From: Kalmusia sp. IMI 367209
Taxonomy: Eukaryota; Ascomycota; Dothideomycetes; Pleosporales; Didymosphaeriaceae
DNA length: 64,000 nt
Reading direction: 5' to 3'
NCBI GenBank assembly: GCA_027946365.1
Contig: JAPEUQ010000002.1
Location: forward strand, 930,001-994,000
The notes beneath the pieces are model-generated. The model was not told the DNA's origin. It did not search any database and was given only the letters and a program-made list of their open reading frames with translations. Positions 1 through 64,000 of the stretch are shown here, in pieces (within the stretch, counting starts at the first letter, position 1; each line of letters opens with the position of its first letter). The position numbers were made by a program, and so were the translations under genes.

Positions 1-3000
1 CCAAGCTTTTTGGATAATATCCGCTCAATGGATAAGATCTTACAGAGTCTACGACATGCCCCTTCATGGTCTATTGAAGGTAAAATCCCGTGGTAAGATC
101 AGGATTAGTTTACGCGCACTGACACATAAATTAGACGTTCTCTCCAATTCCGACGACAAGAACCTCCTCCTCCAACCTGAGTTTTCTCAACCACTTTGCA
201 CAGCCTTACAGGTCGCGCTCGTTGACCTGCTCACCAGCTGGGACATCACTCCCTCGGCGGTCGTGGGCCATTCAAGCGGTGAGCTTGCAGCAGCGTACGC
301 TGCAGGCGCTTTGAGCGCAAAAGATGCTGTTATCGCAGCATTCTACCGCGGCCAAGTCTGTAAGACGGCAAAGAAGATAGGAGGCATGGCGGCGGTTGGG
401 CTCGGTAGAGACGAGGTTCGGTCCTATCTCCTCTCTGGTGTACGGATCGCATGTGAGAACAGTGGCTCCAGTGTCACCATTTCTGGAGACCTTGAGGCAT
501 TGGAAGAGGTCATGTCTAAGATCAAGGAGGCACGGCCAGGTGTTCTTTGCCGAAAGCTTCAGGTAAAAGCAGCATATCATTCACGTAAGCTCCTCTTGTT
601 CGGCATGAATTCTTATCGCTAACCTACACAGACCATATGGCTCTTGTTGGTGATGAATACCACGAGTTCATTGCCGAACATCTATCGCCTCGCCCTGCGA
701 AGATCCCGTTCTATTCCAGTGTAAGGGCAAAGGTCCTTCGTGAAGCTTCGGACTTCGGTCCAAAATATTGGCAGGATAATCTGGAAAATCCAGTTTTGTT
801 CCACTCCGCAGTGAAGTTACTTCTTGCGGGGTCGAAAGAATGTGCCGTCCATTTGGAAGTTGGTCCTCATGCAGCTCTTGCTGGTCCTCTGAGACAGATC
901 TACAAGGAAGGCTCTGACAGCATCAACTACGCATCTGTTCTCTCGCGTGGAACAGATGATACTGTTTCATTCCTGACATCAATAGGTCAGCTGTACGGTC
1001 TGGGTGTCAAGATATCCTACCCATATAGCTCTGAGGAGGTACTCACCGATCTTCCAAATTACCCTTGGCACTACGAGAAGAGCTACTGGTCTGAGACCAG
1101 GGTCCAGAAGAGCTGGAGATTCCGAAAGCATCTGCCACACGATCTACTCGGTCTGCGCATCCTTGAGGGGAGCGATGTCGCGCCTTCCTGGAGAAATGTG
1201 TTGAAGACTGTCAACGTCCCTTGGCTCAATGAGCACTGCGTCGGTGATGACACGGTATTCCCTGCAGCAGGCTATATCTCCATGGTAGGAGAAGCTGCTT
1301 TTCAAATCAGCGGTGTCCGAGACTACACGGTGCGAGACGTCGAGATTAGCAAGGCCCTTGTTCTTTACAACGACAAGTCTGCCGAAATAGTCACCAACCT
1401 TCAGCCACAGCTGCTTACGTCGACCCAAGACAGCCAATGGTACATATTCTCGATCGTTTCATACGATGGAAACACCTGGAACAAGCATTGCTCTGGACTT
1501 GTGCGCAGTGGCCGCGCTTCTCCCCTTCCACCAAAGAAGGCCATAAGCCTTGACCGTAAGGTCTCCTCATCACGTTGGTACACTACCTTGTCTCGAGTCG
1601 GACTGAATTATTCCGGGAAATTCGCACGACTATCAAACATCTCCGCCAGCGTTGTTGAGCCGTTTGCTTCAGCTCAAGTCGTGGACGAACGGGATGCTGG
1701 CGAGTCTACGTACAATATGCATCCTTCGACACTTGATCTAATCTTCCAATCATTGACCGTGGCAAAGTCCCAGGGTATATACCGAGACTTCAACACGTTG
1801 TTCCTCCCTACTTTTATCGAGGAATTGTACGTTGGCAACGGAACTGGAAAGACTGTGGAGATCAACACTTCGGCGACTGGTGAGGCTGGTATCGTCCAAG
1901 GACACTCTTATGGTGTCGCAAATGGTGAATTTGTGTATGCACTCAGGGGGTTTCAAGGAACATCCATGAGATCAAACTCTGGTACGGAACCTTCTCTGGC
2001 GCAAACTACACTCCAACTTCAATGGAAGCCGCACCCCGGATATTTAGAGGCTGAGAAATTGATGCATTTGAAGTCCGACATCAGAGATGTTATCCAAATC
2101 TGCGAGAGGTTGGAGGTTCTTTGTGGCATCGAATCAAGGAATGCCATCCAAGGTCTCACTGCCGCCCAGCCTCACTTAGAGAAGTACGGAAAGTGGCTGG
2201 AATCCGAGTACCAACGTTATCAGCGACCAGGATATCCACTGGTGGAGGACTCTGCGGATTTGGTTCGAATGGATGGGTCAGACCGTCGAAAGCTTATCGA
2301 ACAAGTGCGCAAACAAGCTGAAGCAGCAGGTGCCTGGGCGACTGCGAATGCAATCTATCGTGCATATGCAAACGCAGCTGAGGTTTACCAAGGAACGGCT
2401 AATTATCTCGACATCCTGCTCCAGGATGGCGTTCTCACCGGAGTTTACAGTTGGTACAACGACATTTGGGACTTTAAAGACTACCTACAGCTTCTCGGGC
2501 ATGCGAAACCGCAAATGAGAATCCTCGAGATAGGAGCTGGAACCGGTGGTCTGACCGCCAAATTTCTCGAACAGCTTAAATCTGAATTTGGCGAACGTTT
2601 ATACCTCAAGTACACCTTTACAGACATTTCTTCTGGTTTCTTTGTTCAAGCAAAAGAACGATTCAAGAATTATGAAGGCATCGAATATCAGGCTCTCGAC
2701 ATCTCGAAAGATCCAGTGGAACAGGGATTCAATGCTGGCGAATACGACCTCATCGTTGCTTCAAATGTATTACATGCGACTCCAGTATTACAAGACACGC
2801 TCACTAATGTTCGAGCATTGCTGAGGCCGGATGGCCAACTCTTCATGCAGGAACTATGCCCCATCACACAAACTATGCAATACGTGATCGGGCCCTTTGA
2901 GGGCTGGTGGCTGTCTCAAGATGATAGGACTGATAGTCCTTTCTTGGAACCAGGGGAATGGGACAAACGGCTCCGCAATGCAGGATTCTCTGGATGTGAT

Positions 3001-5908
3001 TCAGTCACACTAGATTATGAGAAGCCTTACACCTGGGTTGCTAATATTGTTGCCAAACCAGCTATAAAGGAACCAATTCGACAGAAGGTGACACTCCTCC
3101 AAAGCTCCGAGAAGACTCAGTTCATTGCGAAGGTGGAAGATGCTCTTCGAGCACAGGGTATCGAATTTGACTCATGCAAATGGGGGCAAGAGCCTCCCCC
3201 GGATCAAGATATTATCTCTTTCCTGGACCTTGGGCACAGCACCTTACTCCAAGACATCAACAAGGAAGACCTTCAACGGCTTCTACAACTTGTAGATTTC
3301 TTCCAAGGAAACAACATCCTTTGGCTGATGCCTCCCGCTCAGATCAATTCAACTGACCCTTACACTGGGCAGATGGTTGGTCTTGGGCGATCGATCCGGT
3401 CTGAACTTGCCGCATCTTTCGCAACGCTCGAGCTGGAGGACCTCGAACTTGGAGCTGCTGGAGCTGTAGCTGACGTTCTCTCAGCTATTCGTAAAAATAA
3501 GGATAATGATGATGAGCTTGATGTAGATATGGAGTGGGCGTGGTCCGGCGGTGCCTTGAACGTCGGCCGTTTCCACTGGATCCAGATTGAAGAGGATCTT
3601 TGCGCAACTGCGAAGGCACCAACGTCCACGGCCCTGGCCATCCGCACTACCGGCTTACTTCAAACTCTAGAATGGACCAGCCAATCACTTGGGGATCCGG
3701 CTCCAGAAGAGGTTCACATCAATATGAGAGCGGTTGGCCTGAATGCCAGTGATGTCCAAGCCGCAATGGGCGGTGACAGTAACAACTTTGGTCTAGAAGG
3801 AGTTGGCTACATTGTTAAGGTAGGCTCAAAGGTTAGCAATCTCGCAGTTGGTGACCGCGTCATTGCCGTTGGGTCTGAGTCTGTAGGATTGGCTACAGTA
3901 GTCAGAAGACCAGCTCGGTTAGTCGTCAAAATTCCGGAGCAGCACAGCGACGAAGAAGCAGCCACTCTGCCGCTTGCCTACCTTACAGTCTTATTATTCC
4001 TCGTGGAAAAATGGAAACTGCAAAAGGGTCAATCTATCCTGATCCATAGTGCCGCTGGAGGTACTATTCCCAGTCTCTACTCAACTACCGTGTGCTGACG
4101 CTCTTAGATGTTGGAATCGCTGCCATTAACGTCGCGAGGTGGATTGGTGCCGAGATATTTGCAACCGCAAGCAGCGAAGACGAAGCATCGTTCCTCGTAA
4201 AAGAATTCGGCATTTCCAAGGACCGCATCTTCAGTTCTGCAGACAACAGCTTCTTGCAAGGCATTTTAAATGCTACCAATAACTTGGGTGTGGACCTAGT
4301 TTTGAATACCTTGCCTGGTGAATTACTACTCACATCATGGAAATGCGTTGGGGTCGATGGTGCCATGGTCGAACTTGGAAAATCTGACAGTGAGTATCAG
4401 AACACGATCATAAGGGCCATGCTAACTTTGCGTCTTCTCAGTTGCTAGTAAAGGTCAGCTATCTTCAGCACTATTTGAGGGCAACAAGACTTTCCTTGGA
4501 GGGGATGTTACCCGTTCACTAGCCTCCAATAAGCCCAGAATCGCGAGCCTGTTGCATCTTCTTCTGGATCTCTATGGAAAGGGCTTTGTGAAACCTATTA
4601 CTCCGCTCACAACCTTCGATGCTGCAAACGTTCAAGAAGCCTTCAAACACTTGCAAGGAGAGTCGCAGATGGGAAAGGTTGTCGTCAAGTTCTCCACGGA
4701 CGTTACACTTCCATTGGCTCCAACGGTTCCACAGGCTGAATTCCGTGGTGACGCCACGTATGTGCTAGTTGGCGGCTTGGGAGGTTTAGGAAAGGCTATA
4801 GCCCAGTGGATGGTCCAACATGGCGCTAAGAACCTGATGTTCCTCTCTCGTTCTGCTGGTAAATCTCAGGAGGATCAAGAGTTCTTCAAAGAGCTAAACC
4901 TGATGGGTTGCTCAGCACAGTTCTTCCCTGTCGACATTGCCGATACTGCGGCTTTGAAAGCGGCAATTGATAAGGCATCCTCGCCCATTGCCGGAGCTAT
5001 GCACATGCCATTGGTGCTGGCTGACAGAGGCATCTTTGATATGGACCTGGAGACATGGAACAAGCCGATCACTCCCAAGGTTACAGGGGCCTGGAACCTT
5101 CACAATCTTCTGCCCAAAGATATGGATTTCTTGATCCTTTTCTCATCTGTTGCTGGCACGTATGGATACTATGGACAGTCTAATTATGCCGCAGCAAACG
5201 ACTTCCTTGACTCGTTCTCCCAATACCGGAAGAGTCTTGGGCTAGCTGCTTCTGTCATCAGCATCGGTCCCATCGATGACGTTGGCCTTGTCGCCCGTAA
5301 CGTGGGAACGAGAGAGGCATTGCTTCACAATCTGGCAGCCTTGCTGACAGAGACATATTTCTTGCAGACTCTCCAGCTTGCAATCGCGCGCTCTTCTCCC
5401 AGTTACACTCATAAAGCGAAAGCTGCGGGATCGCCTTTCAGTGGTTATGTTGCGCCAAACCACATTTTCCACTCGGCTGAATCTGCTACACCAATTCAAG
5501 ACCCAGAAAATGGTATCATGTGGAAGCGCGACCCTCGCATGGCAATCTACCGGAACATCCAGAGAGTCTCTACTGTGGAGAGCACCGCCACTGGAAGTCA
5601 ATTGAAACAATTTCTCTCCACTGTATCGAAGGAGCCAAGTAAGCTCGATCAGAAATCTTCTGTCGACTTCATTGCAAATGAGCTTGGTAACTGCATCTCA
5701 AACTTTCTTAGGAAGTGACGGGGTCGACCTATCTCTTCCTATTTCCGCCGCCGGTGTTGATTCATTGGTAGCGATTGAGATCAGAAATTGGTGGAAGACA
5801 AATCTAGGTACTGATATCTCGGTTTTGGAATTGTTGGGAGGTGGCAGTATCGAACAGCTTGGTGCGACGGCTGCCCAGAGATTGAAGGCGAAGTATACGA
5901 AGGAGTAG
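1..5908 (+). CDS. Highly reducing type I polyketide synthase, 5' end off the window
   Basis: Iterative fungal PKS that builds a reduced, C-methylated polyketide chain. The reading frame is already open at base 1, so the KS and the start of AT lie outside. Exons as I read them: 1-79, 135-584, 632-4060, 4108-4389, 4442-5908; introns are 47-55 nt with GT-AG ends. Domains in order: AT (GHSSGE active-site Ser near 270), DH (hotdog His in WLNEH near 1230; DLIFQ Asp near 1735), C-methyltransferase (EIGAGTGG near 2527), ER (about 3650-4720), KR (GGLGGLG near 4770; SNYAAAN with catalytic Tyr near 5180) and ACP (GVDSL phosphopantetheine Ser near 5760). No thioesterase or acyltransferase follows the ACP. 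Summed exon length is one base over a multiple of three: the frame breaks at about 5705-5718, at the start of the ACP (see findings). Product unknown. A quinone oxidoreductase follows tail to tail; other cluster genes may lie to the left. Confidence 0.93.
5705..5718 (+). other. Apparent +1 frame break in the PKS at the ACP
   Basis: The KR-side frame reads into the first ACP helix and stops at a TGA ending at 5718. The rest of the ACP, including the GVDSL serine, is one frame over. GT-AG pairs that would restore the phase exist (a 25-nt one ending at 5711, or 73 nt from 5639 to 5711). The first is too short for a fungal intron and the second would remove the conserved first ACP helix. Confidence 0.6.
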
Positions 5909-6313
5909 ATTAGATAGACGGTATATCCCTCTCTTTGATAGGATATGTCTTGGAGAAATTAGATTGTAGTTAGAAATTGAATATGACCGTGTTTCATCCA
6001 TCAAGAATTTTCTCTGGAAGGTCAGTTCTCTGAGCTGTACATTTCACAGCTATCGAATCGTACCACACACAACCTAAGATCTTCTTTGATACGTACAAGA
6101 TTTTATTCAGTGAGATATCCCGTCGATTCGCCATGTAATAGGTTGCATTGCTACAAAAACCACGCGTATCGCATCACATCCGTTCATGTAGGATTGAGCG
6201 GTTCGGAAATGATGAAATGGAGATGGATTGAAATAATGTGTACGCCAAAATGTGGATATCACGCAGCTGCTGAATAAAACATTTCACCATAGATGGTAGG
6301 TGTAACTATCCAC

Positions 6314-7507
6314 TTACGGCTTTGCGAGAACCTTTCCGATGGTTTTTCTCCCCTCGAGATCTTCATGTATCCTCCTAATTTCTGAGAGAGGGTACGTGTC
6401 ATGAATCCTAACGTTTATCTTGTCTGTCTTCATGGTGTCGAAAAGCTTTGCGCACCATTTGTGGAATTCTCCACCGATATTCCTCATCATTGCACTCTCT
6501 CGCCCGGCCCCACAAATCTTACTTTCTTTGCGGCCAACTTTCCTGGTGAGATTGAACCAGGATATCCGGACTATTTGCATTAGCAAGTCAGTAAATCATG
6601 CTTCAAGTGTACCCAGCAAGATGCACTTACAGCCGCACCGTAAGTCACGATTGTTCCATGCTTCGCCACCACATTCACGTTGTTCTCAGTCTGATCTTTC
6701 CCAATTCCGTCATAGATGATATCTATCCCGTGACCCTCGGTGATTTCCTCGATCTTCTTCACAAGATTCTTCTCTTCTTGATAGTTAATCACATGATCGG
6801 CGCCATTTTTCTTCGCAAGGTTAATTTTCTCCGCCGTGCTCGCAGTACCGATCGTTCGTGCGCCACGAGCCTTAAGAAGCTGACACAGCCACAACCCTAC
6901 ACCTCCAGCTGCAGCATGAACAAGTACCCAGTCACCTTCTTTGACGGGAGCAACCTTATCAACAAGGGTCAGGGAGAAGAGACCTTGCAATAGCGCCGCA
7001 GCAGCAACACCAGGCTCGACATCAGAAGGCACAAGATAGGCCGATGAGGAGGGAACGGCGGTATACTCCGCGTAGCCGCCTAGGCTGAGCCAAACAACGC
7101 GGTCGCCTACTTTGAGGCCGTCGACGCTTCCGGGACCAGTGGATACGACGGTGCCCTCTGCTTCGCGGCCAATGATCCCGTTTGGAGCAACTCCCATCAT
7201 CCCAATACGCCAATACCTAATCGCAGGTCAGATTGTTGGGAGTTTTCAGGAACAGGAATGATATAAGGGTAACGAACACGTCGACGTAGTTAATGCCGGC
7301 AAAGTCATTCTTAACCAAGACCTCACCGTGGCCTGGAACAGGGACTGGGAGATCAGTCTTATATTGCAGCACTTCGGGTCCGCCAATATGCTTCATTTGA
7401 ACGCCTTTCATGGTTCCGGGGATGGAAATAGAGGCCATGGTAGAGTACGGCCGAAGTCGTGGTAATCGTGTTGCAAAGTGGATGGTAAAATAGAACCAGG
7501 GTCTCAT
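6314..7507 (-). CDS. NADPH:quinone oxidoreductase (zeta-crystallin type, MDR family)
   Basis: Medium-chain reductase that reduces quinones or enals with NADPH. Exons on the minus strand: 7507-7278, 7216-6631, 6570-6314. The first Met at 7507 gives an N-terminus rich in Arg and aromatics (RLPRLRPYST) that could be a mitochondrial presequence; an internal Met at 7438 (MASIS) gives a cytosolic form of about 333 aa, the family's usual length. Visible: GroES-like start (GTMKGVQMKHIGGP), the MDR sequence GREAEGTVV, nucleotide-binding AAAGGVG, and the C-terminal HEDLEGRKT block typical of fungal quinone oxidoreductases. No zinc ligands are seen, as expected. Exon 3 starts in the frame reading SGYPGSISPGKLAAKKV, then must shift frame at a CT repeat (6495-6501) to reach the conserved C-terminus. 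The gene is therefore two bases out of frame: a pseudogene, a polymorphism or an assembly error. The first intron's donor (GTTCGT) is weak. Confidence 0.85.
6495..6501 (-). other. Apparent 2-nt frame break in the quinone oxidoreductase
   Basis: The run ctctctc separates two reading frames that both match the family. Exon lengths (161, 586, 257) sum to two more than a multiple of three, consistent with one extra dinucleotide in this short repeat. Confidence 0.55.
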
Positions 7508-8265
7508 TGACAGGCTTACTGAGAGGCTGCTGTTGAGAATTCGCTGACAATTTAAGTAACACAAGTCTCTCGGGTCGGCAAACAATTAAGGCGGGTCTAA
7601 CTTAAATTGAACGGATTAGTTTTGCACAACGTCGATCATATATGTAGTCAACGGGTGGAACTAGATCACGTGAGTGAGCGGGGCCGTGGGGGTAATGCAA
7701 GTGAAGGAGTGAAGAGTATACTGTCGACCGCGAGGAGTTAAAGATGTCTCATCATACGACCTTTCAAGCTACGCGGTCGTGTCGGCCTTTCGACCTCGAA
7801 CGGATTTCGGCCTTTCGCTGTTTTGTAACCAATCAGAACATTGCCTCAATATCATTCTAAGAGGGAAGGATGAAATCACACCCGCGCACTGTAATCATTC
7901 AATACGTACATTAAGAAACGATTTTCATAGGATCACTCATCTTACTTGTACATGAATGTCCGATACTTCTACCCTCTAGAGATTATGCGGTCTGTAGCTA
8001 CGATGGCGAGGTCTGCGCTAGACTCTATGGCCTATGAGGACAGAATTGCGAACAGAGAGACAGTGGCATTTGAGATGTGGGCGTTTGAGATGCGGGTGTA
8101 GTTTCATTGTGAGACTATGCAATGAGCGCGAATGAACGAAGGGCTGAGCGGATTTTATCCAGCCGCTAGACCCCAAGAATAAAAATACAATGAGTATCTA
8201 TGGTACGATAGAACAGGTAAGATACCCCATTGCAGAAGCTTGTCAAAGTCTTGTTCCAACCAGGA
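7508..8265. other. Intergenic, no gene seen
   Basis: The space between the quinone oxidoreductase start and the 3' end of the secreted-protein gene. It presumably holds the oxidoreductase promoter. I see no RNA gene, element or conserved protein in it. Confidence 0.5.
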
Positions 8266-9255
8266 TCATCCGGTGTGCGAACCATGTTGAGACCCATGCG
8301 AAGACCCCCCGTGCTGCGAGGACCCCCCATGCTGCGAGGACCCAGACCCCCAATCCGACTCAGAAGAAAGTAGATGCAAGTACTGGTCCGCAATTCCGCG
8401 TGCAAACCTAACGTGTGGAGGATAATGCGTCCTATCGATCACCAAATCAAAAGCTTCATCCGCCGTATCGGCAGTGTAATCATCCGTGTGCATGTTGTTC
8501 CTGTGAACTCCAAGTCTCTCCATGTGCTGGCGGATCAGTGAACCTGTCATGATTGGCGCGTCCTCATGTAGGAAAATGTATAGATGAGCTGTTGCTGCGT
8601 GGATTCCTACTGAGCGCATTTCGTGGTCGATTCTGCCGATCTCTGTCGCGAGTTGGTCGGTGGAGGAGGGCTCTAAATGGGCCCATACGAGTCGGTGCTC
8701 GTTGAAGACTGCGACAGCGGTGCAGCCTGCGAAGCCTGCGGAGAAAGCGATGTCGCCGGCGGCCCACTGCCAGGGCTTTATTTGTCCCATTTTGATGCCA
8801 TCGATTGCGCGTTGCTCGAGCTCTTGCGAGGCGATCTCAGTCGAGTTAGGCTCAACCTCTCGTCTATGGTGAGGCTTCTTGTGAGGCTTTTTGGCGTGAG
8901 TCACTTTAGTATGAGGTCTTTTGACATGATGAGGCTTCTTCGCAGTGTGCGCCGGACGATGTGCTTTTGGTGTAGGTGAAGCGCAATGCCCCTTTTTCTT
9001 CCCTTTAAGGCCACGAGCGCACGATGTTGGCTTCTTCTTAATGTGAATGACGGGACAGCGGTAATTTGCGCGGGGCAAAATAGCTTCTATCTCGCGAAGC
9101 GCTAGTTTATGAGGACTCACAGCCACGTTCGGACTAAGATCCTAATCAGAAGAGAAAAATGAGAAAGAGAGAGCTTTGTACCTAGTTTGAGGGATGATTA
9201 GTCCAGTTCCGAACGTGACGCCATAAGCTAAGAAGGCAATCAGGGAGAAACGCAT
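8266..9255 (-). CDS. Secreted Lys/His-rich protein with a C-terminal globular domain
   Basis: A family I cannot name. A first exon too short to stand out (9255-9182) gives a signal peptide (MRFSLIAFLAYG...), and a 48-nt intron (9134-9181) joins it to 9133-8266, for 313 aa. After the signal come a basic region with many Lys-Lys and His-His pairs and Pro (about residues 48-95), then a dibasic RR (possible Kex2 site), then a globular domain of about 150 residues, then a Gly/Ser/His/Gln tail made of SQHGG repeats. The domain contains GCTAVAVFNE followed ten residues on by WAHLEP; this Cys-then-His spacing recalls the CheD/CNF1-like amidase fold, which I offer only as a guess. No neighbour suggests a function. 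Confidence 0.7.
8281..8345. repeat. Short imperfect GC-rich tandem repeat in the 3' coding end
   Basis: About three imperfect copies of an 18-nt unit (tgctgcgaggaccccc-like) encode the Gly-Ser-Ser-Gln-His repeats at the C-terminus of the secreted protein on the minus strand. Confidence 0.7.
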
Positions 9256-12187
9256 CGCGGTGATACTTGAGTTAGGAAGTCCTGCAAACTACGTAGTATC
9301 TGATAAGGTTGGCAAAAGCTTATGCGGATGGTGTGGATATTTCACACGGCTGTATAAAGAGTGTCTTGGTCGGAGAAGAGATTCCAATAACGAATGTGTA
9401 GCGTGAGAGCGAAAGAATGAGCAATCGGCGCTGAGAAAGTAAGGACAAGAAGTGACTGACGAAGAGATGAAAGTAATGCTTTGGATGATTGAAATGAATT
9501 GAAGTGGCTTTTATAGATCAACAAGCTCGTTCTTCGCACTTTGTGTGGGCTCACCGCATAAGGGGTTTCGGAAATCATGCTGTCCGTGGGTGAAGTTGAG
9601 ATCATTTGCCACCGACAACTTCTGACCGTAAGAGATCCTAGTACCGGATTCTTGCTAGAGCTGAAGTCTATTCCGCATGAATCTCAAGTTATAAGAGACT
9701 AAAACCTCGTCCGGGGCCCACGATATCTCAGATGCATGCTGTGGTTGCATTGCAAAGACTGTCGAAACTTTCCCGATGGTGGAGTCAAGATTCTGATGCT
9801 ATGTCTCAAGGATCAAGGCATAGCTATGGTGTAGTTTCATTGCAAAAACGTAGTTGGGCATGATTGAACTGACCGCATTCTAAGCTGAGCGGTACCGAAG
9901 TCATGTCGCTATTATTTCCGCATGTCCGCCGGGGAACCAGGGCATCTTCGGAAGATTTGTTCTGGCTGCAGATATATTTACCTAGTGCAAAGGATGTATT
10001 CGCCAGAGTTCAATGTCAGCCGTCTAGTGGCGCAGTGAATGGGGCGTTGCCTCACAGCGTGTGGTTTACCCAAGCGAGATCGGACGTGTTTCCCAACATC
10101 TCGAAACAATAAGTCTTGTAAGACCCGTATGAACTCCGTTGCCCTGCGGCACTAGATACGCGTTCTGATTTGAAAGCAACAGCTGAATTACTATTGACTC
10201 GAACCGTGTAGGTCCGGAGATCTCTCTCACCCCCTGGACAAGCCACATCCCACAACAGTGGCGTCCGACCGACCTACTCCCAAAGATTCAATTGGCTTTT
10301 CCTTTGATAACGTTAGGGGCTGAAATGATGATTTCCAGGCGTAAGATCCGTGAAATCCGGCTCAGAGTAGCCTCGGTCGATCTATGACTACACTAGCTCA
10401 TCTTCTCTGCATATGCAATGTTCTTCAACACTTCCTGCGTAGCTGTAAGTCTATATTTGTATATTCAACACGAAGAGACTGTTGATTCTCAAGGATAGTA
10501 TCTAGCCGTATTGATCTACGACATTGGCACTGCTGTCTGTATATCCACCCGTGAAGACCCCTGGGCATGGTCATGTAGGTGACCTCGATTGGAGAATGTA
10601 TGCTCTCTAGCTTTTTTCTGCTTGTCCATACCTATGCTAAGGAGCCTGAAGCCCTCCAAGCGATAGGCATACCAATGGTAGCATTGATGTTTGCGTCACA
10701 ATGTCAGATTAGCTGTGGGACCATGTGACGAGTGCCAAGCCAGCCATACGTAATGGGCTAGACCTTTATTCCACTCCACCTCACATCGATATCGTCGCCG
10801 ATGGACTCACGCTTAGTTTTGCATCGCGTTCTCCATCAGATTGCAGCAACAGTTGTAATACATTGTTTATTGTCCTGCATGCACAAACTCTAGCGATGCA
10901 CTTGTCAAATTTTACCAAGTTGTTCTGTTGTTCTATCTTCGGACATCGTTTTCAATCTCAGGGTAGATTTTTCTGCGGTTTTTCGTCAAGATACTTGAAG
11001 GCGCATAGACGCCCGTTGAGTGGCTGCAGGAGAATGCGCGGATAAGTTTGATGCGGGTTCGGATCACTGCAACACTGGCCCTCGCCCGCAACCTTGCAAG
11101 AACTCTAGCTCATCGAACTTCATCACTGCACATAGTAGTCGAGTCAATTTCTGCACGCTCTTTTTCGTTCTAGTCCTCTCTCAATTTATACATGTCAATT
11201 CTTCCCGATTCACGATCAAAGAGATGGGTACTACGGATTTAGCTCATTCATCCTTATATCAGCTTGTGGCGAACACCTGAACAACAAATTTGAAAACGGC
11301 AAAAGATTATGTTAGGCCTGGGGCGACCTTCCCCCAGCAAGGGCTCTCCAAATCCATGTTCTGGTGCCAGCTTTGCGGCTTGCCCGTTATAGCATCATGG
11401 ATATCCTCACAACGCGAGCAACGACTAGACCGAAGAAGCCAATAGATACATGGGTTCACAATTATCAATGGTGGTCTTTAGGAACCAGACGTTTTCAATC
11501 TTGGGGCAGGAGCGCGCCGTGAAGCTCCGTGCAGTCAGCGCCAATACTAAGTACACAATGAACAAGAATCCTGCACGGCATCGTTCGCCTCCTAGGTATA
11601 GAAAGAGATGGATGCGGCGACTGGCCCTTTAGACACCAACAGAGTACTTTAGCAGCAAGCACTTTGAGTCAAACCGATGTAGAGCGAGCTTATACCGCTC
11701 TAGTGCGATAATCTACTAAGCTATGCTGCACGACCTCCGAACAGCAAATGCTAAAGAGCAAGGAGAAATACGAATCGCGCTCTGGTCAAGCGTCGCTATG
11801 AAAGAAAGGTTGTTTGTGTGGTACTTTGGGACTTGTTTAGTCGCGAGGATTCGTGGTATCTATAGCTTGGCAATACTTATGGGAATTTCATTTAAATGTC
11901 TAGCGATGGCGTCGGTTAGAACAGAATAATTGTAGTCCACTGTTGAGAATCATAAAAGCCGCGAACAAATATTTTCTCAGCTCTTTCACGCGTAGACCTT
12001 TTTAAGAGCCATCGCGCCAGATGCACCAGCCTGCCGACAGCTATATACCCTTGATTTTAGTGCTAGCGAGAGGGATTACCTCATTCGTTCCCTTAACCGT
12101 GCTTGCTGGTGCTTGTTCATCGTTTGACGCGGACGTTTCTCCTGCCGCACCTGCACGTTTGCGACCACAACCACCACAACCGCAAGC
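9256..12187. other. 2.9-kb gene-poor stretch
   Basis: Only short open frames without recognisable domains or splice structure. I see no transposon ends, long terminal repeats or rRNA/tRNA signatures. It includes the promoter of the secreted protein on the left and of the chromatin gene on the right; a decayed element cannot be excluded. Confidence 0.4.
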
Positions 12188-14508
12188 ATGGCCGACTCAG
12201 ACTCAGATCTTTCCACTCCTCCGGCAACCGAAGATGAGATGCCCGTAGAAGCTCCCGCCCCGAAGGCGACAAAGCCGCAGCCGCAAAAGAAGAAGAGCAA
12301 GAAGAAGAACGGCACCATCCTGTCTTTCTTTGAGAAAGAGGCATCACCACCGCCGCGCAAGAAGCGCGCGCCATCCCCTCCTCATGAACCTGTTCCGGAG
12401 GACAATCCCGACATAGCTGTACGTCCTCGTCGCGTTTGTCGCGTCTGTTCGCGACGTGATCGTCACCCCGCTGCTTTCGACGCCGAAATCGAGTCTCCGC
12501 TAATATTTTATGCTGCAGTTCATTGTCATGTTTCGATCGCGTTTCGCAGACGCATTCCCGCCCAAGTGCCCTCACCTTGGGCCGCAAGACCTTGAGAGGG
12601 GCGTCGTGGGAGAGTTGCCTACGCCAGAAATCGAAAGCCTCCTTTGCGCCCTGCTTGGGCTCGTCAACAATCGAAAGAAGCCTATAGAGTTAGTCAATCC
12701 TGGATCGATCTTCATATTCGCAGACTACGGTCGCGTTGCTACGTTGTATCGGGATGAGGAGCATCGTTGCTGACACTCTGCAGGAAAGGACACTATGGCC
12801 GCGCCCTCGAAGAAGCCATCCTGGGCCAGAGGTCGCAGTGGCCGCGCTCATGGGAGAGGACTAACCCTTTACATGGCGGCCGCTCTTTCAATAGCATGGC
12901 GCCGACGGATCGTGTAAGTACTCTCGCATTTCAACACTCAATGAACGTTGCTAACGAGCTGTAGCTCGGCTTGCTCAAGGCGCTCGTCCTATGGAGTCTG
13001 AACCAATCCGAAATCGTAAGCAACATGATCAAGGACACGTACAAGTCGCGAACGACTAAAGACCGCGCCGACACGAATATCCCGCTCTCTGTGCAGCCAT
13101 GGGGCAAAGATGGGGATAAGCGACGGTATTGGCTGGTGGAGGGCCAGGACGATACAAACTTCCGCGTTTACCGGGAGAGCAACCCTGCACTCAAGCACGT
13201 CACATGGTGGAGCGTCGCAGGCTCTATCGACGAGTTGCGAGTGCTCGCGAAGAAGCTGGAGGACGACGATGGCACTCGCGATGCGAAGGCACTGAGCGAG
13301 CGCATGCTCAATGCTATCCCACGCTTCGAAGCTACGGAAGAGGTAATACAAGGTACATTTCTGCTAAATGACTACTGCTGATGACCTAACAGAAACGTAA
13401 ACGTCGCGAATACCGCCTCCAGCGCAAGGCCGCGTTTACTCGCCCAGAACCCGGCTTCTCCCTCTACGAAGGCCGCACTCGTGGAAAGCGCATGCGATAC
13501 ACATTTTCAGACAATGAAGAGGAGTATTCTGACGCCGGAGCTGTAAGGCGCTCGACGCGTAATTCCGGCAGGGAATCATCTGCTGCTCCTGCAGGCCCCA
13601 CGGTTACTGCCAGTGGCCGCCAGGTCCGCTCTCGCGCAACTGGCATGTACGGCGAATCTTTACTTAGTGGACAGACAACAGAGCGCGCCTCGCCTGCTAC
13701 CGGAGATTATGTGCGATCGGAAGGGTCAGAAGAACCAAATCGGCCTACACATGGCCGGTCAACGCGCGCCGCTAATAGGGATGCGGATGACGATTCGGCA
13801 CCTCTGGGCCGCAAGCGCAAGCACATCGACTTATACAACTCAGAAGACATGGACGATGAGGACGATGCGACATCGTGGGACGGTGGGGATGAAGATGATG
13901 AGGAGCCCGACCAGATGGACCTTGACGATGAGGAAGAGGACTCTGGCGATGAACCATCTGATACGGAGGAAGAGCCCCAAAGCCTTGTCGTGCGCCTCAA
14001 GATCGGGAAAGGGACTCTTAAATCCTCGATACCCACGTCTACTACAATTAGGGAGCATGATGTGAAGACCGAGGGAGCAGCGCAGCCTATTCCCGTAACC
14101 ACTGGACCGCTTATGGGCATGGACGCTGCGCGACAACAGCCTGTGTTGGCCCCGGTGCCCGCGCCTGCAGTGACTGCACTGCCGCCTGCCCAGCCGTTGC
14201 CTCCGCCAGCTCCTGTCATCTCCAATATCGCTCCAAATGGAATGCTACCATCGCAGGGGCCACAGGAGCACGTTTCCCTTCCTTCAATTGCTCCTACCAC
14301 CCAACTTCCCCCACCAGCAAGCGATCCGCATACGCTGCCGCCCTTAGGGTCACTATTTCGTGCGCCGACGCCGCCTTATACCGCGCAAGAAGCGCCCAAA
14401 CCACAGGCCCAACCTCCCTTCCCTACAACTAATTCCGAGGTACTGCACTCGCCTCAGCCTTTCGGGACCACCTTACCAGCACCGACGCCAGCTACCCATT
14501 GGCAGTAG
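12188..14508 (+). CDS. DDT/WHIM-type chromatin-remodelling accessory protein
   Basis: Nuclear protein likely to be a non-catalytic subunit of an ISWI-type remodeller (Rsf1/Acf1-like). Five exons: 12188-12418, 12519-12688, 12784-12913, 12965-13342, 13393-14508, giving 674 aa. An N-terminal Lys-rich segment (QPQKKKSKKKNG) is followed by a helical block with LPTPEIESLLCALLGLV, resembling a DDT domain. A WHIM1-like helix follows (GLLKALVLWSLNQ), then a WHIM2-like motif with PWGKDGDKRRYW. Next come basic KRKRREYRLQRK, a long acidic Asp/Glu tract (about residues 405-455) and a Pro-rich tail. The family call rests on the order of these motifs, not on close identity to a named protein. Confidence 0.75.
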
Positions 14509-15014
14509 CCTTTCTAATAGTCCAAGAATCTTCTAATTCGTACGTCGCGATGATTGCTTGCAGAGTATAAATAAAATTGCAACCCATGTTGCATGGCTGG
14601 ATGACTTAAAGCCGCATCCTTTTTTTCACGTTATGCTTCCAACTGCAGGCGTTGGAGGACGCTTGCTCTCGAGGGTTTCACACTGTATCATAGATCTCGT
14701 GCGGGCTATAGTGGCGTACTGTAGGCGTTTGGGAGGTTGGCGTGCTTGCTGGATACAAGAGCGACGCATGATTGGAATACCTCGTTCTGTTTTGATTATA
14801 TTAGTTGATGAATAGTTGATGGATAGTTGATGGAGAGTTGATGGTCCTGCCCGTACGATCTATGAATGGAATAAGCTGTTTGCATCAACTGGAGTAAATT
14901 GTATACGCTATGGTGCGTGACTCCGTTCGCTATGCTAGAATAGATACATGACCGGCGGTGATTGCTTCATATATACATATCGTATCTACATTAAGCTGTG
15001 TTGTGTTGGACTCT
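14509..15014. other. Intergenic between convergent genes
   Basis: Shared 3' region of the chromatin gene and MMM1. Apart from the short tandem repeat at 14802-14844, nothing is seen. Confidence 0.5.
14802..14844. repeat. Minisatellite, about four copies of an 11-nt unit
   Basis: Successive copies of agttgatggat with single-base changes, in the 3' region downstream of the chromatin gene. Confidence 0.8.
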
Positions 15015-16523
15015 CTATCCACCAGGCATGGCGCCAGGCATCCCCGTCTGTCCAGTCCCACTCCACTCTCTGCTGAGGCGGTTCGTAGGCCTATCTTGCT
15101 CGTGCAAGTGGTCACCTCGCCATCGCATGCCATCTGCGGGATCTCCGCGACTACGACTCCGCTCTCCGGCGCGTATCTCTGCTTCCCTAAGTTTTGCGCC
15201 TTCAGCTTCTATACGCGCTTCCAGCGAGTCTGGCGCGAATGAAGATGGTCTGGTCCTCGCTCCTGCTGGCCCCGCTCCTCCTTCTGATATCGAAGAGAGG
15301 ACGGAAGACTCGGGAGGAGACGTCACATCTATGCCCTCGTCGTCTGAATCATGCTCGCCCTCTTCACCACCTCGTGTGTTCTTTTTGCGTGGCCAGAGCG
15401 AAGGCAACACGATTTGTTGGAAGCGCGGTTCAACGGCGCGTTCATCGAACCAGGCGTGGACGCGGGACTCGATGAGCTGCGCGATCTTGGGCACATCTTG
15501 AAGACGCGACCGGCTGCCTACCAAGGACCGAACCGAAAGGTCGAGCCGATAATCGTCGAGGAAGGTGAATGCCAGTGTTGTAGGGCGACGCGGCGTGTTG
15601 CCGTTCGATGACTGCGGACGAGGCGAGTCTTCTGGGGCGGGGGTACTCGTAGAAGTCGATGGCGGCGAGGATGAGGGTATGAAGGATACGGCGAGCGTGC
15701 CGGAGAAGCGGACGACGCTGACGGCGAGGGCGACGGGGAGCACCGCAACGAGCGGCTTCGGGTAGTTCAACACCAGAGTTGTTTCTATGCCCAGTGTGAT
15801 AATATCGCTCAAGTCCACGTCCATTCGCGCTTGCAGACGTCCTTCTTCTGTGCCAGATATGCCGCCGCTACCACCGCCCGAGAGGAAGCCTTCTTCTGCA
15901 GGCATCACTCTGCAGTTGCTGAAGATAGGAAACTCGTCGCCCAGTGCGATCTCCGTCACTTTAATCTCGCCGATCCAGTCGGGCTTGCTACCTGTGTTCA
16001 ATAACTCCGTAAGAGACGTCAAGACGGCACCATCTTGTCGCGCATCTGCTCGCAACTGTGCTATCGTCTGCGCGATCAACACATTGAACCAATCCAGACT
16101 TTCTGGCTGGTGTCCCTTCACATTATAATACGTCTTCGCTAGGATAGCGCCCACACTGGGTCCGCCCGCAGCGCCCACCGCCTCTCGTATGACATTCCGT
16201 GAGCTCTTAGGTCGCAAGGGGTTTGTGGTGCTGTTTGAGCGCGTGCGCTGGTGTAGGGTGTTTTGGTGGGCGAGGGTGCGGGCGCGACGTAGCGAGGAGA
16301 GGTGTAGTGCGCGATCATCTGCGGAGGGAAGCTCGCCGAAGATGAAGAATTTTATGAAGAAGAAGATAATGAGAGCGATGGATAGTTGGCCGAGGAGGAA
16401 GCCCTGTGTGAATGATAGACCGGGGGTATGTTAGTAGATGAGATGGAGGGGTACGCGCGACGGTGGTACATACGTAGAGCCTTGGGGGGCAGGTTGTGGA
16501 AGAGACGTAGGCTGCTGCGCCAT
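15015..16523 (-). CDS. mmm1: Mmm1, ER subunit of the ERMES ER-mitochondria tether
   Basis: ER membrane protein that transfers phospholipids between ER and mitochondria with Mdm10, Mdm12 and Mdm34. The main exon (16403-15015) opens with the single transmembrane helix, GFLLGQLSIALIIFFFIKFF, then FGE. It continues into the cytosolic SMP lipid-transfer domain (from about ESLDWFNVLIAQTIAQLRA to the conserved VESRVHAW region) and a charged, disordered C-terminus. A Pro/Gln-rich first exon begins at 16523 (MAQQPTSLPQ). About 480 aa, a normal length for filamentous ascomycetes. The 5' splice is uncertain: the best donor (GTATGT at 16473) gives the wrong phase, while a weaker one at 16469 keeps frame with the acceptor at 16404. 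In-frame codons just before that acceptor read GLSFTQ, which I recall as part of conserved Mmm1 proteins. Confidence 0.93.
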
Positions 16524-16929
16524 TGGTAAAGAAGAGGCAATTGGCGTATTTAAATACTATATTTTCATGGTGATGCTGTGTCGGGTAGACCTTGGCAAGG
16601 TCAATGGCATTTGAGGCTTGAATGATGCGGAACGAAGAGCGACAGGGATGTCTTTCTACCCTTGTCTAACCGATATCGATAAGCAAGCACTAGCGCCTAG
16701 CTGAATGTGTTGTACCTGAGCTGTACGATACCTTCCAAACACATCACCTTTGTGCTTTACCTTGCGGAACAGGCGCGTGTATCCACTTGTTCAATCCCGT
16801 GGAGCTTATCATCTCGCTATGGCTCGAGATCCGAGCACTACAAGGGTGATTCGATCCATCCGAAGCAGATACCGGGTGCAAGCCTTCCTGATCCTGGGAC
16901 ACCACTTCTTTCTGCAGTCCCCATTGCTG

Positions 16930-17301
16930 CTAGATGTCTTCGTCGTCATGTTTATCCTGGTCAGCAACTTTATGAACCGGCAAAATACCGTCCCGAACCA
17001 GCTTCTCGTTGAAGGGATACGTTTCATCATGGATCAACGAAGAGCGCTCCTGTTCTAATGCGGCACCAACAGATTGGAACATGAGAGACGAATACACCAT
17101 CTGTACCTCGAGCAGCTTCAGTATCTGCTCGAAATAATCATCTACGCACCCTTCGTCGTACGGAAAGTTTGCTCTATTTGAGGCTCTGCGGCACGGCAAT
17201 GCTACTGGATTCCACACCTCCGATTGGCTGCACAGAGCTCCCCACATCCCCACAAGGAACAGCCGTTGATGGCCCGCCCCAGCTCTGGCCTTCTTCTGCA
17301 A
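16930..17301 (-). CDS. Uncertain small ORF, hypothetical
   Basis: A 123-codon open frame whose second half (DDYFEQILKLLEVQMVYSSL and onward) looks protein-like, with regular helix periodicity and a charged end. No family is recognised. It lies head to head with the SDR gene, with no spacer, so it may be an antisense shadow or the last exon of an unrecognised gene. The rest of 16524-17300 shows nothing else. Confidence 0.25.
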   Translation of the reverse strand: MQKKARAGAGHQRLFLVGMWGALCSQSEVWNPVALPCRRASNRANFPYDEGCVDDYFEQILKLLEVQMVYSSLMFQSVGAALEQERSSLIHDETYPFNEKLVRDGILPVHKVADQDKHDDEDI

Positions 17302-18584
17302 TGGACCTCGAAACCGCTAGCCAGAGCCTTTCGCCAGCAGCTGCCTCGCATCATCCGAATCTGAAGCTCCCTGCGACTTGCGACCCGCCGTCTGAGCATA
17401 GTCCGCCAAAGCAAGCCTCATGGATAGTGGGTATGCGGCCTTTGTTCCGGGGACACGCCGCTGATGGTATGGCTGTAGATATTCGGCGCGACAGGCCACA
17501 TGGGCCGGTCGCTTGTTCGAGCTGTGTTGTCGCACGGTGACAAGTGCACAGCGGTAGGGTGGACGCAGGAAAACACGATTGAGCAGATGGAGAAGTGGCA
17601 ACAGGAGAGGAATTGCTTGGGAATGCTGTGCGACGTGCGAGTCAGAGAGACTGTAGACCATGTAATAAGAAAGAGTATCGAGCACTGGGGGCAAGTTGAC
17701 ATCATTGCGAAGTACGTCCCTAAGCAAGCCTCTGCGAAGCCGCTGTAGCTAATCATCCACACTGCAGTTGTACCGGCTACGGTATGCACCCCCACACCCC
17801 CAGCACAGCATAACTTAGCCAGCCCACAGGCGTAATCGGCGCATGCGAAGACCAGGACGACTATGACCTCCGAAACCAATTCAATACGAACTTCCTTGGC
17901 ACCCTCCACATCATCCAGCTCTCTCTCCCCCATTTCCGCGCCCAAAACTCGGGCCGTTACCTCATCTTCTCCTCCACGGCCGGTGCCCTCGGCGTGCCCG
18001 GTCTCGGGCCCTACTGCGCTACAAAATACGCCGTCGAGGGTCTCATTGAGTCTATGCTTTACGAAATCGACGTGTTCAATATAAAAGCCACACTGGTGGA
18101 GCCGGGACATGTTAGGTTAGATGAGCCAGATGATAACGTGATTGGGCATGGACTTGGAGAAGGAGCGCTGGAAGGCCCTCCCAAGCCAAAGCGATATGGG
18201 CATTTCTTCGTGAAGGAGAGGTTGAGCGAGCCGTATAACACGGCAACGAGTCCGGCGGGACATGCGAAAAGGATGATACAGTGGTTAAATGATAGGCAGC
18301 CTGTTAGTGCAGTAAAGAGCGCTGAGTTGGTGTGGCAATTGGGCCATTGTAGTTACCCGCCATTGCGGCTACTGTTAGGAAGCTATGCGGTAGAGAGTGT
18401 ACGGGATAGGTTGCGAAGTATTATTGAAGAGGTGAGTGGCGGAAAGGCAATGGCGAAGAGCATCACTAATTTTTTTCAGATTGAAGACTGGAAACATTTG
18501 TCTTTTCCAGTGGCTGTACCGCCTGAGGAAGAAAAGGACAGAGCTGGTGATGAGATGGAACAAGACGAGCAGGAGAACGAATGA
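17301..18584 (+). CDS. Short-chain dehydrogenase/reductase (SDR)
   Basis: NAD(P)-dependent oxidoreductase of unknown substrate. Four exons: 17301-17426, 17479-17711, 17768-17781, 17830-18584 (375 aa); the third is only 14 nt. The Rossmann motif is FGATGHMG (about residue 44), the strand-4 motif reads NCTGYG instead of the usual NNAG, the catalytic Ser lies in IFSSTAGALG and the Tyr-Lys pair in YCATK. The PGHVR segment follows, then an extended C-terminus ending in a Glu-rich tail. An N-terminal extension of about 40 residues precedes the fold. The first donor (GTGGGT at 17427) is suboptimal, so the exact start is less certain than the fold. Confidence 0.85.
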
Positions 18585-18757
18585 TTACCATACATAGTTT
18601 AGTATACAATCTGGACCTCGGCATTTACCCACCTTACATCATCTCCTACCTTCTCACTACTGCTATCACCATCTACACAATATAACCTGCTATACCAATT
18701 AAAACGATAAGCATCGTTCGGACGATCGCTATTGATTAAGGACGACTGGTTTTCAAT

Positions 18758-19609
18758 ATGCCCCTCTGCACTATTCACCTCATCGCCCTGCATTCTACTG
18801 CCCCTCAACACCTTCAAACTTTCCTCTCCACACTCGATGACGCTAATATTTCTCCACTGGTTGCATCGCGCGTAATCCGGTGGATCATATTGCCATCAGC
18901 GCTTTCGACCGAGCACTTACTTGCAAGGAATATTCGTTGGGACATCCTCCTCATCCTGCTAGGAACAAACACCCTACCATCGGCTTTTGTCCCCTTGATA
19001 CAGCACCACTGGGACATCACAGCCGGTGTACCCTCCCGCCTCGTCCAGGATTTTGCTGCAAAGAATAAGACGCTGCTGCATCCTGAGCCAAACAGCGTGC
19101 CAAAGCACAGTGGTGCGCTGGATAATACGCACACAACAGCTTCGGCCCAAGACCTCGAATTGAGTGGTGAGCTACGGGACTGGGTCGGCAAGTTTTATCA
19201 CGGAGGAGGTGCAGAAGGGAGAGGCGCAGTTTCCATGTTCAATCTGCTCTCATTCAAACCGGGCATGAAGGAATCGTATCTCGAGTACGGGAAGGCGTTT
19301 GCTTCGCATGTGGGCAAGTCGCATGGGGGAAATGCAAAGATCGTCGGTGGAGTTACTGCTGTTAATGGGGTGGATAGGGGAAAGGGGACGGGTGATGGCG
19401 AGGGCTGGGATGAAGTAGCATTGGCGCATTATCCGAGTATCCTGCACTTCGCAGAGATGTTGGCGAATACGGATTATCAAGATGCCAATAAGAGGTACAG
19501 GGTCCCTGCGCTAAGGGACACGGCGATTTTGATGACGAGTGAAATTGAGGTGGAGGACATGATGATGAGTGGCATGGGAGGCAATGGGGATGTGAAGGGG
19601 AAGCTTTAG
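18758..19609 (+). CDS. DUF1330-family protein
   Basis: Intronless, 283 aa. The second half (FNLLSFKPGMKESYLEYGKA; WDEVALAHYPSILHFAEML; final RDTAILMTSE) matches the ferredoxin-like alpha/beta barrel of DUF1330 proteins, a family without a firm biochemical role. The N-terminal 90 residues (LIALHSTAPQHLQTFLSTL...) form a separate segment common in fungal members. It lies about 170 bp downstream of the SDR on the same strand; functional linkage is not shown. Confidence 0.8.
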   Translation: MPLCTIHLIALHSTAPQHLQTFLSTLDDANISPLVASRVIRWIILPSALSTEHLLARNIRWDILLILLGTNTLPSAFVPLIQHHWDITAGVPSRLVQDFAAKNKTLLHPEPNSVPKHSGALDNTHTTASAQDLELSGELRDWVGKFYHGGGAEGRGAVSMFNLLSFKPGMKESYLEYGKAFASHVGKSHGGNAKIVGGVTAVNGVDRGKGTGDGEGWDEVALAHYPSILHFAEMLANTDYQDANKRYRVPALRDTAILMTSEIEVEDMMMSGMGGNGDVKGKL

Positions 19610-19868
19610 CAACAAGATGAAGAGAGGGCTTTTGTGCATTGTTCGTGGAATGCATATGTTGGTATACTATAAAAAGGAAGCAGAACATAGCAGAGCAGAA
19701 GAAGTGTCAGGCTTTTGCCACCAGCACAAGACACACAAGTTGACGCTACTACAGGAAACTTCTCCATGAAGTCGCCCATTTGAAGGGTATTTGGTAGAAA
19801 ACAAAGATACTTCCAATCGTCAGCGTATCCGCTGCGTGCCACACATCTCACTCAGTCCCGTCCTTATC

Positions 19869-20482
19869 TCAGTACCCATCATCGCTCGTCCTTGCCTCAC
19901 TAGTTACCCTTACCGCCAAACATACCCTGATTATCCATTCACGTCCCGCAATTCTTTTAACCCTTTCGTGATTCTCGTCGTACGCGGAATACCGGCTGTA
20001 ATCCACCTTCTTGCTCCATGGTCCCAGATCGATCTCCTGCGGTTGAATATCAGAACGAGGCTCTCCTAGAGGTATATTCAATAGCAACAGCCGTCTACAG
20101 TCCTCGAAGTTAGTAGAAATCACTGGGTATCGTGCGTTGCGGATCGTGCGGCGGTACTGATCCACCCCAACGGGGAGGTCGGGCTACAGTGAAGGGATTT
20201 CGACGCTGTTGGTGATATGGTCTGGAAGCTATCGGTGGGGAAGATGCCGCCCGAGGGTGCTTGGCAATGTTCTCGGTCGATGGAGGGGGTTTGCGACTCT
20301 CCCGTGTCGAAGTCTGAGTCTGAGTTTTCGGGATCAAAGGTGATAGAGATAGCTTCGCGCGTCGCGGGTACAGCAGTATGCCCGGTAGGCTGCATCCGGA
20401 GGTTGTAACTTTTGCTCTTGGGCTCTAGGGAGCTGTGAATGGCGACGTGGTGCTTGACCCTAAGCATGATGTTCGAATGCAA
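19869..20482 (-). CDS. Possible small two-part gene, hypothetical
   Basis: Two open frames on the minus strand (20482-20120 and 20165-19869). The downstream one has a plausible acceptor (CTGTAG at about 20187) and protein-like sequence (DLPVGVDQYRRTIRNARYPV). I find no good donor linking the two. No family recognised. The remainder of 19610-20790 holds nothing I can support. Confidence 0.25.
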
Positions 20483-20790
20483 AGAGAGTCGGCATATGAA
20501 TAAAGATTAGAGTCAAAATTCAAAAGATAGGGTGGGAGAGCAGTGCATGCGAGAAGTGGAAAACGCGGTATGCACATGCGTAGACCATGTGTAAAGTCAG
20601 TCATACTAGACTTCACCGCTGGTTCGTGCCCTCACCATTGCGACTCTGTTCACTATTCGCTTCTTATTGTGCTGACTAAAGCACCATAATAGACTAATAT
20701 AAAAAATATATACTTCCTCTTCATGGATATCAATGGTCTTAGACAACTCGGCACGAAACATTATAGACCTGTTTCAAAATATCTCAACTC

Positions 20791-23205
20791 TCAGTCAGAT
20801 TCTGAATCTGTGTCTTGTCCCATCACTAGCGGTACAATGTCTTCGTCATCACTGTTTCCATCTTCTCGCCCTTCTGCGACGGTCGAGGGTGCTATCGGCG
20901 CGACAAATGTACTTGAAGCTGCACCTTGCGACATCACCGGCAGCGCTGGTAGTACTGCAGGTGCTTCTAGAACCGTACTCGTGATTGTCGTAGGCATGAC
21001 TGTTGATGATGGTAGAATGTTCTGCTGTTGTTCCTCCTGTTCCGCGCTCACCTTGATCCTCTTCGGCGGTGAAAGAGGCGCAACATCCTCCTGTGGCCTC
21101 TTAACAGCGCCATTTGACTCTTCAGGACCGTCATCTGTGTGAATGCTCGATTCTGCTGCGGCAACATGCAATAGGTCAGTTGCCGGAAGAGCCGCACCTG
21201 CATCGGCTGCCTCGGCCATTGCCACATCAACGCCAACGGTATCCGTCTTTACAGCCGTCTCTAGTAACGTATCTAACTCGTTACCAACAAAGTCCTCAAC
21301 TCCTTCTATATCCTCTGGTACTTCTTCGACGTCGTCATCTTCATCCAATCCCTCAGCCTCTCGAGTCCCTGTAAAGATTACTGGCATTCGAGGTCTTAAC
21401 AAAGCCTCAACTTCTCTTTCGCTAGATTTGCTGCGTGCTAGGAACGGTAAGATGCTCGCAGCTGCCTTGCCGAATTTCCTACTAGGCGGTGGATTGAGTA
21501 CGCTAGCAATCATAGCATCTTTATGTTCTACGAGAATTGCCGTGCGGTCCATGCGAGCTCTCAGAGAGTCTGACAGATGCTGTGGCCGGATGTGGGTTAG
21601 AAGAACAGGCAAGAGAGCATGGGCAGCAGCTTGCAGACCCGCAAGGTTGTTAGAACTACTCATAGCTTTCTTCGGGGTATGTAGAAAGGCATCAGCATTC
21701 GTGCTAGCTTGCTGAGTTCCATTCGTTTTCGATGGCAGACCGGATTGTTGTGGTAAAACGCCGTTTGTGTCTAGCGGAAGTATATCGTCGCAGCATCTGC
21801 GTATCATGTCGTTAAGTGGGTCGACGGATGACTTTATTAAGGTGACACCCGACCGCAAGAGCAATTCCGTGATAGCTACATAGCAAGCCGTGCGGACTTC
21901 TGGGTCGTCTCTCTCGGCCGCAAACACCCAGACAAGTTGATCGAGCATCGCCGCATCAATAGCTGTAGTACTAGTGTCATTGCGGCGTATCACAGCAAGA
22001 AAGATATCAATCGCTGCAACATGCACCCTGGGTAGGATCAACCAAAGGTTTTCGCGCTCTTCTTTGCTGATTTGGTTATTGAATTTGACAGTATTTTGGA
22101 AGCCGTGGCTTTTAGTCGAAATGGAAGGTGTCGTAAGGGATAGTAGTCGAGTGATAAGATCCATCACTAACGAGATATTGAGATTGATTGGTCCAGCGGT
22201 CGGGCAAAGAATGTAATCTTTGACTAACTTGAGAAGCCCGACAAGTCGTTCCCCTCCAGCGAAGATGTTCGACCATGGCGGCAGAGACATGGGATCAGCA
22301 TTCAAATCTTGAACCTCATCATCCAACGTATGTCCATTCGCGGCAGCGGCATCGCGTGTTGACGGTTTCCAATCTTCCACCACTGCTCGAAACACCCTAT
22401 CTCCGACGCGGTGCACGTTTGCAACGGTCTTCTTGAACGACTCTTGCCATTCCTCACCAGTGGCTCCCTTCGGTGCGCTGCACGGCAACTGGGTGTACAG
22501 ATGTCGGGCGGCTTCTGAGACTGTAGGGGTCACCTGGAGTGTAGATCCCGGTACCTGTTCTGGGCTTAGCTTGCTCGATGGTGTTGTCGCGACTGCTTGG
22601 TTCAAAAGTTGCTGTATCTGTTTGAGATGAGATCGGAAAGTGGTTGGATGCCTTGGCAACAGTTGATTGAAGCTCTCTATGATGGTTTCTAGGAGTGGGG
22701 GCGGGGCTCGTGATGCTGCGACCTGTAGAGCTGATTGTATGAATGGAGACAATGAAGGCGTCGTAATCTCGCGAACCAGCGTAGGATATTCTCGGGTAAG
22801 GGCAAAAATGCGCGTGATAGTGATGATGCATAGTTGCTTCGACGATGGCGGATCCGGTTTTGTCAATATACCCAGAAGCCCCCGAACCCATGGCAAGCTC
22901 TTCTGTAGAGTTTCCCAACCCCCAATCTCAACCGTCGACTTGATGAGAACAATGGCGGCCCATCTTCCTTGGACGGTCCTGTCTTGAAGCAGGGTCGACA
23001 GCAGTGTGCGATACTTGTGTACTGCTACTGAGGCTTCAGATGCAGTCTTGGATCCGGAGGCCTGTGCAGAAGAAAGCAAATTCCTGCAGGTCGCCAAAGA
23101 TGCAGCTATGGCTGGCACGTGTTGAGGAAGCTGCGAAGTCGCGGTTGAAGATATGCGGAATGTGAGAGCCCGCAAAGTAGCCAGCTCGGTCGCAATCGGA
23201 GCCAT
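20791..23205 (-). CDS. rix1: Rix1, ribosome-biogenesis factor (PELP1 homologue)
   Basis: Nuclear/nucleolar scaffold of the Rix1-Ipi1-Ipi3 complex, needed for ITS2 processing and pre-60S maturation with Mdn1. One long uninterrupted exon. The N-terminal helical-repeat domain shows HKYRTLLSTLLQDRTVQGRW, then KSTVEIGGWETLQKSLPWVR, the hallmark of the family. Helices continue to about residue 600, followed by a disordered acidic C-terminus with PPKRIKVS and a final Asp/Glu/Ser-rich stretch. I start at the Met at 23205 (MAPIATELATLRALTFRISS), because family members begin close to this block; an upstream in-frame Met at 23292 would add 29 residues. It is divergent from YPP1, with about 280 bp between starts. 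Confidence 0.92.
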   Translation of the reverse strand: MAPIATELATLRALTFRISSTATSQLPQHVPAIAASLATCRNLLSSAQASGSKTASEASVAVHKYRTLLSTLLQDRTVQGRWAAIVLIKSTVEIGGWETLQKSLPWVRGLLGILTKPDPPSSKQLCIITITRIFALTREYPTLVREITTPSLSPFIQSALQVAASRAPPPLLETIIESFNQLLPRHPTTFRSHLKQIQQLLNQAVATTPSSKLSPEQVPGSTLQVTPTVSEAARHLYTQLPCSAPKGATGEEWQESFKKTVANVHRVGDRVFRAVVEDWKPSTRDAAAANGHTLDDEVQDLNADPMSLPPWSNIFAGGERLVGLLKLVKDYILCPTAGPINLNISLVMDLITRLLSLTTPSISTKSHGFQNTVKFNNQISKEERENLWLILPRVHVAAIDIFLAVIRRNDTSTTAIDAAMLDQLVWVFAAERDDPEVRTACYVAITELLLRSGVTLIKSSVDPLNDMIRRCCDDILPLDTNGVLPQQSGLPSKTNGTQQASTNADAFLHTPKKAMSSSNNLAGLQAAAHALLPVLLTHIRPQHLSDSLRARMDRTAILVEHKDAMIASVLNPPPSRKFGKAAASILPFLARSKSSEREVEALLRPRMPVIFTGTREAEGLDEDDDVEEVPEDIEGVEDFVGNELDTLLETAVKTDTVGVDVAMAEAADAGAALPATDLLHVAAAESSIHTDDGPEESNGAVKRPQEDVAPLSPPKRIKVSAEQEEQQQNILPSSTVMPTTITSTVLEAPAVLPALPVMSQGAASSTFVAPIAPSTVAEGREDGNSDDEDIVPLVMGQDTDSESD

Positions 23206-23483
23206 CTCTCCAAAAATTCGTTTTGCTCGTTCTCGATCCACCGCAATGCCAGCCGCTGGGAGGGCATTCGCAGCATGGCTGAAAAAGTTCACGATCCAGT
23301 GGCCCGTGCAACGCCAAGCGACAAGGATGCGCCGTCAGCATTATTCACAGCGCGTGCGACGACGTGTGGAGAGTGGCTTAGGTGTTTACACTGTTGCAGT
23401 CATCTTTGGCCGGTATTCCTCCTCGAACATGAATCTGAGCATCCCCCCGCCCCGTCCATCGCGATAGGCCTATTCCTACCACT
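23206..23483. promoter_or_regulatory. Shared divergent promoter of RIX1 and YPP1
   Basis: About 280 bp separate the two proposed start codons, so both conserved genes probably draw on one bidirectional promoter. I recognise no specific operator. Confidence 0.5.
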
Positions 23484-26400
23484 ATGGGTGTATGTCCCCC
23501 TCCTGCGACTCGAGACCCTATACGGCGACGTCATCTCCGCACTCTAGCTCACACTTCAGCAGAACCACCCTGAGAGCGACAAAGCTCTGCGCTACATTGC
23601 TCAATTGGATGACGCTCGCTGCGCCGGACGTTGGACAGATGTTCCTGAACTGTGTCGGAAGGTCGAGAAGCATGCGCCGCACCGCCAATGTCAGCACCCC
23701 ACCGTGGGCAGTCGCACATGATTGCTGATAGTGCTATAGGCCTCACCAAGACTGCGCGATCTGAAGCGCAGATAGCCAGATACAGTACCCAGAGACCCTC
23801 GACCGCCTCCTCGGCTGCTCCCTCGGATCTAGCCGCTATCATACCGTCGCTGCTTACGGTCATAGACGAGGAGGGGGATCATGTACAAGATGCCTTCCAG
23901 GCCACTGTCTGCCTGGCATGGCTGCACTACGTCCTGGAGGAGCCTGGGCTGGCCATCGCAGGTCTGCCAAAGGATATCGCGGCAGTTGCGACCAAGATGC
24001 AAGAAGCTGCGCCGACCGGGTGGACACGAGTTTGCATAGTGAAGGGCGCCTTCCTCAAAGGCTCGTCGCAGGAGAAGACCGGCTCTGTTGAAGAAGCCGT
24101 GGCTTCTTTCTCATCCATTATACCGTGGCTGTCCTTGAAACCCCTTGCCACCGAACCCCCACAGTTCAAGATGTGGTCTGAGCATCTCCTTGTGCGCCTG
24201 TGCCACCTTTCCGACCAGTCTTCTGAGATAAGCAACTATACGGAACTTCCTGATGCCCTGCAAGCATTTCGGTTCTGGGCTAAGTACTGGGAGGCTATAG
24301 CCAAGGGTGGTGGAACTGAGGGTGCTAACGCGGCTAAATACCGACGTCAAGCATGGAAGGCATACTACGACACTCTTTCTACCATCTTGCGTCACGACAT
24401 AACATATGAGCCCGAATTTCTCTCCGCAGATTTTGCGACCGAAAAGCCACCGGCATCGTCACAATCTAAGCTCCATCAGCGTGCTGAGCTGAAGAAAGTC
24501 GAGGCAATTTACGAAAGTCTGCTATTGAAAGAGACGTATTTCCCAAAAGCCAGCGAAAGTAATAACGAGATCGAGCAATGGGCAGATGCGGTAGTTGAAA
24601 ATTGGCGGTTTCTTTGCGGACCTACCTGGACAGATACAGACTTGGGTGCCGGCGGCAAAGAAGCTGTCGGCAGATGCGTCTTGGACGTATGATACTCTCT
24701 CCTAGATTGTCGGACGAAGCTCACTTTTGCACAGATTCTCTACAGAGCTGCCACGAAGACGTTTCACTCTACTCAAATACTTCGCCATCTCTTCACTGTT
24801 CACGCCTATCTCGCCGACTTCGACCTCGCATTCAAGGCGTACGGTTCCTATGTCGAGATTATAACTCGCGGCAAAGACCGGGCCGAGAAGTCTGGAGAGC
24901 AGGATGCGGGTATCGACGACGATAGCATCGTTCTTCGAACGTCCGCTGAAGCCATCAGAGCTCTTTGCCGCTTCGGGTCGCGAAAAGAATCGGAAAAGGC
25001 TGTGGAGATCGGTCAAACCATGGAGAAGTGGCTTGAACAAAGCGAGCATCTAATATCTTCTACATCTGACGCAGGCTCTTTGCACTCAATCGAGACAATC
25101 GTAGAGCCCCGGTCGCTCGCTATCGCCTACTGTGCAATAGGGATTAGTCTAGCGCAGTGGGCTCGCTTTACTTACGAAGCTGATTCTCGGGCTAGTATAC
25201 AAGCTAAAGCCGTCTTCTATCTCCAGAAATCTCTCGCGCCGAAATTAGAAGAATCCAATAACCTCGAAGCTTTGTATGCATTAGCTTTAGTGCTCGCCGA
25301 GACGAGAGACATACCGGGCTCTATCAAAGTGGTCAAGAGGGCTCTTTCTCCTGCTACGAAGAATAAGACTACCGTGAGCGCCGATGGGGTCATAAGTCCA
25401 GGGTACACGACAGAATTCGGGAGAGAGCGCAAATTGATTCCCTTTTGGCATCTACTGGCACTTTTGTTGACTGCAAGGTCAGAATTCTCTGCTGCGGAGC
25501 AAGCTTGCGAAGCCGCTTTTGAGCAATTCGGAGATCCCACCATTCTTTTTGGCAAGGATGACGCTGAGGCCTTTCGCAGCGAACATTTGAATGAAGCTAA
25601 TGGAAAGAGTGAGCGAAGTCTTGGAATTGTCGATCAAATGGAGCGTTTTGAGAAGAGTGCGATTCTCGAGATCAAGATGACACAGTTAGCGCTGGTAGAG
25701 ATCGTCGACGGCTCCAACGCCGCCGTAGACGGATGCGACGAGCTTCTGGCCCTGTATGCAAGACTTTTTGGTGATCCGGCTGCTGACCAGGCTCCCAAGC
25801 CAATCCCTACAATAAGCACGATGGTTCCACCAAAGAGCGCAGTAGGAACTATTCGAGGAAGCATTTTTCGATCTAGGGGCTCTGTTAAGAGTCCATTGAA
25901 GCAACACACAGCTCGCACGTCTTCCATTGCTAGTTCCAATACATCAACAGTAGCTCCACACCCGACTCAAGCTCCAGCTATACAAGTCACCGACGAAGAC
26001 ACTAATGGTAACACGAAGGAACACCATCATCACCTTCTACCTCACAGGCATCATGACGATCGTTCTGGCGTTCAGCGAAGCCCCAGCAAGCTCCAAAAGA
26101 GAAGTGCCAACAGCTTGCGTAGGAGATCCGAGCTAGATGGGCAACAGACGCCTGAAGTACCTCAGCTTCCCGATGGTGTCGCACCTACTCGGAATAGTAC
26201 AGTGCGAAGTCGATCGGCTCGACGTTCTTCAGTCTCAAGCTCGAATCGAAAATCAATCGAAAGCCACGACCGCTCATTGCGACCAATACCACACAACATG
26301 TCACGTACAGAAGAACCACTACCTTCCGGCCATACCAGTCAGCCGCCCAAACAGGATACACGATTACCAGCGCCTTTTCCAAAACCAGGTTATATCCCTC

Positions 26401-27222
26401 CAGAGCCACGCTTCTCCAAGATCCAAGAGCGTCGACACAAAGTGTCTTTATTGACGTCAATTTGGATATTTATCTGTGGCTTGTATACGCGAGCTGAAAT
26501 GCACGATGATGCGAAAGACGCTGTGACCGAAGCTTACAAGCTCGCAGAGGCCTTCGAGGCGGAGGTAGCACAGGAATCATCTACTAGCAAAGCATTCGCA
26601 GAAAGGAGCTGGGGCGGTGGTAAGAGTGTAGAAGAGCTCTGGGGTGATGTCTACGCCGCGGTAAGTTGCCTTTCTATTCTTCTCCCGTCAGGTGCTAATT
26701 GAGTCCTAGCGCGGACAGTTGCTGTTAGCCCAAGATCTCAAACATGATGCGCGTGCCGACTTTGAGCGAGCAGTTTTGCATTTCCCGGATCACCCTGAAG
26801 CCATTGTCGGGCTGTCTAATATCTTACTTGACATTTACTGCAAGATAATTCCCTTGGAGCGAGCATCGAATCTTAGTGCATCCACGCCTTCGCCGCTGCC
26901 ATCCGTCTCTTCGATCGCCAATTCATCAGATTCACCAACAGCGCATCTGACTGCTCATACTCCTTCAGCTGAAAACCAGCTATCTCCACCAGAGCTTAAC
27001 CGCTTGGCTGCCCGGGACCGGGCGTTCGGTCTTCTGTCGACCTTGACAAAGCATGGCGCCGGTTGGGATTACTCGGAGGCGTGGTACGCCCTAGCCCGAG
27101 CATACGAGGAAAGCGGTCAGCTTGATAAGACTAAGGAGGTGCTGTGGTGGTGTGTAGAGCTTGAAGATACGCACCCGATGAGAAGCTGGAAGAATGTGAC
27201 TTTGGGCGGTTTTGTATTATAG
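23484..27222 (+). CDS. ypp1: Ypp1, TPR scaffold of the plasma-membrane PI4-kinase complex (TTC7 homologue)
   Basis: Recruits PI4-kinase Stt4 to the plasma membrane together with Efr3. Exons: 23484-23489 (only ATGGGT), 23560-23689, 23740-24686, 24735-26660, 26710-27222, summing to 1173 aa in frame. The N-terminus has the family's DDARCAGRWTDVPELCRKVE block. TPR-like helices run through both halves (for example EALYALALVLAETRDIPGSI and YSEAWYALARAYEESGQLDK), separated by a disordered Ser/Arg/His-rich linker (about residues 690-880). The tiny first exon is inferred from a good donor (GTATGT) and phase, and is the weakest part of the model. Confidence 0.87.
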
Positions 27223-27737
27223 CATATCTATGTTTTGGATCGAGTAGGTGCATAAATTTAGTAGGTCTTGATACCCACGTCGACCGAGCGTATTAGTTCG
27301 AATGGACCCAAGATTGGATATTTCATAGGCCAGGTAGCGCACTGTCACTACTCAGGTACCAACGATCTATTGCTTACGATGTGTCACAGGCGCAGAGCAC
27401 ATGAAACATGGTGCCTTTCATCGTGTTGTAACAGTAGCGGGAGTTCCTTCCCATTCTTGTTGAGTTGATGAACGCTTATTCGTACCTGCCATGTGTGGAC
27501 CTACCCTCTCAAACCGCGGCAAACGACGAATGAAGGCTTTCGGTTCTTGATACTCTACAACATCCCTCTATTTGACCTGTTTTTGCTTTGTATCCTATGC
27601 TTAAATCGCCAGCCTCGCGTCTCCTAACCCCACTGACATTCGCTTCCTATTCGTATCGGTGTTTGCTATGTGCGGCTCATGGTCATCTTTCATCTCGCCC
27701 ATTATACCTCGCACACTTCTAAAGCGGTAATATATCG
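27223..27737. other. Intergenic, no gene seen
   Basis: 3' region of YPP1 and upstream region of the C6-knot protein. Pyrimidine-rich stretches near 27660-27735 suit a fungal promoter; nothing else is seen. Confidence 0.45.
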
Positions 27738-28899
27738 ATGTCTCATCTTCACCTACGTTGCTCAACTCATCTCACCTTCACCGACGATTGGTGGCTGTTA
27801 CAGGCATATGCGAGTATCCCCACGTTCTTTCTCAACCCTTTGTCTGGATCGGCGCCGACTACGACCACGCGATTCAGGAAGGGCGTTAAGCAGTACGAGA
27901 TGGGCATACAGGGCGCAGAGCCTGAGGCCAGTGAGGCTAGTATGAGCTCTGTGAAGGAGTGGCTTGAGGGGCTGGCGATCAAGGGCGGCCAAGGCGAGGG
28001 TGACGAAACTGAAAAGCAAACCAAGGCAGGCCCATTCACGCCTCCACAGAAGCGCAAGAATCTCGAGCGATATGAAGGGATCTCCCCAACGGATACGAAT
28101 TTCTCTGGTGACGCAGTGTTCGACTCCCCACTCAGCGCATGTAGCTTAGGCAGCCCTTGCACCCCTGGTCAAGAACACTACGCCGAAACTAATGCTTCGA
28201 GCCTCGAAGACGGGGAGGACGAGGACAAGGACAAAACTTTCATTCAAAAGGAGCTACTTATTAACTTGAATCTACACAACGATGGTGGCATTGAGCCTGA
28301 GCTTGCCCGATCTCGTTCGAAGGACGGCACTATCCAACCTGAAGACTCACCTTTCGCCACCAAATTTGCGGCACTGGATCTCGAGCAGGATTCCACACCC
28401 TTAGTCGATCTTGATCCGCAAGTACCGCGGCTGATCTGGATCACCTCCTGCCTACAATGCGTCCTAGCCGACCTCCCCTGCTCCCGTACAATACCCGCCT
28501 GTTCGCGCTGCACACGCAAGGGCAACGGCGCAGTATGCCTCCTATACCGTCGACGCCTTCGCGCTGAGATGTACGACGAGAACGGAAATGTCGACATGAC
28601 GCCTGTTCTGCTCAAGGTGGCAGCAGACGACGAAGTGGTTTGGGAGGAGAAGGTTGGATTGTCATGCGAGGTACGTTTGGCTTTGCTTTCCATAAAGATC
28701 CACACATACACAGTCAATTGAATGCAAGCAGCTCCTTACCTCCTGGTTCGACACCCAAGATCGAAAGAATTGGGTTCTCCCCGCCAACGACGGCATCATC
28801 GGCGACTTCAAGACGCGCCCTTTCAAGATCCCGAAAGTCCATCCCGGCGAGGGTCGTGGACGCGCGACCTACTACGAGATGCGGCTCGCCAGCATCTGA
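27738..28899 (+). CDS. Protein with an atypical Zn2Cys6-like cysteine knot
   Basis: Function unknown. Two exons (27738-28670, 28732-28899), 366 aa. The central part is disordered, with Thr-Pro and acidic runs. Near residues 235-265 is CLQCVLADLPCSRTIPACSRC and a final Cys at GAVC; the spacing CX2CX6CX5CX2CX7C fits fungal Zn2Cys6 clusters. The Arg/Lys-rich helix that normally contacts DNA between Cys2 and Cys3 is missing, so zinc binding without classical DNA binding is possible. The C-terminal exon (WFDTQDRKNWVLPANDGIIG) looks like a small conserved fold. Intron 28671-28731; an acceptor at CACAG, about 20 nt earlier, is an alternative. Confidence 0.75.
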
Positions 28900-29801
28900 T
28901 CCCACCCACCGATGTGCACCAGACTACTTTCTCGCCGGGGCGTTCGCAGATGGTCTGGGCATGAAGCTAAGAGCTGCGAGACCTTGAGCTAGAATTCTTG
29001 CACGCATAGCACGGAGGTTAGAGGGATTTTGGAGCATGATCGCGGACTGGGCCAATCTGATGATACCCTTTCACTTGACTTATTTGAACGGAGCGATGAT
29101 CATGGCACTAGGGATGCTGTGTGCTTAGCCATTTACTTTCGAATTCTTGTTTATTTAGTTGTGGCGGCTTCTCCATATTTACCTCAACAATCTCAAGCGT
29201 CTCGTACATGCGCACGATCGACTTAGTAAATATGGAGCACCTTATGGCATTCTATTTCTTAGCTATACGTATGCTAATACCCCAGGTACTGGGCTGTGCC
29301 CAGCGTCAGTGTTACACGTGCGAGCGCTGTGTGTATACTAATAGATTAAGTTTCGCTCACAGTCTTGAAATCCCGCTAGTGCACTTTCGACTATGCGGCC
29401 TATTGAAGTGGACGACTTGAGCAACAATTTGGGGTCATTGAGTACATCACGATTAGTTTTACCAGATGCAAATCAAACAACAAGATGACCATCGAGTGCG
29501 ATCTACAAAACGTTATCCCAAACAAGCGGGTACAAAGAGCTACCCAATCCGTATCACAATCATCACGAACTTGATGAGATAGTGATACCAATGGAAAAAC
29601 CCCTCCCATTCCCGTTCCCATTTCCGAAATCTCCATCCTTTTCCTTATCGTCAACTGTACGTGAGACCCGTGAACCATCATCAAGACATCGTGTCCAAGC
29701 CGCGACAGCCGCATGTTTGGCGCACGTCACCGAGGGGACCTCGTGCGTTTTCTTGGACCCTGGTGTTGCGGCTGTCAGAATCTTGAAAGCCTAGCGGCTG
29801 T
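28900..29801. other. Intergenic between convergent genes, no gene seen
   Basis: Shared 3' space of the C6-knot gene and YOP1. Only short unsupported open frames on either strand; no RNA gene or element recognised. Confidence 0.45.
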
Positions 29802-30761
29802 TTAAGAAGCATGCGGCTTGCCAGCAGAATCGGCCTGAGCACGGAGGTTGGCGGCGGTCGAGCCGGACTCGGAGAAGTAGCGCGAGAAGACGGGCTGGAG
29901 GAAGGAGCGGAAGATGATCTGGGCACCACTGTATGCTGTGAGATTTTGCTTCACAACTCAAGATACATCAAACATACCCAGTCTGGGGGAGGGCCATCCA
30001 GAGGACGAGGACGAACTTGAAGGTGTAGTAGAATGCTACATTTGTCAGCTCCGCATTGAGGGATTTCCTTTTGTGGGAGACCTACGGAACCAGTAGACTG
30101 CGTTGACCGCACTTTCGAAAACGCTGAAGGAGTCAGTACAATAGTGGGGCTCAGGAGCAGTTGCTGCTTACGTCAAGAAGGCATAGGTTACCCAGTACTG
30201 TTTACTGGCGCGTTAGCATTTCCCTTTTGTACAGCCGAGCGGGGTAATGGGACAAATCAGGGCATTTATCAGGATCGCGTACCGTTAGCCACTGTGATTA
30301 TATTAGCATACAAAGTCGGTGAAACAAAAGCTGCGACAACTGCCGCAGACCACCGATACGCACCTGGGTGTCATCGACCTTGCTAGCGCTGAACAAGGCC
30401 GACAGCGAGTAGTAGCCAGGGATGATGAAGCCGGCAATGTTGACAAGGAAGGCGCCAGCGATGTTAAAGAAGACGAGGAAAAAGTACAGGCCGGCGAGGC
30501 CCAGGATGGCGTAGACCTTGGGAACCGACGTCTGCTTCTCGAAGTTGTTGAGGGTGGGGTATTTCGACAGCTACGCACACGCTCCATTAGCAGTTGACCG
30601 TAGCCATGCGCGATAGAAAAGAGATGAGGTATCGCAAGCTCGCACTGCGTTCGTCAGGCCGCAGCGGAAGGGCACGCGCGGGTCCATCTATTATCGTAGG
30701 GGAAGCGTACCTCTTTATCGAGTTGCGACAAGTGTGCCTGTGCTTTCTCCTGGACGGACAT
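29802..30761 (-). CDS. yop1: Yop1, ER-tubule-shaping membrane protein (DP1/TB2/HVA22 family)
   Basis: Inserts hairpins into the ER membrane and curves it with reticulons. Seven exons on the minus strand: 30761-30711, 30570-30364, 30291-30283, 30197-30172, 30123-30086, 30035-29978, 29928-29802, summing to 171 aa, exactly the family's size. It starts MSVQEKAQAHLSQLDKE. Two hydrophobic hairpins (GLAGLYFFLVFFNIAGAFLV; YWVTYAFLT through FKFVLVLWMALP) flank the conserved FESAVNAVYWFP, and PQTGGAQIIFRSFLQPVFSR closes the domain. Exon 3 is a 9-nt microexon coding W-L-T. The many tiny exons leave no usable long open frame for simple gene finders. Confidence 0.95.
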
Positions 30762-31813
30762 GATGGCGATAGATAGGGGAGCGAAACTGGTGCAAGCGCT
30801 GGTGAGGGTTGGAGCGGTGGTTGAGGGATGAGGAGCGTAGTACGGTGCGCGTGCAAATGTGTCTTTATGGAAGAGCGAGGGGCAGGTGTTTGTGCGAGGG
30901 CGACCACGGCGTCATCGCCTAAGCCAGCAAACCAGGGCACGTACGTCACCCGCTGCCGCTTTCACAAGCCAACGACCCGACACACGCACGTTGCCCAACA
31001 CGAGTGTCTCAGACACGGCAACGCATGCACCAGCGCCACGATGATAGAAGATCCCGTGTTTTAGCCGCTGCAGCGCTTCATAAAGGAAAACATGAGCCCG
31101 TAAAGCATGAGAACTGCTGTTCCTTCCTCGGTGCGATCGCGCCTACCGGCCTGGCCAGTAGCGAGCAAGATAACGGAGAGCTCATCGACCGTCACCTGAG
31201 GCCCGCCCTCCTTCTCTTCCTCTTAATCTTGATGTCATGCTTCTAAATTGTTTTCATGTTCTGAAAAAATGTACTCGAGTGCGTACACGTGCTCTGATTT
31301 GGTCATGTTAGGTCTGCGGATCACGTGCAACCCGGGTTCGCACCATGCGGTTCTGAGGTTAGCGCCAGAGGTTAGCCGTTTCCCGGGGCCTCCTCGCCAA
31401 ACGCAGAGCGTCAACAAAGCACCAAAACATTGCCGTGCACCCTCCCGGACAGCCATCCCCATCTTCATTTCTTTCACCTTTGGGACGAAATAGACTAATT
31501 ATTGGCCTTCCTCAGTCCATCGTTAACACCGCCTATCTATCTTCGATTTTTCCGCCACCGCCGCCGATTTCCTCCACCATTGAATACATCATAGTGATTA
31601 CTCGTTCGACCGTCCAACCGTCGACAGCCGCTGGGACACAGGCAGGCCTCTGAACAATTGCGCAGCCTCACACGCCTCCCAGGAAGTTGCAGCTGCACGC
31701 CAACGAATGTCCGACATCGACACTGGTTGCAATACCGGCATTGTTTGTAAACACAGCCTCTAGTCAACCAGGAGCCACGCCGAGCCACCCATAGTCGCGA
31801 CGCTACAATTCCC
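30762..31813. other. Divergent upstream region of YOP1 and the RFX gene
   Basis: About 1 kb between two start codons facing apart. It is pyrimidine-rich close to the RFX start, as in long fungal 5' leaders (31440-31810). No other gene is recognised. Confidence 0.5.
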
Positions 31814-34243
31814 ATGACCGCCCGCAATCATCGCGCGCAGTCGAGCGCCTCAGTTTCGGCCCGCAGCGCTGTCGGGGTCCGCCCGACGAGCAGCGCATCC
31901 ACGACGAGTCGCCATTCCTTCGATCAGGACCTCCAAGCGCAGTTCCAGCGTAACCAGCCGACCCCACCCATCGCCCATATAAACCAGCAACAGCAATACT
32001 CCTCCTCTTTTGCGGGTCCACTGCTGCAAGCTGCTCAGCACGTCAACCAGCAGGAGAATGTCCCTATGGACCCGATCCACCAACTGGTGGGCTACATGGG
32101 AGACACTCCGAGCGGCATGCCTTTGCAACGTCTCGACCCGAACACCCACCATTCCTTCCCACCTGCGCAGCCACAAAACCATCAGCAACAGTATCCCGGG
32201 GAGCATCAGCAGTTCGTCGCAACACCGGTCGAGGTAGAAGACAAGAAGAAGAAGGCTGGAGGACCGACGGCCCAAAATGACAAAGAGCTGCGAGAAATGC
32301 TTCGTCTCAACGAGGGTCGCAAGCTGAAGGAAGTTGCCGCAGAGGTGCTCGCTACGGACCGCACATCAAGGTCAGAGAAATCAAAACAACTTTTCGCGAT
32401 GCTTTGGCTGCGCCAAGCCTGTACCATTGGAAAGACATCAGTGCCGCGCAACCGTGTCTTTTCAAAGTATGCAAGTCGATGCGCGACCGAGCGTGTAGTC
32501 CCGCTGAATCCCGCTTCTTTCGGCAAGCTGGTGCGCGTCATCTTCCCGAACATACAGACTCGGCGTCTTGGTGTTCGCGGAGAGTCTAAGTACCACTACG
32601 TAGATCTGGAGATGGTCGACGATGACGAGAGCCAGCCTTCTCGTCGAGCGACCCGCATGCCAGACCGTGGTCCACTCCGCCGACATGATTCTTCGGCTTC
32701 CCACCCTCGCATGCCCGCCGATACTGCCGCGTTTCCTTCGCATCAACCATCCTTCTCAGCAAGCAATTACTACCCCCAAAACTCATCAAGAGGTCGCTGC
32801 TACGCCGACATCCACTCTCCTCATTCTGCGGGGTACGAGTACGAGCTTCGCTTCCCTACGCCGGAGCTCCTGAATGGCGTGGAAGGAGATCCCCTGGAGA
32901 TCGTAATGCCGGATGTCTCACCTTATCTTCCAGAAGGAACGGATCCCGATGCTGCGGAAGCGCTTGTTGCTCTATATAAGAGCCATATCACGTCCCTCGT
33001 TGACGCCGTACGGTTCTGTAAGGAGAAGCAGTTCTTCCGGCTGTTTACCTCTTTCCAAGGAACCTTGACAGTGCCTGTCGCGAAATTATTCGCTATGGAC
33101 AAGCTCAGTCCGTGGATCCGTGGATGTGATTGGATGATGTATCAAAAAATGATTCGCAACGTCGCTCAATTGACCCTTCAGGTCGCCCCTGCGCCTGTGC
33201 TCAAGTTTCTGGATAACGTTTGGAAGATGCTTCACTCCCACATCAATAAGGCTTTTCGTAATCTGCCTTCCAACGTACTTGAGGCCAGGCTGGAGCCGGC
33301 TGCAGTATTCTCTCATCTTCTTCGGCAGATGCTGCGCGTAAATTCAACGGCGCATGCGGCGGCAGTTATGTTGACGGTAGATGAAAACCGAGACCGAATG
33401 TGGGGAGACTTTCAAGCATATGTCAACATCAAGCGCATTATGGAGAACGAGCTTCCGCATTCGTGCAACCAAGAGCTGGTGGGCGAGATTCTCTCAAAGG
33501 AAATCCGTAACATATTCCTCCCCCTCAAGTCCGAGATGTGGTTGCCGGACGGTACTTTCTACCAGACTGCGACACCTGATCCACCAGTTGATCTTTTGCA
33601 AGAGACTGTCATTGACCGCATCGCTGCATTTCTCACGAGGTTACCGGCTCGATTCCCTGATCTCTCAGCCCGTACGATCCTGCACACTTTGAATGCAATC
33701 AGCACAGCTGTACTGCGGGAAATAACTGTGGAAAATGGACCGAGTTTCCAGGGTTGGTGGTTGACGAAGGTGTTCATCGATGAGATGGCTATATGGCTAG
33801 CTTCCCTAGGAGGTTTCTTGTCACACCACTTCCCTATTCCTGAGTCAAATTCACCGAGGCTTCTTGGGGAGTCCATGAATGCAGGTATGGCTACTGGTAG
33901 TAGTGGTAGTCAAGACCACAGCCGCTTTGGTAGTGAAGAGTTTGGTACCGGCACTTCGTTTATGGGAACAAATGGCGGTGCTTCCATGACTGGTGCGAGT
34001 GGCTCTCATCAAGATAGTGAGTGTTTTTTATTCCTTTCTTCTTGGGACTAGGCTGACAAATATTGAATAGATCAACACCGACACATGACTACTGCGCAAG
34101 CCTTCGATCTAGACTTTGCACTCTCTCAAGACAGTGGTCTAGATGATAGCGGCATCAACCTCGATGACAATATTGAGGCCAAGTTTGCCGCCGTGATGCA
34201 GCAATTTCCTTCTGTCAACCAGATGCCCGCTGGAGTCAATTGA
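31814..34243 (+). CDS. RFX-family winged-helix transcription factor
   Basis: Sequence-specific nuclear regulator; fungal RFX proteins (Crt1/Rfx1, CPCR1, RfxA) act in DNA-damage response, cell cycle or secondary metabolism. Two exons: 31814-34016 and 34071-34243, 791 aa. Gln/Pro-rich N-terminus; the RFX DNA-binding domain at about residues 195-265 has AMLWLRQACTIGKTSVPRNR, the helix VPLNPASFGKLVRVIFPNIQ, then TRRLGVRGESKYHY, which carries the wing-contact residues of the family. A long extended dimerisation-type region follows (about 350-660). The second exon adds an acidic tail (LDDSGINLDDNIEAKFAAVM). Which RFX subgroup it belongs to cannot be settled here. Confidence 0.95.
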
Positions 34244-35911
34244 GCCGGGAGCATCTGGCCTCCAGCCACCAGCTGGGGCACCAGAAGACTTGACGCTTCC
34301 TCAAACTCAGCCTTTGAGCATATTTGCTTTTATGGCGTTTGCTGCTCTATCATCTTAGTATCGAGGTCACCGACACCACTACCTCTTCACGATTTTCTCC
34401 GGGCCTTTCGATGTTTTACGCGATACGACGTCTCCGATGTTATGATTCTCCCCGAAAACGGCTGGGTTCTTTGGGCGTGTCATTGTTTATACAACTTAAT
34501 TTTGTACACATCCGCAGTGTGCACGCAACGTGTCTGCTGCTCCGGATTTTAATGGCGGGTCAGCTAGCCCTTTTGCGGCCGCGGACCGCCCAGGCGTCAA
34601 GGTCTTGGTCGGTCTGGTATTGCTCGCTTCGGCGCGACTACAGGAGTTGTTTTTTTCCTTTTCATTTTTTTTCGACTGCGATGTTTGCGTATCATGTTGA
34701 GGATTTGCTGTTGTTTTTGCTTTTGCCTTCTTGTATTATGTCTTTGATAAAGGTGTTTTTGTTCCTGCGCAGATCGGAGGACTTGCATTGGGAGGCGTTT
34801 TCCCAGTGTTGAGTTTTTTCGCTATTCGAGGGTCTGGATAGATTAGTCAGTCGGTCTGGAGAATATCATATTTGTCTAAACTTTGCTGAGACTTCTGCGA
34901 GACTGTGATGTTGTGTTCGATAGCGTGCAAGGGCTGAGGCATGAGAGGGATTCGAAGTGTGCCCGGCCCTAGGCGAAATGTTGGAATTGGATGAAAAGAA
35001 TTTCGATGTAAAGTTGGTGTTGTTGACGGTAAGAGTGAGAGGCAGTTGAGGTACGCCCGCTGGAGCCTTCAAGAGCCCGAAATCGAAAACAAAAGAGAAG
35101 GAAAGAAGCGGTGTGAGGCCAGGTAGAAGATGTTAACGGAGAAAGGTGAGGCGCGACCTCTTCTTTCACAAGGCAGCAAGAGCAACTTCTAGCATCGCTT
35201 CTCTCATCACAGCAGGAGCAACGACGATAGTCCCGAAGGTACGAAGCTGAGGTACTTAACACGAGGGTGGGTGGGGTGAGATAGAAGAGTTTAAGAGGCG
35301 AGATGAGAGGTGCCGCCTGCTCTTTTGTCCAGCGGCATAGAAGCTCCCAGCAAAAGGCTGTTGCTCCGACGACGACAGACGCGAAGAGAGGCGAGTGGTT
35401 AGAATGCGGGGTGCTGGGTAAGAATAGTCGACCGGGTACGTTGGGCGTTGGCTTGTCGTCCGGTTGACAGTAAGTGAAAGGAAAGGAGTCTGACTCAGCG
35501 TCTCTGGCAGGCAAAGTTGACGGCAGCAGCTTTACTTAGCAAGCGTGGGAGATTTTACTTGGGTAGAAGCGTGAAGTTGAAGAGGGGAGGCCGTTTGGTT
35601 TCTATGTGGGCGAGAGAACGGTCAGTGTATGGATGTGTTTGATATAGGTGTTTCGCTCGGTGTCCATGACTCAATATAAATGAGAGGCTGAGCACGCTTA
35701 GCCTTTTTTCGTTTTCAATTCCTTTCAAATTGGGTGTATTCAGTGTATACTGATTGATCTATGTTTTTTTCCTTGGGTTTCAACAACATTCTCGTAGTTC
35801 AATTTTCACGCGACAAGTTTCAATCAAAATTAACACCAACAACGTCCAAATTCAGATTATACTACATCTTTCAACAGGTCAAATCGGACGTTCCATAGAT
35901 GTACGTATGTC
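34244..35911. other. 1.7-kb region without a supported gene
   Basis: Begins with the T-rich 3' region of the RFX gene. A 181-codon open frame on the minus strand (34969-35514) is low-complexity (Ser/Phe/Cys-rich) with no domain, so I do not call it a gene. Confidence 0.45.
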
Positions 35912-36554
35912 TTAGGGCGGCCCAGTCCCGACTCGCCAACCTACTTTGACAATCGTCTCGTATCGATGCTCTATCAAAATTTTCACCAAGTCTTGGTCAA
36001 GTTTGATCTCGCCCTGAGGATACAATACAATGACCGTACTACCTCCATAAAGAAACTGCACCTAAGCATTGACCTCTGATGACCTCTTTTTCTACCTCAA
36101 TGCCAGCATCGTACCGAATACTCCCAACCAACATGGCGCCCACCGCGATGACGGCGATGGGTAATCCAGACACTGTTCTTCGAAGCATCATGATGGACCG
36201 TTTATTCTCACAAAATACATCTAAAGTGCCCTCTTCAATGATGGCCTGCGGATTTACCGTGTAGTATGCCCCAGGGATGTCGGTGATCCTTTCGATGGTT
36301 CCCGAAGTAGGCGAATGCCACCGGTGATAATCTTGAGGCGCAAGACGTGCGAAATTGATGCAACCACCATCGAACTGCTTGGCCAGATCATAAGAGCCAA
36401 GTAGCTTACCCAAGTAGAAGCCAGCGCCCTTGATCCAATATTCAGTCGTCAGATCGACTGGATCTGGAAAGTCTGAAATGAAATAGACATACATGGTCAG
36501 ATACAGTCGGAAAATTTCGAAGATGTGGTATCGAACTATAACGTGAACAAGCAT
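35912..36554 (-). pseudogene. Phosphatidylserine decarboxylase remnant (5'-truncated, frameshifted)
   Basis: The C-terminal portion of a PSD-type pyruvoyl decarboxylase. The conserved blocks are in order: EYWIKGAGFYLGKLLG, the core RLAPQDYHRWHSP, then YYTVNPQAI, FCENKRS, and AVGAMLVGSIRYDAG. The open frame then ends at a TAG just before the self-cleavage region. The remaining family sequence, including the YGGST autocatalytic site and a closing VKVGWRVG, lies one frame over, ending at 35912. The break is at about 36056, one base too many. Upstream, only 16 bp separate the open frame from the stop of the fucosidase gene, so the N-terminal half is absent. Intact fungal homologues are substantially longer. 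It could be decaying DNA left by a rearrangement; an assembly error would explain the frameshift but not the truncation. Confidence 0.8.
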
Positions 36555-36569
36555 TCCCTACGTAACAGC

Positions 36570-39067
36570 CTACGCTATATATTCTACTTTGAACACCCAA
36601 CTGTGCTCGTTTTGGTCCAAAATACTATCCTCGAAGAAGATCGTGAACAACTGGCCTTCAAATGACCACTCGAGCTCCTCTCCATCATCACTTCCTAGGA
36701 GGCTGACTTTATCGCCTTCCAAAACTGGTATCGGCGCCTCACACACTAGCTTTCCATCCCGTGGCTTCTCAAGACTTAGAATGTAAAGAGCTTGGTCTGT
36801 CTGCGTGAATCTGATATTTGTCTTAGTATTCCTGACCTCGGCCTTTTGGAACCAATACGTCGTGTTGAAAATTGCTTCTTCGTGCGCACTGATCCACTTG
36901 CCAGCCTCGCGTAGGTTATCGACTTCAACCTGCGGGATAGAACCATCTGCTCGAGGGCCGACATTCAGAAGGAGATTGCCGTTCTTTGAGACCATATCGA
37001 TCAGCGTTGTAATGAGGGTTGTGGCATTCATGTATTCGGAATCAAGCGTCGCGCGGTTGTAGCCATATGAAAATGGATCCATGCCTCTGTTCATATTAAA
37101 TCAGCATTCTCTGTACATAGCACTGAGATCGACTTACTGATTGCTTTCCCACTTCCGCCTCTGCGCTGTTGCAAACGTAGCATACTCTGGAGTATCAAAA
37201 TCGTTCACCTCTGCAGTCCCGCATCGTGAATTGATAGCCACGTCTCTTCCTTGCTCACGTGCCCAGTTCCACCATCTGCTCGCAAACTCTGCGGTGCCAT
37301 TTGATGCACCAGCATCGCACCACATGATCTCCGTCTCGTAGTCATACGCTAGGATGTCCATCTGAGGAACCATAATATCAGTGATGAAGTCATTTACGGG
37401 GAACCATCCAGTGTAGGGCTCCGTTTCGTTGGTGTACGGATTTCGTGCGATGATACCGGGATGTGTAGTTCCGCCAGGCCGCTCTGGTCCATACTGTGCA
37501 AACCCGTATTTTCCCCATGAGGGATTGAACCATTCGGGCAACGAGAAGTACGTGCCTCGCTTCAGACCAGGTTGATACTCTTTCGCGGCGTCGAAAAGTT
37601 CTTTGACGAGGTCTTTACGTGGCCCGTAATTCATGCTCGTTCGATTCGTTGTATTACCGGCATCAAATAGTGCGAATCCATCGTGATGCTTTGTCGTGAT
37701 GACGAAATACTTCGCACCTGCATCGGCAATCAGATCAACCCACTCCCTGGGCTGATACTGGGCGGCGGTAAAGTTTGCAAAAAAGTCATCGTAGTTCAAG
37801 TCAGGACCGAATGTGCGCAAACGATAATCGTAGAAGCCAGAAACATCTCCTACACGATGCGTTGTGTACCACCAGAACCATTCTGCGTACGATTCGTATG
37901 GCGTCGAGTTTCCCCATGCTGGAACCGAATACGGTCCCCAATGGATGAAGATGCCAAACTTGGCATCATCGAACCATTGCGGGGATTCATGCCGAGCTAG
38001 ATTCGAATTAGATAGAGTCCAGTCCGTAAGGCCGAATCCAAGGTCGTTGAACGTATGGACCGTGCGATTTTTTTCATACGCAATTCCTACTTCAACGGCG
38101 CATTGTCCAGACCCAGTCACAGCGACATTAACATGCTTCTGATCTCCCGGACATAGTCTCTTGATCTTTCCAGCTTGGACTGTCTGAATCTCACTCCCTG
38201 CTATGGAGATTGTGAGACCATCTCCATGTATGCATTCCGTACCAGCATTGTTGACCGTCACCTCGACAACTTGACTTCTCTTGCCACCGTAGTCGATCCA
38301 TTTCTGGGTTGGTTTGACACTCTGAATTCCCAGGCTCGACCCTGTGTCAACCTCCCAAAGGGACACGGCAAAAACATGAATCCGTCCGGTCGTCGAATTC
38401 GTCGTATTGGGAAGCGTGATGGCAGTGAGTTGTTTGCCTGGGGTTAATGTTGCTTCTAGCTCAAAGATATGGCTACTATTGAAATTTGTAGAATTTGCAG
38501 TATAAAACGAAGGATAGACGATTTCGCCACGATTTATAGCCAAGAAGGACCACCAAGGTTCGCTTCTCAATTCCGCTATAGACCTAAAAATGTGGACATC
38601 GTCAGTAAGACCTTCTAGTCGATCACGCTTTGGCTACATGAGATACTGTCAAAGTATCCCTAGACTACGTACGTCGTGTTGTCACTGTAGGTAAGAGTGA
38701 TGTTCCCAAGGATAGTCTTCTTCCGTACATCTGAGGAATGTAGTATTGACAACGCAAAAGCGGATGTTGGCTTTTGAAGGGGTATAGTTTGCCCAGAACA
38801 AATGACGTTGTCGGGCGTCGAAGGTCCACGATACCCAGGTGTGATATAGGTTATGCCTGAGCTTGAGAAATAGGTTGCATTGCCCTGTTGGTACGAGACA
38901 GAAGCTGGGTATGACTGATTGAGTATGTCGAACGACGTTTCTCCAGGGTAGGTACCGAAGGCCTGGTTGTTGAAGTAGGGGTCCAAGTCTATTGGTATTG
39001 ATCGCGCGAATGCCCCATAGCCGGCACACGATGCCAATACAAACATCCATAAGCGCATGTTACCCAT
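36570..39067 (-). CDS. Secreted alpha-L-fucosidase, GH29
   Basis: Extracellular retaining exo-fucosidase that removes alpha-L-fucose from glycans. Three exons on the minus strand: 39067-38673, 38583-37138, 37086-36570 (785 aa). Signal peptide in the first 20 or so residues (MRLWMFVLASCAGYGAFA). A large N-terminal beta-rich extension of about 290 residues precedes the TIM barrel, which starts at PQWFDDAKFGIFIHWGPYSV. Barrel motifs: KYFVITTKHHDGFALFD, and EIMWCDAGA with the probable nucleophile Asp. NGNLLLNVGPRADGSIP is the classic GH29 motif, and a C-terminal beta domain follows. Many N-x-T/S sequons fit secretion. The start may be the second Met (39058). Confidence 0.95.
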
Positions 39068-40283
39068 TTTCTTTAGTCCTCCATGCAGCTCGGAACACTC
39101 GATTTCTCATCATGACAATAGGACCTCGATCTCTTTTAAGACTTGCAAATCCCACTCTTCTAAGAAGGAACTGGCAGCTCGGCAAACATTTACCGAAGCT
39201 TGCGATAGGTGATCTCCGCCCCAAGATACAGAAGATACAGGATTAGACCGTTAGGTTACAATCGTACCGTGACGTCGCGTCTGGGCGGTGAGATCAAAAG
39301 TTCTGGTACCTGAACCGGATTGCCCTATGCGGCCCATGCTCCGATTTAGCGCTGTTGAGTGAGGGGGATCGTCGCGTATCTGTACCCATGTGGCTTCGGT
39401 CCCTAGAGCGCCGATATGTGCCGTTGGATCAACGTGCAAACTCACCACCGTAAAGTTCGTAAAGCTACCTGGGTAGTACGTCTATTTTCCCGTGAGCTTG
39501 ACTCGATCGGAATTTCTCCGCTATTTCTGCAACCCAGTTACCTACTCTACATGTGCATTAGTTCGCGGCTCTTTAAGCGAAGTTTTCTGTACTGGTGGTT
39601 GACTTCTTTCATCAGAGAACGCATTCGTGATGAGGGTGAAACTCCACAATCCTGCACTTACCCCATCAATTGCATAACTAACAAGCTGATTGAACGACTT
39701 TTATTATTAGGACAATGTAACGTACTAGAACCCGCAAGACCATGACCAATAGAACCTCAAAATGCAGCCAATTTACCCTCGCAATGCAGACCCATGCTAT
39801 GCAACCGACACAAAAAAGACTAAAAGAACCCGGAGAATGCAGTTGCTCCTAGATGCCACCAAAAGATCCCAAACAAGCAATTCGATACCCAAAAGCGCCG
39901 GCTGAAAACCCTTACTTGGCGCTCAGCGAAGATAACTTCCAGAAGACTCTTGCAGTCATGTGCGACCAGTGTTGCAGACCGTGATGTATTATTCCGAGAC
40001 GTAAAATGCGAACAGAAGACTATGAGCCCAACCCGGACATCCGAGCATACAGCAACCAGCCGATAATTCAGGCTATGGTATGTGACTCAGGATGTCGGAA
40101 GTATGTCGTAGACGGCTGGACCAGGATAGAAGATTGTAACTCGCAGCAGTCGGCTAATATGTGAAGCGATTGCGTGACACTCCAGAGCGCCAGAACGAAA
40201 TTGTGGACAGTGGGAAAGGAGCAGAAATCCGAGCATACAATACCTAGCTAATATTTCAAGCTTTGGTGTGTGACTCAAGGAGT
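39068..40283. other. Intergenic, no gene seen
   Basis: Promoter side of the fucosidase and 3' side of the first CDF gene. Only short open frames without domains; no repeat or RNA gene recognised. Confidence 0.45.
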
Positions 40284-41718
40284 TCACTCGTTCTCCGCTG
40301 CGTGTCCGGCCGGTCCTTGCGACGTGTAGTCCATAGTCACGAACGCGCGATCGACTTCCTTCAAGCCTTCGGTGCAGTACTGCAGCGTCTCTGCGATATC
40401 GTGGCATCGACGTAACGGGGCCTTTGCGTCCATCAAGACGTCCATCTCGACCCAGACACCGTCTCCAGCATGATAACTCTTGATCGTTTTGTAGCCTTCC
40501 ACGAGAGGAGCGAAGCGCCATGCCATGTACATCATCTTGCGTGCGGTTCGGTCGTCTGCAGCTTCTCCAGATAACCGGGTGACGTTTTCGAGCATTGTGC
40601 CGGCCCAGTCGTAGATGATGAAGAGGGAAAGGACCGTTGCGCCGACGGGGTCAAGCCACCAGACGTCGAGTTGGCTACCGATAAGTGGAAATGCGAGAGA
40701 TAGTGTATTGAAGTAGACGTCCGTTTTGCAGTCTTGCGCTAGAGCTTGTACCTGTGTGGTCTTGATCCTCGCACATCCAAACCATATCGTACCTTTAATG
40801 ACGATGGTTGCAACCATGGAACCAATCGCTGCAGGCGGAAGCGTTGCAGTAGAGTGGTCTCCACTTGGTAGCAGTTTCTCGACACTTTCTTGGAGAATCT
40901 GGAGGAACGAGACAATCATGATGATGGAGAAGACGAGGATTCCGATTGGCTCGAGGCGGCGGCGACCGACGGGGAATTTCTTTCGCAGGCGATCGAGCTT
41001 CCAGCCGACAATCTTGTTCGTGGACCAGATGATGAGGGTACAAAGGAGATCGAGGGCTGAATCAACAAGCGAGGCGATCAGAGACAACGAGTTCGACCAG
41101 ATGGCTGCGATGGCTTTTGCTGCAAGAAGCAGGATGTTGACGATCACGTTGATGTTGATGGCCCACTTGACGTGCCTGGCGGACTTGCGTCTTCGTTCGC
41201 GCTCCTCGTCGGGAAGGAAACACTCAACCCGCTCTTCGCTCAAGCCCAGAGGACCTCGATCTTCTGCAACGCCATCGTGATCAAGATCGCGGGGACCCAT
41301 GCTGTCTAGTACATCGTCGGCGAGCGTGGAAACAATGGAGTCGACTTCAAGCCAGTCGTCTAAGCGCGTGTTCTGGTCCTCATAGAAGCGTCGAAGCTTC
41401 TTGTTTGAGATCTTCTTGAGCTGGTGCGTGTTACTCCAAGAGAGACGATACGGAGATAGACTTCTAAGTGAGACATACATCATCATCGGTTTTTCTGAAC
41501 TTCTCAAGCGCGTTGTGATCCACGTTTTCTAGAAGTTGCTTCTTCAATTCTCTCGCGTGCTGCTGGCTCATGGTAGTCTCGATCGCGTCACGGAATCTTT
41601 GCCGCGGGTGTGGCGTTTGAGGATGTCCATTCCCGCTCTCCAGATCAAGGTGATTGTATTGCTGCTGATCGCGTCCTGAGGTGCTGCGAAACAGCTCGCT
41701 GCGTCGCGATGCAACCAT
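40284..41718 (-). CDS. Cation diffusion facilitator (CDF) metal transporter, copy 1
   Basis: Membrane antiporter exporting divalent metal ions, probably Mn or Fe. Exons 41718-41479 and 41420-40284, 458 aa. A cytosolic N-terminus is followed by about six membrane helices. Both metal-site helices carry the DxxxD signature (SLVDSALDLL in helix 2; LAQDCKTDVYFN in helix 5), the pattern linked to Mn-type CDFs. The signature loop RRRLEPIGILVFSIIMI and the C-terminal cytoplasmic ferredoxin-like domain (SYHAGDGVWVEMDVLMD; HDIAETLQYCTEGL) are intact. A second, longer paralogue lies 2.3 kb upstream on the same strand. Confidence 0.93.
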
Positions 41719-41939
41719 GCCGAATGTAGTACAAACGTGAAATCCTGAGGCTTGAAAAAGAAGGTGAGAACAAGATGCTCAACTGGTGGTGCAAAGCAGA
41801 AAGTCGTCCAAAGAGAAGGAAAGGTAAGGTAATGCCGGCACATGATCCTGGGATAGCGGCGGGAGATGTGAGCTTGTTTCCGGCGAGGGCAACTTGGCAG
41901 GGCAGGTGACGTCATGCTATTCGGTCGCGAATCGCGCAC

Positions 41940-43184
41940 TCACGTGCGATCGGCGAGACAGTAGCGCTTTGGAGCGCTCGCGCTAACTTCCCGTCTTCCG
42001 AAAGCATCATCCGTCGTCCTCTTCGAGCTGGTATGGAAGTCCATACCGAACTCTCCGTCCTTGAGCGCACTCGGACGAGCGGGATGATCCCTCTTCACGC
42101 AGTACTTGTCTATGACAAGGGCAGCGTCGTCCTCGACGAACGAAACATTCTTCAGGTACTTGCGTACTGTGTTCTTGAAGAATGAAAGCGGGTCTGCTCG
42201 CATCTTCTCCTCCACTCGCATTCTCTCGCGTTCGTATACCTCCCTATCGGTGAAGGGAGTGATGAAGGTATTCGGGTCTGGAAGATTGTTGTCCGCTAGG
42301 GATGCAACAACGTCTTCCACCTTCCTTGCCGCTCGCTTGAGTCGAGCATCGGAGATACCCAGGGCACCGTGCCGCTTCGTCCACATGTCGTTCTCCGTCT
42401 TCAGAAGGATGAAGATGTCTTCCGCGAAAGCTTTTCGGATGGTGTCGGTCTCGCTTTCATCAACGATGGCGATCGAGAGACATTCGCGCTCGATGGTGGT
42501 GATGCTTGACGCTACTAACTGGCACTTGCTTCGATACCCCTCTGGGTCTTCCACAATGTCCTCCGTAGCTAGTGCAGGAACTATGATCTGGTTCCATAAG
42601 GGAACCGTGTCTGCTGGGCCGTCGCCTACATCCTTCATAACAGCGTCGTTCTCGGACGAAGAGGTAGCCTGTATCTCCTTGGTGGACACAACGATGTCCG
42701 GTGTCTTTTGGCTTAACACAGCGTCGTCGTCTGGAGCATCTCCCATGATGGAATCCCGGCGCGGCTCACACACCGAAACATCCACGACAGCGAGGAGGTG
42801 GGTGAAGAACTTGATAGCTGGTTTGCAGCTCCAAAGAACCTCTCCAGGGACGGATTCTCCATAGCAGCGACGGCACTTGTGGAGCTCCCGGAGATTCTCG
42901 AGCAGCTCGGAGACGGCTTGCTTGTACACATTGGACTGCTCGTTTGGTGGAGTGAAGTAGGCCTTGGCTGCGCACTCGCGTTCGATGTGGCAACCGAGGA
43001 GAGCGAGCTGGTACTTGTCAAGCTGGAACTTGAAGCCCTTGCGGTTCAGCTCGTAAATGACGAAGAGCTTCTTGTAGATAGCGTAGGCGTTGCGACGGAA
43101 TAGGTGGACGATCCGTTTCTCGGGGTCGGTGGCGGGGTGGGAAATAGGGTATGCGCTGACGATGGCCGCGATAGCTGGGTACAT
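41940..43184 (-). CDS. Conserved-looking hypothetical protein, 414 aa
   Basis: Intronless frame starting MYPAIAAIVSAYPISHPATD. Not recognised. The N-terminal half is helical (RRNAYAIYKKLFVIYELNRK; SELLENLRELHKCRRCYGES) and contains a CxxC pair. An acidic linker is followed by a charged helical C-terminus ending in SAPKRYCLADRT. No signal peptide or membrane segment. It lies between the two CDF transporters on the same strand, but nothing in the sequence links it to metal transport. Confidence 0.7.
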   Translation of the reverse strand: MYPAIAAIVSAYPISHPATDPEKRIVHLFRRNAYAIYKKLFVIYELNRKGFKFQLDKYQLALLGCHIERECAAKAYFTPPNEQSNVYKQAVSELLENLRELHKCRRCYGESVPGEVLWSCKPAIKFFTHLLAVVDVSVCEPRRDSIMGDAPDDDAVLSQKTPDIVVSTKEIQATSSSENDAVMKDVGDGPADTVPLWNQIIVPALATEDIVEDPEGYRSKCQLVASSITTIERECLSIAIVDESETDTIRKAFAEDIFILLKTENDMWTKRHGALGISDARLKRAARKVEDVVASLADNNLPDPNTFITPFTDREVYERERMRVEEKMRADPLSFFKNTVRKYLKNVSFVEDDAALVIDKYCVKRDHPARPSALKDGEFGMDFHTSSKRTTDDAFGRREVSASAPKRYCLADRT

Positions 43185-43980
43185 GATGGCGAGAGAGTGG
43201 TGTAGATATCGGAAAAGAGAAGAGTCGGGAATGGGTGGTGAGGAGGATATCGAGAGGATGAATGCGGTGTCTCTAGAGGAGACTCGCGGATAAACCGAAG
43301 TGGAGAAGATGGTTCGAAGTGGAGCGGGCGAACCGTAGAGAAGAGAAGCAAAGAGGCTTTTCTGTAGAGGATAGATGGGGATTGAAAGCGGTGATCGTTG
43401 GAAAGACTTGTGGAGAATGCTTTGATATAGCGGATTGCAGACTTGAAGCTGAGTAGAGGTAGGAACAATCTGCTAAAGTTGAGGGAAAGAGAGCTGCGAC
43501 GCGCTCGCAATTTTGATATAAACACACGTTCGCTAAAAACGCGTGGTGAAGATGAATTAACGGCGGTGAAGTGATGCGGGTCGCGCCCTTCTGCCCTGGT
43601 TGCCTGCGTGACGGGCACGGCAACGCAGTGAAGACCACTTTCTGTGCTCACGAACGCGGCGAATGTATTGTACATCCTTGGGCAATGCGCACAGGTCTCT
43701 CCGCCAGCGCGCTTTGTGAGACATCGGCCTGGTTGATGGCGGTTTCATTTGCCTACTTCACCTTTGCCCCTCCACATCTGGGATTCTCTGGATTGTGTCG
43801 TACACTGTTAAGGAATGCCCGTCGACACGCCATCCACCTAGATTAATTTATATTGTACACTGTGACAGAGGATCTTCTCATGACACTATAGCTAACCCAA
43901 CTCTCTTTACAACACGCGCCTTCGACCCGTAGCTAATGAAAGCCAAGGCCCACAAAACCATCTACTGTCCGTCTAGCTTT
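43185..43980. other. Intergenic, no gene seen
   Basis: Promoter side of the hypothetical gene and 3' side of CDF copy 2. A 209-codon minus frame running into the upstream part of the hypothetical gene is Ser/Phe/Leu-rich and appears non-coding. Confidence 0.45.
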
Positions 43981-45862
43981 TTACTCTTGCTGCGACATAT
44001 GCGTCGGCAGATTGTATCCCGTGTAATCAATATGAACAAAGGCACGGTCGACATAAGGAACGCTCTCTGTGTCTCATTAGCAGATATTCTAACTTCGTCT
44101 GTTGAGTACCGGACGACTCGCCTAAAACATATTGCAGCGACTCTCCGAGATCATGACTATCCCTCAAACTAAGATTCTCATCGACCACGATATCAACTTC
44201 CACATTGAGCTTGTCACCTGCATGATACGCTTCCAGCCCCTGAATCTGCTTGATGGTCTTTGCAAACCGCATCGTTAGATATAGTAAGATGTTGCGCTCG
44301 TCGGCTGTCGCGGCAGCACCTGTCAGATTGCGGATGTGAGTCGCAGAGGTGCGCGACCAGTTGATGATAACGAATAGGGACAGAAGGAGGCCACCGAGAG
44401 CGTCGAGCCACCAGATATTAGCATAGAAACCAATCAATGGGAACAGGATGCTGAAGATGTTGAAAACGACGTCAGTTTCGGCGTCTTGAGCCAGCGCCTG
44501 AACGCTAGAGTTGCGGATCAGACGGCACCAGAGCCAGCAGCCTCCCTTGACCAAGACGGTGGAGGACATGATGGCAATGGCAGGGATAGTGAGCTCTACG
44601 ACGGTGTGATCATCGCCAGTCAGCCGGGAGAAAGCTTCAATGGCAACCTGGAAGAAGGAGGTGATCATGATAACGCTGAAGACCAGGACCCCGATGGGTT
44701 CGAGACGACGCCTTCCAACGGGATATGCGTATTTATCTTGTGGTCGAGCAATGATCCACGATGTGATCCACACAATAGCTGTACTGAGAAAGTCAAGTGC
44801 CGCATCAACAAGCGAAGCAACCACAGAGAGGGAAGACGTAAGGATAGTAACGACGATCTTCAGAATCAGCAGGACTGTGTTGGCGACGAGATTGACGTAG
44901 AGCGCAAGCTTGACAATGGGACTCTCGGTGTCTTCGTCTTCCTCCGGAACCCAATCTGGCATCTTTGCCAGGGTTTCTATCTCTTCCTCCTCGTCGTAGG
45001 TATCCGCGCTCATTAACGGTGTGTTTTCATCCACGGCTGGAACTTTGTACAGGTTCTTTGGCGTCCGCTTTAATTTTACTTGTGAGCCATTGCTAACTAA
45101 GGTAGTAGCACTTTGTGAATTGGTGTTCATGTCGCTGAAACTGTCGCCGGGTGTATGCGTGGCGGGCGTGGACGAGATAGACGGTGATTCTTCGGTGATG
45201 GTGGTTGGGATATTGACATTGCCAGATTCGTGGTTGCTGTACTCTTGTATGAGATGGTGCGGAAGCGATGAATCGAGAAGTCGGTCTATGTAGTCGTAAT
45301 GTTGTATCAGGTCGTTATTGCGCTCGTAGTATTTTCGCAGAGGCTTCTTGTATTGCTTGAGGTCTTCCTCCGTCTTAAAATATCTCTCCCATTTGTACCT
45401 CGGATTCGAATTGCCGATGAGTCGCTGGCTTCTCATCTGTGGTGTGTTCAACGCATGCGCGCCGATGCTCATCCTCCGCTCTGACGCGCTGTCGTACGCC
45501 GCCATGAGCCCGTTCCGAAAATAATCGATGTCATCGTCGCTGGAGACGCTTCCGCGGCGTTCGGACCGGGAGCTGCGCAATGTAGAGGGTCGCCTTGAGA
45601 TCAAACTCTGTAGCTGTCCACTACGCGTAGACAGCGCGTTCGATTCGCTGGCTAGAGGAAGGAAGCCTTTGAGGCCTGCAAGGCGAGACAAGCTCGTCGA
45701 CCGTGGGAGGCCGGGGGATCTCGAAGGGGAGCTTCCGGGGGTCATGGTAGGGCGACTCGGTGGTATGGCAGCGGCGGAGGAGGAAAGAGGGAGAAAGGAG
45801 GAACGGTCCGAAGCAGAGTGGGTTCTCACATTGTGACCTGCGGGAATTGGCATTTTCATCAC
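43981..45862 (-). CDS. Cation diffusion facilitator (CDF) metal transporter, copy 2
   Basis: Paralogue of the copy at 40284-41718, with a much longer disordered Ser-rich N-terminus (about 330 residues), 612 aa. Exons 45862-44110 and 44066-43981; the second exon restores the family C-terminus (VPYVDRAFVHIDYTGYN), separated by a short 43-nt intron. Two DxxxD metal sites (SLVDAALDFL; LAQDAETDVVFN), the RRRLEPIGVLVFSVIMI loop and the cytoplasmic YHAGDKLNVEVDIVVDE domain are all present. Probably a Mn/Fe-type CDF of an internal membrane. Adjacent Met codons (45862, 45859) make the exact start ambiguous. Confidence 0.92.
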
Positions 45863-46398
45863 ATAGCAGAGCCGACCAGCTGGATCCCAGGTTCTTTAGC
45901 TCGTGAACCTCCGGGCGTCATAGGCATGCTATCCCTGCCTCAAGTCAAAGCTCCCTCGCTTATCTTGCCTCCGACAAATTCTGCATCTAATCAGATCAAG
46001 AGCCTCCTCAGACCCTTACGCGAAGCATGCCCTCCCATTAGTCCCTTGCCTCCAAAGAAGCACGAGGTAAACTGGAAATCCACGTCTACCCCACAGAATG
46101 TCATCCTAGCACTATGGTGTATGATCGTGCGTCGTGCCAAGAGCCTCCGGTTGACGTTCGCACAAATAGCTTCGTCAGATCAAGCGCCACCCAATGAGCC
46201 AATCAATTACGATGAGAGAAACTTGTGGATTATTTATGATCTCTTTAACCTAAAATTTTTGGGCTATCCCAAGGAACCAGCGCCCGGCCTATCAAGGGAC
46301 CATGCCAATCTGAAAAGTAAACGCCCCAAATGCATTGCATACCTAGGGTAAAAACTCGCCCGCCATTATCATATCACATAACCTTTACACAAGCGTAT
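45863..46398. other. Intergenic, no gene seen
   Basis: Promoter of CDF copy 2 and 3' region of the P5C dehydrogenase. No supported gene. Confidence 0.45.
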
Positions 46399-48178
46399 CT
46401 ATTGGTTGCTAGGGTACAAGAACTCAGACTGCGGGAAGAACTCTTCCTTGATAAGGCGGGGAGTGGTGAAGCGCAGGAGCGTGTTAGGGCTTCCGGCCTT
46501 GTCGTTGGTGCCGCTCGCTCTGCTGCCACCGAAGCTTTGCTGTCCAATGAGGGCTGCCGTGGTCTTGCAGTCTGTTCAATGTTAGAAAGAGTTACTGTAC
46601 GTATTTCCATAAAGACTTACTGATGTAGAAGTTTCCTGCTGAGTAGCGAAGCGCATCTTCTGCCTCACGGATCGCGGCTCGTGAATTGGCGAATACCGCA
46701 CCTGTGAGCGCAAAGCCACCTCCAGCCTGATCTACCTTCTCCAAGATGGAAGGCCACTCAGCATCGGGATAGACATGAATAGCGAGAACGGGACCGAAGA
46801 TCTCGTAGTTGAAGAGCTTGTGATCTGGAGAATCGGCGAGATAGACAGTGGGCTTGACATAAAAGCCTTCCGAATCATCATAGGTACCACCAGCAACTAG
46901 CTTAAGCGAAGAGTCGTTGTTACTCTCATCGATGATGGCCTTGACCTTGTCGAAGGAGCGGCGGTGGATCACAGGACCCATGAAAGCGGCAAGGTCCTTG
47001 TGCGGGTTGCCCTGGGTAATGCTCTTTACGTCCTTGAGGAAAGCATCAAGGAATTCCTGAGACCGGGATTGAGGAAGGTACAAGCGGGAAGTAGCGGAGC
47101 ATTTCTGACCCTGATATTCGAAAGCGCCACGGACGGTGTGCTTGACCGCTGATGGAATATCGGCAGACGGGTGGATGAGGGTGAAGTTCTTTCCGCTGGT
47201 CTCGCCAACAAGACGCGGGAACTCGCGGTAAGTGTTCTTGCCGATACCCTCGCCAACACGTGCTTGGAGCTGGCGGAAGACATCTGAAGAGCCTACAAAT
47301 CCTAGGCCAGCAAAGTCGCGATGGTTGAGAATGACATCGTTGATCTCCTCGGGATCACCAGGAATGAACTGGATCACATCCGGGGGGAGACCGGCCTCGA
47401 GGAGGATGTCATAGACAATACTGCTGGCGTACACATTGGCTGGGGATGGCTTCCAGAGGACAACGTTGCCCATGATAGCAGGCCCAGAGATGAGATTGCC
47501 ACCGATAGCGGTGAAGTTGAAGGGTGACACGGCGTAGACAAAACCTTCGAGCGGGCGGTAGTCCAAGCGAGACCACATACCATCACTTCCACGGTAAGGC
47601 TGTCGTCCTAGGAGCTCGGCGGCGTAGTTGGTGTTCAGGCGGAAGAAATCAGCGAGCTCGGCGGCGGCATCGACCTCGCCTTGCCAGATGTTCTTGCCCT
47701 GGCCAAGCATAGTTGCGGCGATGAGCTTGTAGCGGTACTTCCTCGATACGAGTTCTGCGGCCTTGATGAAGATAGCCGCACGGTCTACAAAGGGTGTGTC
47801 TTGCCATGACTTCTTTGCCTTGAGAGCCGCATCGATGGCAGCATTCACTTGCTCCTTGGAAGTAAGAGGGTTGTTGGTGAAGGTGGTCTTGTGCTCTGCA
47901 GGCAGGACTTGATCCCATGACTTGCTCGCGGGCTGTGCTGTGCCATTGAAGATGATGTTGCTTTGGACAGGGATCTGAGATTGGAGCTCTTTCAAGGCCT
48001 TCTCTATCTCAGCCCGCTCGGGCGAGCCCCTCTCATAGGTAGGGTTGGGCTCATTCCGCTCCGGTGGGAGCTGAAACGGTAGTGTGGCCGATGCGGTAGT
48101 CTTGTTTCGGAACTGAGGTCGAAGACGCAGAGCCGAGTTGCGGGCTGCAAGGGGGCGTAATCGCAGAAGAGTAGACAT
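46399..48178 (-). CDS. PUT2: Delta-1-pyrroline-5-carboxylate dehydrogenase (ALDH4 family)
   Basis: Mitochondrial NAD-dependent enzyme oxidising glutamate semialdehyde (from P5C) to glutamate; the animal orthologue ALDH4A1 also turns 3-hydroxy-P5C into 4-hydroxyglutamate. Exons 48178-46621 and 46571-46399, 576 aa. An Arg-rich N-terminus (MSTLLRLRPLAARNSALRLR) is a good matrix presequence. ALDH signatures: FNFTAIGGN, VLWKPSP, GFVGSS, catalytic Glu in LVGETSGKN, catalytic Cys in YQGQKCSATSR, EIFGPVLAIHVY, and the C-terminal QQSFGGSRASGTNDKAG. Divergent from the aldolase, with 471 bp between starts. It may serve both general proline use and the neighbouring pathway. Confidence 0.97.
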
Positions 48179-48649
48179 GTTGTGCAGCGGTGGGTGATTT
48201 GAGACGGTGTGGGCTGCGCAGAGCCGTTCAAGTATTCATTGCTGGCTTGCTGCTCCATGGCGAGCCGAAGTCGCAGCGCGCTGCCGTTGGAAAGCGAGGC
48301 GGGTCAGAAGCCGGGAGGTGGGTAACGTTCGTCACACGATGCGCCAAGCAGAGGTGCAGCGGAGACGCGGTGCAGCAACGGATGCAGGCCCGGCAGCAAA
48401 GCCGTAGCGCGGCATGTGGAGTTACTCCAGGATTCCTAATCGGGTAGCTCCATCGGGCACGCAGCCGAGCAACTTCACGCATGGATCCAGGATGGCAACG
48501 GAACTCGGACACGACGTGCGAATGTAAATAGTTTTCTCTTGTCTCTTGTACTGCTCGGCATCTACGCAAAAGTCCTTTCCTACTTTTTCCCTCTCTCCTT
48601 GTTGATTGATAACTATCATAATCAGCGCCATCGCCTCTCGACTGGAACC
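48179..48649. promoter_or_regulatory. Divergent promoter of P5C dehydrogenase and aldolase
   Basis: A GC-rich 471-bp region with many CGG/CCG triplets, as expected for a Zn2Cys6 target. It contains a 13-mer at 48503-48515 shared exactly with the aminotransferase promoter. Confidence 0.6.
48503..48515 (+). promoter_or_regulatory. Shared 13-mer, candidate regulator site 1
   Basis: ACTCGGACACGAC, 135 bp upstream of the aldolase start. The same 13 bases occur at 52476-52488. They include a CGG triplet, the usual Zn2Cys6 half-site. Confidence 0.45.
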
Positions 48650-49648
48650 ATGCCGAGTCACGTGCCGCCGAGCGGAGTCTGGTGCCCTGCAGTCACCTTC
48701 TTCGACCCGGACACGGACGAGCTTGCGTTGGATGCGCAGGCGCGCTACTTCCACTACCTCTCCACGACTGGGCTCGCTGGGCTCGTGGTACTCGGCACAA
48801 ATGCTGAGACATTCCTCTTGACGCGCGAGGAGCGCAAGGAGCTCGTTGCGACTTGCAGACGGGCAGTCGGGGCGAGTTTTCCCATCATGGCAGGTGTAGG
48901 CGGTCATTCGACGCGTCAAGTACTGCAGCACATCGCAGACGCAGCCGACGCGGGTGCCAACTCTGTTCTCCTGCTGCCGCCCGCCTACTTTGGGCCTGCG
49001 ACCACTCCGCAGGTTCTCGAAGCCTTCTACGACGATGTCGCCAAACAGAGCCAGCTGCCAATCGTCATCTACAACTTCCCCGGTGTCTGCAATGGCGTCG
49101 ATCTGGACTCCGCCTTCATCACCACCATGGCCCAGCGCCATTCCAACATCGTCGGCGTAAAGCTCACGTGCGGCTCCGTGGCGAAAATCACGCGCCTGGC
49201 TGCTGTGCTTCCCAAGGAGCGGTTCGCTGTATTCGGCGGCCAATCCGACTTCATCCTAGGCGGCCTGGCATCCGGGTCCGCAGGCTGCATCGCGGCGTTC
49301 GCCAACGTGTTCCCTAGGACCATTTCGCACATCTACTCCCTGTATCAACAGGGTAAGGTCGATGAGGCTCTGGCCTTGCATCAGAAGGCTGCATTAGCGG
49401 AGCAGCCCATCAAAGCTGGAATTGCCGCAACGAAATATGCTGCAGCGATTCATAGCGCTGCCTATGCGGGAATTGATAACGCTGTCGCGCTGCTGAGGCC
49501 GCGCAGACCTTATCTCGAGCCCGCAGGCCCTATCAAGGACCGGGTCAAGTCTACCATGGCTGAGGTGGCCAAGATAGAGCAGAGTTTGGCTTCTTCTCCG
49601 AGGGCAGCTAAGCCTTCTTCACGAATTCAGATAGCCGCGCGACTTTGA
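48650..49648 (+). CDS. DHDPS-family aldolase, probable 4-hydroxy-2-oxoglutarate aldolase
   Basis: TIM-barrel class I aldolase/lyase, intronless, about 332 aa, start MPSHVPPSGVWCPAVTFFD. Family residues: GTNAETFLLTREER (phosphate/carboxylate loop), the Tyr in IVIYNFPGV, and the Schiff-base Lys in IVGVKLTCGS. The family also contains dihydrodipicolinate synthase (absent in fungi), sugar-acid aldolases and HOGA1. The position between P5C dehydrogenase, permease, aminotransferase and a proline-dehydrogenase homologue favours HOGA1 activity: 4-hydroxy-2-oxoglutarate to glyoxylate + pyruvate. No clear presequence is seen, so it may be cytosolic, unlike the mitochondrial animal enzyme. Fold is confident; substrate is inferred from context. 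Confidence 0.88.
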   Translation: MPSHVPPSGVWCPAVTFFDPDTDELALDAQARYFHYLSTTGLAGLVVLGTNAETFLLTREERKELVATCRRAVGASFPIMAGVGGHSTRQVLQHIADAADAGANSVLLLPPAYFGPATTPQVLEAFYDDVAKQSQLPIVIYNFPGVCNGVDLDSAFITTMAQRHSNIVGVKLTCGSVAKITRLAAVLPKERFAVFGGQSDFILGGLASGSAGCIAAFANVFPRTISHIYSLYQQGKVDEALALHQKAALAEQPIKAGIAATKYAAAIHSAAYAGIDNAVALLRPRRPYLEPAGPIKDRVKSTMAEVAKIEQSLASSPRAAKPSSRIQIAARL

Positions 49649-50157
49649 TCATTTTAAAGGTCATGGATATGGAGATATAACAGGCGTTCGATTCTTTTCT
49701 TCTTCTTGGGCTGTCCGCGGTCTAGACCGAGACTTAGATAATGCAACTACGTATCTATTAAACTCTTTTGTACGAATCTCGACCAATCTCGATCAAGACC
49801 CTGTACGTCAGTGGCTGACGGATCTCGCAGTATATCAATTAATCGATGCGGGTTGGTTCCCGTCCCCAGATACCCATTTGCCGGCTCCGTCGCCGGCCCC
49901 CGCACACGATATCCAGCGCCCAGCGACTGGGATGGTGGTCCCGGATGGCTTCCACCCCACAGACATCCCTGCCCCGTAGCCGCTACCAAGTCAGCCAGAC
50001 CAGACTGGGCAAAGATGCCATGTGCTTGGGCTGACCACCACAGGGGAGGTGAAGGCTATGTATACAGGGCCTTCGTCCGCCATCTCCACAACTCATCTCC
50101 ACTCTCTCCTCTCCTCTCCCATCATTCATCCCATCACTCTCCTTGAGTCCTCTCGCA
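49649..50157. other. Aldolase 3' region and permease promoter
   Basis: No gene. Pyrimidine-rich close to the permease start. The 13-mer of the neighbouring promoters is not found here. Confidence 0.45.
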
Positions 50158-52184
50158 ATGGTGGGCAACAAAGACTTCTCGTCCTCTGGCGAGAAGGTCG
50201 TCGATGTGACGACGGACAAGGACCTCTATCCGGTTGAGACCAGCGCCAATCAGAGTATCCATCAAGGAGTCGTCGGCAATGCCGACGAGCTTCAGCGACA
50301 TCTTGGAAACCGTCAATTGCAGTTGATTGCCATCGGTAAGTGCTCTTTGGGAATGAGATGGATCACCTCCTTTTGCCAAACATATCTAGATGCCTTCGTT
50401 GCATCACAGCCAGGGTGCTCACCACCCATGAGAAACACGCTGACGATGTCCCTTTACTCCAGGCGGTTCTATCGGCACAGCGACTTTCGTCTCCATCTCC
50501 AGTGGACTCATCAAAGGCGGCCCTGGAAGTCTGTTCCTCGCCTACACCATCTACACATGCATGCTTGGTCTTGTCAACAACTGCCAAGCCGAGATGAGCT
50601 CCTATATGCCCGTCACCGGAGGGTTCATCCGCATGTCCGGCAAATGGGTCGACGAAGCTTTGGGCTTCATGATCGGGTGGAACTTCTTCATCTACGAAGC
50701 TATCTTGGTGCCTTTCGAAATCACTGCGCTCAATCTCGTCTTATCTTACTGGCGCGATGATATTCCGGTCGAAGCCGTCGTTGCAGCTTGCATCGTGCTC
50801 TACTTGTAAGTTGTCACAAATTCTTGTTTCCGGATCAATTGCCGTCTCGCAGCGAATTGGGGCGATGCACGTGTGATTGATAACTACTCGTGGGACTAAA
50901 GCTGATAATACTGGCAGTTGCATCAATGCTTTCGTCGTGAAATGGTACGGCGAATGCGAATTCTGGCTCGCTCTCGGAAAAGTATTCCTCCTCCTGATGC
51001 TCTTCTCCTTCACCTTCATCACCATGGTCGGCGGCAATCCCAAACACGATGCCTACGGATTCCGCTACTGGAACAACCCAGGCTCCTTCAACGAGTACAT
51101 CACCACGGGACCGCTTGGGCGATTTGAAGGTTTTCTCGGCGCCCTGTGGAGCGCGGCTTTCACCGTCGTCGGCCCAGAGTATGTGTCGATGGTCGCTGGT
51201 GAGGTCAAGAGTCCTAGGAAGTACCTCAAGCAGGCGTTCAAGGCGACTTATGCGCGCTTCGGTCTATTCTTCATCGGCAGTGCCTTGTGCGTGGGCATCG
51301 TTGTACCGTACAACAATCAGACCTTGGTCGACATCTTCAACGGCAAGAGCGATGGCGCCGGCACCGCGGCCGCATCGCCCTATGTCATCGCCATGAAAAG
51401 TAAGTAGCTCCTCATTGTATTCTAGCTATCAGGCCCAACTCCCTCCCGCGAACTCTTACTAACATGGTACCTAGATCTCGGCATCGAAGGTCTCCCTCAT
51501 CTCACCAACGCCCTCCTCGTAACATCCATCTTCTCCGCCGGCAACGCCTACACATACTACGGCACACGCTCGCTCTACGGCCTCGCCATCGAAGGCCAAG
51601 CGCCGCGCTTCCTGCGCAAATGCACAAAGGCCGGCGTCCCCATCTACTGCCTCTGCATCGTGATCCTTTTCCCCTTCCTCGCGTTCCTCAACGCGTCCTC
51701 GGGCTCCGCAAAGGTGCTCACCTGGCTGACCAACATCATCACGGGCGCCCAGATCATCGACTACATCGTCATCTGCATCAACTTTATCTTCTTCTACCGC
51801 GCGTGCAAGGCGCAGGGGCTCGACCGCAGGAGCCTTCCGTACTTTGGCAGGTTTCAGCCCTGGAGCGCGTATATTCCGCTTGCCTTCTTGACCTGCGTCG
51901 TTACGTGCTATGGGTATACGACGTTCTTGCCTGGCAACTTTACGGTTGATGCCTTCTTCACGTATTATATGATGTTGCTCGTTGATCCTGTGCTTTTCGT
52001 TGGGTGGAAGCTGTGGAAGAAGACCAAGTTCATCAAGGCGAGCGAGGCGGACTTGGTGTGGGATAAGCCCGTCATTGATGCGTATGAAGATGCGTTGGTA
52101 GAAGAGCATGTTGGCTTCTGGAGGGATGTGGGCAACATGTTTGGAAAGTGCTTTGTGAGAAGGAAGAATGAGTCGAAGGCGTGA
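50158..52184 (+). CDS. Amino-acid permease (AAP/YAT family)
   Basis: Plasma-membrane proton symporter for amino acids. Four exons: 50158-50335, 50463-50805, 50918-51399, 51475-52184 (570 aa). The cytosolic N-terminus leads into LQLIAIGGSIGTATFVSISS, the conserved helix-1 motif that binds the substrate backbone. About twelve membrane helices follow, including GWNFFIYEAILVPFEITALN, AFTVVGPEYVSMVAGEVKSP and NAYTYYGTRSLYGLAIEGQA. Cytosolic tail ends FVRRKNESKA. The family includes the proline permease of the Aspergillus prn cluster; uptake of proline or hydroxyproline fits the neighbours but specificity cannot be read from sequence. Confidence 0.93.
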
Positions 52185-52475
52185 GTTTTGGATTGCAGAT
52201 GAGCATGAGGGTAACCTTATGTGTGGGACAGTATACTCTAGGATTGGGAGAGATGTTTGTTTCCAGGGCGGTATTTTGCAATTGCCGAAGCGCAAGACAT
52301 AGATGTGGATCAATGAGAATACAACGCTTTTTCTCGCGTAGCACGTGTCGCCTCGTGGCCTACCCTGTGAACGATATGCGCAGCCAAACCAGGTCGGCGG
52401 TACTGTGGCTTTCGCCTCATGCGTGCGCAAGACCCCAGGTGGAAGACTAATGCAAGTAATGTGGCCAGAACGACG

Positions 52476-52488
52476 ACTCGGACACGAC
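52476..52488 (+). promoter_or_regulatory. Shared 13-mer, candidate regulator site 2
   Basis: ACTCGGACACGAC, identical to 48503-48515, about 240 bp upstream of the aminotransferase start. The core ACTCGGA recurs at 61282-61288, upstream of the proline-dehydrogenase homologue. Confidence 0.45.
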
Positions 52489-52525
52489 CAACGCTGTCCT
52501 TCCGGTCCCCAAAGATCCCTCAATA

Positions 52526-52590
52526 CCCGCTCGGAAGCGGGCAGTGCCCACACACCCCTCTGGGCACGTGAAGTGTCGGGACCTGTCCCG
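52526..52590. repeat. Three adjacent inverted repeats in the aminotransferase promoter
   Basis: CCCGCT/AGCGGG with a 4-nt loop (52526-52541), GTGCCC/GGGCAC (52544-52567) and CGGGAC-CT-GTCCCG (52577-52590). The last is a CGG-N8-CCG inverted pair, a geometry compatible with a dimeric Zn2Cys6 factor. Confidence 0.6.
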
Positions 52591-52729
52591 GCAGTACAGC
52601 TCTAGTCTATCTCCATATTACCGCGGGGCTAAAGCGAGCAAAACAAGACATACGGGTAGACGTATATGTAACGGGGATTTGGGAAAGCAACACAGACTAG
52701 GTTCTTCCTTCTCTTCATTGTGAGCAATC

Positions 52730-54148
52730 ATGTTCTACACCGTGCCTCCTAGCCCGGTCGACCCGGTCAATATCTTGAAACTGAGGGTAGACGCTGACAC
52801 GTCGCCCGAGAAAGTCGACCTTGGTGTTGGCGTGTACAGGAACGAGCAAGCACAGTATCATGAGTTGCGTGCGTTGAAACAAGTAGGTGCAATGGAATAG
52901 GCGTAAGTATATCGCATCTGACCAGAAGCAGGCAAAACAAAGACTTGCACAGCAACATCTTGGCCACGATGTACGTACACTACATATGCATGGATCGTAT
53001 TAGTTGGTTAATATGCCGCAGTACGAAGTAACAACCGGCAACGGAAAGTTCCTCGAGAACGCCGCACGCGTGCTCTTTGGCTCTAAAGCACCCATCCTCG
53101 AATCCAAGAGACTTACATCCGTACAAGCGATATCCGGCACGGGCGCCATACACCTCGCAGCGCTCTTCCTCGCCCGCACCTCTGCATTCGAAACTGCAAA
53201 AGTATACGTCGGTACCCCGGCATGGGGCAACTATGTGCCGCTCTTCAACCTCGTGGGGCTCGAAGTGGTGACCTACAAGCACTACGATGCGTCCTCTGGG
53301 ACCGTCGATTTCGCTTCGGTGCTTGAAGCGACGCGGAAAGCCCCAGAAGGCAGCATTTTCGTGCTGCAAGGGTGCTGTCACAATCCTTCGGGTGCCGATC
53401 TGTCCCCTTCACAATGGGATGAGCTTGCTGCTAGGATGAAAGAGAGGAAGCTGTTTCCGCTGTTTGATATGGCATATCAGGGACTTGGAGCTTCCTTAGA
53501 CGAAGACGCATACGGTCTGCGATTGTTCACAGAGAAAGGCTTCGAGCTTATTGCTTGCCAGTCCTTCTCGAAGAACTTTGGGCTATACGGCGAGAGAGTT
53601 GGGGTATTGCATGCGGTGAGCGACACAAAAGAGATTGCAGAGAAGGTGTATGATCGCTTGCGCTGCTTCATCCGGTGGGAATTTTCGTCGAGTCCGGCAT
53701 ATGGTGCGAGATTGGTCGACATTGTATTGGCGGATGATGGGCTGAGGGAAGACTGGGAGGCGGAGCTCGCGACAATTCAGAAGCGGCTTGCTGAGACTAG
53801 GAGAGCTTTGTATTCTGAGGTGGTTGACAAGCGAAAGGTAAGTGGTTCTGTCTTCACTGAAGAATACTGTTGATCCTCTCTCAAGGCACAAGGCAATTGG
53901 AGCACGATCCTTTCATCCAAAGGACTCTTCTGGTACGTATCTCTATAACATTGGATCGTAACATAACATTGACCTGGATTAGTTTCCTTCCGCTGAATCC
54001 ACAGCAGTGCGAGCGTCTCGCCAGCGAGTTCCACATCTACATGCTACAGAACGGGCGTATCAACATTGCAGGTTTGAATCGGTCAAATCTAGAGCGTGTA
54101 GCTTCAGCTCTGGTCGAAGTGGCAAGTACGCCGTCATCGCGCTTGTGA
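52730..54148 (+). CDS. Aspartate/aromatic-type aminotransferase (class I PLP enzyme)
   Basis: Transfers amino groups between dicarboxylic amino and keto acids. Five exons: 52730-52882, 52932-52970, 53022-53837, 53886-53932, 53983-54148 (406 aa, typical of AspATs). Class I features: KVDLGVGVYRNE, TTGNGKFLENAARVLFG, QGCCHNPSGADLS, FDMAYQGLGASLDEDAYGLR, the PLP lysine in SQSFSKNFGLYGERVG, and the C-terminal INIAGLN block. No presequence, so probably cytosolic or peroxisomal. In the animal hydroxyproline route an AspAT converts 4-hydroxyglutamate to 4-hydroxy-2-oxoglutarate, the step this gene would supply here. Probably a pathway paralogue rather than the housekeeping enzyme. Confidence 0.92.
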
Positions 54149-54606
54149 GCGAAGCAGGGGATCCACAGCGTTTGGCATCGGATAGGTGCCCGATCAGTGT
54201 TCTCGGTTGGCCCGGTGCGAGTGAGGATCCGCATCCGCACTAGGCCACATTAGGTATTTTCCAGGCTGGCGATGACACGGCTCCGCATTTCCAACAACAA
54301 GTCGGGGTAGTGCGGATACTACATGTGTAGTTGCACGTCTGAGAGAGGGAGAAGCAAAGAGGAAGACGGATATCGGGAGCTGTGGAGATAGTTGTAGGTA
54401 ATTGAGGAAAGGACGTCGTGTGCTCTTGCCCGATAAGGCGTTTGCTAGCGGCAGATTCCCCGCTCAATCTTCCACGCCTGCTCCGCCATGTCTATCAACT
54501 TCTGCACGCCGTTATCAGAGTGATCGTACTACCGTCGCCGCCTCTAGCCGCGCATACACACCGGATTGCATGCCGTTGCTGGGAATGGGCACTGACAATG
54601 CATACC
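54149..54606. other. Intergenic upstream of the regulator
   Basis: No gene; holds the aminotransferase 3' region and the regulator's promoter. CGG triplets are present but no copy of the 13-mer. Confidence 0.45.
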
Positions 54607-57548
54607 ATGGCGAATACCGGTGAACAACGACGTGCATCCAAGCGATCATCCAACGCGTATGGGCCCCTTCCGACTACTGGACTGGCTATCTTCAATGCTG
54701 ATGTTTGGATGAAGGTGCTCACGGTGCCGACGACAAAAAAATCAAGTGCTCAGGCCTGCAGCCCTGCGCCAATTGCACGAAGCGAAGCCTGAGCTGCGTT
54801 TTCGACGACCGGGACAACAAAGTACTAGTAACGCAAGGGTAAGCAACATGAACAGTGCTGTATCCAAAGTCCCCATGCAGTACGCTATACCAAGCGATAT
54901 CCTGCAAGCATACATTTTTCGAGGCTCTTGGCGGTGGTTTTCACTTTTTGTTATACACCAAGGCTTATCAACCCTAGCTATCTTTCCGACTTACAACAGA
55001 AAGTCGCAAGATTTGAAAGGAGCCAGAGCACTGCAGCGACCACTCCTGGACCGCAGCATGACTCTCGAGAACATGTCGATGCAGGACCTTCCCAAAGAAG
55101 CGGCGCATACCAGGAACAGCCACAAGAAGGCATTCGGCCCAATGCTGTTGATACCCAGGAGACCTCCCGATCGAGCCATGGAGAGACTAGAGAGAGTTCT
55201 CCAAGAAGAGATCAGGGACAAGCTGAAGGGCCTGAGTTGACCAATCCCCTGCTTGAGTCGCCTTCCAAATTCATGGCATCCTCTTCAGGAAGGACTTGTA
55301 AGTCACGTATTCCTGTGGATGAAGAACATCACTAATCCAAGTAGTCTACCTCGGCACTTCATCCAACTGGTCTTTCCATGGCCAGGTTCTGAATATCGTC
55401 CACCAGCATATCCGCAGTACACCTCTACCCGGTGCTGAATTACTCTTCGATGGATCAGCCTACAATCTTCCCTGGGTGCGTAGCCTCGGGGTTCACCTGC
55501 ACATCTCTATGCATTTGGAGGTGGCTTTTTGGATTGGACTTCGCTGACTTGCAACGCGATAATTTAGGACGGCTCTCGCAGTCTACCAGAAACGACCGCC
55601 CCTGTGATCCCCAGCATAGATTACGCCATCTTCCTCATCAACGCCGTTAAATTTCATTGTGGCCAACTAGTCCATTTATTCGACGAGGAAGAATTTATGG
55701 GCAAATTGCACGCCTTTTACTCAAATACAGACCAGAACAAACTGAATGACAGCTTATGGTACGTTCAATTCTTGCTGATCATTGCATTCGGAAGGACTCT
55801 CGTGCAGCGAAAACATCGAGAATCTAAGCCACCTGGTGCCGATTTCTTTGTACATGCGCTCCAATTGTTGCCAGACACCAATCGACTGTGTCGAGAACCT
55901 CTCGTTGCAACTGAAGTACTATGCGGCATAGCACTTTACTTGCAAGCTTTAGACTCTCGCAATGCAGCACACGTAACAGTAAGATAGTTCGTGTTGTTCT
56001 AGTACTTACCATTTCTAAACAGTACACAGATAGGCCAAGCGATGCGAATAGCACTAGCTGAGGGTATGCACACGGACATGCCTATCGCCGAGTTGGGAGA
56101 AGCATTCGTTCAGCGATGTCGTAGAATCTGGTGGTCTATCTATATCCTTGATCGGCAAATGAGTTCGCAAATGGGGATCCCTCAATCAATACGAGACGAT
56201 GATATTACCTGCCAGCTCACTCATTTTCCGGGTTCCAACCAACGAACTGCGGCGCTCAAGATGCAGATCAAACTCGCTCGAATATACGCAGACATATCCC
56301 GAAGTAAGTCAATCATATCATCTCACTAGATGAGACAAGGAGACTTCCGTTTTCTAGGCTTCAGGTGCACCCGAGGCCCTTAGGTTTGGTCTACGGTGAT
56401 GTGCTGACCTTAGCTTGCGCAAATGTTCACCCCGATTCGTTGCCTTCAAGCAACATTAGTTGACATTATGTAGGCGTGTATGGTTCAAAAGGGCGCCTTC
56501 GCAAGAAATTCGTCATCAGCATAAAATCGGTACTCGACGATATGGCAGTGATCGCAGAGGAACTACGAAATTCGTTTCCTCTACATGCGGATGAGCGCTT
56601 CGGTGGCATATCACGCATGCCTGCACATCTGCACCTCATGTATTATCAGGTAAGTCAACCCTACTACTCACGCTGTACGGCCAGAGAATATTTGCGCTTT
56701 TAGATGTTACGTCCCTTGGAAGTTTCTATCTCTACTACGTTTCACATTCTTACGTTATTATGGGTTGCTGATAGAAACGCACAGACAATCGTTGTGACCA
56801 CAAGGCCATTGCTCTTTTGTTGTCTGAAGAAGGCTTTCGAATCTCCAAGGGAGGTTGGGGCCTTGGTTTCATCGCGCAAAATAAGACCTCTATTGAGCAT
56901 GTCTCTAGATGCTTCACAGAAGATCTTGAATATTCTCGAGAGCTTACAAGACCAAGATCTACTAGGTATGGCAGACTCCCACCTTTCTTTCCTCATAGGC
57001 TTACACATACGTTAGAGTCCTTCCTTCCCTGGGATCTCGACTCTCTCTTCGTATCCACAATGGTGCTTGTTCTTATCCGATTCGTCGATGATACCTTGTC
57101 AGAAAATAGCTCCGTCTGGCTAAACAAGGCTTTCGGGTTTCTGGACATTATGGCAGCCAACGGCAACCGGATCGCCGAGTTTAGATGTGCCGAGCTACGC
57201 AAGGTCGAGGAGATGCTGTCAGAGTATTTGGCGAGCAGAACTCCGCAGCAGTTTGCGCCTCTCATAATTCAACAGGGTGCGCAACAACCACAGCCACCTC
57301 CACCACCAGCGGGGTTCTGCTTCCCACCTCCGCCAGATAACCAGTCTCCAAGGAACATAATGTCTTCTACAGATGCCATGGGTATGTATACAGCATTTAG
57401 CGATGAAAGTAGCGGGTTTGGTGACGACTTGACTGCCGAGCAGATTCTGGCTGTTGCTGAGTCGATGGATCTTGGTAGCACTGATTGGTTCTCCTCTTTT
57501 GCAACTATGGATACGTATCAGATGGTGGATCAACAACACCCAATATAA
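54607..57548 (+). CDS. Zn2Cys6 transcription factor of the catabolic cluster (apparent frame break)
   Basis: Probable pathway-specific regulator. Nine exons: 54607-54656, 54715-54838, 54978-55297, 55345-55475, 55568-55978, 56030-56303, 56474-56649, 56785-56965, 57016-57548; about 730 residues. The first junction joins N-A to CSRCRR, the first half of a Zn2Cys6 cluster. The second half, KIKCSGLQPCANCTKRSLSC, gives canonical CX2CX6CX5CX2CX6C spacing but lies one frame over; the break is at CGAC plus a run of seven A (54731-54741). A coiled-coil linker (YLSDLQQKVARFERS) follows, then the fungal-specific middle homology region (YLGTSSNWSFHGQVLNIVHQ; QRCRRIWWSIYILDRQMSSQ) and a Gln/Pro-rich, acidic C-terminal activation region. 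Exon total is one base over a multiple of three. Confidence 0.85.
54731..54741 (+). other. Apparent +1 frame break inside the zinc cluster
   Basis: CGAC followed by seven A. The frame coding the first two cysteines and the frame coding the last four differ by one base here. A homopolymer miscount is the simplest explanation; a real null allele is the alternative. Confidence 0.6.
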
Positions 57549-57794
57549 GCAGCTCCGAATTATACAAAAGAAACTTAGGAGATCAAAGCACGAACATAAG
57601 CCACAGACTAGGTTAGCTCTGCGGCAGCAATAGCAAGCGTCATGGGTGTTAATTTCGCTGAACTCCTCAGCACGTATAAAAACATGGTATCTGCCAAATT
57701 AAGTTCAAAGCAATGGATTGGTAAGTAATAATTTATAGTTTCAATATGCCAGGCGCTCATGAAATCGGAATACAGGACCATGGCCAGCAACACA

Positions 57795-59168
57795 TTACAG
57801 CTTCGCCTTCACCGGGCTCTCTTGTAGATCGCGAAGCTCCCTCACATCACCGACGCGCCAGCTCACATCGGCATCCTGACTTGTCTCACCATTGACGGGC
57901 TTCGGGTCTCTCCACCGCCATCGCGCAATCTGTTGCTGCCCACTCGATGTATTCAACAGGTCGCGTACCCATCGTCCAACGATGGGGAAAAGCTTAAAGC
58001 CATGGCCAGAGTCGCCTGTCATTATCATGACCGAGGAAGACGTCTTAGGAACGTAATCGATGATAAAGTCGGAGTCATCGGTGTCTGCGAACCAGCACAG
58101 CGACTTCTCTACTAGAGGTCGATCTGCAAGATATGGAAGCGTCTGGCGAAGTAACTCCTTCATCTTTAGCTCATCTTCGTACGGTACAAATCGAGTTACC
58201 GCTTCCGGCGCTGAAGATATCCCAGTCGAGGGATCAGTGTTGACGTAGCCGCCGCCCATGGGACATAGCTTAAGCAGATTCGTCTTGGGATCCGGCTCGA
58301 AGAAAAATCCGAGATCGCGGGCATACACGACAGGAATTCCGCGCAGCGCAGAAGTCTCGTCGTCTGTGAGGCGTACGTGAGCGACTGACCAAGACTTCGC
58401 TGACACGTTCGACCCAATCTCGGGCACGATCTTGTGGGCAGCCGCTCCCACAGCCACAATGACAAGAGACGCAGCGTGGACACGTCCATCTTGGGTTCGA
58501 ACACCAACACTCTTCCGGCCCCGACTCGAGTTCTCATATACGACCTCTTTGACGGCGCCAACCTTCTCCCCAAGGAAAAATCGCACTCCATTAGATCGCG
58601 CTGCACGGTAGACAGCCCGAAGCGCATTTGCGGAATGTACGTAGCCATCGTAAGTGTTGATGTAGCCTCTCCAGCCGGGTAGCTGGCCGGAGAACTGCCA
58701 GCACAACTGGCGAAGCTCTTCGCGCCCGGTTACATTAGAAACGAAGGGCTTCATGACGGAACTTCGCTCAGCGGCCGCCTGAAATCGCCTCATCGTATCA
58801 ACAGCTTTCTGGGGTGCGGCTTCGGAGACGCAATTCAGGAAGCCGACGCGGTGGAAGTGGGGTGCGTAGAAGGGTGTTTGCCATTCCTGCATCGCCTCCT
58901 GCGTGATTGGTTAGACCTTGTCTTTTCGTCGCACAGTACCTGGGACATTAAAACTTACGACTGCAAGATCGGTGTAGAAATCATCCTCGTACTCGGCTCT
59001 CGCGATCTTGTTGAGGTCATTCCCGGCGCACCAGCGGGAGGGTATCTCCTCGTCTTTCTCAAACACAGTAATGTTTGTGTAACCATTTCTGGAGAGCTCG
59101 AGAGCTGTTGAGAGACCAAACGCACCGCTGCCAACAATGGCGATAGGTTCGCTCTTGGGTAGTGTCAT
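57795..59168 (-). CDS. FAD-dependent amine oxidase, MSOX family (sarcosine/pipecolate/fructosyl-amino-acid oxidase type)
   Basis: Flavoenzyme oxidising secondary amines or N-substituted amino acids with O2. Exons 59168-58959 and 58898-57795, 437 aa. The dinucleotide-binding fold is IAIVGSGAFGLSTALELS at the N-terminus. FYTDLAVEAMQEW and the central VGVRTQDGRVHAASLVIVAV follow. The Cys in KSLCWFADTDDSDFIIDYVP corresponds to the covalent-FAD cysteine of the family; GDSGHGFKLFPIVG closes the FAD fold. No clear C-terminal SKL, though the final KL is weakly peroxisome-like. Lying inside the cluster, it might feed in an alternative substrate (a D-isomer, N-methylated proline or pipecolate). That is inference. 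Confidence 0.88.
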
Positions 59169-59686
59169 CTTGGAGGACGAAATAGATGCTGCAGAGAGTG
59201 GGCCAGAGAACGGATGTGAAAGCTATAGAAGAGAGAGTACTTGAAGGGCAGAAGATATTACAACAGTTCCAATGTCATCAGGCGATGCTGCTGCCACCGG
59301 CATCGGAATTATCGGAATCAAGTTCCTATGCACGTGCTAGGGTACCGATATGGGGATACGCTAGTGGTGGGGTAGCTGCTGCTCGGGGGCACACCCGATG
59401 CTTCTATCTATTGGTTATGCACCAACGGGACGCGTACCGTTGCTCTTCACTTCTCCGCACTACACAAACCCGAGAACGGAGCCAACAATGCGCGGCTCAG
59501 TTGAGGCAATAGGACCACGAAGCTACGCCTTGCCAATGATATGCGTTTGGGCAGGCAATCATCGGATGTCAGTTGGAAGTCGAGCTTTGTTTGCATTACG
59601 TACACCAAGTGGCCCAGTTCCTGCTTGAGCGTCAACACTGTCTTGGTAGATGGCCTTGTCACCCCTTCGCTTCAACTACGATTCCC
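59169..59686. promoter_or_regulatory. Divergent promoter of the FAD oxidase and carrier-like gene
   Basis: 518 bp between two start codons facing apart. No coding sequence supported; the 13-mer found in two other promoters of the cluster is absent. Confidence 0.5.
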
Positions 59687-60646
59687 ATGACTCAACTGGT
59701 TGAATCCCAAAAGTTCAATCGAGGTTGGAAAGGCAAAACTCTACCGGGTTATCTTGCAGGAGATGTCTCTGCGGCTTTCTTATCTGCAACACTCATATCT
59801 CCAGTCCTCACGGCAATAGACAGGTTTGAACCCTTTCGCGAATGATTAAGTCTTATTCTAACATTATGTAGAGCCGTCGTCGAAAATGTTGCCTCAAGCA
59901 GTGGCTCCCTCTCAACCGCCCTGAAAACCAACCTGCTATGCACTTTCCGCTACCCACGGCGCTTCTTTGTCGCCAAACCGTTCTTCTACATGTGGACCTT
60001 ATATGCAGTCACCTATACGACCGCCAACAGTGTCGGGAGCCTCACTAAGACCTTCATGGACAACGGAAGCGACGTTCTAGCCAATTCAATCACGTTCCTA
60101 GCAACCTGTGTAGTCAATGTGCCGCTTGGAGTATGGAAAGACATCCGCTTTGTGCAAACCTTCGGTCGCAACACACCACCAAACAGTACGACAAACATAC
60201 CTAATTCCAAAGCGAAGACTTCTGTGAAACCGATACCCCAGGCTCCGCTCCAAGCCCCCAGGTTTCCACGCACTGTTGGCGCAACATTCCTCCTCCGCGA
60301 CGCCATCACCATCCTTGGCTCCTTCACACTTCCGCCCATGCTCTCCCACACTCTCCCGCTAGCCGATCCAGCTGCGCAGATGGCGGCCGCACAGCTCTTG
60401 GTTCCGGTGCTTTCGCAGGTCGTGGCTACGCCGGTGCATCTTTTGGGCCTGGACTTGTATTCGAATCCACAACGTTGGGAGAAAGGGGAACGAGCACGGA
60501 GAATCAAGAGGGGCCTTTTGGGTACGACGGCCGCACGGTGTGCGAGGATTATCCCGGCATTTGGAGTTGGTGGGATTGTCAATACGGGGTTGAGAAGCTG
60601 GTTTCATGGGAAGGTCGATGGTGGAAAGAGTAGGTTAGGGGCTTGA
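59687..60646 (+). CDS. Divergent mitochondrial-carrier-like membrane protein
   Basis: Exons 59687-59823 and 59872-60646, 303 aa, the size of SLC25 carriers. The sequence shows three repeats, each with a hydrophobic helix ending in a Pro-containing motif: ISPVLTAIDRAV, NVPLGVWKDIRFVQ and ATPVHLLGLDLYS. These resemble degenerate PX[DE]XX[KR] carrier signatures. A Pro/Lys-rich linker separates repeats two and three. I infer a degenerate carrier; it could also be an unrelated membrane family. A mitochondrial transporter would suit a pathway whose first two enzymes are mitochondrial. Divergent from the FAD oxidase. Confidence 0.65.
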
Positions 60647-60863
60647 GCGTAAGGCTAGCAATTTGGATTTGGATCCTTGTGATGATGATTTCTTCATTAT
60701 GCTTTGCAGCGGTATGATTGCTGGAGCATTAGATTTTATAAGTTTGGGTCATTGGTCTTCTGATCCATTGTGGAATTCAACTACTTGTGAGAGTATATCC
60801 TCATTCTGTAGACCTGCAGACTTTGTCTACTAGTCGTGAGCTCCTGATAGATCTTGACTATAT

Positions 60864-60898
60864 TAAAATCACATATATAGAAATCTATATATGATTTT
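60864..60898. repeat. AT-rich inverted repeat (hairpin)
   Basis: Arms aaaatcacatatatag and ctatatatgatttt, with two unpaired bases and a 4-nt loop, about 220 bp downstream of the carrier-like gene's stop. It could be a 3'-end structure or a trace of a small element. Confidence 0.65.
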
Positions 60899-61554
60899 GT
60901 CCTCAACCGCTTCCATCTCAACCTCAGAAAACAGCTGGGATTCGACAAGCTAAGAAAAGTAGCGCAACCAGCGACGTTTCTAGAATGCTACGGACTATAG
61001 ACACGGATGTGTTGATGCTCGCTTTGGGAAATAGTGCTCGTATAAACTTTCCTAATTTAGATGGCAGCCAATCGCATGCGTTGCGTACTACAAGCGTCAC
61101 CACCACGCCTCCTCACACAATCAAAATTACAACATTGTGAATCAGGAATCGATCGAATCATGACACTCTGTTCGAGGCCCTATCTCGAAATATTGCACTA
61201 ATAAGGTATGCCGATATCGAAGCGTCTACAGTGTTCGCTGCATGCGCATTGCCCCGCCCTGATCCCGGCCGTCGATAGTGAACTCGGAAGGCTACCATCG
61301 GCTCCTTCACAGCCCAACCAGGGCCCAGATTAGTCTTCCCCGGATCATTATTCCATTATCGACCATGACACAACACGTGTCAGGCCCATGGTGAACGGCG
61401 GGCAAGCTACCATGCACCAGTGCGTGCGAATCGGCTGGCTGGCCGCTGTAGGACGGGTTATCGGGAGGCTCATGCGAGGGTCACGGGGTGGGCTGCGGTC
61501 GCCTACGGCAGCACCGAGATCGCTGGAGCTCATGTGCGGGGTCATCGATAGACG

Positions 61555-61582
61555 GTGGGTTGGTGGGTGGTGGTGGTGGTGT
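61555..61582. repeat. GGT-rich microsatellite
   Basis: Runs of ggt and gggt, roughly nine units, 130 bp upstream of the proline-dehydrogenase homologue. Confidence 0.7.
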
Positions 61583-61708
61583 ATATCAAACAGTGAAAGA
61601 GGGTACATGAGGCTACGCCTGTATTCATATCTTACTGAAACGCTGCTTGCTGCCACTGCTCACTGATCAACTCTGTTTTCCTCAATTTGGGATATAGGGA
61701 GTTGGATC

Positions 61709-63255
61709 ATGTCTCGTTCAGCGACCTTGCTGCCATATCGAATCGGCAACTCGACTTCGAGAAGCTTACGGAAAGATGGGCTCGCCGGCATATCATATCT
61801 GCAGATCCGGTGGCACTCAGGTGTCATTCCGCCGACAAGAAGTGCTGGAGCAAACGTAAACGCAGATGCAGCAGCGCCGACAAGAACCACAAATGTACTG
61901 CCTCCAAAGGCCGCACAATCACAGTCACCACTGTATGTAAATCCTGACTGCAAACCCTCACATACACTGCGTGTCCTGAGGCAACTCACTGAATTCTACT
62001 GACTTGCATTTTGTGTAGTTCGGCGATGCCGTTGAACATGCTACTGCGATCATTCTTAATTGCCACAATATCTTCAAAGAAGTACCTTCTGATACCGTCA
62101 CTCAAACTGCTGGCATTCTTCGCACAACCAGACCGGAATTTTCTCTTCAACGTGGACCGAAACCCCGTTCTGCACGCTCTTCTTAAAAAGACGATTTACA
62201 ACCAATTTTGCGCCGGCGAGTCAGCAGTAGAAACGAGGAGTTGTGTCCAACAATTGAAAGACCTCGGCTTCAGGGGCGTCATTCTTACGTACGCAAAGGA
62301 GGTCGTTTTTGACCACAAGTCTCAAGCATCACACGTACCCGGAGCAAGCAACACCACAGAGTCCTCAACAGGACACGACTCCGTCATCGAGGAATGGCGT
62401 GTGGGTACGCTCGCCACAGTCGACCTCATCGGCAAAGGCGACATCTTAGCCATCAAAACCACCGGCGGCGGGCCCGCCGTAGCAAATGCCTTCAATAAAG
62501 GCGAGCTCCCTCCACCACAGATGCTGGCAGCACTCGACGAGGTGGCGACCAAGTGCAAGGAGCGAGGCATCAAGATCATCGTGGACGCCGAGTCCCAGCA
62601 CTTCCAGAAGGGCATTGCGCGGACGACGCTGGAGCTCATGCGCAAATTCAACCGCGAGCCCGAAGTCGTCATCTACAACACGTATCAAGCATATCTTAAG
62701 CGGACGCCCGAGTTCCTCGAGAAGCATCTCGCCGAGGCTGCTAAGGACGGGTTCACGCTGGGGCTGAAGCTCGTCAGGGGCGCGTACATACTCTCTGACG
62801 ACCGCTCCTTGATCCACGATACTAAAGAGGACACCGACCGTGCATACAACAGCATTGCTGAAGGAGCTCTCCACCAGAAACTCTTCAGCTTTGGCACGGC
62901 TTCCCGGCCATTCCCGGCTACCAACCTCCTTTTGGCCAGCCACAATAAGGCGAGCGTCATTTCGGCGCAGAGACTGCACGCGCAACGAGAGAAGGACGGC
63001 CTGCCGACTGTTCCTGTTTGCTTCGCGCAATTGCACGGTATGTCTGACGAAGTTGGGTTCACGCTATTGAAGGAGAGGGATGCGGAGGGCCGGGCGCCGG
63101 ACGTGTTCAAGTGCTCGACCTGGGGGAGCATGGGCGAGTGTGTAGGGTATCTTTTGAGGAGGGCAGTGGAGAACAGGGATGCGGTTTTAAGGACGAAGGA
63201 TGAGTTTAATGCGTTGAAGAAGGAGGTTTGGAGGAGGGCTGGCTTCGGTGCGTAG
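61709..63255 (+). CDS. Proline dehydrogenase family enzyme, candidate hydroxyproline dehydrogenase
   Basis: Mitochondrial inner-membrane flavoenzyme oxidising proline or hydroxyproline and passing electrons to the quinone pool. Exons 61709-61932 and 62019-63255, 486 aa. The first exon encodes a clear presequence (Arg/Ser-rich, ending near RWHSG). The (beta/alpha)8 barrel has LGFRGVILTYAKE, IIVDAESQHFQKGI, the FAD-binding GLKLVRGAYI, ASHNKAS, and the substrate-carboxylate arginines in YLLRRAVENRD. Residue 440 (codon 63112-63114, in VFKCSTWG) is Cys. Aligned by eye it matches Tyr540 of E. coli PutA, which contacts proline's ring and is Ser in human hydroxyproline dehydrogenase. The substitution plus the neighbouring genes favour a hydroxyproline substrate. 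Confidence 0.95.
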
Positions 63256-63713
63256 GGGGCTGGGCTTTGGCTTATGATACGAATGAATGAAGATCATGAA
63301 TGTGTAGCAGGATATGGTGATATTATGCTACCTCTAGAAGAAGGCAGCTCTTTTCACAATAATTCAGAAATATTGAATTGGTACGATAATGTCTGCTCAC
63401 AGTTGATTTGTGATTTTTCTGCCGCTATCTGTGACTTCATCTCCGCAGCCGTCATCCATCTAAAGACAGTCTTAGAAGTGGACTATGATATAGGATCAGC
63501 GGACACCTTATGTAAACTTAATACTGAAACCTAAGCCGTCCATTCATAGTGAGGGTAAAACGAGGAGAGCGTTATGGTAGTGACGTAGCGCGTAAAGTGG
63601 GGAAGGACCCAATCGGCCAGGGAGCCGAGCCGACTTCGGCATAAGGGCAGCTTCGGCTCACAAACAATGATAACAGCATCAGCATTCAGTAATTCGAATT
63701 TGAACACAAACAA

Positions 63714-63998
63714 CTACATTAATTCGAAGAAAAGTTTGGTGATCACAGAGTAAAAATGGGCAATCCCACTCTCTGTATCCTCGGCTGCGGCAAGTTGGTG
63801 AACACCCAAGAAACCTCTCTTTGAATTAACACCATGATCAGGAAATCTAGGCACGCCCATTTTGAGAAGCTTGATCGAAGCACCTGAGGATTCAACAGCC
63901 AGATTCAGCCGCTTCATAGCCTGCGTGCACAGCGCCGCGTCAGAAGACAGACTAGCAAAGACCTTCTCCACGCAGAAAGAGTCCGGAAAACTTGTCAT
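63714..63998 (-). CDS. Hypothetical ORF at the right edge, possibly partial
   Basis: A 94-codon frame (MTSFPDSFCVEKVFASLSSD...) ending in KLFFELM, with no recognised domain. The Met sits 2 bp from the window edge, so this may be the last exon of a gene entering from the right. The remainder of 63256-63713 contains nothing I can support. Confidence 0.35.
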   Translation of the reverse strand: MTSFPDSFCVEKVFASLSSDAALCTQAMKRLNLAVESSGASIKLLKMGVPRFPDHGVNSKRGFLGVHQLAAAEDTESGIAHFYSVITKLFFELM

Positions 63999-64000
63999 CT

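Follow-up and report, generated by a model that had tools for sequence, protein, structure and literature searches.

A nine-gene cluster that probably serves trans-4-hydroxy-L-proline breakdown in the endophyte cf. Kalmusia sp. IMI 367209

Gene content of the cluster

Nine genes lie side by side in the window, the 64,000-nucleotide stretch of DNA that was analyzed from the endophyte cf. Kalmusia sp. IMI 367209. A sequence-only reading had placed eight adjacent genes at 46399-63255, and all of these are present. The cluster is larger than first noted, since a ninth gene, encoding a P5C reductase, had been missed. The genes are as follows.

46399..48178, minus strand: P5C (glutamate semialdehyde) dehydrogenase (P5CDH), ALDH4 type; exons 46621-48178 and 46399-46571
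48650..49648, plus strand: DHDPS-family class I aldolase; one exon, 332 aa, C-terminus -ARL (PTS1 type)
50158..52184, plus strand: amino-acid permease, AA_permease family; PF00324, 366.9 bits; exon joins by eye
52730..54148, plus strand: aspartate-type aminotransferase; 5 exons, 406 aa, C-terminus -SRL (PTS1 type)
54608..57548, plus strand: Zn2Cys6-type regulator; several exons; class from motif read by eye
57795..59168, minus strand: FAD oxidase, fructosyl-amine-oxidase/sarcosine-oxidase family; exons 58959-59168 and 57795-58898; C-terminus -AKL (PTS1 type)
59687..60646, plus strand: 303-aa protein, no family match; exons 59687-59823 and 59872-60646
61709..63255, plus strand: PRODH homologue, candidate hydroxyproline dehydrogenase; exons 61709-61932 and 62019-63255; PF01619
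63756..64000, plus strand: P5C reductase, start only within the window; runs on to about C12:994719

Seven spliced proteins were scanned, and six of them gave Pfam matches above the curated cut-offs. Aldedh, DHDPS, Aminotran_1_2, and Pro_dh confirm the four enzyme classes that had been assigned to the block, and AA_permease and DAO agree with the permease and FAD-oxidase labels. P5CDH (PF00171) also matched the NCBIfam equivalog TIGR01236 with 690.4 bits (cut-off 613.6), and its N-terminus, as read by eye, is of the mitochondrial type. The P5C reductase scored 189.9 bits with the proC model, just below the cut-off of 196.75, and 100 bits with PF14748. P5C reductase domains are also carried by 20 of the best 120 PRODH relatives listed. 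A PRODH-P5C reductase fusion was ruled out here, because the PRODH stop codon (63253-63255) is followed by 500 bp that contain a motif site.

Two labels fared less well. The 303-aa protein had been called carrier-like, and no match was found for it in the Pfam or NCBIfam scan. It has one paralogue, on contig C3 (40% over the longer piece). A model of its second exon alone had a pLDDT of 39.5 and is unusable. For the regulator, the Zn2Cys6 motif can be read by eye, but the two exon pieces that were scanned gave no Pfam match. The zinc motif is split over two reading frames beside a run of A, owing to either a broken gene or an assembly error. The assembly is a hybrid Nanopore/Illumina one, according to the available text of PMC10027605.

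Shared promoter motif and linkage in other fungi

The motif CGG-N8-CCG was found at 14 sites in the 4.07 kb of intergenic sequence, and all seven intergenic regions contain it. The sites, listed without strand, are as follows.

48300..48467: four sites (48300, 48379, 48391, 48454), divergent P5CDH/aldolase promoter
49849..49895: two sites (49849, 49882), before the permease
52577..52590: one site, before the aminotransferase
54179..54575: three sites (54179, 54449, 54562), before the regulator
59384..59439: two sites (59384, 59426), divergent FAD oxidase/303-aa protein promoter
61432..61445: one site, before PRODH
63614..63627: one site, before the P5C reductase

At the genome-wide rate, 0.85 sites would be expected (Poisson tail 5e-13). 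None of 20,000 random placements in window positions 1-46000 had more than five sites, and in 3,000 runs of a first-order Markov model built on the regions the mean was 0.9 and the maximum 6. The limits set for the regulator and PRODH regions varied slightly between runs; every version gave 14 sites and seven of seven regions. Against this, the counts of two direct-repeat patterns were likewise reached by none of 200 shuffles. Other promoter words of 7-9 bases were common to at most four of the seven regions. At the paralogue loci there are 0-3 CGG-N8-CCG sites per 10 kb. A common promoter motif is therefore concentrated in the block, consistent with coordinate regulation.

Linkage was explored through protein searches with PRODH, the aldolase, and the aminotransferase, in which 1,051, 2,012, and 5,666 proteins, respectively, passed the E-value threshold. 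The counts refer to the best 120 rows of each search. Contigs of equal length in two lists were taken as the same contig, with values typed from the listings. Including the cluster's own contig in each count, 15 contigs are shared between the aldolase and aminotransferase lists, 12 between PRODH and aldolase, 11 between PRODH and aminotransferase, and eight among all three. Near misses in contig size were few at close range (none within 5 bases; 1, 1, and 2 within 20; 9, 8, and 10 within 100).

By hand count, all 13 Pleosporales named in at least two of the best-120 lists share contigs. The following counts, also made by hand, exclude the organism's own species and cover organisms named in both lists of a pair. 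For PRODH and aldolase, 10 of 11 share a contig, and the exception is Diaporthe amygdali, with hits from different assemblies. For aldolase and aminotransferase, 11 of 12 do so, Hypoxylon sp. CI-4A having the two on different contigs. For PRODH and aminotransferase, 10 of 17 share and four do not (Aspergillus steynii, A. heterothallicus, Pestalotiopsis sp. 9143b, and Xylariales sp. PMI_506). The hits of the other three, Truncatella angustata, Paecilomyces variotii, and D. amygdali, seem to come from different assemblies or strains. Most species occur in a single best-120 list only and are uninformative on linkage either way. Locus tags in Paraphaeosphaeria minitans and Paraconiothyrium brasiliense are consistent with the same gene order. 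The linkage of the three genes across fungi, which had been proposed as a check, is thus seen in other Pleosporales and is mixed outside that order, as judged from the best-120 lists. Since the intergenic regions share CGG-N8-CCG and the linkage recurs in other genera, the block is more than a chance grouping.

Enzymes of the cluster and their possible substrates

Tyr540 of Escherichia coli PutA enforces the preference for proline over hydroxyproline. A phmmer search of the PDB with the cluster PRODH gave no match, and a profile search of the PDB aligned its Cys440 with PutA residue 540. Among the best 120 PRODH rows listed, query included, this position is Cys in 119 and Ser in one. The cluster PRODH thus lacks the Tyr, as does animal HYPDH, which presumably has Ser485 there. 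A pocket opened by such a Tyr-to-Cys change fits the use of hydroxyproline. The cluster enzyme is not alone in having this Cys. The residue is also present in the gene at C25:3.16 Mb, the only other match in the genome that is full length and free of in-frame stops, and this copy is without the conserved substrate Asp. A further copy, at C25:3.87 Mb, has KYLP ahead of a frame interruption and likely carries Tyr at the 540 position. Repeat-induced point mutation (RIP) was rejected as an explanation for the decayed C25 copies, as the indices were near the window background in most stretches. A separate, clearly intact PRODH of the proline type was not clearly found in the genome. The cluster may therefore serve proline as well, in a mixed role.

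These observations also lend something to the strongest rival explanation, an enlarged proline cluster of the prn type, which is nevertheless unlikely. PRODH, P5CDH, the permease, and the regulator would serve ordinary proline use, the aminotransferase and P5C reductase would handle glutamate nitrogen and a proline cycle, and the aldolase would act on an unrelated 2-oxo acid. The only other full-length PRODH match free of in-frame stops lacks the substrate Asp, and the Cys is general in a clade that includes Aspergillus and Penicillium rows, where aldolase linkage was not seen in the best-120 lists. A regulator, permease, PRODH, and P5CDH do form the prn cluster of A. nidulans in the available text of PMC5983819. 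Against this explanation, the aldolase and aminotransferase are linked to the PRODH clade in several genera of Pleosporales, and the promoter motif is common to both genes. C23 carries another P5CDH (57%), with none of the other cluster families nearby. To our knowledge, proline breakdown has no step for a pyruvate aldolase, so a dedicated one would be useless for it.

The aldolase (PF00701) has as its closest solved relative 3QFE (466.1 bits; 67% identity over 312 aligned residues), an entry named only "putative dihydrodipicolinate synthase family protein" that gives no function. It had been described as HOGA1-like, which holds at the family level. It is not, by sequence comparison, the HOGA1 orthologue, as it is 28% identical to human HOGA1 and paralogues on C1 and C9 are closer (32-33%). 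The alignment retains what we take to be the Schiff-base Lys and the catalytic Tyr, and the Arg138 presumed to mark DHDPS is absent. The K motif is kept in 113 of the best 120 relatives listed. A DHDPS function was rejected (dapA model, 126.8 bits; cut-off 206.15). The galacturonate-pathway enzyme LGA1/GaaC was also rejected, as a better candidate by its motif lies outside the cluster at C12:2.72 Mb.

The aminotransferase (PF00155) scored 295.7 bits with the best solved aspartate aminotransferase. In the alignment it keeps the dicarboxylate-binding substrate arginines and the lysine, for which we assume the roles they have in that enzyme. Strict PTS1-type tails, such as could direct these proteins to the peroxisome, are found in 29 of the best 120 aldolases listed, 17 of 120 aminotransferases, and none of 120 PRODHs, and the background is 0.25% of tripeptides. 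Among the lower-ranked aldolases of the best 120, only 12 of 71 have such ends. The C-termini suggest a pathway from mitochondrion to peroxisome that delivers glyoxylate and pyruvate.

The FAD oxidase (PF01266; solved relative 3djd, 210.9 bits) belongs to a family that oxidizes secondary amines and Amadori amino acids. It has the shared motif and a PTS1-type end. On C8, a similar oxidase (35%) lies beside an aminotransferase; some 8 kb further on there is a distant DHDPS-family aldolase, with other genes in between. Another substituted imino or amino acid could thus be the substrate, for example N-methyl or Amadori proline or hydroxyproline, or a 4-substituted glutamate. The oxidase would be the entry enzyme and the aldolase would cleave the matching 4-substituted 2-oxoglutarate. 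This is quite improbable, as a proline ring is required by PRODH and P5CDH, both of standard type, and no demethylase or N-specific partner was noticed. Least probable is biosynthesis in reverse, in which pyruvate and glyoxylate would give 4-hydroxyglutamate and, by way of P5C reductase, hydroxyproline destined for a natural product. In its favor, aldolases and aminotransferases are generally reversible and the cluster includes a P5C reductase. Against it, a TIGR01236-type P5CDH runs oxidatively, the block showed neither a P5C synthase nor an NRPS, and the permease and mitochondrial-looking PRODH point to uptake and oxidation.

Proposed pathway and comparison with known systems

The cluster is probably a nine-gene catabolic regulon for trans-4-hydroxy-L-proline, which could probably be used for proline too. 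The gene content, motif enrichment, C-terminal signals, pocket residue, and linkage in other fungi are observed, and we infer the following substrate, order of steps, compartments, and pairing of regulator with site. The imino acid would be imported by the permease. In the mitochondrion, the PRODH homologue would oxidize trans-4-hydroxy-L-proline to 3-hydroxy-P5C, and P5CDH would convert this to 4-hydroxyglutamate. The aminotransferase could then form 4-hydroxy-2-oxoglutarate, which the aldolase would cleave to glyoxylate and pyruvate. Transamination and cleavage probably take place in the peroxisome, close to the glyoxylate-cycle enzyme malate synthase. Accessory roles would fall to the FAD oxidase and P5C reductase, which may process other stereoisomers or N-substituted forms or recycle an imine. 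The Zn2Cys6 regulator would act through the CGG-N8-CCG in every promoter.

A fuller version is tentative and rather doubtful as a whole. It would have ring opening by a mitochondrial PRODH whose change from Tyr540 to Cys is convergent with HYPDH, followed by peroxisomal transamination and aldol cleavage that feed glyoxylate to malate synthase. The FAD oxidase, also peroxisomal, and the P5C reductase would form a side module converting other stereoisomers and N-substituted hydroxyprolines to the L form, with the Zn2Cys6 factor acting on CGG-N8-CCG. The whole would allow plant-associated Pleosporales, and some fungi beyond them, to use hydroxyproline-rich wall proteins.

Both collagen and the glycoproteins of plant walls are rich in hydroxyproline, and glyoxylate is harmful in human hyperoxaluria. 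Literature searches did not find a fungal gene set for hydroxyproline breakdown described. For testing, the cluster offers nine genes, one candidate regulatory site, and one pocket residue. If the proposal is true, it would explain how plant-dwelling fungi handle extensins and arabinogalactan proteins. It would also be an independent case of a proline enzyme turning to hydroxyproline, and a natural pathway that makes glyoxylate beside an enzyme able to consume it.

The animal pathway (HYPDH/PRODH2, ALDH4A1, GOT2, and HOGA1) has the same four enzyme classes and predicted intermediates. The animal-type route proposed earlier is partly supported, by these classes, their clustering, the shared motif, the recurrence in other Pleosporales, the Tyr-to-Cys change, and the fitting arginines. 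The likeness to HOGA1 holds for the family only, and the layout departs from that of animals. Unlike in animals, the genes are clustered, the aldolase comes from another clade of its family, the aminotransferase and aldolase look peroxisomal, and a P5C reductase and FAD oxidase are present.

Bacterial hydroxyproline clusters are likewise substrate-specific catabolic clusters with a transporter and a regulator. Their chemistry is different; they encode an epimerase, a D-hydroxyproline oxidase, a dehydratase/deaminase, and a 2-oxoglutarate semialdehyde dehydrogenase. No epimerase or dehydratase was noticed in the Kalmusia block as read.

The prn cluster of A. nidulans had been named as an analogue that lacks the aldolase and aminotransferase. 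Among the seven proteins scanned with Pfam, there was no match of the ornithine-cyclodeaminase type, to which we take prnX to belong. In the available text of PMC5983819, prn has five genes (prnA, prnX, prnD, prnB, and prnC) and is described in agreement with that claim. There, as here, a Zn2Cys6 regulator, a permease, PRODH, and P5CDH are found in one block. The gene order differs, and the PrnA sites described are based on CCGG, in contrast to CGG-N8-CCG. As described there, prn is without the aldolase, aminotransferase, P5C reductase, and FAD oxidase that the Kalmusia cluster contains.

Gene content and shared promoter motif

The genome assembly (G000) has 42.78 Mb in 30 contigs and contains the window at G000:C12:930001-994000. 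The published description lists 367209 as cf. Kalmusia sp. among 15 endophytes, with 30 contigs and 42.78 Mbp from Illumina plus Nanopore sequencing (PMC10027605). The cluster aminotransferase has a 97% match to N0V90_001804 of Kalmusia sp. IMI 367209. The cluster contains the following genes.

Genes of the cluster, from left to right
Gene 1, minus strand: P5C dehydrogenase (P5CDH), spliced model
Gene 2, plus strand: DHDPS-family aldolase, spliced model
Gene 3, plus strand: permease, spliced model
Gene 4, plus strand: aspartate-type aminotransferase, spliced model
Gene 5, plus strand: Zn2Cys6-type regulator, spliced model
Gene 6, minus strand: FAD oxidase, spliced model
Gene 7, plus strand: 303-aa protein, spliced model
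Gene 8, plus strand: proline-dehydrogenase homologue (PRODH), spliced model
Gene 9, start 63756, end near C12:994719: P5C reductase (P5CR)

The eight genes claimed by the sequence-only reading are thus present as spliced models, and Pfam matches were found for six of the seven scanned proteins, the set being the spliced models other than the regulator. The 303-aa protein, earlier called carrier-like, had no match in the Pfam scan and stays unclassified. P5CDH passes the equivalog TIGR01236, and the FAD oxidase belongs to the fructosyl-amine/sarcosine oxidase family. PRODH and P5CR are separate genes here, and the merged protein that is listed for them is a prediction. P5CR domains also occur in the listed protein for 20 of the best 120 PRODH rows (the window's own included), so the two are adjacent or fused in those species too. 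A separate P5CDH (57%) is on contig C23, with no PRODH, aldolase, aminotransferase or P5CR found in the surrounding 20 kb, and a separate P5CR is on C29. The cluster copies are therefore extra.

Zn2Cys6-type half-site pairs were counted in three arrangements, at spacings 0-15, in the seven intergenic regions from P5CDH through P5CR. CGG-N8-CCG has 14 sites and is found in all seven regions, against a mean of 1.2 over 200 shuffles. Direct repeats with spacing 3 (8 vs 2.4 in shuffles) and spacing 9 (9 vs 2.6) each occur in 5/7 regions, at counts unreached in 200 shuffles. With any other spacing in the range 0-20, the inverted type had 0-3 sites in the same regions. There are 8,907 CGG-N8-CCG sites in the 42.78 Mb genome, so 0.85 would be expected in 4,073 bp, and 14 sites correspond to a Poisson tail probability of 5e-13. 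Seven intervals placed randomly in window 1-46000 (20,000 trials) contained at most 5 sites, and the highest count among 3,000 first-order Markov simulations of the intergenic regions was at most 6. Within the block, the genes themselves with their introns contain 9 sites over 13.0 kb; the stretch of 10 kb right of the window contains 2, both >6 kb past the end of the P5CR gene. CGG-N8-CCG thus groups the genes from P5CDH to P5CR into a single set. We infer that the resident Zn2Cys6-type regulator binds it. The two zinc-motif halves of this regulator lie in different frames, beside a run of A, and this may be a broken gene or an assembly error.

Left of the cluster, two similar minus-strand open frames (40284-41507 and 44027-45862), separated by one further long open frame, look by eye like cation-efflux proteins. 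At the window's left end (637-5718) are open frames that resemble, by eye, parts of a polyketide synthase.

Enzymes, candidate substrates and probable compartments

A profile of 22 PRODH relatives was aligned to PutA structures. The pocket RR motif, Lys and Asp are retained in the cluster PRODH, and its Cys440 aligns with PutA residue 540, where Tyr540 of E. coli PutA enforces proline over hydroxyproline. Human HYPDH has Ser485 at this position. Among the best 120 PRODH rows the residue is Cys in 119 and Ser in one. The genome has one more full-length PRODH, at C25:3.16 Mb (G000:C25:3159819-3161114). It is 33-36% identical to the cluster PRODH and shares the Cys, which counts against cluster-specificity; its pocket Asp is absent (DAE-motif Asp to Gly, the frame otherwise complete). 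In a third PRODH, at C25:3.87 Mb, KYLP was read before an interruption, so Tyr is likely there, in a gene of unsure integrity. The fourth place, at C23:2.94 Mb, contains stops. Judging by these three copies, the genome does not clearly contain a PRODH dedicated to proline, and the cluster PRODH may serve both proline and hydroxyproline.

The aldolase had been described as HOGA1-like. In the alignment, the lysine that forms the Schiff base and the catalytic Tyr are retained, and the Arg of DHDPS is absent. The aldolase is 28% identical to HOGA1, and paralogues at C1 and C9 are nearer to HOGA1. The nearest solved relative, 3qfe (67% identity), is "putative" by its entry. Gene context points to a probable hydroxyproline-pathway role. 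An intact paralogue with 61% identity (G000:C30:1464647-1465588) is not part of a recognised cluster and has a single CGG-N8-CCG ~200 bp upstream.

When aligned with aspartate aminotransferases, the cluster aminotransferase conserves both arginines and the lysine, which presumably bind substrate and PLP, respectively. These residues match the needs of a dicarboxylate such as 4-hydroxyglutamate, a candidate substrate. An IRWEFS motif is found in 86 of the best 120 aminotransferase rows, and the sequence after the Arg differs in two aligned solved aminotransferases. This suggests a separate subfamily.

PTS1-type C-termini are found on the aldolase (-ARL), aminotransferase (-SRL) and FAD oxidase (-AKL, a single observation on the window protein alone). 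Strict PTS1 ends occur in 29/120 aldolases, 17/120 aminotransferases (many of these rows look truncated) and 0/120 PRODHs among the best 120 of each; the background rate per tripeptide in these proteins is 0.25%. They are concentrated near the query: 12 of the 18 best aminotransferases have them, as do 17 of the 49 best aldolases (37/49 strict or relaxed), against only 12 of the remaining 71 (relaxed, 17/71). PRODH and P5CDH have N-termini of mitochondrial appearance by eye. Probably, 4-hydroxyglutamate exits the mitochondria and the remaining steps take place in peroxisomes. Fungal malate synthase is able to take up glyoxylate, and peroxisomal glyoxylate would be available to it there.

Related loci and linkage in other fungi

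A second, partly decayed proline/hydroxyproline-like locus is close to a contig end (G000:C25:3858191-3879339). It contains an aminotransferase fragment, a Zn2Cys6 gene, a PRODH fragment whose 540-equivalent residue is Ser, another PRODH, two P5CRs, two P5CDHs (one decayed, one open), a permease-like gene (by eye) and HpcH/HpaI-type aldolase remnants. A Fusarium oxysporum protein joins the aminotransferase and HpaI domains in one, which suggests a version that uses another class of aldolase. At G000:C8:933835-944957, a fructosyl-amine-oxidase-like gene adjoins an aspartate-type aminotransferase, and a distant DHDPS-family aldolase (29%) lies ~8 kb beyond, with other genes between. This trio resembles that of the cluster, without PRODH.

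Linkage was scored where contig size in bases matched exactly between the best-120 lists for PRODH, aldolase and aminotransferase; no near misses within 5 bases occurred between these contigs. With the own contig included, 12 contigs carry both PRODH and aldolase, 11 carry PRODH with aminotransferase, 15 carry aldolase with aminotransferase, and 8 carry all three. The majority of species occur in one list only. All three enzymes share a contig in Karstenula, Cucurbitaria, Ophiobolus, Plenodomus tracheiphilus, Aaosphaeria, Byssothecium and Zopfia, and two of the three in Paraconiothyrium, Paraphoma, Paraphaeosphaeria, Phaeosphaeria, Pyrenochaeta and Corynespora. Two-enzyme contigs were also found in Paramyrothecium, Camillea, Diaporthe australafricana and D. 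amygdali, which we place outside Pleosporales. PRODH and aminotransferase matches are on separate contigs in Aspergillus steynii, A. heterothallicus, Pestalotiopsis sp. 9143b and Xylariales sp. PMI_506, as are aldolase and aminotransferase in Hypoxylon sp. CI-4A. From this sharing and these counterexamples, the linkage of these enzymes is firm in Pleosporales (seven other named taxa with all three) and mixed elsewhere.

If numbering is consecutive, three genes lie between PMIN06_002787 (aminotransferase) and PMIN06_002791 (PRODH), and five between SLS60_003064 (aldolase) and SLS60_003070 (PRODH), both as in Kalmusia. The two Diaporthe species have a layout unlike that of Kalmusia, since their tags for aldolase and aminotransferase differ by six.

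Among the matches listed in open-licence literature on fungal hydroxyproline breakdown and clusters, no such cluster was found. In two papers on fungal gene clusters, proline appears in the reference list only. Within that literature this version appears to be undescribed; it is a version of the fungal catabolic cluster, a kind that is already known.
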